Positions 1 through 64,000 of a DNA stretch of 64,000 bases are shown one piece after another. The notes under the pieces were generated by a model. It saw nothing but the letters and a program-made list of their open reading frames with translations, was not told the DNA's origin and did no database searches. How positions within the stretch are numbered: the stretch's first letter is position 1; the number at the start of each line of letters is the position of its first letter. Source of the DNA: Cladocopium goreaui (lineage: Eukaryota; Sar; Dinophyceae; Suessiales; Symbiodiniaceae); contig CAMXCT020006578.1 of NCBI GenBank assembly GCA_947184155.2, positions 953,590 to 1,017,589 of the forward strand. Direction: 5' to 3'. A program made the position numbers and the translations under genes.

Positions 1-1817
1 CCAGAGCTTTCGGGCCTTGATGGTAAAAGTGTTTCAAGACGGGACTGACACAGCTTCTATGATGCGGAGCATGCTTGGCATAGAGTGGTTTGGCTGCAAG
101 TGGTTTGCTTGACATGCTGGAAGTGTTGAATCAGCAGAGAGGATGACAAAACTCACCTTGGTCCGTGTTCCAGAGCTTTCGGGCCTTGATGGTAAAAGTG
201 TTTCAAGACGGGACTGACACAGCTTCTATGACGCAGCATGCTTGGCATAGAGTGGTTTGGGCTGTAAGTGGTTTGCTTGACATGCTGGAAGTGTTGAATT
301 AGCAGAGAGGATGACAAAACTCACCTTGGTCCGTGTTCCAGAGCTTTCGGGCCTTGATGGTAAAAGTGTTTCAAGACGGGACTGACACAGCTTCTATGAC
401 GCAGCATGCTTGGCATAGAGTGGTTTGGGCTGTAAGTGGTTTGCTTGACATGCTGGAAGTGTTGAATCAGCAGAGAGGATGACAAAACTCACCTTGGTCC
501 GTGTTCCAGAGCTTTCGGGCCTTGATGGTAAAAGTGTTTCAAGACGGGACTGACACAGCTTCTATGACGCAGCATGCTTGGTGTGGTTTGGGCTGTGTAA
601 GTGGTTTGCTTGACAAGTGCTGGAGAGCTGTTGGTAATTGTTTCAAGACGGGAGACACAGCTTCTATGACGCATGACAAGTGGTTTGCTTGAATGCTGGA
701 AGTGTTGAATAGCAGAGAGGATGACAAAACTCACCTTGGTCCGTGTTCCAGAGCTTCGGGCCTTGATGGTAAAAGTGTTTCAAGACGGGACTGACACAGC
801 TTCTATGACGCAGCATGCTTGGCATAGAGTGGTTTGGCTGTAAGTGGTTTGCTTGACATGCTGGAAGTGTTGAATTAGCAGAGAGGATGACAAAACTCAC
901 CTTGGTCCGTGTTCCAGAGCTTTCGGGCCTTGATGGTAAAAGTGTTTCAAGACGGGACTGACACAGCTTCTATGACGCAGCATGCTTGGCATAGAGTGGT
1001 TTGGGCTGTAAGTGGTTTGCTTGACATGCTGGAAGTGTTGAATCAGCAGAGAGGATGACAAAACTCACCTTGGTCCGTGTTCCAGAGCTTTCGGGCCTTG
1101 ATGGTAAAAGTGTTTCAAGACGGGACTGACACAGTTTTTATGACGCAGCATGCTTGGTGTGGTTTGGGCTGTAAGTGGTTTGCTTGACATGCTGGAAGTG
1201 TTGAATTAGCAGAGAGGATGACAAAACTCACCTTGGTCCGTGTTCCAGAGCTTTCGGGCCTTGATGGTAAAAGTGTTTCAAGACGGGACTGACACAGCTT
1301 CTATGACGGGCAGCATGCTTGATAGAGTGGTTTGGGCTGTAAGTGGTTTGCTTGACATGCTGGAAGTGTTGAATCAGCAGAGAGGATGACAAAACTCACC
1401 TTGGTCCGTGTTCCAGAGCTTTCGGGCCTTGATGGTAAAAGTGTTTCAAGACGGGACTGACACAGTTTTTATGACGCAGCATGCTTGGCATAGAGTGGTT
1501 TGGGCTGTAAGTGGTTTGCTTGACATGCTGGAAGTGTTGAATCAGCAGAGAGGATGACAAAACTCACCTTGGTCCGTGTTCCAGAGCTTTCGGGCCTTGA
1601 TGGTAAAAGTGTTTCAAGACGGGACTGACACAGTTTTTATGACGCAGCATGCTTGGCATAGAGTGGTTTGGGCTGTAAGTGGTTTGCTTGACATGCTGGA
1701 AGTGTTGAATCAGCAGAGAGGATGACAAAACTCACCTTGGTCCGTGTTCCAGAGCTTTCGGGCCTTGATGGTAAAAGTGTTTCAAGACGGGACTGACACA
1801 GCTTCTATGACGCAGCT
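1..1817. repeat. 168-bp satellite array, about 10.5 copies
   Basis: Units beginning CCAGAGCTTTCGGGCCTTG start at 1, 170, 338, 506, 748, 914, 1082, 1245, 1413, 1581 and 1749, so most periods are 163-169 bp. The unit starting at 506 is 242 bp long because part of it is duplicated internally. Copies differ by a few bases (for example CTTCTATGACG against TTTTTATGACG, and loss of GCATAGA). The array ends sharply inside a unit near 1817 and runs off the left edge of the window. Short ORFs on both strands here merely reflect the repeat. Confidence 0.97.
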
Positions 1818-2860
1818 TAGCTGATCCCGAGGACAAAGCTTCAGAAGCTGAGCAGCGAGCGTTGAAAAAAGCTCCTTCGCAAGGGTGACTTGTAGCTGCT
1901 TGGAATTTGGACTTGTTTCCTTATGTTTCCTTGGCTTTACTGGCGACAGCCAAATTTGGCAGCTGTGGCAAGTGGTTTGCAGATTCGGCCGCCAAATACT
2001 TTCGGCTCAGTGTTTTCTAGGAAGTCGGTTAAAAAAGGGCACGCACACTGTCTGAGCCTCAGAATTGGTGATGCCAAACGAAATCCGGAAGGCAAAAGGA
2101 TTACATAAGGGAATCAAGTACTGTTCTGCCACTGTCCGCTTTGAGTCTTTGAGGTGTTTTTAGGGAGCTTTGGAACTATTGGGGACTGACCAAATCAATC
2201 TTGGCTCGCCTGATTTGATACGACGCCATCATGCAAAGACTTCGAATGGTCGTCATCATCCAAGGCCAATTCGCACGTGATGAGGGCGGTCCTAGGTGGC
2301 TGATCAAAGTTGGTGAAGTTGATGTCAGGATGAGTCAGATTCAGATGGCTTGTATGCACTCATGTGATCTCATGTGTACTTGTACGTACTTGTATGTATC
2401 TTTCTTGATTTCGTTGAGATGAAGGGCCAGTCACATGCCACTTGCTTTGCCAGACTTGCAAGCCGAGACACTTTCGTGCGCCATTTGGATCTCGAGTTGT
2501 ATTGTCATGTACATCATGAAGCAAGAGGACATATTGCCGACACAGCTGCAATCAACATCGGGGTCACTTCACCATTAAAAAACAATATGCAGAGAATGAG
2601 GCAAAGTATTGCAAGCCATCCGACAGACCATATGAAAGGGAAGTATGTGAGCCGGTGGCGGAACATCAGACCAGTCCTGTATTTATGAAGCAGCGTCAAT
2701 TTTTTCCATGTCATTGTCATCAAATTGTATAGATTGCAGGGATCCCCTGTTGACCTGTTGGCTGCCTGAACCTTGCAACTGCGAATGCGGTGATTTCACA
2801 TTTCCAGCGGAGCTTGATGGAGAAGTCGTCTCACACCGAACATAAGCAATGGGTTGAGAA
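1818..2860. other. Non-repetitive stretch without a recognisable gene
   Basis: Only short ORFs (under about 105 codons) occur on either strand, none with a recognisable motif. No convincing exon was identified. Confidence 0.4.
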
Positions 2861-2869
2861 GATGAATCC

Positions 2870-3230
2870 AGGCCGCACCATATTATATAACCATATCATG
2901 TATTCACGCTATACCATATTATATAATACATATAATGTATTCAAGCTACATACACGCCTGATAGCATAAATCAAGTCCTGTACAGATTATATATAAAAAT
3001 AATATGATGATATGATAAAATAAAACAAAATAACATAACATATATATATATATATTATATAATATAATATAATATAATATAATATAATACAATATAATAC
3101 AATACAATATAAGACAGTATGCTGTGACACAATATGATATAATATGATATGATATAATATGATATAATATGATGTCATATGATATAAGATATGATATGAT
3201 ATGAACACATGTATCATTATGTAATGTTAC
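2870..3230. repeat. AT-rich microsatellite region
   Basis: Runs of TATAT, AATAT, AATAC and GATAT repeats fill the interval. It is followed at about 3268-3315 by a 22-bp unit ACTAGTGCTATGCCGCTATGCG repeated twice (unit described here only as beginning ACTAGTGCTATGCC). No coding potential. Confidence 0.85.
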
Positions 3231-3315
3231 GTCATGTTTAGATATAAATATAGTTTCTACGATTGACCTACTAGTGCTATGCCGCTATGCGACTAGTGCT
3301 ATGCCGCTATGCGAA

Positions 3316-4162
3316 CGATGGTCTTCTAACATCCCACATTGTTTATACATTGTTTAAATCATGATTCCACAATGCTGTACTGAGGATTCGTGCTGGCTTG
3401 GAGACGATGTGCATCGAACATCTGAAAGATGACTATTTTGTTCTCCATGCCCATCCCATGGAGGACATCACTCGGCATTTGCTTCAGTTCAATGATGAGT
3501 GGCCTGGTGACATAACTAGACAGGAGACGCCTTGCCGGTGTCCAATTCACAAAGGGGACACATTATTCATCTTCTCTTCGCTGGTCTTTGCTTTAGCTGT
3601 CAAACTCTGAGGTCCAGCACTGCGGATTGCTGGAACCTGTGGACATCTGGCGTCTTCGCCTATTCCGAATACATGAGCACCTTGCTGAGGAGTTTTCAAA
3701 GCTGCCAAACACCGACAAGGGTGAAGCTGATTCGCCAACAAAAGTTTTGATTAAGGATCAGGATAGCGGATAGTATGCATTAGCAGTAGCAGCTCATCCC
3801 CATGATCTCTCCGTGTACATCAACTCATTTTTGACGCCAGATTGATGGTTCAACTTTGGAGCAGGGAAACCTGGGCCCATCCGCGAATTACATCGTTCTC
3901 TGTGCCGTAATTTTTTTTACCCATTCCCAAGAATCCCCACTTCATCTTTAGTGGTTGACCTTCATGACCTTCATGGCCCACGTGCAACGGGTGAAGATCC
4001 TTCTTCTCAGGCGCGGGATCGGGTAGCTCTTTCGATGTCCCTGCACACTTCTACAGCAGTATGGATACCATTTGCAAGCGGCTGCTGCGGGCTGTGAAGG
4101 ACTTGCTGATATTATTTTAACATGGACTTGTCTTCAAAAAGAGAATTAGTTGGATGTCAAGT
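3316..4162. other. Stretch without a recognisable gene
   Basis: ORFs are short and mutually overlapping on both strands (for example 3398-3610 and 3547-3741). Nothing resembling a known domain was seen. Confidence 0.35.
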
Positions 4163-4164
4163 TT

Positions 4165-4221
4165 ACATATTCATACATATTCATGTATTGTATATATATA
4201 TAGATATATGTATATATATAT

Positions 4222-4250
<29 letters not shown>
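4165..4250. repeat. Left copy of duplicated flank of the copia element
   Basis: The segment starting ACATATTCATACATATTCAT and running into a (TA)n/TGTATA microsatellite abuts the left LTR. The same sequence in the same orientation abuts the right LTR from 12582. It therefore behaves as a direct duplication of about 85 bp or more around the insertion, far longer than the roughly 5-bp duplication normal for copia elements. Confidence 0.8.
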
Positions 4251-4252
<2 letters not shown>

Positions 4253-4517
4253 AGAACTGGTAGCGGCCCAACCAACTGAGCTCCCTGAGCTCCCAAAAGG
4301 TTCCACCTCGCTGCACCGCAGCGTCCGCTATGTTTTCCTCCAATCGCTGAATGCACACGGTGCAAGGGATCGGCCACGATCCTCCTATGGCTCAAAGCCT
4401 ATGCCCACCCACCTGCTTAGCTCACGGAGCCCCAGGCTTCGGCAATGATGGATGTATGGGATGGTGCACATGTAGGCTGACAAGGAGTTGCACATTGGGA
4501 AATGGCAGTGGTTTCAC
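4251..4517 (-). repeat. 3' LTR of the copia element
   Basis: On the plus strand it begins TTAGAACTGGTAGCGGCC and ends GGCAGTGGTTTCAC. It matches 12317-12583 at an offset of 8066 with one difference (A at about 4492, G in the other LTR). The exact ends are uncertain by 1-3 bases because the flanks happen to share bases. Confidence 0.93.
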
Positions 4518-4618
4518 ATACCCAATAACCAAAAAAAATTCACAATGTGCCAGTTGCAAGCAATCTGTTTCATATTTCCTAGATGCACCATCAAGGACGT
4601 CTTGGCTTTTCCTTTCGG

Positions 4619-7600
4619 TTATCGTTCCCCATATGAAGCTGCCGACTGTCGCAGCCATTGCAATCGAGACCTGGAATCAGACCTTGCTTTAAGTATCTCA
4701 CTTTCATCGTGCAAACAGTATTTCCCCAAATGGAGGCATTCTCGCAACATTGTGTTGTCCATGACCTTGGTAAGTGAGTCGGCAACTTGTGCGGCTGAGG
4801 GTACCCAACGGATTTGGATCCCATTGTTCAGGTGTTCCTTTATCAGTTTGGCTTGGAGTAAGGTTCGAAATTCTCCACAGCTGGGAGGTGCTGTTCGGCT
4901 GATTAAATCATACAAAGACTTGCAATCAGTGGTTATTATGGCTTTGTTGTTTTGTGGAATTTGCTTCAACAGTTCAAATGTATTGTCAGGGCAGGAAGGT
5001 ACTTCAGTTTCAGAGTCACTTGGTGGTATGGCGGCGAATGCAGGTGGTAATTGCAGCAATGTCTGATCAGCCTTCTTCCAAGGGATGTTCACATTCATGA
5101 TCCAACCCCAATACAAACGAACCCAAGACAGCATATCTACGGTGCCTGCAAGTGACATCGCTTCGGCCGAGAGCGTACTCACTGCCACCTTCTGAATCTT
5201 CTTCGAGTGCCAGACCAACGGATTCACTGGGCTAGTTCGGTTACTTCCTATGTTCTCATGACATGACATGATCATCATACCCTGGTGGGAATCCGGCTCC
5301 TTATTCGAAGAGAAAGAAGCATCAGAGAACGCTACGAATCGCAACTTTGCAATCGGAATCGGCTGAACTTTGATTGTCACCTCTACATGAAGCTTTGCTT
5401 CGTGCAGTGTTCGGTTGGCCTCCAGCAACGTAGAGACTTGTGCCCTGTTGATTCGTGATTGCAACCATCCTAAACGACTGCAGAGGTCAGGGCGACTGTT
5501 GACGGCGGCATACTGTAACGACCCAATGAGGGCTCGCAATTCTTGTCTTTCAGAGTCAGTGACAGGGTCATCAGGTTTACTTCTCCTGTCTCGGGAAACC
5601 GTGATGTGATGAATATCTTTGATATATTGAGTTTGGTGGATGTGGATGGACTGGTCTGGTTGTTGATCGATTTTGAGTCCTGTAAATGTGAAGTTTCTGC
5701 GTTTGTGTGATCCAAAAGGAAACTTTTCTGACAGCTGTCTCAATTTTTCCCGAAAAACTTCTGAGCCACAGCATAAACCATCATCAACATGAATGCCTAC
5801 CATACCTTCTGGAGTTCCAGACTTTTCATTTGGCAGCACAAACACACATGGATCAAATGGTGAAGGTATAAACCCGAGGCTTTCCAATCCCTTTTTCAGT
5901 TCCATGAACCACAAGTAGGGTGCATCGACTCGTCCGTATGCTCCTTTCAACAGTCGAAGAACTTCGTTTGGCTTGAGTTTCAGCTTTTCCCTAAGTTCAG
6001 CAGTAGGTTCTACCCCAAGCACTCTTTCACTTTGTTCTTGACCTCGTAAAAAGGCAGTTTTGATGTCAAACGACTCGATATCCCATCCCATTGAAGCGGC
6101 CCACTGAACTATTAACATCCTGGAAAGCTTTGACATGGTTGGACTATCACGTGGTATCTCATGCACCAAAGGGTCTTCATATCCAAGCACTACTAACCTG
6201 GCTTTAGGAACGTGTTTGGAATCTTTGGGACCAGGAGAGTCCACAGGCTTCCATGTCAAAATCCATCGGCATCGCAGGATGTTCTCCTCAGGGATTTGGT
6301 GTCTTAAAACCTTTGCCACGGTTTCTGTTGCCAGCCAGCTGTCAATCTTTTTCATTTTGGCTTGATGGAACATCTGACGTTCAGTCTCACTGAGTTGAGA
6401 CATTTTGACTTCACTCCTTTGTTTCTTGGCTGCTGACACCAAAAATGACATGGCATATGGATCTGCTTCCCGTCGCCATTTGTCAATGTCGGCATGATTG
6501 ATGTCCACTTCCAGTTTCCAGACTTGATCCTCCGATAGATGAAAACACTCGTTGAGATCTTCAAACCAATTACACTGTTCTACCATGAGACCATCGTCAT
6601 CGTCTTCGGGGATCGGTGTCTGTACAGGTGCAGCAATTGTTTCAGCCGACAACGGTGGCAAGCTGTCTGACCTCATCTGAGGAAACTGATTTGGGAGGCT
6701 GTTGGACGCATCCTCACCTCCCTCAGGTGTGAGATTGCCAGGTGTGGCTTCTGGTTCAGGGTCACTTTGAATCTCACTGGAATCATCATGAATGTGAATG
6801 GCTGTTCGAGTGTTGGAATTGGGAGGCATACTGTTATCTGGAGGTATAACTTGACTATTGTGGTTGTGGAGTTGTGTGGCTCCATGAGGTGGTATGATAC
6901 TCAGTGCATTCTGGTGTGGATTATTTCCATGTTCATCGGTAACTTGCTGATTTTGATTCCATTCTTCAACTGCGGAGAGAGGCCGAATGTGTTCCGGGGC
7001 AGCTCGATATAACTTGGTTCCTCTAGTTACCCAGACCACTTTGTTTCCTTCTTGGATAATGACATTCATTGGACCCTCCCATTGACCACTGGCTTCCCCT
7101 CTTTGTTTCCACAACATGACCCATTCGCCAGCAGCATATTGCCCTCGGCTGGGGCGGCTCCTACCATGAAGTGCTCTCCTAAGAGTTTGATCATTATCTA
7201 CAGCAGCAAATGCACGACGAGCTCTTTCCCGACATTCAAGTTCCGCTCGGAAGCGTAACCCTTCTGCTGTCGGACGCAAGGCAAATTCATGGGCAGCTGA
7301 GTCATCATCACTGATGACCGACGCAGGTGATCTCGAGCTTTTACCAAAAACAAGCATTTCAGGGGGATATCCTCGATACCTACTCCACTTATTCTTGGTC
7401 ATGGTGGCTTGCATTAAGGCTGTAGCAAGTTGAGAGTAGGAGGTGATACCTTCTTCGTGATCCATTTTGGTAAGCATCATCTGCAAGACCCCCCCATGTC
7501 TCTCTACCCTTGAGTTTTTCCAATGGGCTTCGGCTGCACATGTTTTGCTCTTGACATTAAAGCGCTGAAGAAAAGCTTCAAACTCTTCAGAATTGAACTC

Positions 7601-10600
7601 GGTCGCGGCATCAAACACTATCATGCTTGGAGCACCCGCCCATTGGAACCATCCTTGAAGCAAGGATTGGATTGCACTGGTGGCCGATCTTGAGACAGAA
7701 CCTACAGCCGTGTGGTATGACGTTGCCTGGTCAATGAAGTGGTAAAAGTGGAACTGGTCACCCTTGCTATTGGTCCAAGTTACCCCATCCATAGAAATGA
7801 CTTCACCAAAATCCATCGGCTCATGGATAGCGGCCGGTCGTGCCACTTTCGGCTGTTGTGTCTCTTTGCACGTGGAACAATTCAAATCCGGAATTGCTTG
7901 GAGGAATTCTTCCGGACATCTCAATTGCCTGCAAAACTCCATCAGCTTCTGAGGGCCAGGATGTCCTAGGTTCCTATGAATCTTGATCAACCATGCTTGC
8001 TCACTGGCTTCTAGCTTGAGGAATTTTGGTCCATGTTTTTGGCTGGCAAGGTCGATAACATTTCGGTCCACTTCAGGGAATTCCTTGGCCTTTGGATTCT
8101 CTGGAAGTACTGGAGTATTTTCATTGTTGTTGTCTGGGGTAACGTTATCGTTAGGGTTAGCAGGATTATTGTTACTGGTCCTTAGGGATGGATTTGGTGG
8201 AGGGGTGGATGATGATGAGTCTGATGATCTGGGTACTTCAACTTCTGGCATTGTGTCCCATCGGATCCTCTTGGCTGAGGGTTGTGCAATCGATGGCGGA
8301 GCATGATCTCTCTCTGGCATCGCTGGGATTGCAGCATCGGCAGAAATTCTCCCTGATTCCTCAGTCATAGACTTGGCTTGCGCAAAAATCGTCAAGCTCA
8401 CCCTGGCTGGCATGGCCTTTCTTCGAAGGCCTTTGTACGTGAGTTTTTCCCAGGGCTCCCACTCAGTGTCCACCTGAACATCTTCGATTTTCCTACGGAT
8501 GCATATCATGCGCCGCAAAGGGGCTTCTCCAGGAAACATTGATTTGTTGGGACCAACATATCGGTCCGTGTAGAGGCCTCTACACAAAACCAAATGCTTC
8601 ACAGTTTGGTTGCTACACATGTGTTGCACCTGCTGAAACAGTGGTCCATGGTCAACGATCATAGTGCCAACTCGGGGAGCTAGTCGATCTGCCAATGTCA
8701 TCACTGTCTGCCAATTGATGCTGGTGAATTTTTGTGCTATGGCTTCCAAGTTCATTTTCTGACCAAGACGTCGTTTCTTGGTCGGATGCTCTTCGTCCTC
8801 AACTGTTTCAGTACCAAACACCGGTGTGTCATGACTTTGTAACATGATTTTGGTAACTTGTCGGGCAAACTTTGGTGGATATTGTTCTGTAAACTTGGAC
8901 AACGGCATCCGATGACCATGAACGACAGTCTGACCGGCAATTTGGCGATGAACATGAAGCCCTGGGCACAAACGCTTATGCAAGTTTCGATGCAGAGTTT
9001 CTGAAGTCGTGTGCACTTCCAATCGCTTTCTGATTGCTTCTCCAGTGGCAGGGTCTCGCAGGTTTCCAACTTGACACATGTCAAACCTGCTGCAGAGTGT
9101 GTTGTTGGTGATCTCTTCCATTCCGGCTACGGATTTCATTTTGGACCCTGCTGGTTGTTCATGATGGAAATGACTTCGGTGAGCAATCTGGTATCGATAC
9201 AGCACAATCCCCAAACTGATTTGCCACAAACTGGCTTGTCTCTTGTGATAGATCTGTTCCCACAATTGCATGCTTCTACTTTCGTTGAACTGATTCCAAA
9301 GGCACCATGGGAAACATTCGGGGCTGTACCAAACATGTTTTGGTCTATGAGTCACCAACATTGAGAACAGCTTGTTACGTCCAAGTTCAGTGCTAAGATC
9401 CCCTTGTGTCATGCTGAAACGATATGCTTTTCCCCCCACATTCTTCATTTGCAAAGCCAGTTCACTGTGGTCATGGCACATGACTTCGAGGAGATCGATG
9501 CGAGGCTGCTGCATGCGTGGCATCGGGATCTGTTTCAATTCGGACTCAAACTGTTTCACCAAACGGCTGACTTGTGATTTGAATGACGGACATTGAATTC
9601 CCGGTGGTACCATGAAATTAAAATCCCAATCAGCAACATCCTCACCATGAAAACTCTCTACGGGTTGCCCTGAACACTCAGACCCTTGAGATGCAGGAGA
9701 ATCTCGGCCATGTTGCCCTCGAGGTTGGCCATGCGATGATTGAGGTTCTGGTTCTCTTGGAACATGTGGTTCACTTGGTCTTGAAGAATGGCCATCTCGG
9801 TGGTCACTCCCGACATCTTTGCTGGAGTCGGTTCCCATTCCTCGGCACTTTCCTCCCCCAGCTCCTCCTTGATGTGACTCCATGACTTGTCGGACCCATT
9901 GCCCTTCTGTTTGACCGGGTTCTTGTTCTGGTATCCCTCGGACTTGATCTCCTGGTCCAACTTCTTTTCTACATACATCACGTACTTCTGGTGTTCCATT
10001 TTGGGACTCTTTTCGTATTGGCTCACAAACCAATCCGTCCACTTGTGATCCTTGAAGGCTTCCGGAAACGGTGTCCCCAGCTTTGCTTTCCCAAACGCGA
10101 TCACTTCTTTCTCCAGTTCCTGCAGGCTGAGCTTCTTCAGGTCGGCTACACGATCCTGTGATTGGTGCTCTTCCATCTTGGCTCGATACTGACCCAACTT
10201 CTGAGACACTGACGCCATGATTCACGTGGGAACGCTGATCGGAAGGTGTTGGCTCGATCTCTTTTGTGCCAGTGCAACTACGGTGTTCGACATGTTCTAC
10301 GGAAATCTGCTGGCAGGCTTCTGATTTCGAATGCATTGCAACCGGCATGAATGGCGGGTCAACCTGATTGACCTGCAAAACCTTCTCAACTTCAGCATGC
10401 TTTGGCATGGAATCCTCACTGGGTTGAGGCGGCTGACTATCTGCAATTTTGGACTCGGATGCCAAACATGTCTCAGGTCCTACCATTTTGGCAGATTCAT
10501 TGCATTGCCCTGGGATTTCGGAAGGCCACAGCTCATTAAGGTCCATCAAAAACAAGTTCTTGTGATTTCGTGACACCTTCAATTGACGGCTGAGAAACTT

Positions 10601-12295
10601 GCTCCACATGGTTTCTTGCTCCGTGTCAATTACTGCTTGGATGCCCTTGAGAAATGAACTTGAAATCAAGAACGGTGTGTTGCCCTCCACAACTGCAATT
10701 CTGAAAAATTGGTCTCCCAAAGGCAGCATGAGTGCATGTCGACTGACCAAGGTTTGATGATTTCCAAATCGAAAAACCAAGTTGCAAGACTGGCGACGAA
10801 CACGGCTGCGCACCCATTCCGGAATCTGTTTCAACAACTCAGGAACTTGTTTGCTACCTATCACAGTCTGAGAGGCACCTAGGTCAACAATTCCTATGGA
10901 TCCGGATGATGCGAATAGGCTCAGGTGTTCGGAGTCTTCTCGCGATACATGGGGCTCACTTCTTTGAAGCTTCAGCTTGCGCAGGGTGGCAATGCTCTCA
11001 CGGATGCTCAAATGGGTCGGCACACTCTTAGAACCCAGCTGGCTCCTGGAAAGAACCCGCTTGAACTTACTGAAGCCCCATTTATCCCCAATAGTTACCT
11101 TATCATCCATCATTGTCAGACAAACTTCATCATCCCACACCCCAGTTTTCTCCTCAGTGGTGGACAGGTTGAGCAGCTCTTCAGGGATCTCGGCCGTGGT
11201 CACAAATGATGTCGGTGCGGTCGATGGAGCCGCAGATGATGCCGTACTTCTGGAAGGGCACTCGTTCTTCCAATGGCCTTTCTTCATGCAGATGCGACAA
11301 TAGGAGTTTGCAATCCTATTGGCGAGAGAACTCTTTCCCTTGCCCTTCACTTTGCCCTTTTTGCCCGATCCCTTTTCTCCACGTTTGACAGCCCAGAAGC
11401 CTCTGAAGCGCACCTTTTCAGACAACCTCTTTCGAGCCTCTTGGTACGAGGAGTAAAAGGCACAGAGCTCAGCATCATTCTGCACTGTTTCCGCCACTGC
11501 ATCTTCAAATTGAAGTACAAGTGCTGCATCATCGTCATCCTCCGCTGCAAGACTTTCCAGTGTGGAATCGTCCAGAAAGTCATCCTGAACCCAAAACGTC
11601 TCATTCTCGGTGTCCATGTTTTCCGATTGATCTTCCAAAGTGAAGGCTGTGTGGTCATACGTCTTGAGGCTCTTCTCCTTTTTGAACCCCACCATGTCTT
11701 GAAAAAAACCTGAACCAATCATTCTCACAGCTGCTTCCACTTTGGATACTTCTAAGGCCCCACCTTTCTCAGCTCCAGAGTCCACTATGACCCGTTTCTT
11801 GTCTTCACTTCCAAGTCGACTTCCTCGAAGAAGTATGTAGGCCTGAATCTCTGCCATGTCAATCTTCTTGCCAATCAACTCCGTCCATACCACGTCACAA
11901 CGGGACAGATAGGAGTCACTGCTTTCGTCCATCTTTTGCTGACTGCGGTAAAGTGCTTTCTCTACCAACTCGAATTTCTTCTCCAAGGGAATGGCCCCCC
12001 ATTTACCTCCAACCAGTTCCACCAGCCTCTGAATCCCCTGAGGGTCGTTGATCAAAATCTCCTTGCGGTGAAGTTGAAGTTTCTGGAAGGCAGTCCCCTT
12101 ACACCCCAGCACCAGACGTGTGGCTAACTCCTGAATCTTGTTGGCAGGCCATGCTGAAAGCAGCAATTCTACCTTGTTCGTCCAGATTTCCACGTTGTCC
12201 ACTGCCGGATCAAAACTCGGCACCAGTATAGACAGGTTATTGGGAACTTGTCCAACTTCTGCTGAAGCTTCTCCACTTTGCCCTGGCGAAGCCAT
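4619..12295 (-). CDS. gag-pol: Copia gag-pol polyprotein (2558 aa)
   Basis: This single ORF encodes all proteins for retrotransposition. Seen in order: gag-like N-terminus; CCHC zinc knuckle CRICMKKGHWKNEC near residue 332; aspartic protease motif VDLGASQTVIG near 472; integrase zinc region HRNLGHPG followed by C-x2-C near 1441; integrase core with D (SMDGV, ~1502), D (VFDAATEF, ~1561) and E (RVERHGG, ~1598); reverse transcriptase FDIKTAFLRG (~2077) and HVDDG (~2173); and RNase H FSDASF (~2326). The start ATG lies 20 nt downstream of the primer binding site and translation stops about 100 nt before the 3' LTR. It is much longer than the usual 1300-1500 residues. The excess is mainly a low-complexity region between protease and integrase, part of which is the shadow of another ORF (9658-10218). 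Confidence 0.95.
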   Translation of the reverse strand: MASPGQSGEASAEVGQVPNNLSILVPSFDPAVDNVEIWTNKVELLLSAWPANKIQELATRLVLGCKGTAFQKLQLHRKEILINDPQGIQRLVELVGGKWGAIPLEKKFELVEKALYRSQQKMDESSDSYLSRCDVVWTELIGKKIDMAEIQAYILLRGSRLGSEDKKRVIVDSGAEKGGALEVSKVEAAVRMIGSGFFQDMVGFKKEKSLKTYDHTAFTLEDQSENMDTENETFWVQDDFLDDSTLESLAAEDDDDAALVLQFEDAVAETVQNDAELCAFYSSYQEARKRLSEKVRFRGFWAVKRGEKGSGKKGKVKGKGKSSLANRIANSYCRICMKKGHWKNECPSRSTASSAAPSTAPTSFVTTAEIPEELLNLSTTEEKTGVWDDEVCLTMMDDKVTIGDKWGFSKFKRVLSRSQLGSKSVPTHLSIRESIATLRKLKLQRSEPHVSREDSEHLSLFASSGSIGIVDLGASQTVIGSKQVPELLKQIPEWVRSRVRRQSCNLVFRFGNHQTLVSRHALMLPLGDQFFRIAVVEGNTPFLISSSFLKGIQAVIDTEQETMWSKFLSRQLKVSRNHKNLFLMDLNELWPSEIPGQCNESAKMVGPETCLASESKIADSQPPQPSEDSMPKHAEVEKVLQVNQVDPPFMPVAMHSKSEACQQISVEHVEHRSCTGTKEIEPTPSDQRSHVNHGVSVSEVGSVSSQDGRAPITGSCSRPEEAQPAGTGERSDRVWESKAGDTVSGSLQGSQVDGLVCEPIRKESQNGTPEVRDVCRKEVGPGDQVRGIPEQEPGQTEGQWVRQVMESHQGGAGGGKCRGMGTDSSKDVGSDHRDGHSSRPSEPHVPREPEPQSSHGQPRGQHGRDSPASQGSECSGQPVESFHGEDVADWDFNFMVPPGIQCPSFKSQVSRLVKQFESELKQIPMPRMQQPRIDLLEVMCHDHSELALQMKNVGGKAYRFSMTQGDLSTELGRNKLFSMLVTHRPKHVWYSPECFPWCLWNQFNESRSMQLWEQIYHKRQASLWQISLGIVLYRYQIAHRSHFHHEQPAGSKMKSVAGMEEITNNTLCSRFDMCQVGNLRDPATGEAIRKRLEVHTTSETLHRNLHKRLCPGLHVHRQIAGQTVVHGHRMPLSKFTEQYPPKFARQVTKIMLQSHDTPVFGTETVEDEEHPTKKRRLGQKMNLEAIAQKFTSINWQTVMTLADRLAPRVGTMIVDHGPLFQQVQHMCSNQTVKHLVLCRGLYTDRYVGPNKSMFPGEAPLRRMICIRRKIEDVQVDTEWEPWEKLTYKGLRRKAMPARVSLTIFAQAKSMTEESGRISADAAIPAMPERDHAPPSIAQPSAKRIRWDTMPEVEVPRSSDSSSSTPPPNPSLRTSNNNPANPNDNVTPDNNNENTPVLPENPKAKEFPEVDRNVIDLASQKHGPKFLKLEASEQAWLIKIHRNLGHPGPQKLMEFCRQLRCPEEFLQAIPDLNCSTCKETQQPKVARPAAIHEPMDFGEVISMDGVTWTNSKGDQFHFYHFIDQATSYHTAVGSVSRSATSAIQSLLQGWFQWAGAPSMIVFDAATEFNSEEFEAFLQRFNVKSKTCAAEAHWKNSRVERHGGVLQMMLTKMDHEEGITSYSQLATALMQATMTKNKWSRYRGYPPEMLVFGKSSRSPASVISDDDSAAHEFALRPTAEGLRFRAELECRERARRAFAAVDNDQTLRRALHGRSRPSRGQYAAGEWVMLWKQRGEASGQWEGPMNVIIQEGNKVVWVTRGTKLYRAAPEHIRPLSAVEEWNQNQQVTDEHGNNPHQNALSIIPPHGATQLHNHNSQVIPPDNSMPPNSNTRTAIHIHDDSSEIQSDPEPEATPGNLTPEGGEDASNSLPNQFPQMRSDSLPPLSAETIAAPVQTPIPEDDDDGLMVEQCNWFEDLNECFHLSEDQVWKLEVDINHADIDKWRREADPYAMSFLVSAAKKQRSEVKMSQLSETERQMFHQAKMKKIDSWLATETVAKVLRHQIPEENILRCRWILTWKPVDSPGPKDSKHVPKARLVVLGYEDPLVHEIPRDSPTMSKLSRMLIVQWAASMGWDIESFDIKTAFLRGQEQSERVLGVEPTAELREKLKLKPNEVLRLLKGAYGRVDAPYLWFMELKKGLESLGFIPSPFDPCVFVLPNEKSGTPEGMVGIHVDDGLCCGSEVFREKLRQLSEKFPFGSHKRRNFTFTGLKIDQQPDQSIHIHQTQYIKDIHHITVSRDRRSKPDDPVTDSERQELRALIGSLQYAAVNSRPDLCSRLGWLQSRINRAQVSTLLEANRTLHEAKLHVEVTIKVQPIPIAKLRFVAFSDASFSSNKEPDSHQGMMIMSCHENIGSNRTSPVNPLVWHSKKIQKVAVSTLSAEAMSLAGTVDMLSWVRLYWGWIMNVNIPWKKADQTLLQLPPAFAAIPPSDSETEVPSCPDNTFELLKQIPQNNKAIITTDCKSLYDLISRTAPPSCGEFRTLLQAKLIKEHLNNGIQIRWVPSAAQVADSLTKVMDNTMLRECLHLGKYCLHDESEILKARSDSRSRLQWLRQSAASYGER
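9658..10218 (-). CDS. Overprinted 186-aa ORF inside copia gag-pol
   Basis: This ATG-initiated ORF lies wholly within the polyprotein, in the +1 frame relative to it. Its product looks like an ordinary globular/helical protein: a charged N-terminus (MASVSQKLGQYRAKMEEH), a WTDWFVSQYEKS segment, and a C-terminal coiled coil with regular hydrophobic spacing (ILQDQVNHMFQENQNLNHR). The polyprotein read from the same bases is a Ser/Gly/Glu/Pro-rich string without structure. That contrast suggests this frame was the original coding frame and the gag-pol frame is passive, or the two are both used. From memory, similar WF-x-YxKSSKMEH segments occur in other dinoflagellate retroelement proteins, but I could not search. 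How it would be translated, about 2 kb from the first ATG, is unknown. Confidence 0.55.
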   Translation of the reverse strand: MASVSQKLGQYRAKMEEHQSQDRVADLKKLSLQELEKEVIAFGKAKLGTPFPEAFKDHKWTDWFVSQYEKSPKMEHQKYVMYVEKKLDQEIKSEGYQNKNPVKQKGNGSDKSWSHIKEELGEESAEEWEPTPAKMSGVTTEMAILQDQVNHMFQENQNLNHRMANLEGNMAEILLHLKGLSVQGNP

Positions 12296-12296
12296 C

Positions 12297-12314
12297 GTCC
12301 GGGCTCCGCTACCA
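12297..12314 (-). other. Primer binding site of the copia element
   Basis: On the minus strand, TGGTAGCGGAGCCCGGA begins 2 nt after the 5' LTR. It begins with TGG, as expected for pairing with a tRNA CCA end, and resembles the initiator-Met tRNA primer site used by many copia elements (plant form TGGTATCAGAGC). Confidence 0.75.
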
Positions 12315-12316
12315 GT

Positions 12317-12583
12317 TTAGAACTGGTAGCGGCCCAACCAACTGAGCTCCCTGAGCTCCCAAAAGGTTCCACCTCGCTGCACCGCAGCGTCCGCTATGTT
12401 TTCCTCCAATCGCTGAATGCACACGGTGCAAGGGATCGGCCACGATCCTCCTATGGCTCAAAGCCTATGCCCACCCACCTGCTTAGCTCACGGAGCCCCA
12501 GGCTTCGGCAATGATGGATGTATGGGATGGTGCACATGTAGGCTGACAAGGAGTTGCGCATTGGGAAATGGCAGTGGTTTCAC
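12317..12583 (-). repeat. 5' LTR of the copia element
   Basis: It is identical to 4251-4517 except for one base. It should carry the promoter for minus-strand transcription of the element; no TATA-like promoter was verified. Confidence 0.93.
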
Positions 12584-12661
12584 ATATTCATACATATTCA
12601 TGTATTGTATATATATATATATATATAGATATATGTATATATATATGTATATATATATATG

Positions 12662-12692
<31 letters not shown>

Positions 12693-12711
12693 GTATATAT
12701 ATATATACACA
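12582..12711. repeat. Right copy of duplicated flank of the copia element
   Basis: It starts ACATATTCATACATATTCAT like 4165-4250 and continues as TA/TGTATA repeats somewhat longer than the left copy. Confidence 0.8.
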
Positions 12712-12778
12712 AACTATCACTGAACATGGAGTCCTGGATTGGGCTGTGAGGCGATTGAACTGCCCCCCCGACTCTTGG

Positions 12779-14771
12779 CAGTCCTCAGGACGCCTCTGAG
12801 ACGCTGAAAGACGCGACCAACAATTTCATCCTAAGCAAGGCTACGGATGAAGACAGGGACGTCAAGGAGAGATTTGTGGATCAAATATCCGAAGATATCC
12901 AAGGATATCCAAAGTAGGCAGTGAGTATCATTGTCATCATTACACCATATTACACCTACGTTCTTGAAATCCTCTGTTCTGTCTGATTCTCGTTCTGCTA
13001 GCGGATCGCATGGAGGATCAACAGCTGCAGAGGGCTCATGCAGCTGCAGAAGATCTCCTGACAGAGTCCCAAGTGAGTGGCTTCGCCAGCAATCATCGCA
13101 GGTCACAGGTCGACTTCTTTGAGTGAAAAATCATTTTGATATGTTGGATAGTTGATGATAGTTGTTTCTTCCCTTTCAAATCTGGCAATTGGCAATTCCA
13201 ATTGATATGTTTTGATTGAATCTTCATGGTTGAGCCTACTATAAGAGCTCCACAACATCCCGGGGATATTTTTGAAAGTTGAACACAAGCAGCTGGATGT
13301 CAGCATAGGTGGCTCACCTGCACCATGGCAAGTGCCAGAGGGATACGGTTATCACCTGCAACTGCTGCGCGAATTGAGAATCCTGGAGGAGTGCGAGTGA
13401 AACTGATTGTGAAACTGACTGATAGTGAATCAGTGGCAACTGCAATTTGGAAAAATTTGGAACAAAGTTGTGTTCTGAACTTTCAGAAGCCTCTGAAGAT
13501 TCTGAAGTGTGGAGCTCTGCGGATAGGCCAAACACATCCAAATACACAGATATCTGAAAAAAGACCTGCAGGACCAAGTTCAATTTGGGTATGAGATGAG
13601 AGAGGTGGAAGAGCAGGCATTGGATATTTTTTTCTTGGCTGTTCTTGGATCCAAGTTGTAGTTTTAGACGCTTGTGTCATTTGTTTCACTTGTGACATGT
13701 CGGTCAGCTGTCGGAAATCTGGAGGCAGAGGTGGCGGCCCAGGCCCTCTCTGAACATGTGATGTCTCTGAAACTTTGGGACGAGTGACTTGCACTTCATT
13801 GGATCACAATGGAGCACAAATTTGAATGTTCCGAAATGGATCTCCCAATATCTCCCAGTTCTAGATTTGACTTGTGGCCCATTGTGGCCCATTGTGGCCC
13901 ATTGTGGCCCATTCTGTCCACCTTTGGTACCCAACGTTTTGAGCCATAGGCCATAGCCACATCCTTCGGAAGTCTTCAGACTGAGCACTGAGGCCAGCGG
14001 ATGCAGCTGCTGATGCTTCAACCGCTATGGGAGAGACAGACTCGTTCTTCAGAAGTACAACTGGAAACTTCCGCGACACTGTCAGTGGCTTCAGAGATAC
14101 AGGCTGGAAGCTGCAAATAGAGCATGATGGAGCTAGATTCAGTTCCAAGAGGCTCTAGTTGTAGCCCGCATTTCGACAACACAGCAACGCAGTCCAAAAG
14201 AGGTAGGTGGATGGAGGTATCCAATGGCTATGATGCCAGAAACGACCATTGGGCAGGCCTCACCTTCCGTTCCAACTGTTCCTTTGAGACTGATGCCAAG
14301 GTGCGCTGTTCGGAAGATCTGATACACAATGATACTTCATGACATGTTGGTTGAGAACACATGGAATAAACTTGAATAAACCATCATAAACATGAATCCA
14401 GATGAACATGCTCAAGACTCATCCAGCGTAGAGAGGATCGAGAGCTTGTTTCGAGTTTCCAACTCTAAGGCGGATGCCAGTCCCAAGGAAGATATGTTGG
14501 AAATCATCCTGGCTGAGCACAACAATCTCCCAGAGAACATGCGGAAGGAGCTGATCTTTCTCCGTGCCATGCGATGCCAATGCTGTTGCGTTGCTGTGCC
14601 AAAGAGCTTCGTTTCCTTGGGATATCTTGGGATTATCAGTCCCGCTGGGTCCAGGAGTTGGAGGAATTTGAGGCGGACCTTGAATTTCGCAGAAATGCTG
14701 AGGAGAGGCACATTGGCCTCCTTTCTGTGATGCCACTGGACCGCATTGTCAGAGTCACGATTCAAGTGTGA
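12779..14771 (+). CDS. Cluster of candidate exons, unrecognised gene
   Basis: Several short open stretches bounded by splice-like sites look coding on the plus strand. They include 12779-12917 (PQDASETLKDATNNF, after GGCAG); 13002-13072 (MEDQQLQRAHAAAEDLL, with CTAG acceptor and GTGAGT donor); about 13310-13395 (YGYHLQLLRELRILEEC); about 13994-14157 (ADAAADASTAMGETDSFF); and about 14392-14771. The last runs from an acidic helical stretch (MLEIILAEHNNLPENMRKEL) into VQELEEFEADLEFRRN, ending at a TGA at 14769-14771. Those two parts are in different frames and switch near 14570, so there is a frameshift, a missed junction or an assembly error. Composition suggests helical, possibly coiled-coil, protein. 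Exon joins were not all phase-checked, so this may be one gene or remnants of several. No family recognised. Confidence 0.4.
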
Positions 14772-15834
14772 TTTCAATCTACTGCAATATCTGATTAAAC
14801 CACAATAAAATATCTATAAATCTATACATATGTTTCAGTTTCTCAAGCAAAAACAACACATTTCAAGGGGCTTTGACTGTCTAGTTTTCTTCATTTCGCT
14901 GAGGCAAAAGACCAGTACCTTCAGACATGATCCCGACTTCCGCACAGAAGCTTGGACAGAGTCCTGAAGAATCCGTCCCTGCAAGGGAGGCTCAAGATAA
15001 AATATGACATCTCATAGGGAAAAAACCAATATCATGTGCATAATACACTAGAAAGTGACACATCGGGTTTGATACCATCAGAGTTAGCCTAAAGTGTTGT
15101 CAAGGCCCCAAGAAAAACACAAACACGCTTTCTGTGTCCCACTGTACATTGGCGCTACTGGGGCTCAAGGCGACCAAGTTGCTTGCAGCCACCAGATGGC
15201 CAGAGGGACATCAACCAAACCACTCGGACTGTCAGATGAAACCAGCCTTTTGAGTAGAAAAGGTATTTTTAGCTACTCGGACTGTCAGGGGGTCCTGATG
15301 GGTCCCAGAGTGGTTTGGTTATTTTAGGCTCCTGGTGTCCTGGACCTTCCAAAGGTTGGACGATTTTTCAGGATGTGCCAAGCTTTGAAGCATGGAGTGA
15401 CCGTGCAAAATGGAGTAGTCATGTGCATTGTCAATATCAGCGGATCAAAACAACCTACACCATGCTCCTACATATTACTATATATTATATAATATACCAT
15501 CAATGAATGTGTGTATTCATTACGATGTCTGATCCTGTATGGACAGACGTGGGTGACGTTCGACTACAACATGTGCAGATATGTCTTACATTTGACCAAG
15601 TTGAGAACCCAAAGACTGATACGATGCCCGCAACATTCCCAAATGGTTCCATTCCTTGTCAATCTTTGCCAGGTGTTTCTTTTGCTGTTCTGGCTGCTGG
15701 TGACCAGGTGCATGTGGTTAAGATTGGTTAAGTGAGTCTCAAGACACGAGGCAATCAGATGAACGAGACATTCACACAGAGACACGCAACCAAACGCTCA
15801 TGCATCAAAAGGATTTTCCTTGTCTTCGTTGAAG
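14772..15834. other. Stretch without a recognisable gene
   Basis: Only short overlapping ORFs are present (for example 15094-15327 and 15511-15735). There is a small AT-rich tract near 15475-15500. Probably intronic or intergenic. Confidence 0.35.
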
Positions 15835-16063
15835 GTGATTTCGCAACCAGCCCAGCCAGCACAGCCGGCACAGGCAACACCTGATGCTTTGTCCTCAGAG
15901 GACTCGCAACATACTGAAGCTAGGAACCTCTTGAACTTGAGAGCTTGAAACATTTCGAGGCAGACCCTCCGGATTTTTGTTCCTAATGAGGTGACAATGG
16001 GACAAGCTGAACTTGCGAACCAGATGGGCGCCTACTACAGGCGGAGGGCGGAGCTTTGGATCA
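15835..16063 (+). CDS. Candidate exons of a Q/A/P-rich gene
   Basis: Two stretches each begin after AG|GT. The first, 15835-15948, reads VISQPAQPAQPAQATPDAL. The second, from 15991, reads VTMGQAELANQMGAYYRRR. The second is clearly similar to the candidate exon at 17611 (VQAQQSQLANQLGGFYRW), with the same acceptor context and phase, so exon duplication is likely. Composition resembles the Q/A-rich stretches at 18134 and 18461. No known domain. Confidence 0.4.
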
Positions 16064-16657
16064 GGACGCTGTGCGTATTTTGCTGTCCAAATTTCGCTGT
16101 GGACAGGTCCATCTATGCGCCTGGTGTGCCTGCGCTCCTGGCTACGTTGACATGTGGATCGGATATGATCAGATCATGAGACAAGTTGGACACTTTTTTA
16201 TGAAACTCTATGAAGCTTTATGACACTTTGCTGATTTTTCAGTCGCAAAGACCCTTTTCAACTATGCTTGTGCTACTCTGGGTATTTTGATATGGTGTGA
16301 CTCTCTATGTTCTCCAGTCTTACAGTCGCTGACACCAGGCAATGTCGCCTGGTGCACCACAACAGGCAGTACTTTCTTGCTGTCAATGGGTGTGTGGTAT
16401 CCCCCCTTTGCTCTTGGTCCCGACTGGTGCTGGGGCATCTAGCCCAGATCTCATGTATCAATCCAGGAGATATGTGACGCAAGTTAACGAGTCCTTTGTG
16501 CAGCAATATGGCACCAGAAACCCTTTGCGTGCTTGTTGAGCTGCCAAATCCAGTTCTTTTGTACGGTATAGCAACTCCAGGTAAATTACTTTTCCGTGTT
16601 TTCTGGGGGTACAAAATCATGTTCTGATTATTTCTGACTCATGAGTTGTTCTTCCAG

Positions 16658-16835
16658 GGACAGCCAGCACCAATGGGCGGCATGGGAGGGCCTCGCGCTC
16701 AGCGTCAAAAGGTTTGTGCAGTTTGGAGCCCAAAATCGAGGGCAAAAATCGGCAATGGCCCAGGTTTGGCGGCTCCTATGGGCCAATGGGCACCCAAGTT
16801 GGACAGGCGGGAATGGGTCAAAATGGTGAAAGCCT
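16658..16835 (+). CDS. Two candidate exons, Gly/Met/Gln-rich
   Basis: 16658-16711 is preceded by TTCTTCCAG and followed by GTTTGTG. It is exactly 18 codons (GQPAPMGGMGGPRAQRQK). 16764-16835 is preceded by CCCAG and followed by GTGAGT, and reads FGGSYGPMGTQVGQAGMGQN. The two are not phase-compatible if joined directly, so another exon may intervene. They probably encode a disordered low-complexity region. Confidence 0.45.
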
Positions 16836-17610
16836 GTGAGTTTCCAATATGGCACATATGGATACATATGGAGGGATGAACTGATGAACATCAATTATTT
16901 TACATAAATTCACATGTTTTTTCTAGATTTTGGGGTGATTTTGGGGTACCTGGATTTTGGGGTCACCCAAATCTCCAAGCAGCGCAGCGGGTTCACATGG
17001 CCCTGATCCAACCGGATCCAAAAAAAAGCTCCGAAAAGCCATGGCAGCGGAGGGATGTGAGGATTGAGATAATCAATTGGCCTTTGACAATAGGATATAG
17101 TAGGATATAGTAGGATATCAATGGATATCACGAGAGTTCATAAGATATAGATGTGATATATATATATAATATAATATATATATGCATTTCCTATGATTTT
17201 GTGCGACACCGGAGGCTTATGGTCTCACAAGATTATGTATATGATATGATGTGAGTAATTATGATGCTCCCTTTTGGAGCTGTGCATCGTTGCTCAATGT
17301 TGCTCATATGAGGCCTATGATGGTGCCTTCGGTGGTTCTGCCTCGCAGGAGGGGATCATGCAAATTCGATGGGTGTGTGGAACATTTGTCTTACTTTTAG
17401 GTCCTCAAGGGGAACATGATATCGAAGATAATATCATACAATACAACATCACTTAAAAAGAAACATATAAACATATTAAACATATCAAACACATATAAAA
17501 CAGTATAAGTGTATATAATATGATATAATATACACGTATATAAGGTATGAGTACTGCACTGCCGCACTGCCCTTAGTTCATCCGAACCGAGATCCTAACC
17601 GCAATGCCAG

Positions 17611-17701
17611 GTCCAGGCACAGCAGTCTCAGTTGGCCAATCAGCTGGGAGGATTCTACCGGTGGCCTGGCGATGCGGCTGAGGGTGTCACGAGGATGTCT
17701 G
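17611..17701 (+). CDS. Candidate exon, duplicate of the 15991 exon
   Basis: It is preceded by ATGCCAG and followed by GTATCT, and reads VQAQQSQLANQLGGFYRWPG. The LANQ(L/M)G(G/A)(F/Y)YR core repeats that of the exon at 15991. Confidence 0.45.
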
Positions 17702-18133
17702 GTATCTGCTGGAGATCACATCCATTTTTTTTGGGGTGATGTTCAATTGGGACATGTATATAACGACCCGTTGATGTCATATGATTTATCTATTTTCCTC
17801 TTTATTTCGGATCTCCAGTACACAATTCTCAAGATAATTGTGACTGGTGCCACAGCATCGTTGTCCTGACCAACTAGAATCCAAAATACCATGCGAAGAG
17901 AACTGCAAGTCATGCTAAGAAGGGTCTACATTTTGGTTCGTCAAGCTGGAATGGAAAGTCCTGCAGTCATAGATGAATTAGATGACTTGCTTATAGAATA
18001 TGGTAGAAATAGATCATACATATCTATATATATATATATATGTATATATAGAAATATTATGAAATATTATGAAATATTGGGATTTCCCAAATTTCCCCTT
18101 GCCATGTTGGATTGCCAGAGGGTACTCTCTTAG

Positions 18134-18288
18134 TCGCCCTCGCTTTTGCTGCGACTGATGAGGTCGCAGTACGTGACGCCACAGGTGGAGGCGCAGGTGC
18201 GCGCGCAGCAGGCCGCGCAGGCGCAGCAAGCAGCGCAGGCAGCGCAGGCAGCGAAGGCAGCGCAGGCGCACCAGGGGCGAAGCCACAT
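18134..18288 (+). CDS. Candidate Gln/Ala-rich exon
   Basis: It follows the pyrimidine-rich acceptor CTCTCTTAG. The frame reads LLLRLMRSQYVTPQVEAQ and then an AQQAAQAQQAAQAAQ tract, typical of a disordered Q/A tract. A TAG closes the frame at the end, so the true donor lies before it and was not identified. Confidence 0.4.
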
Positions 18289-18460
18289 ATAGGATATCAG
18301 GATTGTTCTGTAAATGGGTATGGGTCAATACCTATAGATACATTTTTAGTGGGTTATTCACATCCATTTACCAGCTATTTTGGGGTTCACTAGGTACCAG
18401 GGTTTTGACCCATCCCCAAATTTTGTTTGATTCTGTGAGCACCTGGTAGTGGATTCACAG

Positions 18461-18545
18461 TCAGCTCAGGCGTCTCCCAAGGATTCCAAGGCCCCAGAGG
18501 TGCAGCCGATACATGTCACGGATTTCCAACAACTGAGTATCCAGC
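18461..18545 (+). CDS. Candidate exon upstream of the TIR element
   Basis: It is preceded by ATTCACAG and followed by GTACGT, and reads SAQASPKDSKAPEVQPIH then VTDFQQLSIQ plus one base. It joins in phase to an exon starting at 22879, which reads ADQVLVAAEPAAFGTQML after completion of a proline codon. The intron so defined (18546-22878) contains the whole TIR element. Without the element and one target copy it would be about 89 bp. Confidence 0.5.
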
Positions 18546-18571
18546 GTACGTCCCCAAAAACCAGCCCCAAA

Positions 18572-18576
18572 TCCAT
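18572..18576. other. Target site duplication, left (TCCAT)
   Basis: TCCAT immediately precedes the left TIR and recurs at 22816-22820 immediately after the right TIR. It could be counted as CCAT (4 bp) if the adjoining T belongs to the TIR's T-run. Confidence 0.8.
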
Positions 18577-18684
18577 AAAAAAATGGTAAAACAGGGAAAC
18601 TAGGACAGGACAGGTTGGAGGTTAGGTGGGAGGCTGTTATGTTTTTGTTCAATCTTGTAATCTGAAATGTTTGACTGTTTCTTT
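18577..18684 (+). repeat. Left terminal inverted repeat
   Basis: It matches the reverse complement of 22708-22815 over 108 bp at roughly 92%: about five substitutions plus one local shift around 18656-18667. The outer 20 bases are identical in both copies. Confidence 0.93.
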
Positions 18685-19083
18685 TTGATTATCCTGCTAA
18701 ATGTTTTGTTGAGGTTGTTGTACTAATGCTTGGGTGCTATGATTTTATGTTGGTGTTCATGTTCGTTGGTTTTGATGTTTTTTCCTGTGGGGGTTCTGGG
18801 GATTAGTTCACTTCATTGTTTGGATTGAATGAAGGGGATAATTGTTGAGGTGGTCAGAGTTTCTATGTGTAGGTTCAGGTTCAAACTCTACCAAGCTGTT
18901 GTTCAAAGATGTCGAATGATTTGCTTCAAATTCATGTATTGATTGAGGTTAGGCGCTGTGGTTCCTGTTTGGTTTTGCATATCAAGCATCCTTCAATACC
19001 AAAGCCAGTTTGGCACAAATTGACTGAACCGATGTATTGTCCCTTTCCTTCGACATTCCGCAGATGCATCTTTGTGAGGCAGG
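18685..19083 (+). other. Element segment between left TIR and NTPase gene
   Basis: The plus strand is T/G-rich. A short ORF (18909-19166) overlaps the start of the NTPase frame and has no recognisable motif. This may be 5' flank or an upstream exon of the NTPase gene; CTTTGTGAGGCAG at about 19070-19082 could be a splice acceptor. Confidence 0.4.
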
Positions 19084-20348
19084 TTGAGCTTGCGCCAGGG
19101 GTTCGTCCTTCCAAGCGGTCATGCACGAACACAGCCCGCAAGGGCTTTTCCGGCGCAGACCGTTAAAACTGGTTGGACTTTGTTGAGCACAGGGAGCGTT
19201 GTAGTGCTGGTTCTCCAAGCTCTCATTCAAAGGTTCCTTCCTGGCTTCTTCATGAACAGGGCAGTGAGGAAGGCTGGGCAAAGGCTGGAAAGGACAGAGC
19301 CCGCCCCTGCACGGCCGGTCGAGGAGGAATACATCAAGGACTTCATCAATTCACCTCAAGGTGAAGCTTTGAGCACCCCTTCCTTGTTGGTGGTCAGTGG
19401 TTCCCAAGGCATTGGGAAATCAACCATGCTGAACAATCTCCTGAGTGAGCATGTGAAGAATGGCAAAAGGGTGCTCCCGCTCAAGATGTCAAGCCGTCCT
19501 GGTGAGGACTTGAAACTCAATGAAGCGCTGCCCAAAGCATTGCAAGCAGTAAATTTGCCGCGATACTACCCAGAACAAGTGGAGTATATGCTGGAAAAGG
19601 TGAACGAGACGTGCAAGCGCCGAACAGGCAGTGCGTCGTGGTATACCTGCAACTCACAACCAAAAGCCGCGGAGACAAATTTAGTAGGGATGCCTGTGAT
19701 GACATTGCTTCCACCCTCGGTGCCTTCGCTCGCAACATCACCTACGACAATGCCGCGTGCAAGTTCATTTTGGAGGTCAGCGTGTCTGCTGTGGCCGACA
19801 TCATCACCGAAAGGTTTGACATGTCAAGGCTGGTTGTGGTGCGACCGCTGCCTTTCGAAGACTTCACATCTGTGGTCAAGGAGGTGGCAAAGCAGGGAAA
19901 CGACTTCCGGACGCTGAACAAGGTTCTTGCCGAAGATGACATGGACGAGGTGTTGAAGCACTACTACATCCGCGTGGGGGGCAACTTGCGCGCCTTGGAC
20001 TTGATACTGGAAGACGTCTCCAGAGAAGGTCAGAAAGGTGCGGATGCGGTCATCGAGCAGGTTGAGCAGTGGTACAACCGGAGGGTGGAACCAATTGAAA
20101 AGAAATTGGATGACCAGGGAGTGAAGGACTATCTCCTCAAGGTGGCAGGGGCAGGACCCATGTGGTATCTCCCAGAGAGCGACGAAGACACCAAAATGAC
20201 TTTGAATCTTCTTCGTGAGGAGCCAGCAGACTGCGTCCTGAGGAGTACAACTTATTTAAGGGTGGCTTTGAAGCATTGGCATTTCGTCGCCAAGCTCTTT
20301 GAAGAGGATGAGCAGAAGTTACAGGATACATGTGAGCTTCGCCGGTGA
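19084..20348 (+). pseudogene. P-loop NTPase, broken by one frameshift
   Basis: The first part (frame open from 19084) has a possible membrane segment (GSVVVLVLQALIQRFLPGFF). It is followed by a Walker A motif GSQGIGKST near residue 106 and a helical NTPase core. Near 19600-19630 the good coding sense moves by -1 to a frame reading QCVVVYLQLTTKSRGDKF, which continues to a TGA at 20346-20348. Together they would make roughly 420 residues with a helical C-terminal region (VGGNLRALDLILEDV), as in ATPases of the AAA/STAND type. A canonical acidic Walker B was not recognised. The break could be a mutation, a sequencing error or a tiny intron: a 17-nt GT...AG stretch (19611-19627) would restore phase but is implausibly short. 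Base composition is like host genes and unlike the AT-rich cassette downstream, so it may be a captured host gene. Confidence 0.6.
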
Positions 20349-20439
20349 AAAAAAACTGTGGCGCTTGAGATGTTTTGTGGGTGAGTCATCCAAGAGTAAT
20401 TTTCACGTATTGCATGCATAACCGCAGATACCCAACCCT

Positions 20440-20840
20440 AGTATCAATGATACCCAGATACCAGTATCTAAGTATCAACGATACCCAGAGCCTAGTATCA
20501 ATGATACCCAGATACCAGTATCCAAGTATCAACGATACCCAGAACCGAGTATCAATGATACCCCAAACCGAATATCAATGATACCCTGATACCAGTATCC
20601 AAGTATCAATGATACCCAGAACCGAGTATCAATGATACCCAGAACCGAGTATCAATGATACCCCAAACCGAGTATCAATGATACCCAGATACCAATATCC
20701 AAGTATCAACGATACCCAGAACCAAGTATCAATGATACCCTGATACCAGTATCCAAGTATCAACGATACCCAGAACCGAGTATCAATGATACCGTGATAC
20801 CAGTATCCAAGTATCAACGATACCCAGAACCGAGTATCAA
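20440..20840. repeat. Minisatellite with near-palindromic core
   Basis: The core GTATCAATGATACC or GTATCAACGATACC is repeated more than a dozen times. It alternates with spacers such as CAGAACCGA and CAGATACCAGTATCCAA in a higher-order pattern of about 22-bp and longer units. Each core can nearly fold on itself (GTATC...GATAC). The array sits between the NTPase gene and the AT-rich cassette. Confidence 0.93.
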
Positions 20841-20864
20841 TCATTCACCGAACAAGCAACAACA

Positions 20865-21025
20865 GACAAATCGTTTCACCCTGAACTTTTTTAGCCAAAC
20901 CATCAAACACGGACAAATCGTTTCACCCTCAACTTTTGACAAAAACATGAAACACGGACAAATCGTTTCACCCTCAACTTTTATAGCCAAACCATCAAAC
21001 ACGGACAAATCGTTTCACCTTGAAC
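20865..21025. repeat. 46-bp tandem repeat, 4 copies
   Basis: GACAAATCGTTTCACC begins at 20865, 20912, 20957 and 21004, followed each time by (C/T)(T/C)(G/C)AACTTTT. Periods are 47, 45 and 47 bp. It marks the start of the AT-rich part of the element. The uniform repeats have no unique spacers, so this is not a CRISPR array. Confidence 0.93.
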
Positions 21026-21147
21026 TTTTGAAGACAAAAAATCCTTACTTCAACAAGTGTCCTAAAACCATCGTTTTAGCGTTCAAAAAACATCAATTTA
21101 GGACACTTGTTAAAAACACAATGTTTAGAGCAACAGACCCCAAAAAC

Positions 21148-21157
21148 ACTTAAAGAA
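21148..21157 (+). promoter_or_regulatory. Putative virus-like promoter motif, copy 1
   Basis: ACTTAAAGAA lies 29 nt upstream of the ATG at 21187, within AAAAACACTTAAAGAATTG. The same motif precedes the other ORFs of the cassette (22231-22240, 22374-22383, and as TTTTAAAGAA on the minus strand at 22133-22142). Confidence 0.5.
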
Positions 21158-21186
21158 TTGACGCCTTATAGAATCAAGAATTGAAT

Positions 21187-21492
21187 ATGCCCTGCTATAT
21201 GTATATTAACGGTATGAAGCAAGAAATGGACGAAGACCTTTTTGACCAAATGGCGGAAGCACTACACCAATCCAGCAACCCTCAAAATCCACCAACCACA
21301 ACATCCACAAGATGGAAACCCGACGGAACTTACGACAAGAAACCATTAGACCCCAATTATTTTTCAAAGTATTATCAAAAGAAATTATCAACCCCTTTCA
21401 CCTGTCCAGACTGCGGACGAACCATCACAAGCAAATCCAATCTATCAAAACACCGTCAAACCAACAGATGTATGAACAGCAGACAACACTAA
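21187..21492 (+). CDS. Small C2H2 zinc-finger protein (101 aa)
   Basis: The ATG at 21187 is chosen because the open frame upstream has only a TTG. The C-terminus carries one C2H2 finger: CPDCGRTITSKSNLSKHRQ followed by C, pattern C-x2-C...H-x5-C, with the SNLSKH core of a DNA-contacting helix. The middle part (DPNYFSKYYQKKLSTPF) resembles, from memory, short proteins of algal large DNA viruses and their endogenous copies. The gene is AT-rich, unlike the host genes around it, and lies convergent to the GIY-YIG gene 48 nt away. It may be a DNA-binding regulator or the DNA-recognition partner of the nuclease; that is inference. Confidence 0.7.
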   Translation: MPCYMYINGMKQEMDEDLFDQMAEALHQSSNPQNPPTTTSTRWKPDGTYDKKPLDPNYFSKYYQKKLSTPFTCPDCGRTITSKSNLSKHRQTNRCMNSRQH

Positions 21493-21540
21493 AAATAAAA
21501 CCTTCTCATTAACAACGTTTTTTTAATCAGAATGTTTTAT

Positions 21541-22122
21541 CTATTCATTGTCCATTCCCGTTTGTTTGACACAGTTGTTCTTTTGATGCCATAGAGCATA
21601 GTATTGAAAAAAATAACGCTTACAAAACGGACATTCAACCTTCAAAAGGCGTTGTTCTATTATTTTCTCTTCATTCAAACGGCGTTTTTCTATTATTTCC
21701 TCTTTATGTTTGTGATAGTATGCTCTGGCACGTGCCTTGCCTCTTTCATAGTATTCTCTCGCTTGCTCTGGATTGTCCAGTTTCCACTCCTGTTGCGTCC
21801 TACCTGCAATCTGTCCATTGACACATTCTGTTGCTTTGATATGTCCCCCTTCTCTTTTGAACAATTCTTCCTTACTTTGACACGGGTAGTTCTCAATCAG
21901 TTCAATCGTACAATTCTCAATACCGAATTCATTGAATATATCTATTGCGGTTGTCTTCTTTTTCATCCTCCCTTTGATGTATTCCTTATATTGTTTTCTA
22001 TGTTTTTCCATTCTTTTACTCAAACTTTCACAGGTGCTCCCAATATAGCATTTATTATATCCAACATCCGTAATTTTGTAAATCTTTCCGTTTTCATACC
22101 TATTCATACCTATATTTACCAT
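21541..22122 (-). CDS. GIY-YIG family endonuclease (193 aa)
   Basis: Residues about 12-30 read GKIYKITDVGYNKCYIGST, the GIY...YIG signature with the first Gly-Ile-Tyr relaxed to KIYKI. They are followed by a helix with the conserved basic residues (LSKRMEKHRKQY) and a Glu (ELFKREGGHI) in the position of the metal-binding glutamate. The C-terminal half is strongly charged and helical (KEEIIEKRRLNEEKIIEQR) and ends with a CPFCKRYF...H zinc-finger-like motif. Such single-strand-nicking nucleases are common as homing endonucleases and in large DNA viruses. The start chosen is the ATG opening MVNIGMNRYENGK. It is convergent with the zinc-finger ORF. Role inferred: a DNA-cutting enzyme of a selfish element, possibly used for spread. 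Confidence 0.85.
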   Translation of the reverse strand: MVNIGMNRYENGKIYKITDVGYNKCYIGSTCESLSKRMEKHRKQYKEYIKGRMKKKTTAIDIFNEFGIENCTIELIENYPCQSKEELFKREGGHIKATECVNGQIAGRTQQEWKLDNPEQAREYYERGKARARAYYHKHKEEIIEKRRLNEEKIIEQRLLKVECPFCKRYFFQYYALWHQKNNCVKQTGMDNE

Positions 22123-22132
22123 AAGTTGCCAT

Positions 22133-22142
22133 TTCTTTAAAA
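22133..22142 (-). promoter_or_regulatory. Putative promoter motif of the GIY-YIG gene
   Basis: On the minus strand TTTTAAAGAA lies 10 nt upstream of the nuclease ATG and matches the 3' part of the motif before the other two ORFs. Confidence 0.45.
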
Positions 22143-22230
22143 CAATTTATCAAGTCAAACGACGGTGTCCTCACGTTGGACTTCAACCCAGAACCCAATG
22201 ACCTAAAAACTGAACGAGAGCCCAAAAACT

Positions 22231-22240
22231 ACTTAAAGAA
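22231..22240 (+). promoter_or_regulatory. Putative promoter motif, copy 3
   Basis: ACTTAAAGAA sits within AAAAACTACTTAAAGAAATG, which is followed directly by an ATG opening only a 13-codon ORF; the long frame opens at 22267. A further identical ACTACTTAAAGAAA lies at 22371-22384. Confidence 0.5.
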
Positions 22241-22446
22241 ATGATGTTTTATATATTAAGGAGAATATGGGAGAGGGTGTAAGGTTAAAAAATGAAAATT
22301 TATCTCAAAACTTAATCCACCAACAATCCAATCATCCGCAACATCCTCAACAAACAATTCACACTGAAAAACTACTTAAAGAAACAAAATATAATAATAA
22401 TAATGATAATAATAATGATAATAATAATAATATAGATTATACTATA

Positions 22447-22704
22447 ATGGACACTTCACAGCAGATTGTTTTAGATTATCTTTTGTCATCCGAAAAGGGT
22501 GAGATATTGAAACGGAATGGAGAAGAACTCAAGAAACTCAAGATTGGAGACAAGACCTACAACTTTGAAAGGGGGAAACCCATTTCAAAGAGGTTGATAA
22601 CAAAATTCAACAAGATTAGGCAGACAATGGACTACAAAAAGTATGAACTGAAAGAGAAGAGAGGCATTAGATGGGTCAATCTGGACAAGAACAAAGCACT
22701 CTAA
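22447..22704 (+). CDS. Small lysine-rich protein of the cassette (85 aa)
   Basis: The frame is open from ATG 22267 (145 aa). I prefer ATG 22447, because the stretch before it is an AAT/GAT microsatellite coding for Asn/Asp runs and contains the motif ACTTAAAGAA at 22374-22383, about 63 nt upstream. The product (MDTSQQIVLDYLLSSEKGEI...) is helical and basic and ends YKKYELKEKRGIRWVN. It ends three bases before the right TIR. No family recognised. AT-rich codon use matches the zinc-finger and GIY-YIG genes. Confidence 0.6.
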   Translation: MDTSQQIVLDYLLSSEKGEILKRNGEELKKLKIGDKTYNFERGKPISKRLITKFNKIRQTMDYKKYELKEKRGIRWVNLDKNKAL

Positions 22705-22707
22705 CAG

Positions 22708-22815
22708 AAAGAAACAGTCAAACATTTAGATTTACAACATTGAACAAAAACATAACAGCCTCCCACCTGACCTCCAACCTGTCTTGTCCCAGTTCCCCTG
22801 TTTTACCATTTTTTT
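22708..22815 (-). repeat. Right terminal inverted repeat
   Basis: Reverse complement of 18577-18684 at about 92%. It ends in a T-run and is followed by the target duplication TCCAT (22816-22820). Confidence 0.93.
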
Positions 22816-22878
22816 TCCATGCATTTTCTGGACAAATCTAGCCATACTTAGACCATCTTAGTGGCGATGGCAACTTAG

Positions 22879-23078
22879 CAGCTGATCAGGTCTTGGTGGC
22901 AGCAGAGCCTGCAGCGTTTGGTACCCAGATGCTTGATGATTCTTTGTGGGCATTGGCCATGCAGACCCAATTTGGAGGCCAACTCCTGCGCCGGTGCCGC
23001 AGAATGCCGCGGTGCGCCAAACGGGCCACACGGGGGGAATGGTCGGATGTGAAAGATGAATGGATTATGATGGATTAG
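22879..23078 (+). CDS. Candidate exon downstream of the TIR element
   Basis: It follows AACTTAG and reads ADQVLVAAEPAAFGTQML in phase with the exon ending at 18545. Around 22980 another frame becomes P/Q/A-rich (PTPAPVPQNAAVRQTG), so a junction or small indel may lie there; the end is uncertain. Confidence 0.45.
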
Positions 23079-23223
23079 TCAAGATTCCAAGAGTTTGGGA
23101 TCCATAAACCATTTCCAATGGCATATAATCCCATTCTCTGACCCAGCCATACCCAAGTTGCTCCGAAGTTCAACATCAAGATCTGAGTATTTGCATGTTC
23201 CAACCTCTGACGTGAGTTCCCAG

Positions 23224-23660
23224 GATTGCACCACAATGAAGGAGCTCAAGGAGTGGTTCACAGCAAGGCCTGGACAGTTGGACCAGATGACCAGATGCCG
23301 GTCCCATGGAGACCAGAGAGAAGACTTCATGCAACAGGTCGGACACTGTGAAGAAGTACGTTCCCAAGGTGTGGAACACGTCTTTGCTTTTTGGAAGGCA
23401 ATGCCATGCTCCATTGACCCACTGAGACCTAGACATACTGTACTGTACTTGTAGCAAGAATGTGGCTCATGCTGACCGGAAGGACTACCAGACCTATGCC
23501 ATGAAGTCCATCGAGAGCACGAAGCTGATTTGGAACGGAATTAAGGGTTGGCAAAGTTGGCAACATAAAGGTTTCAATCATATCACTTTTGACTCTTTTG
23601 ACAAGCCTTTTTTCCCCAAACATTGCAAGAAGATAGATCATCAACTTGAGCTTCGTTTGA
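23224..23660 (+). CDS. Candidate exons, unrecognised
   Basis: 23224-23337 is preceded by CCCAG and followed by GT, is exactly 38 codons, and reads TMKELKEWFTARPGQLDQ. From 23455, after TTGTAG, the frame reads NVAHADRKDYQTYAMKSIE and continues SAW-like charged helix until a TGA near 23680. The second donor was not located. No known domain. They may belong to the same Q/A-rich gene. Confidence 0.4.
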
Positions 23661-23847
23661 TGCGGACTCGACAGCCTTGAGAATGGTCGTGTGACTCACA
23701 AGAGCTGTAGATGCACGACCCACTGAGGTGACTTTGACACCAACAAGAAGAGACTGGAAGACGGTGGGAAGGCAACGTACTTTTGATTGTTGTCAAAGAT
23801 ACTGTAATCGAAGCTCATAACCCGACTGTTTCCTTCGCATACTGAAA

Positions 23848-23863
23848 GGGAGAGAGAGAGAGA
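23848..23863. repeat. GA microsatellite
   Basis: Eight GA units. Confidence 0.8.
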
Positions 23864-23915
23864 GTCAATTGCAACAGCACGCAACATTCTGGCAACATAC
23901 AAAAAATGCATTGGC

Positions 23916-23932
23916 GTTGCCATTTTGGCTCA
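23916..23932 (+). other. Possible spliced-leader relict
   Basis: GTTGCCATTTTGGCTCA matches the dinoflagellate spliced leader (GTAGCCATTTTGGCTCA portion) at 16 of 17 positions, with an exact 14-base core. It is followed by a small ATG ORF at about 23963 (MAHRAARRKVGHHGG). Finding one 480 bp upstream of the LINE relicts on the same strand suggests another retroposed transcript. Confidence 0.5.
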
Positions 23933-24412
23933 GTTTTTTTCACAGTTTTGACGCTTTTAAGTCAATGGCTCACAGAGCTGCACGCCGAAAGGTGGGACAC
24001 CATGGAGGGGCTGGGAGACCGGATGTGAGCTCGACGAACTGGAATGATGACCACCAGGAATGCCACCTGCAACGTACCATCTATGGCTGAATGTCTGGAC
24101 AAATCAATATAGAAACTGTTTGAAACACTGTGAATATGGAAATGCCACTTTGGAATAGCTTGGATGATCAAGAGCCGGGGCGCTGGGTCCCTGCAGACTT
24201 TCTTCCTGGCCTTCCTCGGAATTTGCTTATGGAGGCAGGGTGAGCATGGTGGACAACTGGTCCATTGGGTGCGTCTGAAGATGGAGGATTGACCCACCCA
24301 AAATGGACATTTTAATAGGGAATAGATGATGATCTATGATGATCTATCTTCAGACAAACTCATATAATCCTTGAATTGAGACAAAACAGATCTCAGTTGC
24401 TTTGGAAACGCC

Positions 24413-24456
24413 CCATTTTGGCTCAAGCCATTTTGGCTCAAGGTGATTGGCTCAAG
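24413..24456 (+). repeat. Tandem spliced-leader relicts at LINE 5' end
   Basis: CCATTTTGGCTCAAG at 24413-24427 and again at 24428-24442 are exact copies of the last 15 nt of the dinoflagellate trans-spliced leader. A third partial copy, ATTGGCTCAAG, lies at 24446-24456. Stacked relicts of this kind are known from dinoflagellate genes that were trans-spliced, reverse-transcribed and reinserted more than once. Here they sit 54-68 nt upstream of the first ATG of LINE ORF1. Confidence 0.85.
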
Positions 24457-24509
24457 CCGCCCAGGTTTGTAGCCAAGCAAATAGGCATTTCGGGCGCACT
24501 TTTAAAGCC

Positions 24510-26183
24510 ATGGCGGGCTTGTTCAAAGCCATGCTGGCGGTGCTGGCCCTGTGCTGCGGGGGTGAGATGAACAGAGATGACGATGGACAATGGTTTGTGC
24601 AATGCCGGGTGTATTGCATCTTACTCACTGTCCCTTTTTTTTGTGCTAGCTACTTCGTGAGGTATCAATTCGTTGCATTGAATTTGAATTTTGACGTCCT
24701 TGCAATCTTTTCTGGTGTGTGTATGGGTATGGCTGCGGTTTCAAGACGTTTGTGCAGTAAAGCCGGTAAGATTGAATGGATGATGCAAAGTTGGAGCCGG
24801 ATTTTCCACATCGTGAACTTGGTGAGGAAAACTGTGTGTGGGAGAAAAGTGTGGTGGCCTCTCTTGAAGATTATGGTGATTTTAACAGGTTGTGCTTGTT
24901 TTTGCTGGCTTGAGTCACCGTGGAGCTTCAAGTTCTATCAGCGCTTCGTGGCTATGTGGTCCACTGCTTGGATGCATTTGTGGGACCTTTGGGGCTCTTT
25001 TGCTGCTTTTGTATTCTTCCACGTCAAAGCCATGATTTTGCAGACTCATGCTTCGTGTGTTTCTGGACACACCGTGGATGGTTTTCAGGCAACTCCTGGA
25101 TTCGAAATACCGGTGAATTGCGTTGCGCAGATGGTTGACACGGATTTCAAACCAACTTGGAATCATGGTTTGCTGTCAGCTGTGGCGATGATGTCTTATT
25201 ATTTCGTGACCCTTTGGCAATTTTGCTCCACTAGGACATGCAAGCTTGTTTCATGGGGGAGCGTTTTTACAATGATGATTTCTGGGTTGGTTTTCTGCAA
25301 CCGATCTCTTTGCCATGTCACGCAAAGGCCTCAGATAGCTGAGGTTGTCTCTGCAATGTCACAGTGGTGCCAGCAGTTTCAATTCACAGGTGCCGATCTT
25401 GTTTGTTTAGGCCTCAGTTTAATTTGTGTGCGATGTTTCAGACAAGCCGTCATTTGGAGTTTCCAAACCAGACATGATGCTTCTGTTGCATACATGCAGA
25501 AGCACTTTTTGCGAAATGCCGCGGTCGTATTTTGCTTGCATACTTGTTTGTCCAATCCGACCAGCCTCTCTTTCGTTTTCGCCGGGGCCTACAAGGTCCT
25601 TGTCCTGATGTGCGGAAAGAAGAGAATAGTAGGTTGTGGAATAGCACTCCTTGGCATCATGCTCATGCGAATGTTGTTTTCAATGCATCGGTTCCTCACA
25701 TGGAATGCACAGAAAGCGCTGCTGTGGTTCTGTCATCTGGCATGCAAGATCATGGTCATCGCTTTCTTTTTCCGAAAGCTGTTGACTGAACCTTCTTTTG
25801 TGAATCTGCTTTTGATTGGTTTAGGGGTTGACATCATCGATTTGGTGACATTAGCTGTTTTCAGGATAATGCTGTCACTTCACCATTTGAATGCAAGGCC
25901 AAAGAAAGTCTTCAAGTGCAGAAGAGTTGGCCGAAAGCGCTGCCGATTGCATCGTAAGTGCATCCGAAAGCCAAGAGTCAGTTTGTTTAATAGGGTAGGC
26001 CGTTTCCTGTCCTTTTGCGTACGTGCGCAGTTTTGCCCATTCTGTCAAAACATGCCTGAGCATTCGCAAACCTCCCGGCCCAGATCTTCCTTCCGCGGGG
26101 GAGGTCGTAGAAACAGTCCAGAGACACCGGAACAGAAACTGCTGCAAGGTTTGCAGATTTTGTTGTACTTTGCAGGCCTCTAG
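24510..26183 (+). CDS. LINE ORF1: polytopic membrane-like protein
   Basis: The first ATG (24510) opens MAGLFKAMLAVLALCCGG, which looks like a signal peptide or first membrane segment; the frame is open further upstream only from a TTG inside the spliced-leader relicts. About 558 residues follow, with some ten hydrophobic segments (for example CILLTVPFFCASYFV, LLKIMVILTGCACFCWL, LLSAVAMMSYYFVTLW, FVNLLLIGLGVDIIDLV). A basic Arg/Lys-rich tail ends CRRVGRKRCRLHRKC. LINE ORF1 proteins are normally soluble RNA-binding chaperones with coiled coil, RRM or CCHC fingers, none of which is seen; only the basic tail could bind RNA. The last 185 bases overlap the open frame of ORF2 (+1). Function unknown. 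Confidence 0.65.
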   Translation: MAGLFKAMLAVLALCCGGEMNRDDDGQWFVQCRVYCILLTVPFFCASYFVRYQFVALNLNFDVLAIFSGVCMGMAAVSRRLCSKAGKIEWMMQSWSRIFHIVNLVRKTVCGRKVWWPLLKIMVILTGCACFCWLESPWSFKFYQRFVAMWSTAWMHLWDLWGSFAAFVFFHVKAMILQTHASCVSGHTVDGFQATPGFEIPVNCVAQMVDTDFKPTWNHGLLSAVAMMSYYFVTLWQFCSTRTCKLVSWGSVFTMMISGLVFCNRSLCHVTQRPQIAEVVSAMSQWCQQFQFTGADLVCLGLSLICVRCFRQAVIWSFQTRHDASVAYMQKHFLRNAAVVFCLHTCLSNPTSLSFVFAGAYKVLVLMCGKKRIVGCGIALLGIMLMRMLFSMHRFLTWNAQKALLWFCHLACKIMVIAFFFRKLLTEPSFVNLLLIGLGVDIIDLVTLAVFRIMLSLHHLNARPKKVFKCRRVGRKRCRLHRKCIRKPRVSLFNRVGRFLSFCVRAQFCPFCQNMPEHSQTSRPRSSFRGGGRRNSPETPEQKLLQGLQILLYFAGL

Positions 26184-29100
26184 CTCCGGAGCCTCAAACA
26201 AAAAAGGCAAGGGTAAGGGCTCCGGCAAAAGTAGTGGTAAAAGCCTACCTTCCAAACAGAGAGATGCGAACCATGATGGCAGCTATGGGCTGATTCAAGC
26301 CTTGCAAAAGCTAACTGCCCGAGCCGCAAAGAAACCACAAGGGTTGCTCCAAAGGTTGAAAACATTGGTTCAAGTTACTGAACGTGGTATGTTGCGACCA
26401 AACAAGAGAAAGAAAGATCTGCCGCCGCATGAGGCGGTCCCGCCAGTGAAACCAAGCACACGATTCAAAAGTTCAGAAAATTTGGTAGATGGTGCTCCTA
26501 AGCCAAAAACACGATGGCAACGCGACAGATCCTGGAAAGCCCGTGCCCAGGACTGGGGCGTCAAAACTGTTTTGCGTGGCCCCACAGCTCTGTGCAACGC
26601 TCTTGACAGTGGGGACACCGGTGCTCTCCTGTGTCAAGTACAAAATCTGGATGATTGGAATGAAGCCCTCCAAATTTCTCATGCTGCTGGTCGCACCAAT
26701 GTCACGGTTGTTCTTGAAGCTGCACCTAACATGTCTCCAGAACTTGGCAAATTGAGATATCATGGTTGGACAGCCTTGAACACACGTGCAGCTGGTTATG
26801 CCGATGATAAATTGGTCCAGCGCTTGGTTTGGATTGCGCGGTGCTCGCCAAATGCACCCACATTGGTTCCAGGATCCGTGCTGACAGGCGCCAGGCGGCC
26901 TGTTGTCCAGAAACACGGCCATGAAGAGTCTTTTGTTTTTCGAATTAGTTGTGACATGCGATTTATTGCCAGTGACAATCGCCATCATATCACACAGGGA
27001 CCTGGGAAATTTTTTCGTTTGTGGCTGTCTGATTTAGGCCCAAACGCTAGGGATCTTCTGCTTCACCTTGGTGACACGTGGGGATTCCAAAAACTCGAGG
27101 CTGAAAACCTGGTTCGAGGATTTGCTCGCGTCAAAGGCAAAGACAGGGCCCTGCAGTTGATTAAAGCGAGCGGCTCAGAACACAAAGGTCAGGTTTGGTT
27201 TCTTGATCCTGCCAGATGGGATGGCCTCGCAGAAACACCTCCACGCATGCTTTGGGTGGACAAATTGGAAAATGAACAACAAATTGCATTTGCTCGTCGC
27301 GTAGCTCATGATTCGGGTCCTTTTGGCATGGCTAGGGGTCGTGTACAGCTGGCTCTCAGGGTCAAACCAGACGATGAGCGGCTCAAACCCACTTCTAGTG
27401 TTTGGCGGGTTGAGACAGTGCCGTTTGGTTGGGATTTTGAAAATGTGGAAGAAACTCTGGTTGAAGCAGGTTTCTCTGAAATTGATATTTTAGCAAAGCA
27501 ACGCCGTCGTGGTGGCACTGCTTGGGTTTTCAAAGGCATGAGAAATGATGACCGTGATCAAATGCAAATCCATTATGATGCGGACGAGACGTGCAATGAG
27601 CCACCATTAGATCTGTTTTTAGTTAAGCAGTCCAAACGACGTGCGCCAGGAAATGTCCAGCCGTTGAAAGCAGAAAATGATGTGCTCTTTTCACTAGATG
27701 CATTTCACAAAAAAGGTAAGGGTAAAGGCAAAGGAAAAGGCAAGCACAAATCCAAGCTTGAAGTGCCTGACTTTGCAACCACGCTTGCCTTACCGAAAAG
27801 TAGTCCACCTCCATTTCCCTCCAAGGATGATCGCGGTAACGAAGCTATGGATGTCAGTCTGATTAGCGTCCCAGATGCAAGTGATGTTGAGGATGAGCCC
27901 ATGCATGTCCAGGGCACCAAACGCAAAGACCAGGCCATGTTGACCAGCCCGCAAAAAACTGGTCATGACAAAAAGAGGATGAAAGTGCCCGAGAGGCTTC
28001 AAAAAGTTCCGAACCCTGGGGAAGGGAATTGCTTGTTTTACTGTCTAGCTCAGGCGGAGTCTACCCCAGGTAAGTCCCGCAGCCACAGGCAGGTGCGTGC
28101 ATTTGTTGTTGCCTACATGACCAAACACTTCAAGAAATACGAGGATTTCTGGGACGGTTTAAGCCCGAGCAACATTCCCATGGAGGGTGGGTTTGACGAT
28201 TATTTACAAGCCCTTGAAAAAGATAAAGCTTGGGCGGGATATTGTGAAATCGAAGCATATGGCGAAGCCATGCGCCGACCTGTACTTGTTGTGCATGCCA
28301 AGGACAATGTTGTCCATGCTTTTAATAGTCATGGCGATAAGGATGTTGTCTGTCTCTGGTACAAGGATGAACATTATGAGCTTATTGTTCCTTCAGACGC
28401 AGATATTCAGGCCCTGTGGCAGAATGCTGAAGACGGTGGCACCAAGGGTTACCGCGGGGCCGCAAAGAAGGCACGCTTGGCTGCCGACAATGCCTCTATT
28501 TGCCTTTCACAATTTGCAACTCCCAAATCCAGCAGGCCAAGCCCAAGGTTGACCGATTTTGCCCAAAGCACCCCTGCCAAACGGAGTGCATGTCTGACTG
28601 GTTTTGCATCAACGGCCAAACCGAGCCGTCAAAAGACCGAGCAATCAGAAGCCGAGCCATGTGGTTCCAACCCATCTGCCGCATCAGCTTCTGCGTCTGT
28701 TGCCACTGGGCGCGACCGGGAAATCACGTGGACATGTCACATTTGCAATGTCTCTTTCACTGACAAAGCATGCATCGTTTCAAAAAGACGTACGGATCAC
28801 ATTAGGCGTACGCATCGTGGTACCCCAACCACCAATTTTAAAAAGGCTGTTGATCAGTACAGGGCTCCGGTTACTGCCGTATCGTATGGGCCCACTCATG
28901 CTGCTGTTTCTTGGACTTGTGGTTTTTGCATGGGCACCCTCCCCATTTTGCCTAAGACACATCAGAAAGCATCAATCGTTGCTCATTTGCGCTCCTGCGC
29001 CAAGGCCCCAAAAGGGGCCACCAGAGGCGACTCCATTCTTCGCCTTTGCAAGAGAGCAAGCGTGTCATCTGATGTACCTCACAGAAGCATTTTGCCTTGG

Positions 29101-32100
29101 AAGCTGAAGCATCGCCAGATGTATGTGCAACTCAACAAGTTTGCCAAGGAGCAAGGACACTCCCTATCCCAAGTGCAGAGACGTACTACTGGAACGAAAA
29201 AATTGGCTGGTGGGTCGAAAAAAGTTATTTTCTTCATGGCTCAGCATGCTTGTTCCATTTGTGCTGGTTACTGGAAAACTGAGAAGTCCGTGAGAGCTGC
29301 AGGTCCTTGTGGCGGGCGGACTGCTCGTGCCGAGTGGTTAGCCATGCCTGGTCGCCAAAAATGCTGGCGTCAGGCTCCCAAAGAGCGCCAAGAGGCGCTG
29401 CACAAGGCTTGGCGTTTGAGTGCTACTGAGCGTAGGAAGCTTGATGATGCTTGGGCTAGCGCCAAGAAAAAGTCGCGCAAGAAGTGGCCGCCTAAGTCAT
29501 GGAAACGCGATTTGACTGCTGAGAATATACACCCCCATCCAGGCCCAGGCCACCCTGACCACTGGATTCTCTCGTGGAATTGCCGTGGATCGTGCAATGC
29601 TTGGAGGGGCCTAAACTTGCTTCAGGATGAGGGTAATTTGCCTTCTGTTTTATGTCTTCAAGAGCCTGACTTCGAGCCTCGTCAAGGCTCCCAGTATGTT
29701 GAAAGGCTTCAGAAACTTGGGTACAAGTGTTGGACCATTCCGGCCAAACCTATTCGCACACTTAAACGTGAATTTTACCGAGGTGGTCTTTTGGTTGCAT
29801 TGCGAGAGCATCTCAGAGGAGGCATCTGGGACACACTGGCTTGCGATGAAGGGTATGTCATGACTTTGGATCTTCAATCGTGCCTACTTTCCTCAGTTTG
29901 GCGCCGGCCAAGCCAACTTGATGGTTTGCAATTTTTGGAATATGTTGCTACGGTCACTGAAGAAGCACAACGCAGGCAGATACCTGCACTTTGGGTAGGT
30001 GATTGGAACGAAACTCCTGATGACAACGCCGCATCCATTTTCTTGAATGGCAGTGTTCTGGCTGTCACGGATCCTGATCAATGGGTGCCTAGCCGGTTCG
30101 AAGGTAAAAGATGTCTTGATTACGGAATTCTCAGCGGCGGGTACGGTTTTGCTGATTGCCCGCGTTACAGTGAATGTAAGATTTCTGATCACAAGATGTT
30201 TTGGCTTAGATTGCGCTTGCCCATTTTCCAGACTGATACGTGGAGGTTCGCTTGGCGGCCTAACTATGAATGTCCTCCGGAAGTGCCTGTTGAGCAATGG
30301 CGGGCCGTGCTTGCAGAACAATGGGCCGCTTACGTGCCATGTTTTTCTCAGGATCCCGACCAAGATTGGGCATATTTTCACCAGTTTGCTGAAAAGAGCA
30401 TGCGTGAAGCATTGCACTTGTGTGGCCAGCCCGTGCCTAGGCCAGGCCATGCGCGCGGGAATTTGCCTCGTGTGATCAAGGCTGAGCGCCCCCAGGTGAA
30501 TACGTTCCCTGCCAGAAAACTTGTTAATGTGCTTGGTCGTCTCTATGAAGTGAAGCGACAGTTAGCCAAGTCCCAGGGAGACAAAAAGCTTTTGCAAAAA
30601 TTATGGTCGACTTGGCCGTCTGAATACAATGAGCTTTGGGGGTCTTGGAACCACGCTATTGAAGTGTTTGAACAACGCATTGCGCTTGAAAACAGGAAGT
30701 CCAAGAACCAAAGGCTGACCGAGTGGCGTACCAGAATGCGCCAGGGGGGCAAAGAGGTGACCCGGTGGATGAAGCCTCACAAACCTCCAACACCACGCTC
30801 TGTTTCCGAAGATTCTTGCGCCACGATCACGCAAACCCTTGATTGTATTCGTTCTTTTTGGCAGCGTATTTGGAAACGTGATGACCTCGTTCCACACTTA
30901 CCCCCGGAATTTAGAACAATGGAAGCCCTGGCTGGACCCCAAACTGATTGGATGCCAGATGCTGCCCTCATCCATCAGGCCGCTCTCAGAGCCTCGGGGT
31001 CTGCAGCCGGATGTGACGGTTGGTCCGGCAGCGAAGTTTGCCATTTCCCGCTTGTTGCTTGGGATCACTACCGTGATTTGGTTTTGCATTGGTCTCAGTT
31101 AAAACAATTCCCACAGGCATGGCTGCAGGTTCGTCAGGTTCATTTAAGAAAGGATGACGGTGGGACTGTAGGGTCTTTGCGGCCTATTGCAGTTGAAAGC
31201 ATTTTTCTTCGGTTGGTCTCCTCATCTTATGTGAGGACCCCACAGGTTCAGGAATGGATTGCGTCTCGGGTCCCCGAGCAGTGCCATGGAGGCTTGAAAT
31301 CCCGGGGGGTTGCCACGGCATGGAGGCAACTCAATGAAGCGTTTGAAAACCAGGAAGTTCTTGCTTCTTTAGATTTCTCCAAATGTTTTGATTTTGTCCA
31401 CCCAGGTTTGGCCATTGAAAACATGCAACTGCAAGGGTTGCCAGATGAGTGGGCTAACATTTTGATGTTTGTATGGGGTCATCAAGTGCGATGGCTGTGC
31501 TTGGGGAAAGCTGTGCACCCAACGCCGGAGCATGTCCAGACCTCCATGCCGCAAGGTGATGCCTTTGCACCTCTGGCTCTTATCATGTTGCTCATTAGGC
31601 CCCTTCATGATGTGTCTTCCATTCCAGACTTGCGTCAGGTTGCATACGTTGATGATCGCGCTTTGAGCGCGCCTAATGTTCCACGTTTAATTGCTGGCAT
31701 CCATAGATGGCGCAGCTGGAGTGCCACTTTGGGTCTCCATGAAAACGTTCAAAAAATGCGTTTAGTTGCCTGCACTGCGCAACAAAAGCAAGAGATCAAT
31801 GACGCAGGGTTTGGTGAGTATCTCCGACCGGCCACTCGGGTCTTAGGTATTGACTTTAAGGAAAGTGACCTTATTGTTTCCCCTGTTCTTGAAAACCGTT
31901 TGCAAGAAGCAGTGTTTGCCGCTCACCGTTTGCAGAAATTGCCGGTTGCCCGCGATATCAGGATGTCTTTGTACAGGTCCAGAATCATTTCACTCGCCAC
32001 CTGGGGCGCTTGGTTTGAACGATTGCCGCAGTCACAGTTGCCTTCGCTTCGAAAGGCATGGCATGCCATTTCCTATCTGCAAGGTAACGCTTCGAGACCT

Positions 32101-32790
32101 CTTTTCAACCTGCTTGTAGGTCATATGTATCATGCTGAGTTTTGGGCCACCATGTCTTCCATTCGGACCATGCGCCAAGTTCGTGCCCCTTGGCGAAGGA
32201 TGCCACGACCTGGAGGCTGGCAGAGTTTCATTTGCGCACGCATGCGAGAGCTGAACTGGGAATTTCGCGGTCCATGGATGTTTGCACATGAGGATTTGGG
32301 TCATGTCGATTTATCCAATCCAGATGAAGCTGTTGTGAAACTCACCGAGCACAAGGTGAGAGAAAGTTGGCGCCGAGTGCAATTTGCCCTTTGGAAAAAG
32401 CAGAACCGCCGTGATAGGCATTATTTGCTTGATGTGCCGTATGAGGAAAGTCGTGTTTCCGATGCCCGCAAGTTGTTCTCTCTCACGTGTGATAGTCATC
32501 AGAGGGCCGTTATGCTTGGTTCTGCGCATTCCACGGCATGTTATGATAAGATGCGTGGACACGAAGTGAGGGAACAATGTCCCTTTTGCGGTGAGCAAAT
32601 CCCACCTGTCTGGGAACATCTCTCCTGGCATTGCTCCGCCGAACAGTTGTCTTCCGGCCGCCCTGAGGTCCCTGAAGATGAATTGCAAAATCGTCTTGCT
32701 TGGCCCACACGTGGGTGTGATGCATATGATAGAGCGGTTCTTCACCACATGGCCCGGGTCAGGGCCACTGTGCGTGAAAACATGAATTGA
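25999..32790 (+). CDS. LINE ORF2: OTU-endonuclease-reverse transcriptase
   Basis: The frame is open from 25999; the first in-frame ATG is 26389, so the N-terminus may be reached by +1 frameshifting from ORF1. Numbering from 26023: Lys/Gly tracts (KKGKGKGSGKSSGK); an OTU-type cysteine protease near 660-775 (GEGNCLFYCLAQ, distal His in DEHYELI); two C2H2-like fingers near 902 and 965 (CHICNVSF...H, CGFCMG...H); APE endonuclease near 1181-1402 (LSWNCRG, LCLQEPDF, GDWNETPDD, ISDHKMF); reverse transcriptase near 1640-1943 (LDFSKCFDF, MPQGDAFAPL, YVDDRAL at ~1875); and a C-terminal zinc-binding motif near 2185 (CPFCGEQIPPVWEHLSWHC). The protein, over 2250 residues, is unusually large for a LINE. 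The OTU domain may cut polyprotein or ubiquitin; that role is inferred. Confidence 0.95.
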   Translation, partial: AVSCPFAYVRSFAHSVKTCLSIRKPPGPDLPSAGEVVETVQRHRNRNCCKVCRFCCTLQASSSGASNKKGKGKGSGKSSGKSLPSKQRDANHDGSYGLIQALQKLTARAAKKPQGLLQRLKTLVQVTERGMLRPNKRKKDLPPHEAVPPVKPSTRFKSSENLVDGAPKPKTRWQRDRSWKARAQDWGVKTVLRGPTALCNALDSGDTGALLCQVQNLDDWNEALQISHAAGRTNVTVVLEAAPNMSPELGKLRYHGWTALNTRAAGYADDKLVQRLVWIARCSPNAPTLVPGSVLTGARRPVVQKHGHEESFVFRISCDMRFIASDNRHHITQGPGKFFRLWLSDLGPNARDLLLHLGDTWGFQKLEAENLVRGFARVKGKDRALQLIKASGSEHKGQVWFLDPARWDGLAETPPRMLWVDKLENEQQIAFARRVAHDSGPFGMARGRVQLALRVKPDDERLKPTSSVWRVETVPFGWDFENVEETLVEAGFSEIDILAKQRRRGGTAWVFKGMRNDDRDQMQIHYDADETCNEPPLDLFLVKQSKRRAPGNVQPLKAENDVLFSLDAFHKKGKGKGKGKGKHKSKLEVPDFATTLALPKSSPPPFPSKDDRGNEAMDVSLISVPDASDVEDEPMHVQGTKRKDQAMLTSPQKTGHDKKRMKVPERLQKVPNPGEGNCLFYCLAQAESTPGKSRSHRQVRAFVVAYMTKHFKKYEDFWDGLSPSNIPMEGGFDDYLQALEKDKAWAGYCEIEAYGEAMRRPVLVVHAKDNVVHAFNSHGDKDVVCLWYKDEHYELIVPSDADIQALWQNAEDGGTKGYRGAAKKARLAADNASICLSQFATPKSSRPSPRLTDFAQSTPAKRSACLTGFASTAKPSRQKTEQSEAEPCGSNPSAASASASVATGRDREITWTCHICNVSFTDKACIVSKRRTDHIRRTHRGTPTTNFKKAVDQYRAPVTAVSYGPTHAAVSWTCGFCMGTLPILPKTHQKASIVAHLRSCAKAPKGATRGDSILRLCKRASVSSDVPHRSILPWKLKHRQMYVQLNKFAKEQGHSLSQVQRRTTGTKKLAGGSKKVIFFMAQHACSICAGYWKTEKSVRAAGPCGGRTARAEWLAMPGRQKCWRQAPKERQEALHKAWRLSATERRKLDDAWASAKKKSRKKWPPKSWKRDLTAENIHPHPGPGHPDHWILSWNCRGSCNAWRGLNLLQDEGNLPSVLCLQEPDFEPRQGSQYVERLQKLGYKCWTIPAKPIRTLKREFYRGGLLVALREHLRGGIWDTLACDEGYVMTLDLQSCLLSSVWRRPSQLDGLQFLEYVATVTEEAQRRQIPALWVGDWNETPDDNAASIFLNGSVLAVTDPDQWVPSRFEGKRCLDYGILSGGYGFADCPRYSECKISDHKMFWLRLRLPIFQTDTWRFAWRPNYECPPEVPVEQWRAVLAEQWAAYVPCFSQDPDQDWAYFHQFAEKSMREALHLCGQPVPRPGHARGNLPRVIKAERPQVNTFPARKLVNVLGRLYEVKRQLAKSQGDKKLLQKLWSTWPSEYNELWGSWNHAIEVFEQRIALENRKSKNQRLTEWRTRMRQGGKEVTRWMKPHKPPTPRSVSEDSCATITQTLDCIRSFWQRIWKRDDLVPHLPPEFRTMEALAGPQTDWMPDAALIHQAALRASGSAAGCDGWSGSEVCHFPLVAWDHYRDLVLHWSQLKQFPQAWLQVRQVHLRKDDGGTVGSLRPIAVESIFLRLVSSSYVRTPQVQEWIASRVPEQCHGGLKSRGVATAWRQLNEAFENQEVLASLDFSKCFDFVHPGLAIENMQLQGLPDEWANILMFVWGHQVRWLCLGKAVHPTPEHVQTSMPQGDAFAPLALIMLLIRPLHDVSSIPDLRQVAYVDDRALSAPNVPRLIAGIHRWRSWSATLGLHENVQKMRLVACTAQQKQEINDAGFGEYLRPATRVLGIDFKESDLIVSPVLENRLQEAVFAAHRLQKLPVARDIRMSLYRSRIISLATWGAWFERLPQSQLPSLRKAWHAISYLQGNASRPLFNLLVGHMYHAEFWATMSSIRTMRQVRAPWRRMPRPGGWQSFICARMRELNWEFRGPWMFAHEDLGHVDLSNPDEAVVKLTEHKVRESWRRVQFALWKKQNRRDRHYLLDVPYEESRVSDARKLFSLTCDSHQRAVMLGSAHSTACYDKMRGHEVREQCPFCGEQIPPVWEHLSWHCSAEQLSSGRPEVPEDELQNRLAWPTRGCDAYDRAVLHHMARVRATVRENMN

Positions 32791-33046
32791 TCATGTCCCG
32801 TTGGCTGCGGTGTCCGGTACCTTCGGGTATTTGAGGCATCCAGTCGTTCAACCCATAATAACAGTTGCCGCGGCCGTGCTTGGCAAGACTTTCTCATGAC
32901 TCATTAGATCAATGAGGTGTTTGAGCTTTAAAGATGATGTATTAGTACTGGCTTCAACTGCTCAGTATGTTCCCCAAGAAAGCAAACTGCAACTCAGATT
33001 CTCTTTGGCTTTGAGATGCTCTTGAGGTGCTGTGTGCACTCGGCAA

Positions 33047-33624
33047 ATGATGGCGGCTTTGTGCCGGGCTGGCAAACCGCTAGCACAAGGATCTTGTTGC
33101 AGCTATAGTATAGCAGCTATAGCAGCTATACGTGCTGATGCTTGCGTTAATTTACAACAGACCGCACTGTTCCCATCATCGTTCATTCGCAGTGGCCTGA
33201 CAACTGAAGCATTTGACAGGAGTTTGCCGCAACAAGCAGTAGCAGCAGACGGCACTGCGGAAGTACTATCAGCAGAAGCCCCTGTTGAAAACTTTCTGGA
33301 AAGTGAAGGTTTGTGGAATCTCGGCTTCACCATCGGTGTCGGCTTGCCAGCTATTGTTCCAGATGTGAGCCTCTTACAATCCTTGACTTAGGAAAGGTAT
33401 CAGCGCGGGCCTCGCTTGCACCGCACATGATCATGGCCAGCATTTCCCGTTGCGGTTGTGAATGCGGTGTTGCACATATTCCATCATCACGCAGCTTTCC
33501 AATGTGTCAATGATGGAATGCATGTGGTCAGTGGCATTCCTTTCAGTTGAAACGAGGTATGTTCAATGCGATGATGTGGGGTGGTAACCCAGCTGCAATT
33601 TCGGACATCTTCAGACAAAATCAG
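33047..33624 (+). CDS. Two phase-matched exons, unrecognised gene
   Basis: Exon 1, 33047-33364, begins with ATG (MMAALCRAGKPLAQG), is exactly 106 codons, ends LGFTIGVGLPAIVPD and is followed by GTGAGC. Exon 2, 33547-33624, follows CATTCCTTTCAG, is exactly 26 codons (GMFNAMMWGGNPAAISDIF) and is followed by GTACCA. Both are phase 0 and join cleanly. The N-terminus is Ala/Cys-rich and could be a targeting peptide. A third exon may follow from 33790 after CCCAG. No family recognised. Confidence 0.55.
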
Positions 33625-33959
33625 GTACCAGTGAAAGTCATGTGCAAGACCATTTGTTGGTGTTTTGAACCCCAAAAAGTCAAGCCTCAAAGTTTGTGTG
33701 CTTGATTGCTTGAGACAAGGAAAGGATCAGAAGGACCGGCGCGTGGTAGGATCATGCCCCGATCTTCAAGCTAACATCAGTCAGCCCAGGTAGCATTGTT
33801 TCTTCCAAAGCTGGCATTGATGCGCTCGCATCCACTGGAGCTGAGGCCTTGGCAGTACAAGAATCGTTGCAGTGTCAGCAGAGAAACGTTCCACCAGCGA
33901 TTTACACAAAAATAGGGGTAGCCCTAAATAAATCATCTATGTTAATGGTTTTTTCCATT

Positions 33960-35372
33960 ATCGAAGGAAGTTTAGAAGTCAAACTTCCGACAATATGGAC
34001 AGATGAAAAGCAGAGGTGGAGCAGAAGAATAGAGAAGAGAAGAGCAGAAGAGAGCAGAAGAGAGAAGATCAGAGAAGAGAAAGAGTCAGAAGAAAGAAGA
34101 TGCAGGTGCGCGAAAAGGTAGGAAAGTCGCGCGAAACTGTGTTTTTCCAATGATTTGTGGCTCCAGAGGGTCGAAAAGTAGGCTCGCTAGAGCGGCGGGT
34201 GCGGAGCCAGCTGGCCAGATGAGAGATGAAAAATTGCACGCCGTTGTGGCGCGAAGCACATTTCGAAGTCAAAATGTACAAAGCACCAGGTCTGGACCGC
34301 TTTTGGAAGTTGAGATGTCGAAAAAGCGCACGCCGTTGTGGCGCGAAGCACATTTCGAAGTCAAAATGTCAAAAGCACCAGGGGTTCGGACCATTTTTGG
34401 ACTTTCAGATATCGTTCCGCGTGGCAGGCGCAAGGGATTGTGGACCTTGTCAAAAGTGAGCAAAACGTGAGGGTTTTGTAGCATTTCCAAAAACGATGGC
34501 AGGCGTGGGGCATTTGAAGAGGCTCTGCAAAGATGCATTTTCCGTGGCAGGCGCAGTACAAGAGACATGTTCATCAAAGCTGTTAGGAGGTCCGGGCGCT
34601 GATTTCCTGAGAGGGGTTGCATTTTGGAGCCTCAGATTTTCAGGTTTGCTGAGATGATTTTGCGTGACAGGTGCAGCACTTCGTATGACCTGGCATCACT
34701 TTTTCGTGGCAGGCGCAGTAGTTTAGACAGATGGACTGGAAAAATCGCAACACGCATTGGTACGAGGCCGTCAGCTCTCCACTCAACTTTCCATTTTTGA
34801 AGGAAGTCTCGCAGAATTGCTTCGTTTTTGATGTTGTCAAGTGCAAAAATTGAGGAAGTCTCGCTGAATTGCTGCGTTTTTGATGTTGTCAAGTTTTAAA
34901 AACTGAGGAAGTCTCGCAGAATAGCTTCGTTTGCAAGCTTGCAGATAGATAGATGGATGGATGGATGGATCGATCGATCGATGGATCGATGGATCGATGG
35001 ATCGATGGATGGATGGACGGACGGACGGATGGACGGATGGATAGATAGATAGATAGATAGACAGATAGATAGATAGATAGATCCGATCGATAGATCAGAT
35101 CGGATCGGATCGGATCGGATCAGATAGATAGGTAGGTAGATAGACAGACAGACAGAGAGAGAGAGAGAGAGATAGATGGATACATAGATAGATAGGTGTG
35201 TAGGTAGGTAGATAGTCAGAGAAAGAAACAGAAAGAGAGAGAAAGAGAAGAAACCTCAACCACCTGTCGGTCCATCAGTGGCTTCGCTCTGCCATCCGTG
35301 ATTCACAACAACCAACCTCTCCTATAGTCTTATTTTTGAAACTTCCGCCGCCGCCTTGTGCGGTACTACTGG
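33960..35372. repeat. Composite dispersed repeat, copy 1
   Basis: It shares, in the same order and orientation, several blocks with 56936-58140. They are: a start TTTAGAAGTCAAACTTCCGA; a purine-rich AGAGAAGAGAAG tract; a body with GCACGCCGTTGTGGCGCGAA units (34236, 34328); a GATA/GATG/GATC microsatellite (34943-35190); and an end with the hairpin CCGCCTTGTGCGG near 35350. The copy has about 460 bp (34480-34940) not seen in the other. Open frames here are repeat artefacts. Confidence 0.85.
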
Positions 35373-35688
35373 TAAACCATCCATTTTTGGGGATCCCCCA
35401 TGACTATGGAAACCTCCAGATTTCGTTCATGCCGTTGGTCAGGACCCAGGCTGTCTATTTGGCGCTTTGCGCTTTTCAGTGGCCACTCTCTGTTTGTCGC
35501 CCTGGTTGTTTTCCTCATCTTCGCTGGAGAGCATGTGGCTCGGCCTCAAGAACAACCTTGACCTTCGAAGGAAGGAGGGCTGCTGTTGGTGTAGAAAGAT
35601 TTCAACGGTCGAAAAAGAGGACCGAACAAGACCCCTGGAAGTCTTGTGAAGCAAAGTAATTTTTTCCTAAGGTTCGGATCTATGAAAG

Positions 35689-38525
35689 TTGGTGGATGCT
35701 ATGGTGCAGGCTCGTCACCCTGACGTGCAGTCTTACCATGTCTTACCAAGTATACATAAGTATGCACAAGTCCTCTTTTTGGCCACTACAATCCCTCAGG
35801 TGCTTTGTCAATCCAGTGATAAGTTCACTTGCCATCAGAACTTTCAGAGTGCAGCTCGTTGGCCAGCCTACATGGCCATGTTCTTGGCTATGGGCCTCGG
35901 CACCAGCGCTGCGAAGACGTCTTTCTTTGGCTCTCTACAAGCCGTTGTGTGTGCAGGCACCGGGGGGTTCAGAGGTTGATTGTTGCTTGTTCTCTCTCAA
36001 CTGGACGTGTCAAAACCTTTTCCTTCTTTGTTAATTACAACTACAACCTTTTGCAGAGACGGTTTTACGAGGATCAGATGGTTTGGCCATGTTTGGCCCA
36101 TGTGCAACAAGATGAACGAGGCTGCTTTGCACAGTCCGCTAATATTTCTAGCCGTGGCTACTGTGGCACATCCTATAGAAATTCCGCAAGGCATCACCTG
36201 TGTGGTCGCCAGACAGTTCAAGATTGGAACCCTTGCGGCAGCAGCACTGGCCGTGGCAGGAGCAGTGTCTGTTTGATGATTACGGGATGCTGTAAGGGCA
36301 TATAAGGGCTGTTATGGGTTTCTGGTCGAAGTTTGGTTTCAATTTATTGTGGTCCACACGTTGATCCCAAACATGATTTTTATATATTTTTATCGGATTC
36401 TGCGACGGATTTGATTCTTTCAAGCAGCTTGCTGTCCGCATAATTCTAAAGCTGTCTGAAAGCAGGACTCCACCTGCAGACTGCTGCTGTGGTAGACCCC
36501 AATCCCTTGGTCCGCTGAGTCCAAGTAACGTAGCTAGGAGTTGGCATCTTGGAGTTCGCCGGTGGCGATACACTCGAGCTGGCGCCCGGTAGCTTCGTCT
36601 GAAGGGTTCCCGGTGACGGGACAATCTCATCGCGTTTTCAATGTTTTTTGCATCTTTTTCCCACGTGTTTTGGGATTTTGTGTAAACTTGTCTTCTTGGA
36701 CACAGAAGCACACTTGGTAACATCAGTAACATCTATTATCTAGGTATATCTACGTTGTAGATTTTCGTCTAGGTGGTTCGCTCATTCCATTCAATTCTTC
36801 TTAAAGACGGACCAAACACCAGGGATCAGCAAGTGGCAGAAGAACATCTTGCCGCATGTTCGCTTGACCGTGAGGTGATCTGATCTGCAGCTTGGTACCT
36901 TTGTGCTTTGGAGCTGGATGGTTTATCTTGGGACAAACCATGCAGCTTGGCTCATGAAAGGCTGCAGAAAACGGTGCTTGGAACAGCCGCCTAGCAGCTC
37001 CTAGCAACGATACGCAGCAAACATATTTGGTTTAAGTGTTTAACTGGTTTATCTTGATTTCCACTTCCGATGGCAAAGACGTCGCAGGAAGAACAACCTG
37101 CTCACCGGAAGGTTGACTGAAGCACAGCTTTTTGTGATATACTTGTGTATCAGATGATATCGGATGGCTGTGATCTCAACATTTCTCAAATAAGAATGTC
37201 AAAAATCCTCCGGCATCAAGCCGTTCATGGGTCGTCTTCAATTTTCGTACCCAAGACAGTGTTGAGGTGGGATCCCATTCCGTGTGTGGTTACGAACCAT
37301 GTTTGTTTTCAGTTGCGGCTCAACCATCGAGAACCCATGGGTTTCCATGAAGGTGTTGAAGCACCTGTACTCCAAGGAAAAAGTTCCCGGAAGACACGCT
37401 GCCTTCCACAGCTCTTCAACTTGCCATGACAGCCCTGGGCTGCACCGGCCCCTTGGATGTGATTGGATTGTCATGGTTCCACTGGGTGATGACACGTGAT
37501 CACTGTGATCACCCTGAGATGTTTGATTCCTTCTTCCGCTTTTCCAGTTGAATGCGCAGGACCTTTGAAGCATGACTACTTCAATAGACTGCCGGAATTG
37601 GAGGAACGAGCACTTGCTTGTAGATAGAATATTGAATAGCAGTTCAGCCATGCTCTGTCAGTGAGATTCCGTGAGAGTGTGCTTAGGATGGACTTTGGTC
37701 TCAACATTTTCCAAGGGCGGCATGGAGGGTGTCACTGGGCTGCTTTCGCAGCTGCCAGACATCCTGCAAGCCCCGGGATTGATGCCTTCACTGCTCTATT
37801 CCGCGCTCATCGGCAATGTGCAGACCTCAAGGGTTCTGAATGATGAAAGGACGTTTTAAATTGGAAGATAAACTTCTGTGTTAATTACGGACATTAGACA
37901 TTCACAATGACCACAAACCCCTATCTCACAAGTCACTTCACCACAAATCAGCATAAATCACCATCTTTCACAACAAACCACCATTGCTTCGGATTCCCAG
38001 CTGGCAACTTGCAATTTTTCAGGAAGCCTCGCACGAAATGTGTTTTCGAGAGATAGCGGACGCATGCAATCGTACGTTTGGTTGTTGCACGCAACTGCAG
38101 GTGTGTGCGAAGGCACAATAGCCACACTGTGAAACCGCATCCTTGGCTGAACCCTCTCAGATTTCTTTTGAGGGTCAAGGCAATGTTCGCGCCGCTTGAC
38201 GGCCATGCTGCAGGGCAGGTGTCGGCTCCAATGCCCAAAACGCGTCGAAGCGGCGCTCTTCATCCACTCTGCGGAGGCTATGTTTGTTAAACTTGTTCAA
38301 GTCAAATAAACATGAAGGGACGACATGGCAGAAGTTCACTGGGCAGATCCACCTGCATCTGCATGATGGCCAATAGAAACTGAATACAGATCAAACAACA
38401 AGGCTTTGGCTGGCGGCAGACATGCCAAAAGTATCCAGAAGATGTTTGATGAATTGCCTTACAAACCGTACGCGTTGTGCAAGAACAGTCTCCGCGAACT
38501 CACTAAAAACCAGTTACCGAAGTAG
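35689..38525 (+). CDS. Candidate exons, possible membrane protein gene
   Basis: Plausible exons are as follows. 35839-35974 follows CATCAG, reads WPAYMAMFLAMGLGTSAA and is followed by GT. About 36059-36276 joins in phase after TTTTGCAGAG and ends FKIGTLAAAALAVAGAVSV with TGA. 37716-37832 follows TTTTCCAAG, is exactly 39 codons (GVTGLLSQLPDILQAPGL) and is followed by GT. 38420-38525 follows GGCGGCAG and ends SLRELTKNQLPK then TAG. Two stop codons mean at least two products or alternative ends. Hydrophobic Ala-rich segments suggest membrane proteins. They may be continuous with the exons at 33047-33624, the repeat at 33960-35372 then being intronic. No family recognised. Confidence 0.4.
36300..37700. 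other. Mostly non-coding stretch
   Basis: ORFs 36280-36732 (minus) and 37238-37651 (minus) are open but show no motif or codon-like structure I could support. Probably intronic or intergenic. Confidence 0.3.
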
Positions 38526-38959
38526 TTGCAAGCTCGAGCCTGTGCTCGCAGAGTTCTGTGTGCAGTTGCCGCGGTTGCTCATGCTTGCTGCGCTGCTCAA
38601 GCTGGCGGGGTGAGGGCAGTTGGCTGTGCATCTACTCTTTCCATTGCAAAGGTGATAGTTCCTGGTAAAATGGCCGATTTTGCCGGCAGGGCAGAAGAAT
38701 GTCGCCTATGGCTTGCAGGCCGAACGGAACAGCATGCAGCAGCATACTGACGAATGCAAAGCACCCAAAGCAGAGCCTTTTTCCATGTGGTTGACTCCTG
38801 ACCTGATTGGCGGAAGTTCCAGATCCACGATGATGGGGTGAGGTGTGGCCATTACAATCATTACAAGGACAAGGGCAAACTTCATCCTGCAAGATTGCGC
38901 GCCAAGTCCTCGAAGATGCTGAGCTAGGGGCCATGGCGGCCCCTTGCCTGCTGCAACCT

Positions 38960-39415
38960 GATGACATACAGAAGCACACAGAGTGGAGCAGAGACGAGCA
39001 GAGTAGAGCAGCGTGAAAAAAGTCAAACTAGGATGGGAAAGACTAGAGCAGAGCAGAGCAGAACAGAAGAGAGAAGAATTGCGTAGAGAAGAGGACGACA
39101 TTCCGAAAGAGAAGAGTGGAGCGGAGCGGGGCGTAGGGACACGAAAACGGTGTCAAGAGAAGGAAATGATGAGAGCCTGACGAGAGCTCATAGCAAGAGA
39201 TGTCAAGAGAAACAGGTGTCGAGGGCAAGAGATGTTAAGAGCAAGAGATGGAGAGAAAGGGACGCCAGGAGCAAAAATTGCCAAGAGAAACGCGTGCCAG
39301 AGGAAAGAGAACGAAACAAATCGAGGGCAAGAGATGGAAGGAGAAAGAGATGTCGTAGAAAGAGATGTGAAGAACAATTGATAGCAAAAGAAAGAGAAGT
39401 CACTTGACAGAGCTG
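38960..39415. repeat. Purine-rich GA/AGC low-complexity tract
   Basis: Long runs of AGAGCAGAGAC, AAGAGAAG and GCAAGAGATG-like units on the plus strand resemble the purine tract inside the composite repeat at 34010-34100. At 39478-39541 a sequence like the 3' end of that repeat (TGAAACTTCCGCTCCTGCC...GTAC) follows, so this may be a decayed third copy. Confidence 0.6.
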
Positions 39416-39545
39416 TCCGGACGATTTCAGCATCGCCCACTTGGTCTTGCACATCCCATAGGCGCAGTTTTCTTTTGCCCTATAGTAGGTTTTTAATCCC
39501 TGAAACTTCCGCTCCTGCCTTGCCTGGGCACTACTCGTACCAACT

Positions 39546-39740
39546 TTGATGTCAAACCCACGGCAGGTACAGCAATTTCATGTGCTTGAGTTCGCCTTTC
39601 TCCTGCCAGCTGTTGTACTCATACTCTTCCTCCTACGCTTCCTCCCACTACTCCTCTTGCTGCTCCTGCCACGGTACTGCTACTGCTGCTGCGGCTGCTG
39701 CTTCTACACTGGCGCAAAATTTGGAGGCCCTGTGAGATCA
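39546..39740 (+). other. Low-complexity coding-like stretch (CTC/CTG-rich)
   Basis: TCC/CTC/GCTGCT repeats give open frames of Leu-, Ser- or Ala-rich sequence. In one frame it ends ASTLAQNLEAL before a GTGAGA donor-like site at about 39731, so an exon is possible but not established. Confidence 0.3.
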
Positions 39741-39803
39741 TGAACGAGGAATTCATGATTCAATTATTTCAATTCACTTATATCATATATCCGATATATC
39801 CAG

Positions 39804-39985
39804 CCCGGCAATCCGGCATTGCCCCGAGGTGCTCACGATGTGGTTGGCCAATGAGGCCCTACGCCGCGTCAAGGGCTCTGACGTGGCGCTGCTGGCTGCC
39901 TCCGAGCCCTTGTGGGCAGCGGTGGCTGCCATGATCTTCCTGGGCGATGTCCGCGACCTAGGAGATCAGAAAATGATTGCTTTGT
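39804..39985 (+). CDS. Exon resembling an EamA/DMT transporter segment
   Basis: After ATATCCAG the frame reads CPEVLTMWLANEALRRVK and then GSDVALLAASEPLWAAVA and AMIFLGD. The pattern 'small residue-ALL-x3-EP-x2-A-x-hydrophobic-LG-acid' is the hallmark of the penultimate helices of EamA-domain drug/metabolite transporters (usually ...AALLsylEPlfAallawlllGE). This is therefore probably one exon of a 10-TM membrane exporter. The frame closes with TGA at 39986, or a donor GTGACA overlaps that position. Neighbouring exons were not found; the next 2 kb is repeat-rich, so this may be a remnant. Confidence 0.5.
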
Positions 39986-40185
39986 GACATGATGATGGCG
40001 GTATTGTATGAGAAGGGTGATGATTGTGATAGTTTCCGTGATGATAACAATACTTGGCATTACAGGAATATTATTGTCAAAATTTCTTCAAGATAAATCA
40101 ATAAAAAACGAATAGATACATACATGTGTATAGTGAAGAACAAATACTGAGAACGTATTTTGGATTTTTTCATTAGAGCTGGAGG

Positions 40186-40502
40186 GACGTTCTTAGTGTC
40201 ACGTTTAGAACATGAGAAGCTACATCACTTAGAACATGGCGGGAATAAGTTCATCACTTAGAACGTACCCAAAATTTAACACTTAGAACATGTCTAGGTC
40301 AATAATGACAATATATATATATATACTGTATACCTAAATGTGTGTAAATACATATCATGTTATCTATTCATACACATGCGACGGACAACTACTTGGAATG
40401 TTCTAAGTGTTGAATTGGCCCTATGTTCTAAGTGTTGGGTGATGTTCTAAGTGTTGAAAATATGCCTATGTTCTAAGTGTTGATTTATGCCTACGTTCTA
40501 AG
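40186..40502. repeat. Inverted arrays of a 12-bp motif
   Basis: CACTTAGAACAT (or close variants) occurs at about 40202, 40226, 40255 and 40280. Its reverse complement ATGTTCTAAGTG occurs at 40398, 40423, 40442 and 40468, with a variant at about 40493. The two arrays flank a roughly 105-bp AT-rich centre holding a (TA)n run. The whole could fold into a large imperfect cruciform. Confidence 0.9.
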
Positions 40503-40559
40503 CAGAAAAACAATTTAGAAAACTGCGTCTAAGTAGTTGCCCGTCGCTATATAGATTCA

Positions 40560-40850
40560 ATATAAATATATATATATATACACACACACTCAACAAATAT
40601 ACGCTAATATATACTGTTTCCCATGGTTCTTTTTATTGTCATTCTTCTGTTGCTGCTGGTGCTGGTTACTGAGGTCATGCAACCGAATGAGGTTCTTGGA
40701 GGAGAGCATGGAACATGCAAAAAATGTCAAAAAATTAAAGGGCCGGATAACCCCACAAGTCAAATTCTTCCAATAATCACAAAAAGTGGTTGAAGCAGCA
40801 AGGAGAAAGCAGAAAGGACAAAGGAGATGGTAGAGGCAGAGGATCGATAA
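40560..40850. other. Stretch between repeats without a gene
   Basis: A TATA/CACA microsatellite at about 40565-40590 is followed by unique sequence with no supported ORF; long minus frames through here continue into repeats. Confidence 0.35.
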
Positions 40851-41900
40851 CTTAAAAGTTGTATGTGAAGAGTTGTGTGCGACAAAGTTGTGTGACAAAG
40901 TTGTGTGTGAAAGATGGTGTGTGACAAAGTTGGTGTGTGACAAAGTTGTGTGAGAAAGAGGGGAGGAGGGCAGGAGGAGCGGACGGAAGGACGGAAGGAC
41001 GGAAGAGCGGACGGGATACAGAACCACAAACAAGAACCCCACACAAAGATGTGGGGAAAGTCGTATTTGAGAGAGATGGGCTCACTTGCAGCGTGGATGT
41101 CACCAAGTTCTACGCCTGCCAGGCAAAACGAAGGTTGATGTGAGCAAGTGCCACGCCTGCCAGGGAAAACGTAGGTGGATGTCGCCAAGTGCCACGCCTG
41201 CCACGCAAAACAGCCTAGTGCCATAAGTGCCACGCCTGCTGCGCAAAACGTAGGTGGCTGTCGCCACATGCCACGCCACGCTAAGTGCAGGTGGGTGTCG
41301 CCAAGTGCCTCGCCTGCCACGCAAATTGCCGGCCGCGGCGCCCTGGGCGACCAATGGGCTCCAAGCGCGCCACCAGACCCAGCCCAGTGCCATAAGCGCC
41401 GCACCTGCCACGCAAAATGTAGGTGGATGTCGCCAAGTGCCACGAAGTGCCGTAGCGCCCCGGGCGACCAACGGGCCCCAAGCGCACCACCAGACCCAGC
41501 CCAGTGCCAAAGTGCCACGCCTACCACGCAAAACGAATGCTGGTCGATATCGGATATCGCCAAGTGCCACGCCTGCCACAAAGATGGTGTGTGACAAAGT
41601 TGTGTGGGAAAGGTGGTGTGCGACAAAGTTGGGCGTGAAAGATGGCGTGTGTCAAAGATGATGGGCGACAAAGTTGTGTGTGACAAAATTGTACGTGAAA
41701 GATGGTGTGTGACAAAGATTGTGTGTGACAAAGTTGTGTGTGATAAAGTTGTGTGTGACAAAGTTCTGTGTGAAAAATATGTGTAAGAGTGTGTGCGACG
41801 AAGCACGCGGGGAAGGAGGAGGAGAGGAGGCGGACGGGATACAGAACCAAAAACAAAAAACACACACACACAAAAATGTGGGAAATCAGTACTTACAGAT
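40850..41900 (-). repeat. Composite minisatellite family (reverse orientation)
   Basis: Two modules appear in two successive blocks. One is a TTGTGTGTGACAAAG-type repeat (40855-40960 and 41580-41780), each followed by a GGACGG/GGAGG-rich tract and GACGGGATACAGAACC. The other is a block of GCCACGCCTGCCACGCAAAA and GTGGATGTCGCCAAGTGCC units (41096-41580). The reverse complements of both modules occur at 58870-60250. The long minus-strand frame (40760-42028) is a translation of the repeat and is not considered a gene. Confidence 0.88.
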
Positions 41901-41999
41901 AAACACAACCGTGCTGTTTTTGATGGATGGACGACTTTGAAACTGCTGCCAGGAGCCCTTTTGATCGCAGCAGTTGTTTGCAATGAGCAGCTCTGATGA

Positions 42000-43560
42000 T
42001 TTTGTTTCAATAGATTTGATGCCATCATTTGGATCTGGCTGAATGCACACGTAATTCAGTAAGGACGTTGCACTGCCTCACTGAGGCTGTTGACTGAACC
42101 CGAATCAGAGATTGAACCTGACAGAACCTTGACTGCATGAAATGTTTGAACTTTATACCTATCGACTTGTTGAGCTCTTGTGTTACGTTTAAAACTGTCC
42201 CACAAGTACATCAAGAAAACCACACCGAGAACCAAAGGACACTCAAAATGAAATATGGCCAAAACTTTGAGGCTACCATGATGAAACAACTTAGTATCTG
42301 TCTTGAATCTTTTGGTAAGTGTGCACCGAAGTTGTATTTTTCAAGACAGATCATGGATTTCAACTGCAGCCATTTTCTGTGGGAGTGCCATGGCTACACT
42401 GAAAAAGTAAACAACTAAGATTTGGTTTTGCCTTCTCATCCAGTAATTCAGTAATTCCATTTGTGGTTGCTGTGGTGATCCAGGCGCTTTGATGCAGCTT
42501 CGCCAGGCTTCGCTTTTGGGAAGCATTTCCAGTTCTGTTGTTTGGTCTTCGGGGGCATGAGTACTATATATTATTATGATTATTTGGATTTCGAATATTC
42601 CATGGGTGACTGATCATTTGATCAATATGGATTGCAGTAAGATGACTTGCATCCATTGGTCCATTCAGTTTGCTTCTAGCGCTGTCCGTGGACCAGCCTT
42701 GACTGTGCAGCTGAGAGGTCCAGCGGCGACCTTTGGTGCAAATGTCTGCTGTCAAGTCTCTTGGCGCTGGATCAGCCATTCGCAGTCCCTGTTACACTCA
42801 GAGAACCAGTTACTGTAGCTGTACATTGCGGATGAAAGCATATGTTACAGAGGGTTTTGAGGGCAATGGTGGGTAAATGTAGTAGATGTGTGAAGCGATG
42901 CCAGAAGCAGTATCAGTATCACCTTCTTTGAAAGTGAACATCAGGCAAGGCATTTCCTGAGGGGACTGAACGACACAGGAAAAAAGGGTCCAGGCCGCTT
43001 GGAGATCTAGGTGAATGAATAGTCTAATGAGTTCGCAGCAGAATCGGGAGCTTGAGTATTGGTTTGAATATCATCAGCAACTTTGGCCCGAGTTGGTAGC
43101 AGACTTTAAGGCCCCTGGTGGGTATCGACTGCCACTGCAGTGCTAAAAAAATAGCGATGCATACGGTGCAGTCACAATTATTTCGCAGGCCAATTCACTG
43201 GGGCATATGCGGAGCTGGCAAAATTTCAACGGACTTCGCCATTGGACTCTTTCAAAACGGATTCTTGTTGTGGTGAAAGCCTCCTCAGACATGTTTTCTT
43301 CCCACAAAGGATGTATAAGTAGCATGAAGTAGCACATCTCCAGTTTGTGCGTTTTGAATACAAACTTTAGAGCAGGCAACGCTGGTACAGTCACAGCAGC
43401 ATCTGAGGTTCTTGTGTCCATGCAGTCGCTTCTCGAGGTGGAAGTGGAGCACAGGAGTTTGTGCAGAAATTTGCTGCTTGTGGGCAGAACATCGGCCACA
43501 GCTTCCCGGCTGGTGAACCACAGCTTTCCGGTAAAACTGTGCACGTATCACTGTACACAA
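42000..43560 (+). other. Region with weak exon-like stretches only
   Basis: Short coding-like stretches, none recognised: 42640-42790 (GPALTVQLRGPAATFGAN) and about 43440-43530 (FVQKFAACGQNIGHSFPAG, followed by GTAAAAC). The intervening sequence has no supported gene. Confidence 0.25.
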
Positions 43561-43649
43561 ATGGGACTAGGCTGTATAATGCTGTGTATAGCTATAAAAT
43601 ACCTCAGCACAACATGCTTATATGGATATGTATGCACTTAATACATCAC

Positions 43650-43870
43650 ATACATAGGTACTTTTATGATTATATACTTACGTATAGTTCTATGTGTATG
43701 TGTGTCTGTCATAGTATGTCATATGTCATGTCATATGTCATGTCATGTCATGTATTGTAATGTGATGTGATGTAATGTAATGTAATGTAATGTCATGCGA
43801 CGCGACGCGACGTACGGTATGGTATGGCATGTTACGGTACGATATGGTACGGTATGGGATGGCATGGTAT
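43650..43870. repeat. TGTCA/TGTAA/GGTAC pentanucleotide microsatellite
   Basis: Runs of ATGTC, ATGTA, GCGAC and TACGGTATGG units lie directly before the dehydrogenase gene. Confidence 0.85.
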
Positions 43871-43977
43871 GTATACAAATGTACGTGCTATACTACGGCC
43901 AGCACCAATAGCAAGTTTGGGATGTAAATGGTTTGTGGAGTTGCTTGGGACTTGTTCCCCCTTTGTTTCGAGTCCAG

Positions 43978-44999
43978 GCTTCAACTCCTATGAAGAGATG
44001 TTTGCAGATCCTGATTTGGATATGGTCTACGTCGGAACAGTTCACCCAACCCATCATCAAGTGGCCTTGGCCGCCATCCGGGCTGGAAAACATGTGTTGG
44101 TGGAGAAACCTTTGTGTACCACTCTGGCTGAAACCAGGGATCTGGTTGCTGAAGCTCGCAAAGTTGGTGTATTTTTAATGGAGGCCTTGTGGACGCGTTG
44201 CTTTCCAGTCACGCTGCGAGTCAGAGAGATTCTGGCTTCCAACAGATTGGGCCCTGTCAGAGCTGTCAGCGCCGACTTTGGTTTTTACCTGCCTTTTGAT
44301 GCCTCTCACCGTTTACATTCCAAAGAGATGGGTGGAGGTGCTATGTTGAACCTTGGCTTTTATCCGGTGCAGTGGGCTGTGTTTGCCTTCGGTGGCCAGA
44401 TGCCCAACCACATAGTTGCAGCAGGACGTTTATCACCATCAGGTGTTGACTTGCAAGGTGGCGCAACGCTCATATGGGATAATAAAGATCACACGGGCGA
44501 TTCCAAGGTTGGAACTTCATTTGGCGTGGCCAGTTTGACGTTTGGTTTCTCGTGCAACACTGGAGAAACTGCTGAGATCATTTGCGAAAAGGGTAGTCTT
44601 TGCGTTGAAACTCCGGCCCACGCCCCGACAAAGCTGAAGGTCGTGGATCGTACCGCGGATCCCTTCGCACGTCCAGGTTCCGGTTGTTGTGAAGAGGAAG
44701 TGGTTGAATTTCCATTGGAGGAGCTTCCTTATCACACGTGGGCTCATCCACGGCCTGGCTTGAGCTATCCTCATGGGGAAGGCATGATGTATGAGGCGCG
44801 ACATGTGGAGGAATGTTTGTCAAAAGGTTTGTTGGAATCTCCATGGTATCCTTTGGATGAGACCCTGGTTGTTGCGCAGATCATGGATGATTGTTTGCAC
44901 CAAATAAATCGGCCAAGCCCTGCAAACTTGGCGGACCGTTGTCAGGGCCTGGTGTTGCTGGGTGTTCCAGACAAGACTCACAGCTGGGCCAATGATTAA
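43978..44999 (+). CDS. Gfo/Idh/MocA-family dehydrogenase, N-terminal exon missing
   Basis: Members oxidise sugars or diols with NAD(P); the closest type by eye is trans-1,2-dihydrobenzene-1,2-diol dehydrogenase. Visible: VYVGTVHPTHHQVALAAIRA; the cofactor/catalytic motif HVLVEKPLC; FLMEALWTRCFP; a DFGFY strand; GGGAMLNLGFYPVQWA; and a C-terminal domain ending VAQIMDDCLHQINR. About 340 residues are present. The N-terminal Rossmann strand with GxGxxG is absent. A pyrimidine-rich acceptor TTGTTTCGAGTCCAG ends at 43977 and the phase fits, so the first exon should lie upstream but was not found; a microsatellite occupies 43650-43870. The open frame continues upstream to 43824 but that part is not conserved-looking. 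No stop or frameshift interrupts the 1-kb exon. Probably cytosolic. Confidence 0.88.
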
Positions 45000-46950
45000 C
45001 GATGATTCACGAATAGCCGTAAAGCCAGACTCGCAGGTCAAGCATGGTCAAGCAATCTCTTTAGATGTACAGAATGTACAGCCTTAAGTTATCTTAAGTT
45101 GCTAATCGCAGCTTCCATCATACTCCCGGTGGGAACCGGATTGTTGGGTGCCAACCCATTTGGCTTCTGATGGTACATACTTTTGTATCAGACTTTTCTT
45201 TGGGAGCGATTGCCCAGAAGCTCATGGCTCGTAGCCAACATCAAGCACAGAGTTGCACAGAGCCATTCCTGGTAATGGATGTGCAATCCACACGAAGCGC
45301 CAAAAAGCTGAGGGTAGGTTGATAAACCAAAAGTGTCTGTTTACAGGAGGGGATTCTAGATGCTTTGAGTATAGTTGCCCAAATGTGGGCCGTTTGGCCG
45401 TTTGGACATACATTGCAAATAGGCAATGCTGGTTTGGAATGGTGCAGGCACCTGCAGCAATGGTAGATGGGTTTGCCCAAAGGGGGATAGTCCAAAATGG
45501 CAAATTTAATGGCGAAGATGATGATCAACCGTGGGATTTGGGGAGGCCGTGCATGTTGGAAATGCCATCCCATGCCCGTGCCATCGTTTTGCTCCTTCCA
45601 TTCTGCCAAGGCCAAGACGAAAGGTCTTGCAGAATCCGTGAAGAGGACCGGTTTGCCAGGGAAAATCCAGACACTTACCATTGCTCCGTGTGGTTGGAAA
45701 CTTTGCGAACGTGATCTCTGCAAAATAATTTTGCAGTTTGCAACATATTTGGACAGCTAAGTTGAGTGCCACTTTGAAACAAAAGCTGCACTAAAACAAC
45801 AGTCGCAAGATTTCCGACAGTTCCTTGAGCCCTGTGTCGGCAATCTGAACACTAAGGCTAAGATTGCTTTGTAAACTGTTTCCACAGTACAGACACCAAT
45901 ACCTTCACTAGTTCCTGCCCAGCCGAATGCCGCAGCGTTCCATGGGCGACTTGCGCTCGATGAAGCGACAAAGACTTGTTTTCCGGGCGTGCCAAAGTTG
46001 GATCAAACTTTGTTTTGCAGTCAGTCATTCAACACCTGTTTCACAACTTCCTCTGACTCCAAACTGAGACCCGCAAATCAGACTATTCAGATAGTATTGT
46101 ATGAACTTTGTCTTGTAATCATTTGCGATCATTGGCGTGTCAATCTTTGCCCGCGGGCTACAGAGAATTTGTGCCCTTGGCCAATCCAGTTCCCGGAATC
46201 TTGAAGCGCGTGCAAGGTGCTTTGGTCCTGTTGCCAGCCAACTATTTCCATATTTTCCATGGCCAGAGTCTACAGGAGTTGGATCAAATCTTCCGAATAT
46301 TTCTGGGTGGAAAAGCTCTGATTCAAAACAAAAAACTGTCAGCCCCACTGTGAACAGCAGTGGCTAATTTGAGGGCAGACTGAAGCGGTCAAGCTTCTTT
46401 TCCGTCCTTGGAAGCTGATCATCATTTAGACCCAGTGCTTCAGACGAGAAGATAGCTTGGGTGCCTTCATGTGCCTTCTGACCACTTCAATTCTTGGTTG
46501 ACACCTTGGAAGTGAACTGTTTTCATAGAATCTCAAGCCAACAAGCCCAAGAATCCCAACTTGGACTATAGTATTTCAATGATTTGTCAATGTATTTCAG
46601 TCAGTTGGAAGTTGGAAGACATTGGAAGGTATCCGTTATATTGGCTCTGCTACTGTCACGGGGAGCAAACCGATGGCAAGGCATCGGTTTCGAATCCATG
46701 GTTAGCTGCCTGGGAGTAGGATGGGCAAATGCCCCACAGAGCGAAACGTAGCTCGAGGAGACCCGCCGACCCGACGATTTGGTGACGAGGCCGATGCAGG
46801 AAGCGATTTGCGCCAGTGATTGCCGCCGCCCATCGGAGTTTTTTTCCTGACTGGAAGTGGTTGGAACTGCAAGTCATCATTAAGTCATCATCATGTCATT
46901 GTCGTCTTCATTTTCGTGACATTGGTTATATCAATTTGTATAATTTGTGT
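45000..46950. other. Stretch without a recognised gene
   Basis: Opposed ORFs 45253-45714 (plus) and 45241-45723 (minus) overlap almost fully and neither shows a motif. A coding-like stretch lies at about 46150-46290 (LANPVPGILKRVQGALVL). Nothing further supported. Confidence 0.3.
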
Positions 46951-46964
46951 TTGTTCCCTTCAGA

Positions 46965-47252
46965 GCAGCTTCCAGCACTAAGATGGGCCTGTGGCATGAA
47001 AGTGGCCACGTGCTTTTCCATTCCCTCTCAGAGGAGACGGAAACCCTGCTGAGTGGTGCTCCTCACCTTGCCTTAGAAGATCTAGAAGTTGAATCTCCAG
47101 ACTTGCATGTCGTTGCGCCAGACAAACATGACGCTTTGAATGCAGACAAATTGCACGCGATCCTCAGATTCTTGCACCAAAGCGTATTTTTTTCTCCAGT
47201 GATGCACCAGCCACATCGCAGGCTCCATCCGCTCCTGTCAAGGGACCCTTGA
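46965..47252 (+). CDS. Candidate exon, unrecognised
   Basis: After TTGTTCCCTTCAG the frame reads KMGLWHESGHVLFHSL, SGAPHLALEDLEVESPDLHV and LHAILRFLHQS. Near 47195 the coding sense seems to move to a frame reading TSQAPSAPVKGPLMLDATDK, so a junction or indel is likely. Acidic, soluble. No family recognised. Confidence 0.4.
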   Translation, partial: AASSTKMGLWHESGHVLFHSLSEETETLLSGAPHLALEDLEVESPDLHVVAPDKHDALNADKLHAILRFLHQSVFFSPVMHQPHRRLHPLLSRDP

Positions 47253-47867
47253 TGTTGGATGCCACTGACAAGGATCGTACGTTGACATGTTTGGGGCTCT
47301 CTTTTGCTTGGACCAGTTCTGATGGTTATATGAGTAACCGAGTAACCGAGTAATCGACAAAATTATTGTAATACTAATTTAGTTTTGCTTCGCCTTGGCC
47401 TTTCCGAGGTTGCACAAAACCTTCATAACCGATATACCGATATCACATTTGTGATACCCCCGGGAATACTGAAATCCTCACAACCGATAGGAGACGACCC
47501 TTATTTGTGCATGGCACTAAATTTAACATATAATTTTGTCCGCTACTCATATGATGTCAGGACACTGGAAGCATGTTGGATCAATTCAAGCAGAAGGCAG
47601 GATTTGGATGGGACGTGGTGATGGACGATGATATACAACTTGTGTATACTGACTTTTGACCTTTATATAATAAATTGCTGTGCACCTGTTAGCTATATGC
47701 CTGGGAGTAGAATGGATCGTGCTGGGATGATCCTTGAAGATCACGAAAGGTAGCCTCCTAGCGGGCTACCTTGAGTTTTACTTTGCGAAGCAAAGGGGCG
47801 GGCTGGACCCCTTATCCTTGAACGACCAGGAGAAAGGGACCCCCCCCCTCCCCCCCCTCAAAGGGAA

Positions 47868-47933
47868 CTCTCGCCATATGCCTGGTGAGTCTCTTCACGC
47901 AGCAGCCCCTTCGCAGTGTCTCGTCATCATCAC

Positions 47934-47975
<42 letters not shown>

Positions 47976-48650
47976 TCGACTTGACATTCGGATTTTTCGA
48001 CATCCATTCTCCAAGTACCCAACGGTGCGATGAAAGTGACAGGTTCGAGCATCCATAGGTACCGCAACAAGAGACATTGGAGTTTGTGCTAACACTGACC
48101 GTGTTTTTTTCCCCGCACGATGCGTGTGTCTGACAATGTATACCTCCAAATGGCTATTTAAATGGACTAGTGATGAGCAACCATGGACATCGTGGGGTGC
48201 TCTCTTTTCGGATCCAGATATCTCCGCTCTGCTCTGAATGTCCAGTTCCATGCCCCCCCCCAAGTGAACTCTCGTCACATGCCTTGTGCGTTTCTTCACG
48301 CAGCAGCCCCTTCGCAGTGTCTCATCATCAGCATCATTGTCATCATCCTCATCCTCCTCATCATCATCATCATCATTCGATTTGCAATTCGGATTTTTCG
48401 ACATCCATTTGCCCCGTACCCAACGGTGCGATGAAAGTGACAGGTTCGAGCATCCATAGGTACCGCAAAAGCGACTTTGGGGTTTGTGCTAATACTGACC
48501 GTGTTTTTTTCCCCCGCACGATGCGTGTGTCAGACAATATACCTCCGAATGGCCCTTTAAATAGACCAAGTGATGATCAACCATGGCAATCGTGGGGCGC
48601 CCTCTTTTCGGATCCAGATATCTCCGTTCAGCTATGAATGTCCAGTTTCA
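47868..48650. repeat. About 400-bp tandem duplication with CAT microsatellite
   Basis: Unit 1 starts at about 47868 (CTCGCCATATGCCTGGTG) and unit 2 at about 48270 (CTCGTCACATGCCTTGTG), a period near 402 bp. Each contains a (CAT/ATC)n run, a TTCGGATTTTTCGACATCCAT block and GGTTCGAGCATCCATAGGTA. A third partial unit begins near 48640. The poly-Asp, poly-Ile and poly-Met frames here are microsatellite artefacts. Confidence 0.9.
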
Positions 48651-49009
48651 TGCCCGTCCACGGTTCATGAACCACCCAAGCTGGAGTCACATCACAACGA
48701 CAATCAGAGTTATAACGTCTGACACAACTACCTTTCGTGTCACCCCTTCTCAAGTTTGGCAGTGGGTAGTGAACCGGACCCAAATTCACTCTCGGTATAT
48801 GCAAATAGCATCAGCCTTGTCCCAAAATGGGGGATACTTGACATGTTTAACTTCAATATATAGATTTCCATTCAGAAAATGCGCAACCATCAGATTTGGG
48901 CGGAGGACCCTAGTTTCAATCAAATTCAACTATCATATCTCAAGTGGCTTAGGTTTATATCATATATATCCAATGAACTCTCCGTCTCCCCATTACAACT
49001 CCAGTGCCT

Positions 49010-49375
49010 CAAAGTGCCGAGGTGTCCGAGGACACGAAGGAAGCTGAGAAAACAGCTGGTAACTGGATCGACGAGGCGGTTCCCATTTCTGATATCCTTG
49101 GAGGAATATCGTTTAAACATTGCAGCATGGCTGAACAATCCGCAACTACTATTTATGAAGATACAAGGTATGAGGCAGGCAAGAAATTTGGCACCAATAA
49201 ACCCCGATTGTTTGTTTCTGACTGCTGTTTGCGCTTGGATACGAAAGGTTTCCCAAACCTTGAAGAACGGCTTCAACTCAGCAGCCAATGCCGTGACCAA
49301 GCTGCACTGCAGTGGCTTCGAGTTTCCTTCATCAGACCTGGCACCAGCAACAGCCTCAGGTGGAAGGCAAGGCAG
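49010..49375 (+). CDS. Candidate exons, unrecognised
   Basis: About 49010-49100 reads PQSAEVSEDTKEAEKTAG and NWIDEAVPISDI. About 49245-49375 reads TLKNGFNSAANAVTK and FPSSDLAPATASGG in another frame. Splice borders were not fixed. Both are soluble and Ala/Glu/Ser-rich. Confidence 0.35.
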
Positions 49376-49589
49376 ATAAGACTGCTGATGAGGTGGGCCT
49401 GGTCTTGTGGTGTCTCTGAATTGCTGCACAATTGATATTCAATTAATCAATTAACTTCTATGGGTATGCACGCTGTGCATAGGCTCGCAAACCATGTAGT
49501 AGTGGGCATTTTGCGTCATTGTGTGAGTTGGAAGTTGTATTGGCAGATATTGGCAGCATACGCATACATTCTTAACGAAGTGGATGTCT

Positions 49590-50260
49590 TGGCAAGGCTG
49601 ATGATGTGGCCAAAGCAGTTTCTTGTCCGGATATTTTGAGGAGATGTTTTTTTAAAAATTTAGAAAATTTGAATGTATTTTTTCTCCAAACAAGGTCATT
49701 TTGGTGGATGCATTCCATTCCATATCTGGAGATGTCTGGACCTTCAAATGACAGCTGCCAGGTCAAAAAGAAGGTTGAGGCGTGCGGAGGGGTCTTGAAT
49801 GCCATGTGGGCTGGTGGCTTCGAAGGTGTTTTTTTTGTTTGATTCCCATTGAGATTTGTGTTTTGTGGAAGTTGCAACCACCAACTAACAACCAGCCAAC
49901 CAGCAAACCAATTTTTTAATATTCACACTAACGTTGCGCACAGTAATATTTTGACAGGTAGTTCTTTCTACAAACAAAATCTAATGGAACTAGTGCTGGC
50001 GCGTCCCTTGCTCCACACAGGACATCAAGGAGAAGCACGAGAAGGTTTGCAGATTGAACCACCAAGAGTGTACCGAGAAGCAGAGCGTACTTGGAACAGA
50101 AGTTCTGAAGACACTGTGACAGTCTTGCGGGCGTTGTTGAAACTGTTTGCAACGGTACCTCGCATCGTTGTCGCAGGATGATGCTGCCCCAGAGAAATTG
50201 CTAGCTCAGGCGGGCTTTGTGAAGTCCGTTGTTGGTGCTTTGTTCAGTCGTGGAGCTTTT
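49590..50260 (+). CDS. Candidate short exons, unrecognised
   Basis: Three short stretches follow AG acceptors. About 49590-49625 reads ADDVAKAVSCPD. About 49755-49830 reads CQVKKKVEACGGVLNAMW. About 50022-50125, after CACACAG, reads DIKEKHEKVCRLNHQECTEK and ends LGTEVLKTL then TGA. A further one at 50178-50252 follows GTCGCAG (DDAAPEKLLAQAGFVKSVV). They could belong to one gene with 46965-49375; not phase-checked. Confidence 0.35.
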
Positions 50261-50459
50261 TCACTTAACGGCTTGATTTCCGATCTATGAAGATGAACAT
50301 GTCGACATATGTCGACTTTCTTATTTGATGTTTTTATGCGCCTCCATGCTGCTTGGAGATGCAACAACTGAAGAAAAACACGATGCTTTTTGCCCCAGGA
50401 GAAAGGCACCTCTCCCGTCTTGGCCCCAAAAAGAAAACTCAACTCGGTGGCATTTGGCA

Positions 50460-51054
50460 CCTGACAGCGCTCTGCTGGGGGAGCCTGAGGTCCTTGTCTT
50501 GTTGCCCTGCCTCGGTCTGGGTGTGGCCGCTGGCGTCTATCTCCGACGCAGGGTTCGCCCCTCAGCGGATTCTTTGTGAGGACTGCGGAGGAATTTTGTA
50601 ACTTTCAACAGATGTGTCTTGCAGAATCTTGGCGAACCTGACAGGCTTCTGAGGATGACGAGCTGGCACCGGTCAGACTCCCAGTCTGCTGGGATTTTGT
50701 GGCGAACTGAATCAATCCTTGAAATTGAAGCATCTGAAATGCACAAACAATCAAGTTGACTTCAGGTCTACCACATGCAGGTGTGATGGCATTTTGTGAG
50801 CAGCCCTGTCGTATCATCCTGTCATGGAGTTGGAAGTGCTTCTCGGCCTTGGAGCAACTCCACAATTGTTTGCTCTGGTCAAACTTGAGGCAGAGATTAA
50901 ACATGATTATAATTTACCTGCGGTTAACAAGGAAGCAGCAATTCAGCCACAAGTTCTGCAACAAGAAAGTCGTTGTTCCGACTCAAGTGGACAAGGAGCC
51001 TATCTTCCTTCGGGCATCAGGGCTTTTCCTCCTTATGAGTCGATGACATACTAG
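50460..51054 (+). CDS. Two candidate terminal exons, unrecognised
   Basis: 50460-50579 reads LGEPEVLVLLPCLGLGVAAG followed by VYLRRRV and a TGA. That is a single hydrophobic helix followed by basic residues, like a C-terminal membrane anchor. 50824-51054 reads MELEVLLGLGATPQLFAL and ends with TAG. Its start is echoed at about 61737-61775 (DLEVFVGLGATPRT), so the two loci share a paralogous exon. Confidence 0.4.
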
Positions 51055-51269
51055 TTGAGAATGGTGGCCAGTTGAACTTAGGCATGTGTTTGCTTGAATT
51101 TACAAGGGGGGGTGCCGGTCTTTTGATTGTAATTTGCCCACATTTGCAGCAGCAACTGAAGACATAGCCAGAGATGCCAGAGGCCATATGATTGTGGAAC
51201 TAAGATGAACTTGATAACCATTGATAACCTGCAAATGTGGAATTGATGACGTTTTGGATTAGGGCCTGG

Positions 51270-52200
51270 TTATCCAGTCCCTAAACCTTTGTTCAGCTCA
51301 CTCAGCAGCGAGAGGTGGAGGGGCTCAATGCCATAAACACCGCGGCATGTGCCCCTCCACCTGCCCACGCTGTACCTCCAGTGATTTGTGCAGCATTTGG
51401 AAGTAGGACAGGTGTGCAAATTAGCATTTTTTTTGTTTCCCACAAGATCCCATGAGAAATATATAAAACATTGGCTCGAAGTCACATTGAATACTTCGGC
51501 ATACCTGTCCACGCTGACTCTTGACCAGCGGACGTGCTCCCAGGAGAAAAAAACATGTTCCTGATGCCTCTTGGTATTTCCTGTAAAGAGTGAGGTCACC
51601 CGGGTCGACCTACAACATGTTTCCGCCCCTTGAAGATCACCCGCCCCTTAAAGAACCTTCAACTTACAATGACCTTTTCAAGACCCCCCCGCATACACCA
51701 GCCAGGGATGGGGCGCTGGACAATGTACAAAATGAGGGATGGTACTTTGAAGCTGATGACCCCTTTTTTTGACTGCGCTTTAGTTGATGGTTTGACGTGG
51801 CGTGTCATTGTTTTTGGGGCCTTAGGGGAAGAGCATTGGTCTCAATATGGGGGCAATGCCACTAATGCCTTGCCACCCACACAAGCTCTTATTGCGCGAA
51901 ACTTCCCTCGAATACCACACCCATACTCAATAAATAGCGCGCGCAACAAATCCTTTGGTCACAACTCTCAAAACTCAAAACCTTTGGAATAGGCCAGCCC
52001 CTGTATGACATACAGACCCACGCAGCACGTTGCTGTCAAGCGTGTTTGCCGTACATGAAGGGGCCCTCAATATATTGGGATTTGGCATTTTGGGGCAACA
52101 ACATCACCAGCCTCTTAGTTAGGGGGAACGCCGTCAATGAATCGGTGTTGGTATATTTAGGCAAGGGCACCCAACCATGTTTCTACATGGGGTTTTTCTG
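51270..52200. other. Stretch without a supported gene
   Basis: Short ORFs occur on both strands (51270-51599 minus, 51630-51992 plus) without motifs. Confidence 0.3.
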
Positions 52201-52374
52201 ACCCCCATGACCCTGCTCAGAAGCCAGCTTGCCCCAAACCCAAGGGACAGCTGTGGGGGTGACCCATGCTTTTGCAAACCCAGAAGACCACTTTTGCCAA
52301 TGTTCCTGCTTTTGTAAACCTACTTGAAAAACAGTTCTTGCTGCACATGGTGACTGGGGCATAAGGAAGAGGTT

Positions 52375-53610
52375 TAAATGAACAGGATGGAAGTGTTGAA
52401 ACGATAGGGAGGAAGTAATGGACGGAAGAGAAGAGTTGAAGCGAAAGGCACACTGTATAGGGAACGGAAGGGAAGAGTTGAAAGGAAAGGGAAGAAGTAA
52501 CGAACGGGATGAAAAAGAGTTGAAACTAAAGGAAAGAAGTAACGAATGGCAGGGAAGAGTTGCAACGAAAGGATGGACGCAATGAAATGGACGAGTTGAC
52601 AGGAAAGGAAGGTAAGGAAGAGCAAGACGAACAGAAAAGAAGAGTTGAAGTGAAAGAAAGGAGGTAACGAAGTGAGCGGCTTGAAACGAAATGGAAACAT
52701 TGAAACGAAAGGAAGAGGTAAATGAACAGGATGGAAGCGTTGAAACGATGGGAAGGAAGTAACGAAGGGAAGGGAAGAGTTTAAAACGAAAGGAACGAGG
52801 TATAAGGAACAGAAGCGAAGAGCTGAAACGAAAGGGAAGGAAGTAACGAACCGGATTCAAAAGAGTTGAAACGAAAGGAAAGAAGTAACGAATCGAAGGG
52901 TAGAGTTGCAACGAAAGGACGGACGTGATGAAATGGACACGCTGAAAGGAAAGGAGGTAAACGAAGCGGATGTAAGACTATATAGAAACTAAAGGAAAGA
53001 AGTATAACGAAATGAACGGCTCGAAACGAAAGGAAGAGGTAAACGAACCGGATGTAAGAGTTGAAAATGGAAGGAGATAACGAAATGAACGACTTGGAAA
53101 GAAGGAAGAGGTAAACGAACCGGATGTAAGACATAAAAAAGGAAATAGCGAAATGAACGCATTGACATGAAAGGAAGAGGTAAATGAACAGGATGGAAGT
53201 GTTTAAACGATTGGGAGGAAGTACCAAACGGAAGGGAAGAGTTAAAACGATTTAAAACGGAAGGAACGAGGTATAGGGAACAGAAGGGAAGAGTTGAAAC
53301 GAAAGGGAAGAAGTAGCGAACGGGATTACAAAGAGTTGAAACGGAAGGATTGCAACAAAAGACGGACGCAATGAAATGGTCGAGTTGAAAGGAAAGGCAG
53401 AGCAGGAAGAACAGGACAGAAGATTTGAGCGAAAAGACGGACCCAACGAAATGAACGCCTTTGAATGAAAGATATTAAAGGAGGAGGTGAATGAATAAGA
53501 TAAACACTGGGGAGGAAGTAACGAACGGAGCAGAAGTTAAAACGAAAGGAGCGACGTAGGGAACAGAAGGGAAGACAAAACGAAAGGGAAGAGTAACGAT
53601 CGAAATGCTC
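52375..53610. repeat. Purine-rich minisatellite (GAAACGAAAGGAA type)
   Basis: Irregular units such as GAGTTGAAACGAAAGGAAGA and AGTAACGAACGG are repeated throughout. Minus-strand frames of up to 242 codons read repeated FRFNSS/LPFVST peptides and are artefacts. Confidence 0.92.
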
Positions 53611-53614
53611 TGGA

Positions 53615-54650
53615 TGCTATAGCCTCCGGGCTTGCTCTTTGAGATTTTGAAAATTAGCTACGCACTTGGCCTTCTCCTGAGGATTTTCAGCACGCCCTTG
53701 ACGCTACACTCTGGAGACAGTCGCGCTCTTGAATGCTACGCTAATTTTCTCTTGGAAGTTCGAACAAGCTCTTGGTGCTATGCACTTGGCTTACTCTTGG
53801 GTTTTCCGACACAGTTTTGCTGCTACACTCTTAGCTTTCTCCTGGGACAGTCCGGCAAGCTCTTGATGCTGCTCTCTTGACCCCAACATGCTCTGATGCT
53901 ACGCTCTTAGCTGTCTAATTGGAACTTCTGACGCGCTCTTGGTGCTTTTTACTCTCTTAACTACCTCGCGGGCTGTTCAACACTTTCTCTTTGCCTTGTC
54001 CTGGGACATGCCAGCACGCTCTTGACGCTACGCTCTTGGTTTCTCTTGGAGCATGGCACGCTCTTTTTGCTTCTTTTTGTGACACATTAAATTCCAACAC
54101 GCTCTTGATGCTACGTTCTTCGCTCCGGCTCTGACACTCTCTTGATGCTACGCGCTGAACCTTGTCTTGGAACAGTTCAAGATGCTGTTGACGCTAAGGT
54201 CCACCACAATCCTGATGATACGCTCTTATAACTTGTTCTCGGAACTTCCAACGCGCTCTTGTTGGTGCTACGCTCTGCCTTGTGACGCCGGCCTGGAGAA
54301 AGTCACGCTCTTGGTGCTACGCTCTTAGCTTTGTTCTGGAACACGCCAGGGCGCTCTAGTTGCTACGCTCTTTTGTTCTTCCTCAAGCATTCCAGCATGC
54401 GCTTGATGCTCCGCTCTGACCTCCAACACGTTCTGGATGCTAGACTCTTACGTAGGTTTTTCTTGGTCCTTCAGTGCGCTCTCTTGCTTATAGCTTATAC
54501 GTTTCTCTTGGAACTTCCACACGCTCTTGGTGCTATGCTCTTGTCTTCCGACCAGCGTTCTCTTGATGCTGCCTCCATCTGCCTCCTGTGCTATGCTTTT
54601 AGCCTTGGACCTTCCAACGCGCTCTTGGTGTTATGCACTAAACCCCCCCA
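53615..54650. repeat. Minisatellite (CTCTTGATGCTACGCTCTT type)
   Basis: Units of roughly 50-60 bp contain CACGCTCTTGATGCTACG and CTCTTAGCT with varied spacers. They are too degenerate for a fixed period. ORFs inside are not considered genes. Confidence 0.85.
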
Positions 54651-54959
54651 TGTTCTGACAATGCGTCGTCAGGGTGGGTGGGGGTCATCGCCAATGTGTC
54701 GTCGCAATGCGTCGTCAGCGTGAGCGCCAAAAGTCATACCCAAGCTGCGGGTGCCCTGTAAAAAGGATCAAAAAAATTATTGATATTTCGATGGTAGGGA
54801 CGGCATTTCGGACATGGCATGAGGCAAGAAGAAGCTGGACACCAAGGGATCAAAAAAAAACGCTGCGAATATTTTTTTTTGATTCTTTTTATTTTTAATT
54901 TTGATCCGGGTTATGGCACCAGGATCTTATGGCACCAGGAATCACAAGTTTGGAGGTGG

Positions 54960-55135
54960 GTAGTAGCAGCAGCAGCAGCTGTAGCTGTAGTATAGTAGTA
55001 GTAAGTAGTAAGTAGTACTAGTAGTAGTACTAGTAGTAGTACTAGTAGTAGTACTAGTAGTAGTACTAGTAGTAGTACTAGTAGTAGTACTAGTAGTGCT
55101 AGTAGTAGTAGTAGTAGTAGTAGTAGTAGCAGTAG
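54960..55135. repeat. TAG trinucleotide microsatellite
   Basis: A (TAG)n and TAGTAGTACTAG repeat; both strands give artefact frames. Confidence 0.95.
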
Positions 55136-55625
55136 TAATGCAAGCGTGACTTGAATAAAGAAGCGCGTATATATATATATATATATATTTATACATACAC
55201 ATGCAGAGAAGTGTATTGCAAGTGTGACTTGAATATAAAAGCGGGAGGGGGGCAAAGCAGAATGACAATACCTGTTTTCACAGGCAATGCTACATGCAAA
55301 AAAATATATATACACACATGCAGAGAAGTGTAATGCAAGTGTGACTTGAATAAAGAAGCGGGAGGGGGGGATTGTGGGGAGGGCGCAGCGCCTCCCCCCA
55401 AAGCAGAATGACAATACCTGTTTTCACAGGCAATCCTGCCTGATATTCTTTGGCACTATTTTTGCCATTATCTTTGGCATCTTTTCTGGCAACATTTGTG
55501 CTCTTAGTGTTTCCTTCCTTCCTTCCTTCCTTCCTTCCTTCCTTCCTAGCTTTTATTTTTTTTATCATCGGATTTTTTTTTGATCCTCAGTTTTTTTTTG
55601 ATCCTCAGTTTTTTTTTGATCCCTA
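55136..55625. repeat. Local duplications with poly-T/GATC repeats
   Basis: TGCAAG(C/T)GTGACTTGAATA occurs at about 55138, 55217 and 55335. AAAGCAGAATGACAATACCT occurs at 55254 and 55400. A CCTT microsatellite lies at about 55513-55548, then TTTTTTTTGATCCTCAG three times (55572-55620). Confidence 0.85.
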
Positions 55626-55830
55626 TCCCTGCTTGTCCTGAGTGGCTATCGGGACCTGCCAAGGTCGCTGATTTCTTTGCCGGCTGTCTTTCAGTTTTCG
55701 CCTGAACCTCCCACGACAATGTTCAAACACCGTTTCCGGTGGACGTGGCACTTGACATCATCTGGAACCGCTTTACTTGAATAAAGATCATTACCCACAT
55801 CACTGGATGGGGTTCGCGATTTTTTTGCCT

Positions 55831-55985
55831 TGAGCCTGTCCTCCTTCTCGTCCTTCCCCTGCCCTCCCGCTACCAAACTTACTGTATCTCTATCAAACTT
55901 AACTTCAGCTTTCCTTTCCCCATCCACTTACCTCTATTATATATCTCATTATCTCTATCAAACTAAATCACCTCACCTTTACGCT
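55831..55985. repeat. Dispersed repeat, shared with 63780-63925
   Basis: The segment from GCCTTGAGCCTGTCCTCCTT to CACCTCACCTTTACGCTT matches 63780-63925 in the same orientation with small indels. Confidence 0.85.
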
Positions 55986-55991
55986 TGATTA

Positions 55992-56219
55992 TTGTTGCGA
56001 AAAGTCCAGACGGCTTGGAGTTCCACCACGGACTGCTTGCGCAAGGCCACCGTCTACATTACCCCGCTCGACAAGAACAGGCTCTCAGCAGTTTCTGAAT
56101 ACCACCTGCCAGTTTCCGAATACAACTGTGACCAGAGCAAGGGCCTTCGGCGACCGAGGTCGGAAGATTCTGATTCGTCGGAGTTCTTTGACGAATGGGA
56201 GGTGCTCCAAGCTGTGTGA
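55992..56219 (+). CDS. Candidate terminal exon with a duplicated neighbour
   Basis: The frame reads SSTTDCLRKATVYITPLD and ends in an acidic tail SEDSDSSEFFDEWEVLQAV then TGA. A homologous copy of its first part lies at 56263-56330, reading CLRKASIFTTPLDWSALS and continuing to a different end (QIATVLWLQKDVMG). The two copies are 278 bp apart, so this looks like tandem exon duplication with alternative ends. No family recognised. Confidence 0.45.
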   Translation: MLRKVQTAWSSTTDCLRKATVYITPLDKNRLSAVSEYHLPVSEYNCDQSKGLRRPRSEDSDSSEFFDEWEVLQAV

Positions 56220-56519
56220 TGTCAAGCGGCTTTAGTTGACACATCCCCCTGCCACTTTCTAATTGATTATTGTTGCGAAAAGTCCAGACGGCTTGGAGTT
56301 CCACCACGGACTGCTTGCGTAAGGCCAGCATCTTCACAACCCCGCTGGACTGGAGCGCTCTCTCTGCAGAGCAAATTGCCACTGTTCTTTGGTTGCAGAA
56401 AGATGTTATGGGATGTTGTGGGTGATGCTGGTGTTGAGGATCTTGTTGTGGTAAGATTTGGAAATCTAACCTGACAATCGAAAGCCACCACATATATTAT
56501 GTTTATGAGTTTGGAAGTA

Positions 56520-56935
56520 GCAAGGGAGCTTTATGTTAAAAATAAATTTATTTATGATTCTTTTATGATTTTAATATGATTAAATTTATGATTCGATTTT
56601 TCTAGATTTTTTTAAACGAAAAAAATATGATGAAATTTATGATGAAATTTACGATTTTTTTCGTGCTGGCATTTTTTCATGTTTTTTTAAAATGTTTTAT
56701 TTTTTAATGACTTTTCATGCCACGAGAAGCAACAAAAATAATCATAAAAACATCATTAAAAACATAAAAAATAATCAAAAACAAACATTAAAAACATAAA
56801 CAATCATAAAAAACACATCAAAAACCAATATCAAAAAAAACTCATAAAATACATAAAAATCATAAACATATTATAAAAACATCATAAATAGAATTATTTA
56901 TACAATTCTCGTTTAAGCTTACTTCTAAAGTCAGA
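56520..56935. other. AT-rich low-complexity stretch
   Basis: ATTTATGATT, ATAAAAACAT and similar units; no gene. Confidence 0.7.
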
Positions 56936-57775
56936 ATCGAAGGAGGTTTAGAAGTCAAACTTCCGACAATATGGACAGATGAAAAGCAGAGCAGGGAAGA
57001 GGCAGAGAGAAGAGAAAGATTAGAAGAAAGAAGAGTAGAAGAGAAAGAGTAAGAAGAAAGAAGATGCAGATGCGTGAAAAGGTAGGAAAGTCGCGAAACA
57101 CTGTGTTTTCCCAATGATTTGGGGCTCCGGAGGGTCGAAAAGTAGGCTCGCTAAAGCGGCGGGTGCCGAGCCAGCTGGCCAGATGAGAGATGAAAAATTG
57201 CACGCCGTTGTGGCGCGAAGCACATTTCCAAGTCAAAATGTACAAAGCACCCCAGGTGCGGACCACTTTTGGCAGTTGAGATGTGGAAAAAGTGCACGCC
57301 GTTGTGGCGCGAAGCACATTTGGAAGTCAAAATGTACAAAGCACACCAGGTGCGGACCACTTTTGGCAGTTGAGATGTCGAAAAAGTGCACGCCGTTGTG
57401 GCGCGAAGCACATTTCCAAGTAAAAATGTGCAAAACACCTCAGTGTCGGACGACTTTTGGAAGTTGAGATGTCGAAAAAGTGCACGCCGTTGTGGCGCGA
57501 AGCACATTTGGAAGTCAAAATGTTAAAAGCACTAGGGGTTCGGACAATTTTTTGGAGGCTCAGATGTCGAAAAAGTGCATTCCGTTGTGGCGCGAAGCAC
57601 GTTTGGAAGTCAAAATGTTAAAAACACTAGGGGTTCGGACCACTTTTGGAAGTTCAGATGTCGCTTCGCTTCACTACACTCCACTACACTAAATTAATTA
57701 CACTACACCACACTACATTACACCACACTACATTACACTGAATGACACTGCACCACAGATAGACAGGTAGACAGA

Positions 57776-57807
<32 letters not shown>

Positions 57808-58140
57808 TAGATAGATAGATAGATACATAGATAGATAGATACATAGATAGATAGATAGGGAGATAGATAGGTAGATAGATAGATAGATAGGGAGATAGAT
57901 AGACAGACAGACAGATAGATAGGTAGACAGATAGATCAGTAGGTAGGTCGGTAGATAACCAGAGAAAGATAGAGAAACAGAGAGAAAAAGAGAGAAAGAA
58001 AGAGAAAGAGAGTAGACCTCAACCACCTTTCGGTCCATCAGCGGCTTCGCGCTGCCATCCCTGATTCACACACACCAACCTTTCCTATAGGTTTCCTATT
58101 TTTGAAACTTCCGCCACCGCCTTGTGCGGTACTGCTGGTA
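56936..58140. repeat. Composite dispersed repeat, copy 2
   Basis: Same order of blocks as 33960-35372. The core unit starting GCACGCCGTTGTGGCGCGAA lies at 57200, 57294, 57388, 57482 and 57578, a period of 94-96 bp. A GATA/GACA microsatellite follows (57755-57960), and then the conserved end with CCGCCTTGTGCGG near 58120. Confidence 0.88.
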
Positions 58141-58149
58141 TTATGTATA

Positions 58150-58870
58150 TATTACATGATCTACTGTCTACTGATTGAACGTGGAGATATCACATAGCAA
58201 GGTTTGATTTCGGGAGTGTAGTGTGTTGCCGCTGTCGGTACTTGCCTTGGTGTTGGTGTTGTGTGTATCAAGGCAGAGCGATGGGCAAGAGAAATCAAGA
58301 CGGTCCCGCCGCTGGCACAGATCCATCCAAATCTGTATCTTCAGAAAATCTGTATCTTCGGGAAATATTTCAGACCCATGGGAAAAAAGATCCCTAGCTT
58401 TAGGGTTCAACATAAACCCTGTTTCTGGATGTGTAGGTGCTGTGTACATAAAACGTTTAGAGGGCTCCTGTTTCTATACGGCACCCATTTTTCGCTCGAA
58501 GTTTTTGAGGAGCTACAGCCATGTCGACGTCCGGCCCTAAATCTGTGGCATCTTCGTGGGAAAAATTGCCATTTGGTTGCTGACCCCCTACTATGCTTCA
58601 TCTGCAAAAACATGACACTTGTCTTTCATTCAGTTTGGGAAGATTGAAAGTACACCGCATGTTGACAAACTGGAAGGGATCTGGTGGATGTTGTAGCATC
58701 GCGGCTTGGGAATAAGTACATAAAGCGTCGGGCGGCTTTTGCTTTCAGACCCAAGGACCGCAAGTTCCTTGGTGACTCCGACGATGAGAGCTCTGAGGAG
58801 GAACTGGGGTCAACTTGTCAACGTCCTCAAAAGACAACAGAAGGCTATGATTTATGAAGGTTTTATTTCT
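58150..58870. other. Stretch without a recognised gene
   Basis: ORFs up to 128 codons lie in overlapping frames (58223-58647) with no motif. A coding-like stretch at about 58735-58820 reads RPKDRKFLGDSDDESSEEEL, an acidic tail-like sequence that may be an exon. Confidence 0.3.
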
Positions 58871-60250
58871 TTCGATTGAAGATTTTTTCCCCACAGCTTT
58901 GTGTAGGATTCTTGTTTTTGGTTGTGCACTCCCGCCATCGTCCCGCGTCACTCCCGCCGCCTCCCGCCGCTCCTTCCTCACACACAAGTTACTCAAAAAC
59001 AACTTACTCACACACAACTTACTCCCACACAACTTGTCCACACACAACTTGTTCACACACAACTTACTCACACACATCTTCTTCACACACAACTGATTCA
59101 CACACCACTTGTTCGCGCACAGCTTGTTCACACACAACTTACTCACACACACAACTTACTCACACACAACTTGCTCACACACAACTTGCTCACACACAAC
59201 TTTTCCACACACAACTTGCTCACACCCAACTTGCTCACACCCAACTTACTCACACACAACTTGTTCACACACAACTTGTCCACACACAGCTTGCTCATAC
59301 ACAACTTGTCCACGCACAACTTACACACTGCTTAGCACACAACTTGCTCACACACAACTTACTCACACACACAACTTACTCAGACACCACTTGGTTCACA
59401 CTCAGCTTGTTCACACACACACAACTTACTCACACACACACACAACTTACTCACACACAACTTATATACTCAGACACAACTTGTCCACACACAACTTGCT
59501 CACACCCAACTTGTTCACACACAACGTACTCACACACAACTTGTTCACACACACAACTTGTCCACACACACACACACAGCTTTTTCACACACAACTTATT
59601 CACACACACACAACTTGCTCACACACAACTTGCCCACACACAACTTGCACACACCCCACTTGTCCACACAAAACTTGCTCACACACAGCTTGTTCACACA
59701 CAACTTGTCGATGCACAACTTACACACACACACAACTTGTTCACACACAACTTGTCCACACACAGCTTTTTCACACACAACTTACTCACACACACGACTT
59801 ACTCACACACAACTTGCTCACACACAACTTGCCCACACACAACTTGCACACACCCCACTTGTCCACACAAGACTTGCTCACACACAGCTTGTTCACACAC
59901 AACTTGTCCACGCACACAACTTACACACACACACAACTTGCTCTCACACAACTTACTCACACACACACACACAACTTGCTCACACACATCGACCTTCACT
60001 TTGCGTGGCAGGCGTGGCACTTGGCGACATCGACGTGCATTCTGCGTGGCAGGGGTGGCACTCTTGGCACTGGGCTGGCTCTGGTGGCACGCTTGGTTCG
60101 CGTTTGACGCCGTGGTCGCCGCGGCTGTTGGCGTGGCAGGCGTGGCACTTGGCGATAGCGACTTTCACTTTGCGTGGCAGGCATGGCGTTTGGTGACGTC
60201 GACCTTCACTTTGCATGGCGGGCGTGGCGCTTGGCGACATCGACGTGCAT
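58870..60250 (+). repeat. Composite minisatellite family (forward orientation)
   Basis: A leader (TTTTGGTTGTGCACTCCCGCC) is followed by a kilobase of CACACAACTT(G/A)CTCA units (58975-59990), then GTGGCAGGCGTGGCACTTGG units (59995-60245). This mirrors 40850-41900 in the opposite orientation. The 578-codon open frame is a repeat translation except for its last 93 codons. Confidence 0.92.
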
Positions 60251-60333
60251 TAGAGTGGTTGTGGTGCGCAGTCACTAGGTGCAGTGATTTTAACAATGTC
60301 GGTTTCTTCAAGCATGAGAAGGCAGATGAAGAG

Positions 60334-60612
60334 ATGCCCAAAAACTTGGTCATAACTTATTTCAAAAACAAAGTTGAAGGATACAGAATGCAGGACAGGA
60401 AAATTCAGAGAGGGGTTGATGATGAAAACTACATTGATGACCAGTGGTGCTTAAAACATTTTTGTGGCAATTGCGGGATGAAGTTTAATCTTGAGACTAG
60501 GGGTGGTAAAATGTCAAGCAACTTCACCGCTCAAAGAATTGATAGGGCCCTGGGGCATTCAATTAACAGCTGTGCAGCACGGTGCTGTTGTTGTAATTCT
60601 TCTGCTCACTAA
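60334..60612 (+). CDS. HNH-like zinc-binding fragment, virus/mobile type
   Basis: The ATG at 60334 opens MPKNLVITYFKNKVEG. The end carries FCGNCGMKF (C-x2-C) and FTAQRIDRALGHSINSC followed by CCCCN, then TAA. The pattern C-x2-C ... RID-x4-GH-x2-NC-x4-C-x2-CN is that of HNH/endonuclease-VII-like zinc domains. These are often found at the end of proteins of Polinton-like elements and large DNA viruses; that family link is from memory. The fragment is AT-richer than its surroundings and directly follows minisatellite, so it is probably the surviving C-terminal end of a larger gene. Confidence 0.55.
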   Translation: MPKNLVITYFKNKVEGYRMQDRKIQRGVDDENYIDDQWCLKHFCGNCGMKFNLETRGGKMSSNFTAQRIDRALGHSINSCAARCCCCNSSAH

Positions 60613-60726
60613 TATTATTGAACATCATTTTTCAATAGCACTAATATCAAAATAAACATATACATTGATAATATGAGTTCAAAACAGGAAGTCATCAGAA
60701 ACAACTATTTTGAAAAAAACAGGTTT

Positions 60727-60890
60727 GGGATATCTATCTATCTATCTGTCTGTCTATCTATCTATCTACCTATCTACCTATCTACCTGTCTACCTATCTA
60801 CCTATCTACCTATCTACCTATCTACCTATCTACCTATCTACCTATCTACCTATCTGCCTATCTACCTATCAATCAATCAATCAATCAAGC
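60727..60890. repeat. CTAT/CTAC microsatellite
   Basis: (CTAT)n and CTACCTAT units end in (CAAT)n. Confidence 0.95.
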
Positions 60891-61296
60891 ATGAACCAAT
60901 GTGACGGGTGCAGGGATGTGCGCAAGTGATGAGGGGAAGTCGTGTCCGCAAGTGAGGGGTTTCCCATGTGACCGCCCACATCCACATCCATCACTACATA
61001 CCCATGAAGGCCAATCATATAAGTTGGTTAGTGCTAAACGCGCTGCCCATGTTTTCAGGGAATTGTTTTTTGTCCCCCAGAAGAACTCTTAGATTGGAGA
61101 ACCAGTATGGCCAGTATTTTGTCTTGCCGCAGGCGCACTACTCTCGGCGCGATGAAGCTGATTGGTACCACATTATAAGTGGTACTACGTAGTCATCATC
61201 CAGATCTGAGTCACGGCAAAAAACAAAAAACCGCAGCCGTCGCAAAGCTAACAAGCCCTCGCCTCTCCGCTCCCACACCCCGTCGGACCAACAGAC

Positions 61297-61506
61297 ATGG
61301 TGGGCCCAGTCCAGCGCGTTGTCTACGACCTGAAAGCGAGGTTCAATGGGGACAAGGCCCTTGTTCGGCGAGAGCTCCTCCGCCGTGGCTACCGCCCCGC
61401 GCGGGTCAGCCAGCTGCTCCTGGAGTGCGACCAATTCCCTCCTCAAAACCAGCGGCAGCGCGACAGGCAGAGCTTCCAGGACCTGAAGCTGATTGGTACC
61501 ACATGA
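61297..61506 (+). CDS. Small helical protein or exon (69 aa)
   Basis: ATG reads MVGPVQRVVYDLKARFNG, then VRRELLRRGYRPARVSQLLL, ending just into the repeated GAAGCTGATTGGTACCACAT segment and its TGA. The pattern looks like a compact helix-turn-helix-like unit, and GC and codon use are host-like. No family assigned; could be one exon. Confidence 0.45.
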   Translation: MVGPVQRVVYDLKARFNGDKALVRRELLRRGYRPARVSQLLLECDQFPPQNQRQRDRQSFQDLKLIGTT

Positions 61507-61661
61507 GCAGGATTGGGTGAGCATGTGGACAAGGAGACTGACTTCCTTCGGGAATTTGTCTTGCCGCAGGCGCACTACTCTCGGCGCGATGAAGCTGATT
61601 GGTACCACATGAGCAGGATTGGGTGAGCATGTGGACAAGGAGACTGACTTCCTTCGGGAAC
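61485..61661. repeat. 106-bp tandem duplication
   Basis: GAAGCTGATTGGTACCACAT starts at 61485 and 61591, followed by the same 50 bases. The preceding block (GTCTTGCCGCAGGCGCAC) is also present at 61131 and 61557. Confidence 0.9.
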
Positions 61662-62750
61662 TCAGAGCTTTACGTCCCTATGGGCCCTATGGGCTGATGG
61701 CATCAACATTTTCTTGACATCGCAGAAATTTCTTGGAAGATTTGGAAGTGTTTGTCGGCCTTGGTGCAACCCCCCGAACCTGCTCTAGTCAGCCGCTGCT
61801 TAGTCAGCCTGTACATATATAATATAGAGTAGGGTTCTTAAGAGGGGGGTCCAAGGGGGGGGTGGCCAAGGGAGCTTTGTGGATCTGAGGTTACAATGGC
61901 AACCTGCCACTTTAAGCTCTTAACCCTGTTTCCTAGAAGTTCTCACCCCCAGGTGCTCGCCACACCTTAAGCTCAGCAAACTTTCTTCTTCTTGTTGTTT
62001 ACCAAAACATGTGTACTGATTTCCATGTTGGAAAGACAGAAGGTGTGAAACACCAAAACACCGTAGCGAAATTATTTCAGCTGCGACAATGCGATACTTG
62101 GCGACAAGAAATGACGAGTTCCCAGAGACCGAATCCTTCTCCAGAGGCCCCCAGTAAAGGGATTGCTTGGGAGTGCTAGGGCTCCCTAAGCTTCCCTAAG
62201 CCTCCCCAATAGTGCTAGGGAGCTCCCTGGCCACCCAGAAATCGTACAAAAACCTGTGTTTTTCACAATTTGTGCAAATTTTATTGCGTTTTTTTGGGTA
62301 AGTCTGCGGTACTACACCCTATCCGTGCTTGGAATGTGGTGGGCTGGATGAAGAATCATGGTCCCCAGCGGATTAAGCTCGGTGACACATAAAAAATCAC
62401 GGGTCCCTAATTAAGTTTTATGCCGGTTCCAAATTTCATATCCCCTTAATTGTTCATTCTTGGTTACTGCCAAAACATGTATAAACCAGGAGTGCTAGGC
62501 ACCTCTCCAGACCCTTTGGTATTCCTTTAAGGGCCCTTATTGTTAGCACTGCTAGGGAACTCTATAAAAGGAATGGGGGTGGATCTAACATCACTAGGGA
62601 TACATGTTCACCCCCCCTTCCATCCCCCCCTTAAGCATCCTATAAATATAGTGTATCATAGCCATACCGGTCGATTGATTTGCAGCGCCGCAACCAAATA
62701 CAATGAACATATTGTGAGCTGCCAAAGATCCTGAAGAGGTTGGCTGTTGT
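61662..62750. other. Stretch without a supported gene
   Basis: It contains a coding echo at about 61737-61775 (DLEVFVGLGATP, as at 50824) and several GCTAGGGAGCTCCC-like repeats at 62175-62235. No other support. Confidence 0.35.
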
Positions 62751-63207
62751 TTGAAGAAACAACTGTTGGAGAATCGCTTGACTTGGTGCTCCGGTGCTTC
62801 TAATTTTTTATCAGCGCTTTCATCCATGTGTCAGTGGCTGCACGGTGCATGGAGGCCTAACCCAGCCAAAAGGCTTGAAACCAACAACCCGCAGCAACAA
62901 ACACCGCCTTCTGTCTTCCGACATCATGTGTGGACAGTGGACAGTTCATCACCTCTCAATTGTTTTTTTCTCAGCCCTCCCGACTTGAGCTATGAGACCC
63001 ATGGACCTGGTCGACTCCGAGCCAGCACCTGGCGTCCAAGAAGAATTGAGTCGCTTCGGGAGGCGAATTCTGCGTTGTTTTCAAGTGTTTTGTTGTTTTG
63101 ACGCACAAGACATAGGCAAGGCTTTTGCATGTGGGTGTCAAGCCGCTAGTCAAGCTGTGGAATTGGTTCAACGTAAGACAATCAGCACTGACAGCATGGG
63201 ACGCCGT
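62751..63207 (+). CDS. Candidate exons, unrecognised
   Basis: About 62995-63207 reads MDLVDSEPAPGVQEELSRFG, CFDAQDIGKAFACGCQAA and VELVQRKTISTDSMGRR. It is followed by GTAAGT, a canonical donor. An upstream frame (62751-62950) is open but less convincing. No family recognised. Confidence 0.45.
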
Positions 63208-63779
63208 GTAAGTACATGCTCAGTCAGTAGACACCTTTTGGAACCTGGCACCTTAAGCTGCAAACGAAAATATCTCTTTTGTATTCTTTTGAGAAGTCTT
63301 TTATACAGAACAACTTCCTGGTTGTTTTAAATATATTCAGTTGTCAGTCGTTTTCAGTGGTGATTGGATGTGGCCCGGTTTTGCAGGCGTTTGGTGCACA
63401 CCGAAGGGTGCCAGCAGGCCTGTGAGCATAGAATTGGCCGACATTCTCCGTGCAGTCCACAGCTAGTGTGTGAACCGAAAATTCACGCAAATTCAGAATC
63501 TGGTGTGGATCCCACATCAGGGAGTTGAAAATGATTGAGCACTGCAAACAGGTCCATTGGCAGTGGCAAATTTTCACCAGATTACATTGGTGGGCCAGCC
63601 GTGTGGGCCTCGGAAGCCAATTTGTGAGGCTCAGGAGTTGGAAATCCACGAAATGCGGCATGTTGTGGACAAGGCTGGGCTACCTGTGTGATCCTGTGCC
63701 TGGGATTCGTTGCACATGTTTCATGGCAATGCGATGCTTTAGTATGATTCTCAAGCAAATCTTCAACATATTTTTTTTG

Positions 63780-63925
63780 GCTTGAGCCTGTCCTCCTTCT
63801 CGTCCTCCCCCGTCCTCCTCTATGAAACTTCAGCTTTCCTTTCCCTATCCACTTACCTCTACTACTAGTATCTCATTATCTCTATCAAACTGAATCGCCT
63901 CACCTTTACACTTATCTCCCTTACC
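63780..63925. repeat. Dispersed repeat, shared with 55831-55985
   Basis: Same orientation, starting GGCTTGAGCCTGTCCTCCTT. After it, at about 63960, TGTGTGGCAGGTGCGGCG echoes the GTGGCAGGCG motif of the composite repeats. Confidence 0.85.
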
Positions 63926-64000
63926 CCGCGCTTGGTCGCTGCGTATCCCTCCTTACTTTTGTGTGGCAGGTGCGGCGTTTCGTGCTGATCTACCTGTCTA

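Follow-up and report, generated by a model that had tools for sequence, protein, structure and literature searches.

Architecture of the element and its ends

The window, a 64,000-nucleotide stretch of the Cladocopium goreaui genome, holds at 18577–22815 an element bounded by terminal inverted repeats (TIRs). The left repeat (18577–18687, plus strand) begins AAAAAAATGGTAAAACAGGG, and the right repeat (22705–22815, minus strand) matches the right end of a second locus, L028, at 100% identity and that of L023 at 99%. Both measure 111 nt, are 91% complementary (92.9% over 112 positions when aligned inside the 64-kb window, BLAST E = 1.9e-40) and share their outermost 20 bases; the preliminary description, which had given 108 bp and 19 identical outer bases, was right that the repeats are real. 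It also reported a 5-bp direct repeat, TCCAT, at both borders. This target-site duplication (TSD) is confirmed at 18572–18576 and 22816–22820 by direct reading and by the flanks: joined and compared with the genome, they gave two matches that overlap by exactly the 5 bases of TCCAT. The search for other copies sharing these ends, proposed in the same description, returned 40 scored matches among 225 candidates in the C. goreaui genome, the window's own included. Because the same end recurs across the genome, the repeats are no local coincidence.

The left part of the element is occupied by a broken P-loop NTPase gene of AAA_22/nSTAND-like type (18909–20348, plus strand; Walker A motif GSQGIGKST). 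Judged against full-length relatives, it is interrupted by two frameshifts, one at about 19100 and the other at about 19630, and its open frames (19084–19917 and 19611–20348) lie in two different reading frames, while unbroken frames of 490 codons are found elsewhere in the same genome. An apparent NTPase frame of 1954 aa on contig C35 was rejected as an artefact of a run of N. The NTPase module includes a tandem array of 14 palindromic cores, GTATCA(A)(C/T)GATAC, at 20427–20840; the core is found in 11 other fetched loci, every one of which has the NTPase, and L023 and L031 have the NTPase with no core. A 47-bp tandem repeat of 3.6 copies (20865–21029) and a hairpin-like inverted repeat with 29-nt arms at 79% (21049–21114) follow.

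Downstream lie a C2H2 zinc-finger protein (21187–21492, plus strand; Pfam zf-C2H2, E 7.9e-6), present in the same slot in L016, L019, L021, L022 and L032, and a GIY-YIG endonuclease with a C-terminal CxxC stretch (21541–22122, minus strand). The latter was recognised with Pfam (E 0.0011, short of the curated threshold) and PHROGs (phrog_19446, homing endonuclease, E 8.7e-7). When the IMG/VR collection was scanned with the single GIY-YIG protein no relatives were found; the GIY-YIG alignment gave six loci, with viral relatives in PLV-like contigs (PLV, Polinton-like virus). Two of these loci, L005 and L006, come from contigs of about 220 kb.

The last open frame (22267–22704, plus strand) had been listed as a small basic protein. 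The frame exists, but it is not a separate gene: its N-terminus, common to L019, L022 and L032, continues there toward a DNA polymerase B (polB), and the window holds an N-terminal polB fragment that would have been cut by a deletion. A predicted virus-type promoter-like stretch (CACTTAAAGAA, then AT-rich; 21138–21179, plus strand) precedes the zinc-finger gene, and a second predicted stretch (TACTTAAAGAAATG..TTTATATATTAA; 22221–22262, plus strand), 74% alike, precedes the polB fragment. The gene set as first described (NTPase, C2H2 protein, GIY-YIG nuclease, small basic protein) holds in one further respect: among the five ORFs of the element, Pfam and PHROGs recognised no transposase or integrase, including those of the known DDE cut-and-paste superfamilies.

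Other searches with these proteins gave little. PDB profile searches for the NTPase, the GIY-YIG and the small protein returned weak or no matches, and AlphaFold models of an NTPase relative (P0001, mean pLDDT 42.9) and of a small-protein relative (P0199, 53.1) were too poor for a fold search. IMG/VR scans with the NTPase relative P0002, the small protein, the small-protein alignment, the TIR pattern and a degenerate pattern for the motif LPK....KKA..N.KN found no relatives.

Viral genes and target sites of the sister copies

We built a gene map of the window element together with 23 stretches fetched from the same genome (20 end-bearing loci and three extensions). Longer copies with the same ends encode a DNA polymerase B, a retroviral-type integrase, a packaging ATPase, a methyltransferase and putative capsid proteins. 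The polymerase, which we take to be of the protein-primed subtype, matches Pfam DNA_pol_B_2 (PF03175) at E 8.6e-6, its 25.3 bits lying under the cut-off of 25.8. In L032/L030 one can read by eye the motifs YLDANNLYG, NNAVYGKT and YTDTDS; two other polB pieces (L022:1687–3036 and L032:7241–9163) had no Pfam match. Integrase genes are found at 8 of the 20 fetched loci (L015, L020, L021, L026–L029 and, via extension L035, L030). The integrase matches the rve-type model NF033577 (IS481) at E 3.5e-12, a score far short of the equivalog cut-off, and shows a D..D..E pattern by eye, while Pfam rve models reach only E 0.03–0.07 (rve_3) and HTLV-2-type integrase structures E 0.46–0.5.

The ATPase ORFs of L030/L036 match an ATPase-like ORF of the IMG/VR contig L004 (E 1.9e-12 and 1.8e-9) and a HerA model at E 6.8e-4, the L004 ORF itself having no Pfam ATPase match. 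The longer copies also hold an S74 chaperone domain (E 1.3e-11) and a C5 methylase (E 2.3e-4). The names MCP-like, minor-capsid-like and lipase-like are our presumptive labels. The putative capsid proteins are conserved, at 472–479 aa (MCP-like) and 276 aa (the smaller one); the former had no capsid match in Pfam, PDB or NCBIfam and no match in IMG/VR, the latter no match in Pfam, and the lipase-like protein reached E 0.0069 at best. Comparisons of the integrase and MCP-like genes gave dN/dS of 0.07–0.12 in six of nine pairs and 0.45–0.49 in the three pairs with L029, which indicates that these genes are constrained between copies.

No single fetched copy combines both ends with every gene from the NTPase to the integrase. 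One two-ended copy, C2:130534–147027 (16.5 kb), has polB, ATPase, MCP-like and integrase genes but no NTPase, zinc finger or GIY-YIG; its right end is weak (30 bp at 87%; 81 positions at 75%). L020 holds NTPase, integrase and capsid-like genes, with no GIY-YIG or polB at the expected positions, and L022+L036 was read short of its far end.

A second end lies inside the fetched stretch at 9 of the 20 fetched loci. Among 11 two-ended elements, nine have an exact 5-bp TSD, the 16.5-kb C2 copy has one of 6–8 bp and L021 has none. The word CCCA/TGGG adjoins 35 of 45 distinct ends if the element's own first base is allowed to complete it, and 26 of 45 by a stricter count that excludes this base, against a background of about 3%. 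Of seven sister copies tested, two have an empty paralogous site, so that the proposed check for empty sites succeeded within the family; a joined-flank genome search gave no empty counterpart of the window's own site in this assembly. With its many copies, exact TSDs and paralogous empty sites, the element is supported as a mobile one.

A probable deleted derivative of a Polinton-like virus, and alternatives

The relation of the window copy to its sisters is set by a putative internal-deletion junction at 22701/22702, placed by the alignment limits of the relatives. Left-arm relatives end at 22701 and the right-end relatives L015, L023 and L028 begin at 22702, while the right end of L034 aligns from 22695, at 88%. 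The window element can be read as a PLV left arm (18577–22701), collinear with L016 and L019 at 90–95%, followed directly by the final 114 bp of a right end. The only trace in it of the PLV integrase, polymerase and capsid genes is the polB N-terminus, and the window copy is on this account a derivative and not a PLV genome.

Taken globally, the comparison of sequences leads us to conclude, with a probability of roughly 0.9, that the window element is a defective copy derived by internal deletion from an endogenous PLV family of C. goreaui. The preliminary description had offered a virus-derived origin as one option, and the viral gene content of the longer copies bears this out. Its statement that the element matches no known kind is not supported, given the DDE integrase and PLV genes encoded between the same ends; these are missing from the window copy because the middle would have been deleted at 22701/22702. 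The element is not a new transposon type, though its relatives show a tendency to insert at a favoured DNA word and have an unusual extra gene.

Mechanistically, the parental PLV would carry the same TIRs together with genes for polB, a packaging ATPase, capsid-like proteins and a DDE integrase of retroviral type. That integrase would join the A-rich ends to host DNA, preferring CCCA/TGGG and making the 5-bp duplication; we infer this role in joining and site choice from knowledge of the integrase family, and the site pattern itself is shown by many copies. The window copy would have kept the NTPase module, zinc finger, GIY-YIG gene, polB start and the terminal 114 bp on the right, losing at a single junction a middle of about 15 kb or more, as judged from two sister copies. 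The deletion would have occurred either before insertion, with an intact virus mobilising the element in trans, or afterwards in place. With the genes it retains, the window copy has no means of moving itself. We infer that the NTPase is most likely an accessory virus gene, acting in virus–host or virus–virus interaction, rather than a transposition enzyme.

The first of these orders, in which a shortened genome was replicated and integrated in trans as a non-autonomous mini-element, is a serious possibility, at somewhat less than even odds. It is consistent with the clean TSD, with the integrase genes at 8 of the 20 fetched loci and with nine other short two-ended elements (2.4–7.0 kb, varied content) among these loci; such short copies are, however, over-represented, since both ends had to fall within 10 kb. 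Against it, the window alone spans the junction among 40 scored matches (337 candidates), so the deleted form shows no sign of having spread to further sites in this assembly.

A cellular gene-capturing (Pack-type) transposon that acquired an NTPase from the host and virus debris in a separate event appears improbable. The NTPase part has a GC content of about 50–53%, as host DNA would, and the viral part mostly 31–40%; L032, moreover, holds in the same slot a different stretch of about 50% GC. However, the NTPase sits at the same end of copies bearing virus genes (L016, L019, L020, L021 and L033) and, counting the window, precedes polB at 15 of the 40 polB-start loci that were scored. A further search used P0058, a more remote NTPase homologue (46% identical to the query); among the copies it returned, the best-scoring match was 49% identical, and no close P0058-like host gene was seen. 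Because the NTPase recurs with virus genes and no such host gene was seen, its capture, if any, would be by the virus and old. The stretch in the L032 slot is open and has Walker A- and B-like motifs.

That the GIY-YIG enzyme drives a new class of transposon, with the NTPase and zinc finger as its partners, is very improbable. The gene set of the window element taken alone would suggest it, as would the abundance of the GIY-YIG family (1115 proteins at E<=1e-3 among 1209 candidates). However, other copies hold an integrase and virus genes between the same ends, and a DDE integrase fits the short staggered duplication. Furthermore, two-ended elements with exact TSDs include L015, L018, L023, L024, L028 and L034, which have no GIY-YIG match at E<=1e-8, and the GIY-YIG copies give dN/dS of 0.97–1.65 in three of three pairs, with few changes, so that constraint is not apparent. 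Movement dependent on the GIY-YIG enzyme, also raised at the outset, is therefore not supported. A local rearrangement that made the inverted repeats by chance is refuted for the family by the genome-wide repeated ends, TSDs and paralogous empty sites, and its probability is negligible. We reject GIY-YIG-driven transposition, Pack-type capture and local rearrangement as primary explanations.

Relation to known viruses and elements

Polintons/Mavericks are self-synthesising elements with polB and an rve integrase, genes that the C. goreaui family shares. In this family the TSD is mostly 5 bp, and general profile scans recognised no maturation protease among the ORFs scanned. TSDs are given as 5–6 bp for Maverick/Polinton (PMC8547959) and 6 bp for rve-INT (PMC12220804), and the annotation of a second Symbiodiniaceae genome, Breviolum minutum, includes Maverick repeats (PMC11071213).

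With PLVs, as far as the portions of PMC10120064 and PMC12220804 drawn on here describe them, the family shares TIRs, short TSDs (5–6 bp reported in dinoflagellate and cryptophyte groups), polB, an rve integrase (in part of the PLVs) and proviruses scattered in protist genomes. Compared with those same portions, the window element is a deleted derivative, the family's ends measure about 111–157 bp, and the C. goreaui family has an NTPase and palindromic-repeat module at the left end and a CCCA/TGGG preference, on which those portions are silent. OmPLV of Oxyrrhis marina (PMC12721341, as described in the parts consulted) shares a dinoflagellate host, low GC, TIRs, ATPase, polB, GIY-YIG and a fragmentation toward transposon-like life. 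It has, however, a tyrosine recombinase, no TSD and a helicase–polB fusion, whereas the C. goreaui family has an rve-type integrase and TSDs, and no tyrosine recombinase was found among the ORFs scanned.

Mavirus and the EMALEs of Cafeteria (PMC8547959) share TIRs, TSDs (mostly 3–5 bp in EMALEs, 5–6 bp in mavirus) and truncated copies still flanked by TIRs, and a TCTA promoter motif is described in one EMALE type. In the sections of that report used here, EMALEs give no evidence for sequence-specific integration, in contrast to the C. goreaui ends adjoining CCCA/TGGG. The family raises the question of how a PLV integrase gains a preference for a short word when a related virophage group is reported without one, and of the use that such a coral-symbiont virus has for a multi-copy P-loop NTPase, whose sources in this analysis are only dinoflagellate-labelled or unlabelled.

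A broader picture can be proposed only tentatively, and we regard it as rather doubtful as a whole: a coral-symbiont PLV lineage would possess an rve integrase with a real sequence preference (5-bp sites, CCCA/TGGG core) and a left-end accessory slot for P-loop NTPases, of the window type with its palindromic array in many copies and replaced by a different open stretch in L032. These NTPases could be immune-like (STAND) effectors in virus–host or virus–virus conflict, and promoters of the TCTA type would be a link between the parental virus and a giant virus.

What had seemed an unclassifiable transposon can now be read as one stage of an endogenous virus in decay, and verdicts of "no transposase" call for a look at sister copies. 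NTPase copies near one such end may also bear on the annotation of Symbiodiniaceae gene families.

Shared ends and gene content

For the element at 18577–22815, what the preliminary description said of its inverted repeats, TCCAT duplication and internal features was borne out with small corrections only. The inverted repeat measures 111 nt (91%), a chance origin in 64 kb being excluded (E 1.9e-40), and GC content along the element goes from 53% (19001–20000) through 44% to 37% (21001–23000). We read the element, with a probability of roughly nine in ten, as a defective derivative of an endogenous Polinton-like virus (PLV), ordinary in kind; PLVs are already known from dinoflagellates, according to excerpts of PMC10120064 and PMC12721341.

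Further copies sharing these terminal repeats do exist: in the 1.17-Gb assembly containing the window (contig C5937, 953590–1017589), the left end gave 40 scored matches, one of them the window itself (225 candidates). We read 22 of the 40 places at length (20 loci), together with three extensions and brief segments at the remaining 17, and used 21 query proteins to map the window element and 23 fetched stretches. The resulting gene order is a composite pieced from overlapping partial copies, the full set occurring in no single fetched copy. From the left end, it comprises an optional NTPase module, a zinc finger, GIY-YIG (reverse), DNA polymerase B (polB; DNA_pol_B_2, E 8.6e-6, slightly below the cut-off), an S74-domain fibre-like protein (E 1.3e-11) and a packaging ATPase, followed by a C5 methylase (E 2.3e-4), minor-capsid-like, lipase-like and major-capsid-like (MCP-like) genes, small genes, an integrase, further small genes and the right end. 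The capsid-like and lipase-like names are our presumptive assignments; the integrase is rve-type (E 3.5e-12 in NCBIfam, only 0.03–0.07 in Pfam). A 16.5-kb copy on genome contig C2 (130534–147027) has both ends, the right one weak, but lacks the NTPase, the zinc finger and GIY-YIG. At L017 and L018, two of the 20 loci, none of the 21 proteins had a match. Minisatellite-like, repetitive, GC-richer stretches were seen within two short two-ended elements, L018 and L034.

The GIY-YIG protein has 1115 relatives (1209 candidates), and its alignment reached six IMG/VR contigs (193 pattern hits). Four of these (L001–L004) encode what we take to be PLV-like capsid proteins, for which Pfam and PDB gave no support; L004 also carries an ATPase-like ORF common to the dinoflagellate elements.

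The window copy as a putative internal deletion

Comparison with sister copies points to an internal deletion in the window copy. The left-arm match of L016 (90%) runs in one stretch to 22701, that of L019 (92–95%) gets there in two overlapping stretches, and the matches of L022 and L032 end at 22701 as well. Right-end matches begin at 22702 in L015, L023 and L028 (100% in the last), and at 22695 in L034 (88%). When 256 bp across 22701 were searched against the genome, the window was the sole spanning match of 40 scored (337 candidates), the other 39 stopping between 2 nt before and 6 nt after that position. A second junction copy would outscore the 39 non-spanning matches, so that the window copy is very probably the only one to have this junction.

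The small basic protein, with 157 relatives (166 candidates), covers just the beginning of a longer protein family; it corresponds to the first 145 codons of the window copy's polB frame. To judge from the C2 copy, measured between polB and the right end, and from the copy on C85, in which over 16 kb beyond the start of polB do not reach the far end, the missing middle would amount to at least about 15 kb. A broken polB may have been copied, because the ...YLRNIME frame break that closes the polB start of L059 (3971–4576), in the window's own genome, is shared by P0199, an ENA contig protein related to the small protein.

The NTPase module and selection

For the NTPase, 78 relatives pass E<=1e-3 (6942 candidates), the species-named ones being from Cladocopium goreaui and Effrenium voratum. 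Since relatives such as P0004 keep a single open frame, the window gene is broken by two frameshifts. Read by eye, the family has a Walker A motif, GSQGIGKST, and a conserved YLQLTTK at the expected place of the acidic Walker B; relative P0001 matches AAA_22 in Pfam (E 5.7e-7). In P0005, another listed relative, the NTPase frame continues straight into an apparent antisense GIY-YIG gene (by eye), which looks like a second arrangement of the two genes.

A genome search for the NTPase gave 78 rows; 54 of them (the 24 weaker ones dropped) make up 48 NTPase loci, and at no fewer than 11 of these a scored end, out of the 40, lies 3 kb away or less. An NTPase lies upstream of polB, on the same strand and within 10 kb, at 15 of 40 polB-start loci, window included. 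The palindromic core occurs at 11 other fetched loci, every one with an NTPase; in L023 and L031 the NTPase is present but the core is not.

Between copies, dN/dS was 0.07–0.12 for the MCP-like gene (3 pairs) and 0.09–0.12 for the integrase (3 pairs), three further integrase pairs involving L029 giving 0.45–0.49, in which frameshifts may be included. Values were 0.49–1.88 for the NTPase (10 pairs) and 0.97–1.65 for GIY-YIG (3 pairs, few changes). By these ratios, selection maintained the virus genes up to recent times, which is not clear for the NTPase.

In the left-end slot of a sister PLV, L032 (432–3005) holds a different stretch of ~50% GC, in which APTMRGKS resembles a Walker A and LLLHIDEH a Walker B motif, the two being split over frames, possibly by introns; four ORFs from it had no convincing Pfam match.

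Insertion sites, promoter-like motifs and neighbouring features

Eleven two-ended elements were compared (the window, nine loci and C2), and nine have exact 5-bp duplications: TCCAT in the window element, CCCAG in six (L015, alternatively TCCCA, L018, L023, L024, L026 and L028), CTGGG in L016 and AGGGG in L034. No duplication was found for L021, and that of C2 is 6–8 bp depending on an A-run. In excerpts of PMC12220804, rve-integrase PLVs typically have 6-bp duplications, 5–6 bp being quoted for PLVs.

Three pairs of loci on different contigs (L026/L027, L033/L039, L046/L049) are probably haplotigs or segmental duplications, because their flanks are identical at one end; each pair was entered once, reducing 48 ends by three to 45. 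CCCA or TGGG lies in the 7 nt up to the element's first base at 35 of 45 ends (background 3.4% of all 7-mers; 12 of 234 sites preceding A-runs in the window), and in the six flanking bases alone at 26 of 45 (background 2.5%). Counted per insertion, 28 of 34 have it at one end or more (22 of 34 strictly). The ten ends that lack it include both ends of the window element. The family has two unusual traits; by title and abstract start, we found no published report of a CCCA preference or NTPase module in it, which does not establish absence from print.

The expected empty site was not recovered for the window element, whose joined flanks were searched in its own assembly, and paralogous insert-free sites emerged for two of seven sister sites treated likewise. 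The L023 site is spanned by nine matches, of which the three fetched show CCCAG once and are free of the insert. Of two paralogous stretches for L034, one has AGGGA at the insertion point and the other is insert-free, with small gaps there. The searches for L015, L016, L018 and L028 returned nothing beyond the flanks themselves, and additional L024 matches, short repetitive stretches, were left out.

A TTAAAGA-type stretch lies upstream of 7 of 17 genes inspected (ZnF, GIY, polB, u198, u160b, u128, Zn2), and two (u179, ATPase) have neither this nor a TCTA motif. TCTA occurs within 32 nt of the start in 7 of the remaining 8 (shuffle mean 1.25; 7 reached in 0 of 4000), an optimistic figure because the eight were picked after the list was seen. 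TCTA serves as the late motif in CroV and one EMALE type, mavirus included, according to excerpts of PMC8547959 and PMC5294985.

Outside the element, open frames of 2565 aa (4619–12316, minus strand) and 2263 aa (25999–32790, plus strand) were noted. We take the first to be a Ty1/copia-type retroelement, with a CCHC knuckle and integrase- and reverse-transcriptase-like stretches, and the second a non-LTR retrotransposon in which an endonuclease/reverse transcriptase is accompanied by an OTU-like domain; a frame at 43791–44999 presumably resembles a GFO/IDH/MocA oxidoreductase. At 24413–24442, CCATTTTGGCTCAAG stands in two perfect tandem copies. We assume it to be left over from the dinoflagellate trans-spliced leader, which would hint that a spliced mRNA was re-integrated directly upstream of a long open frame.
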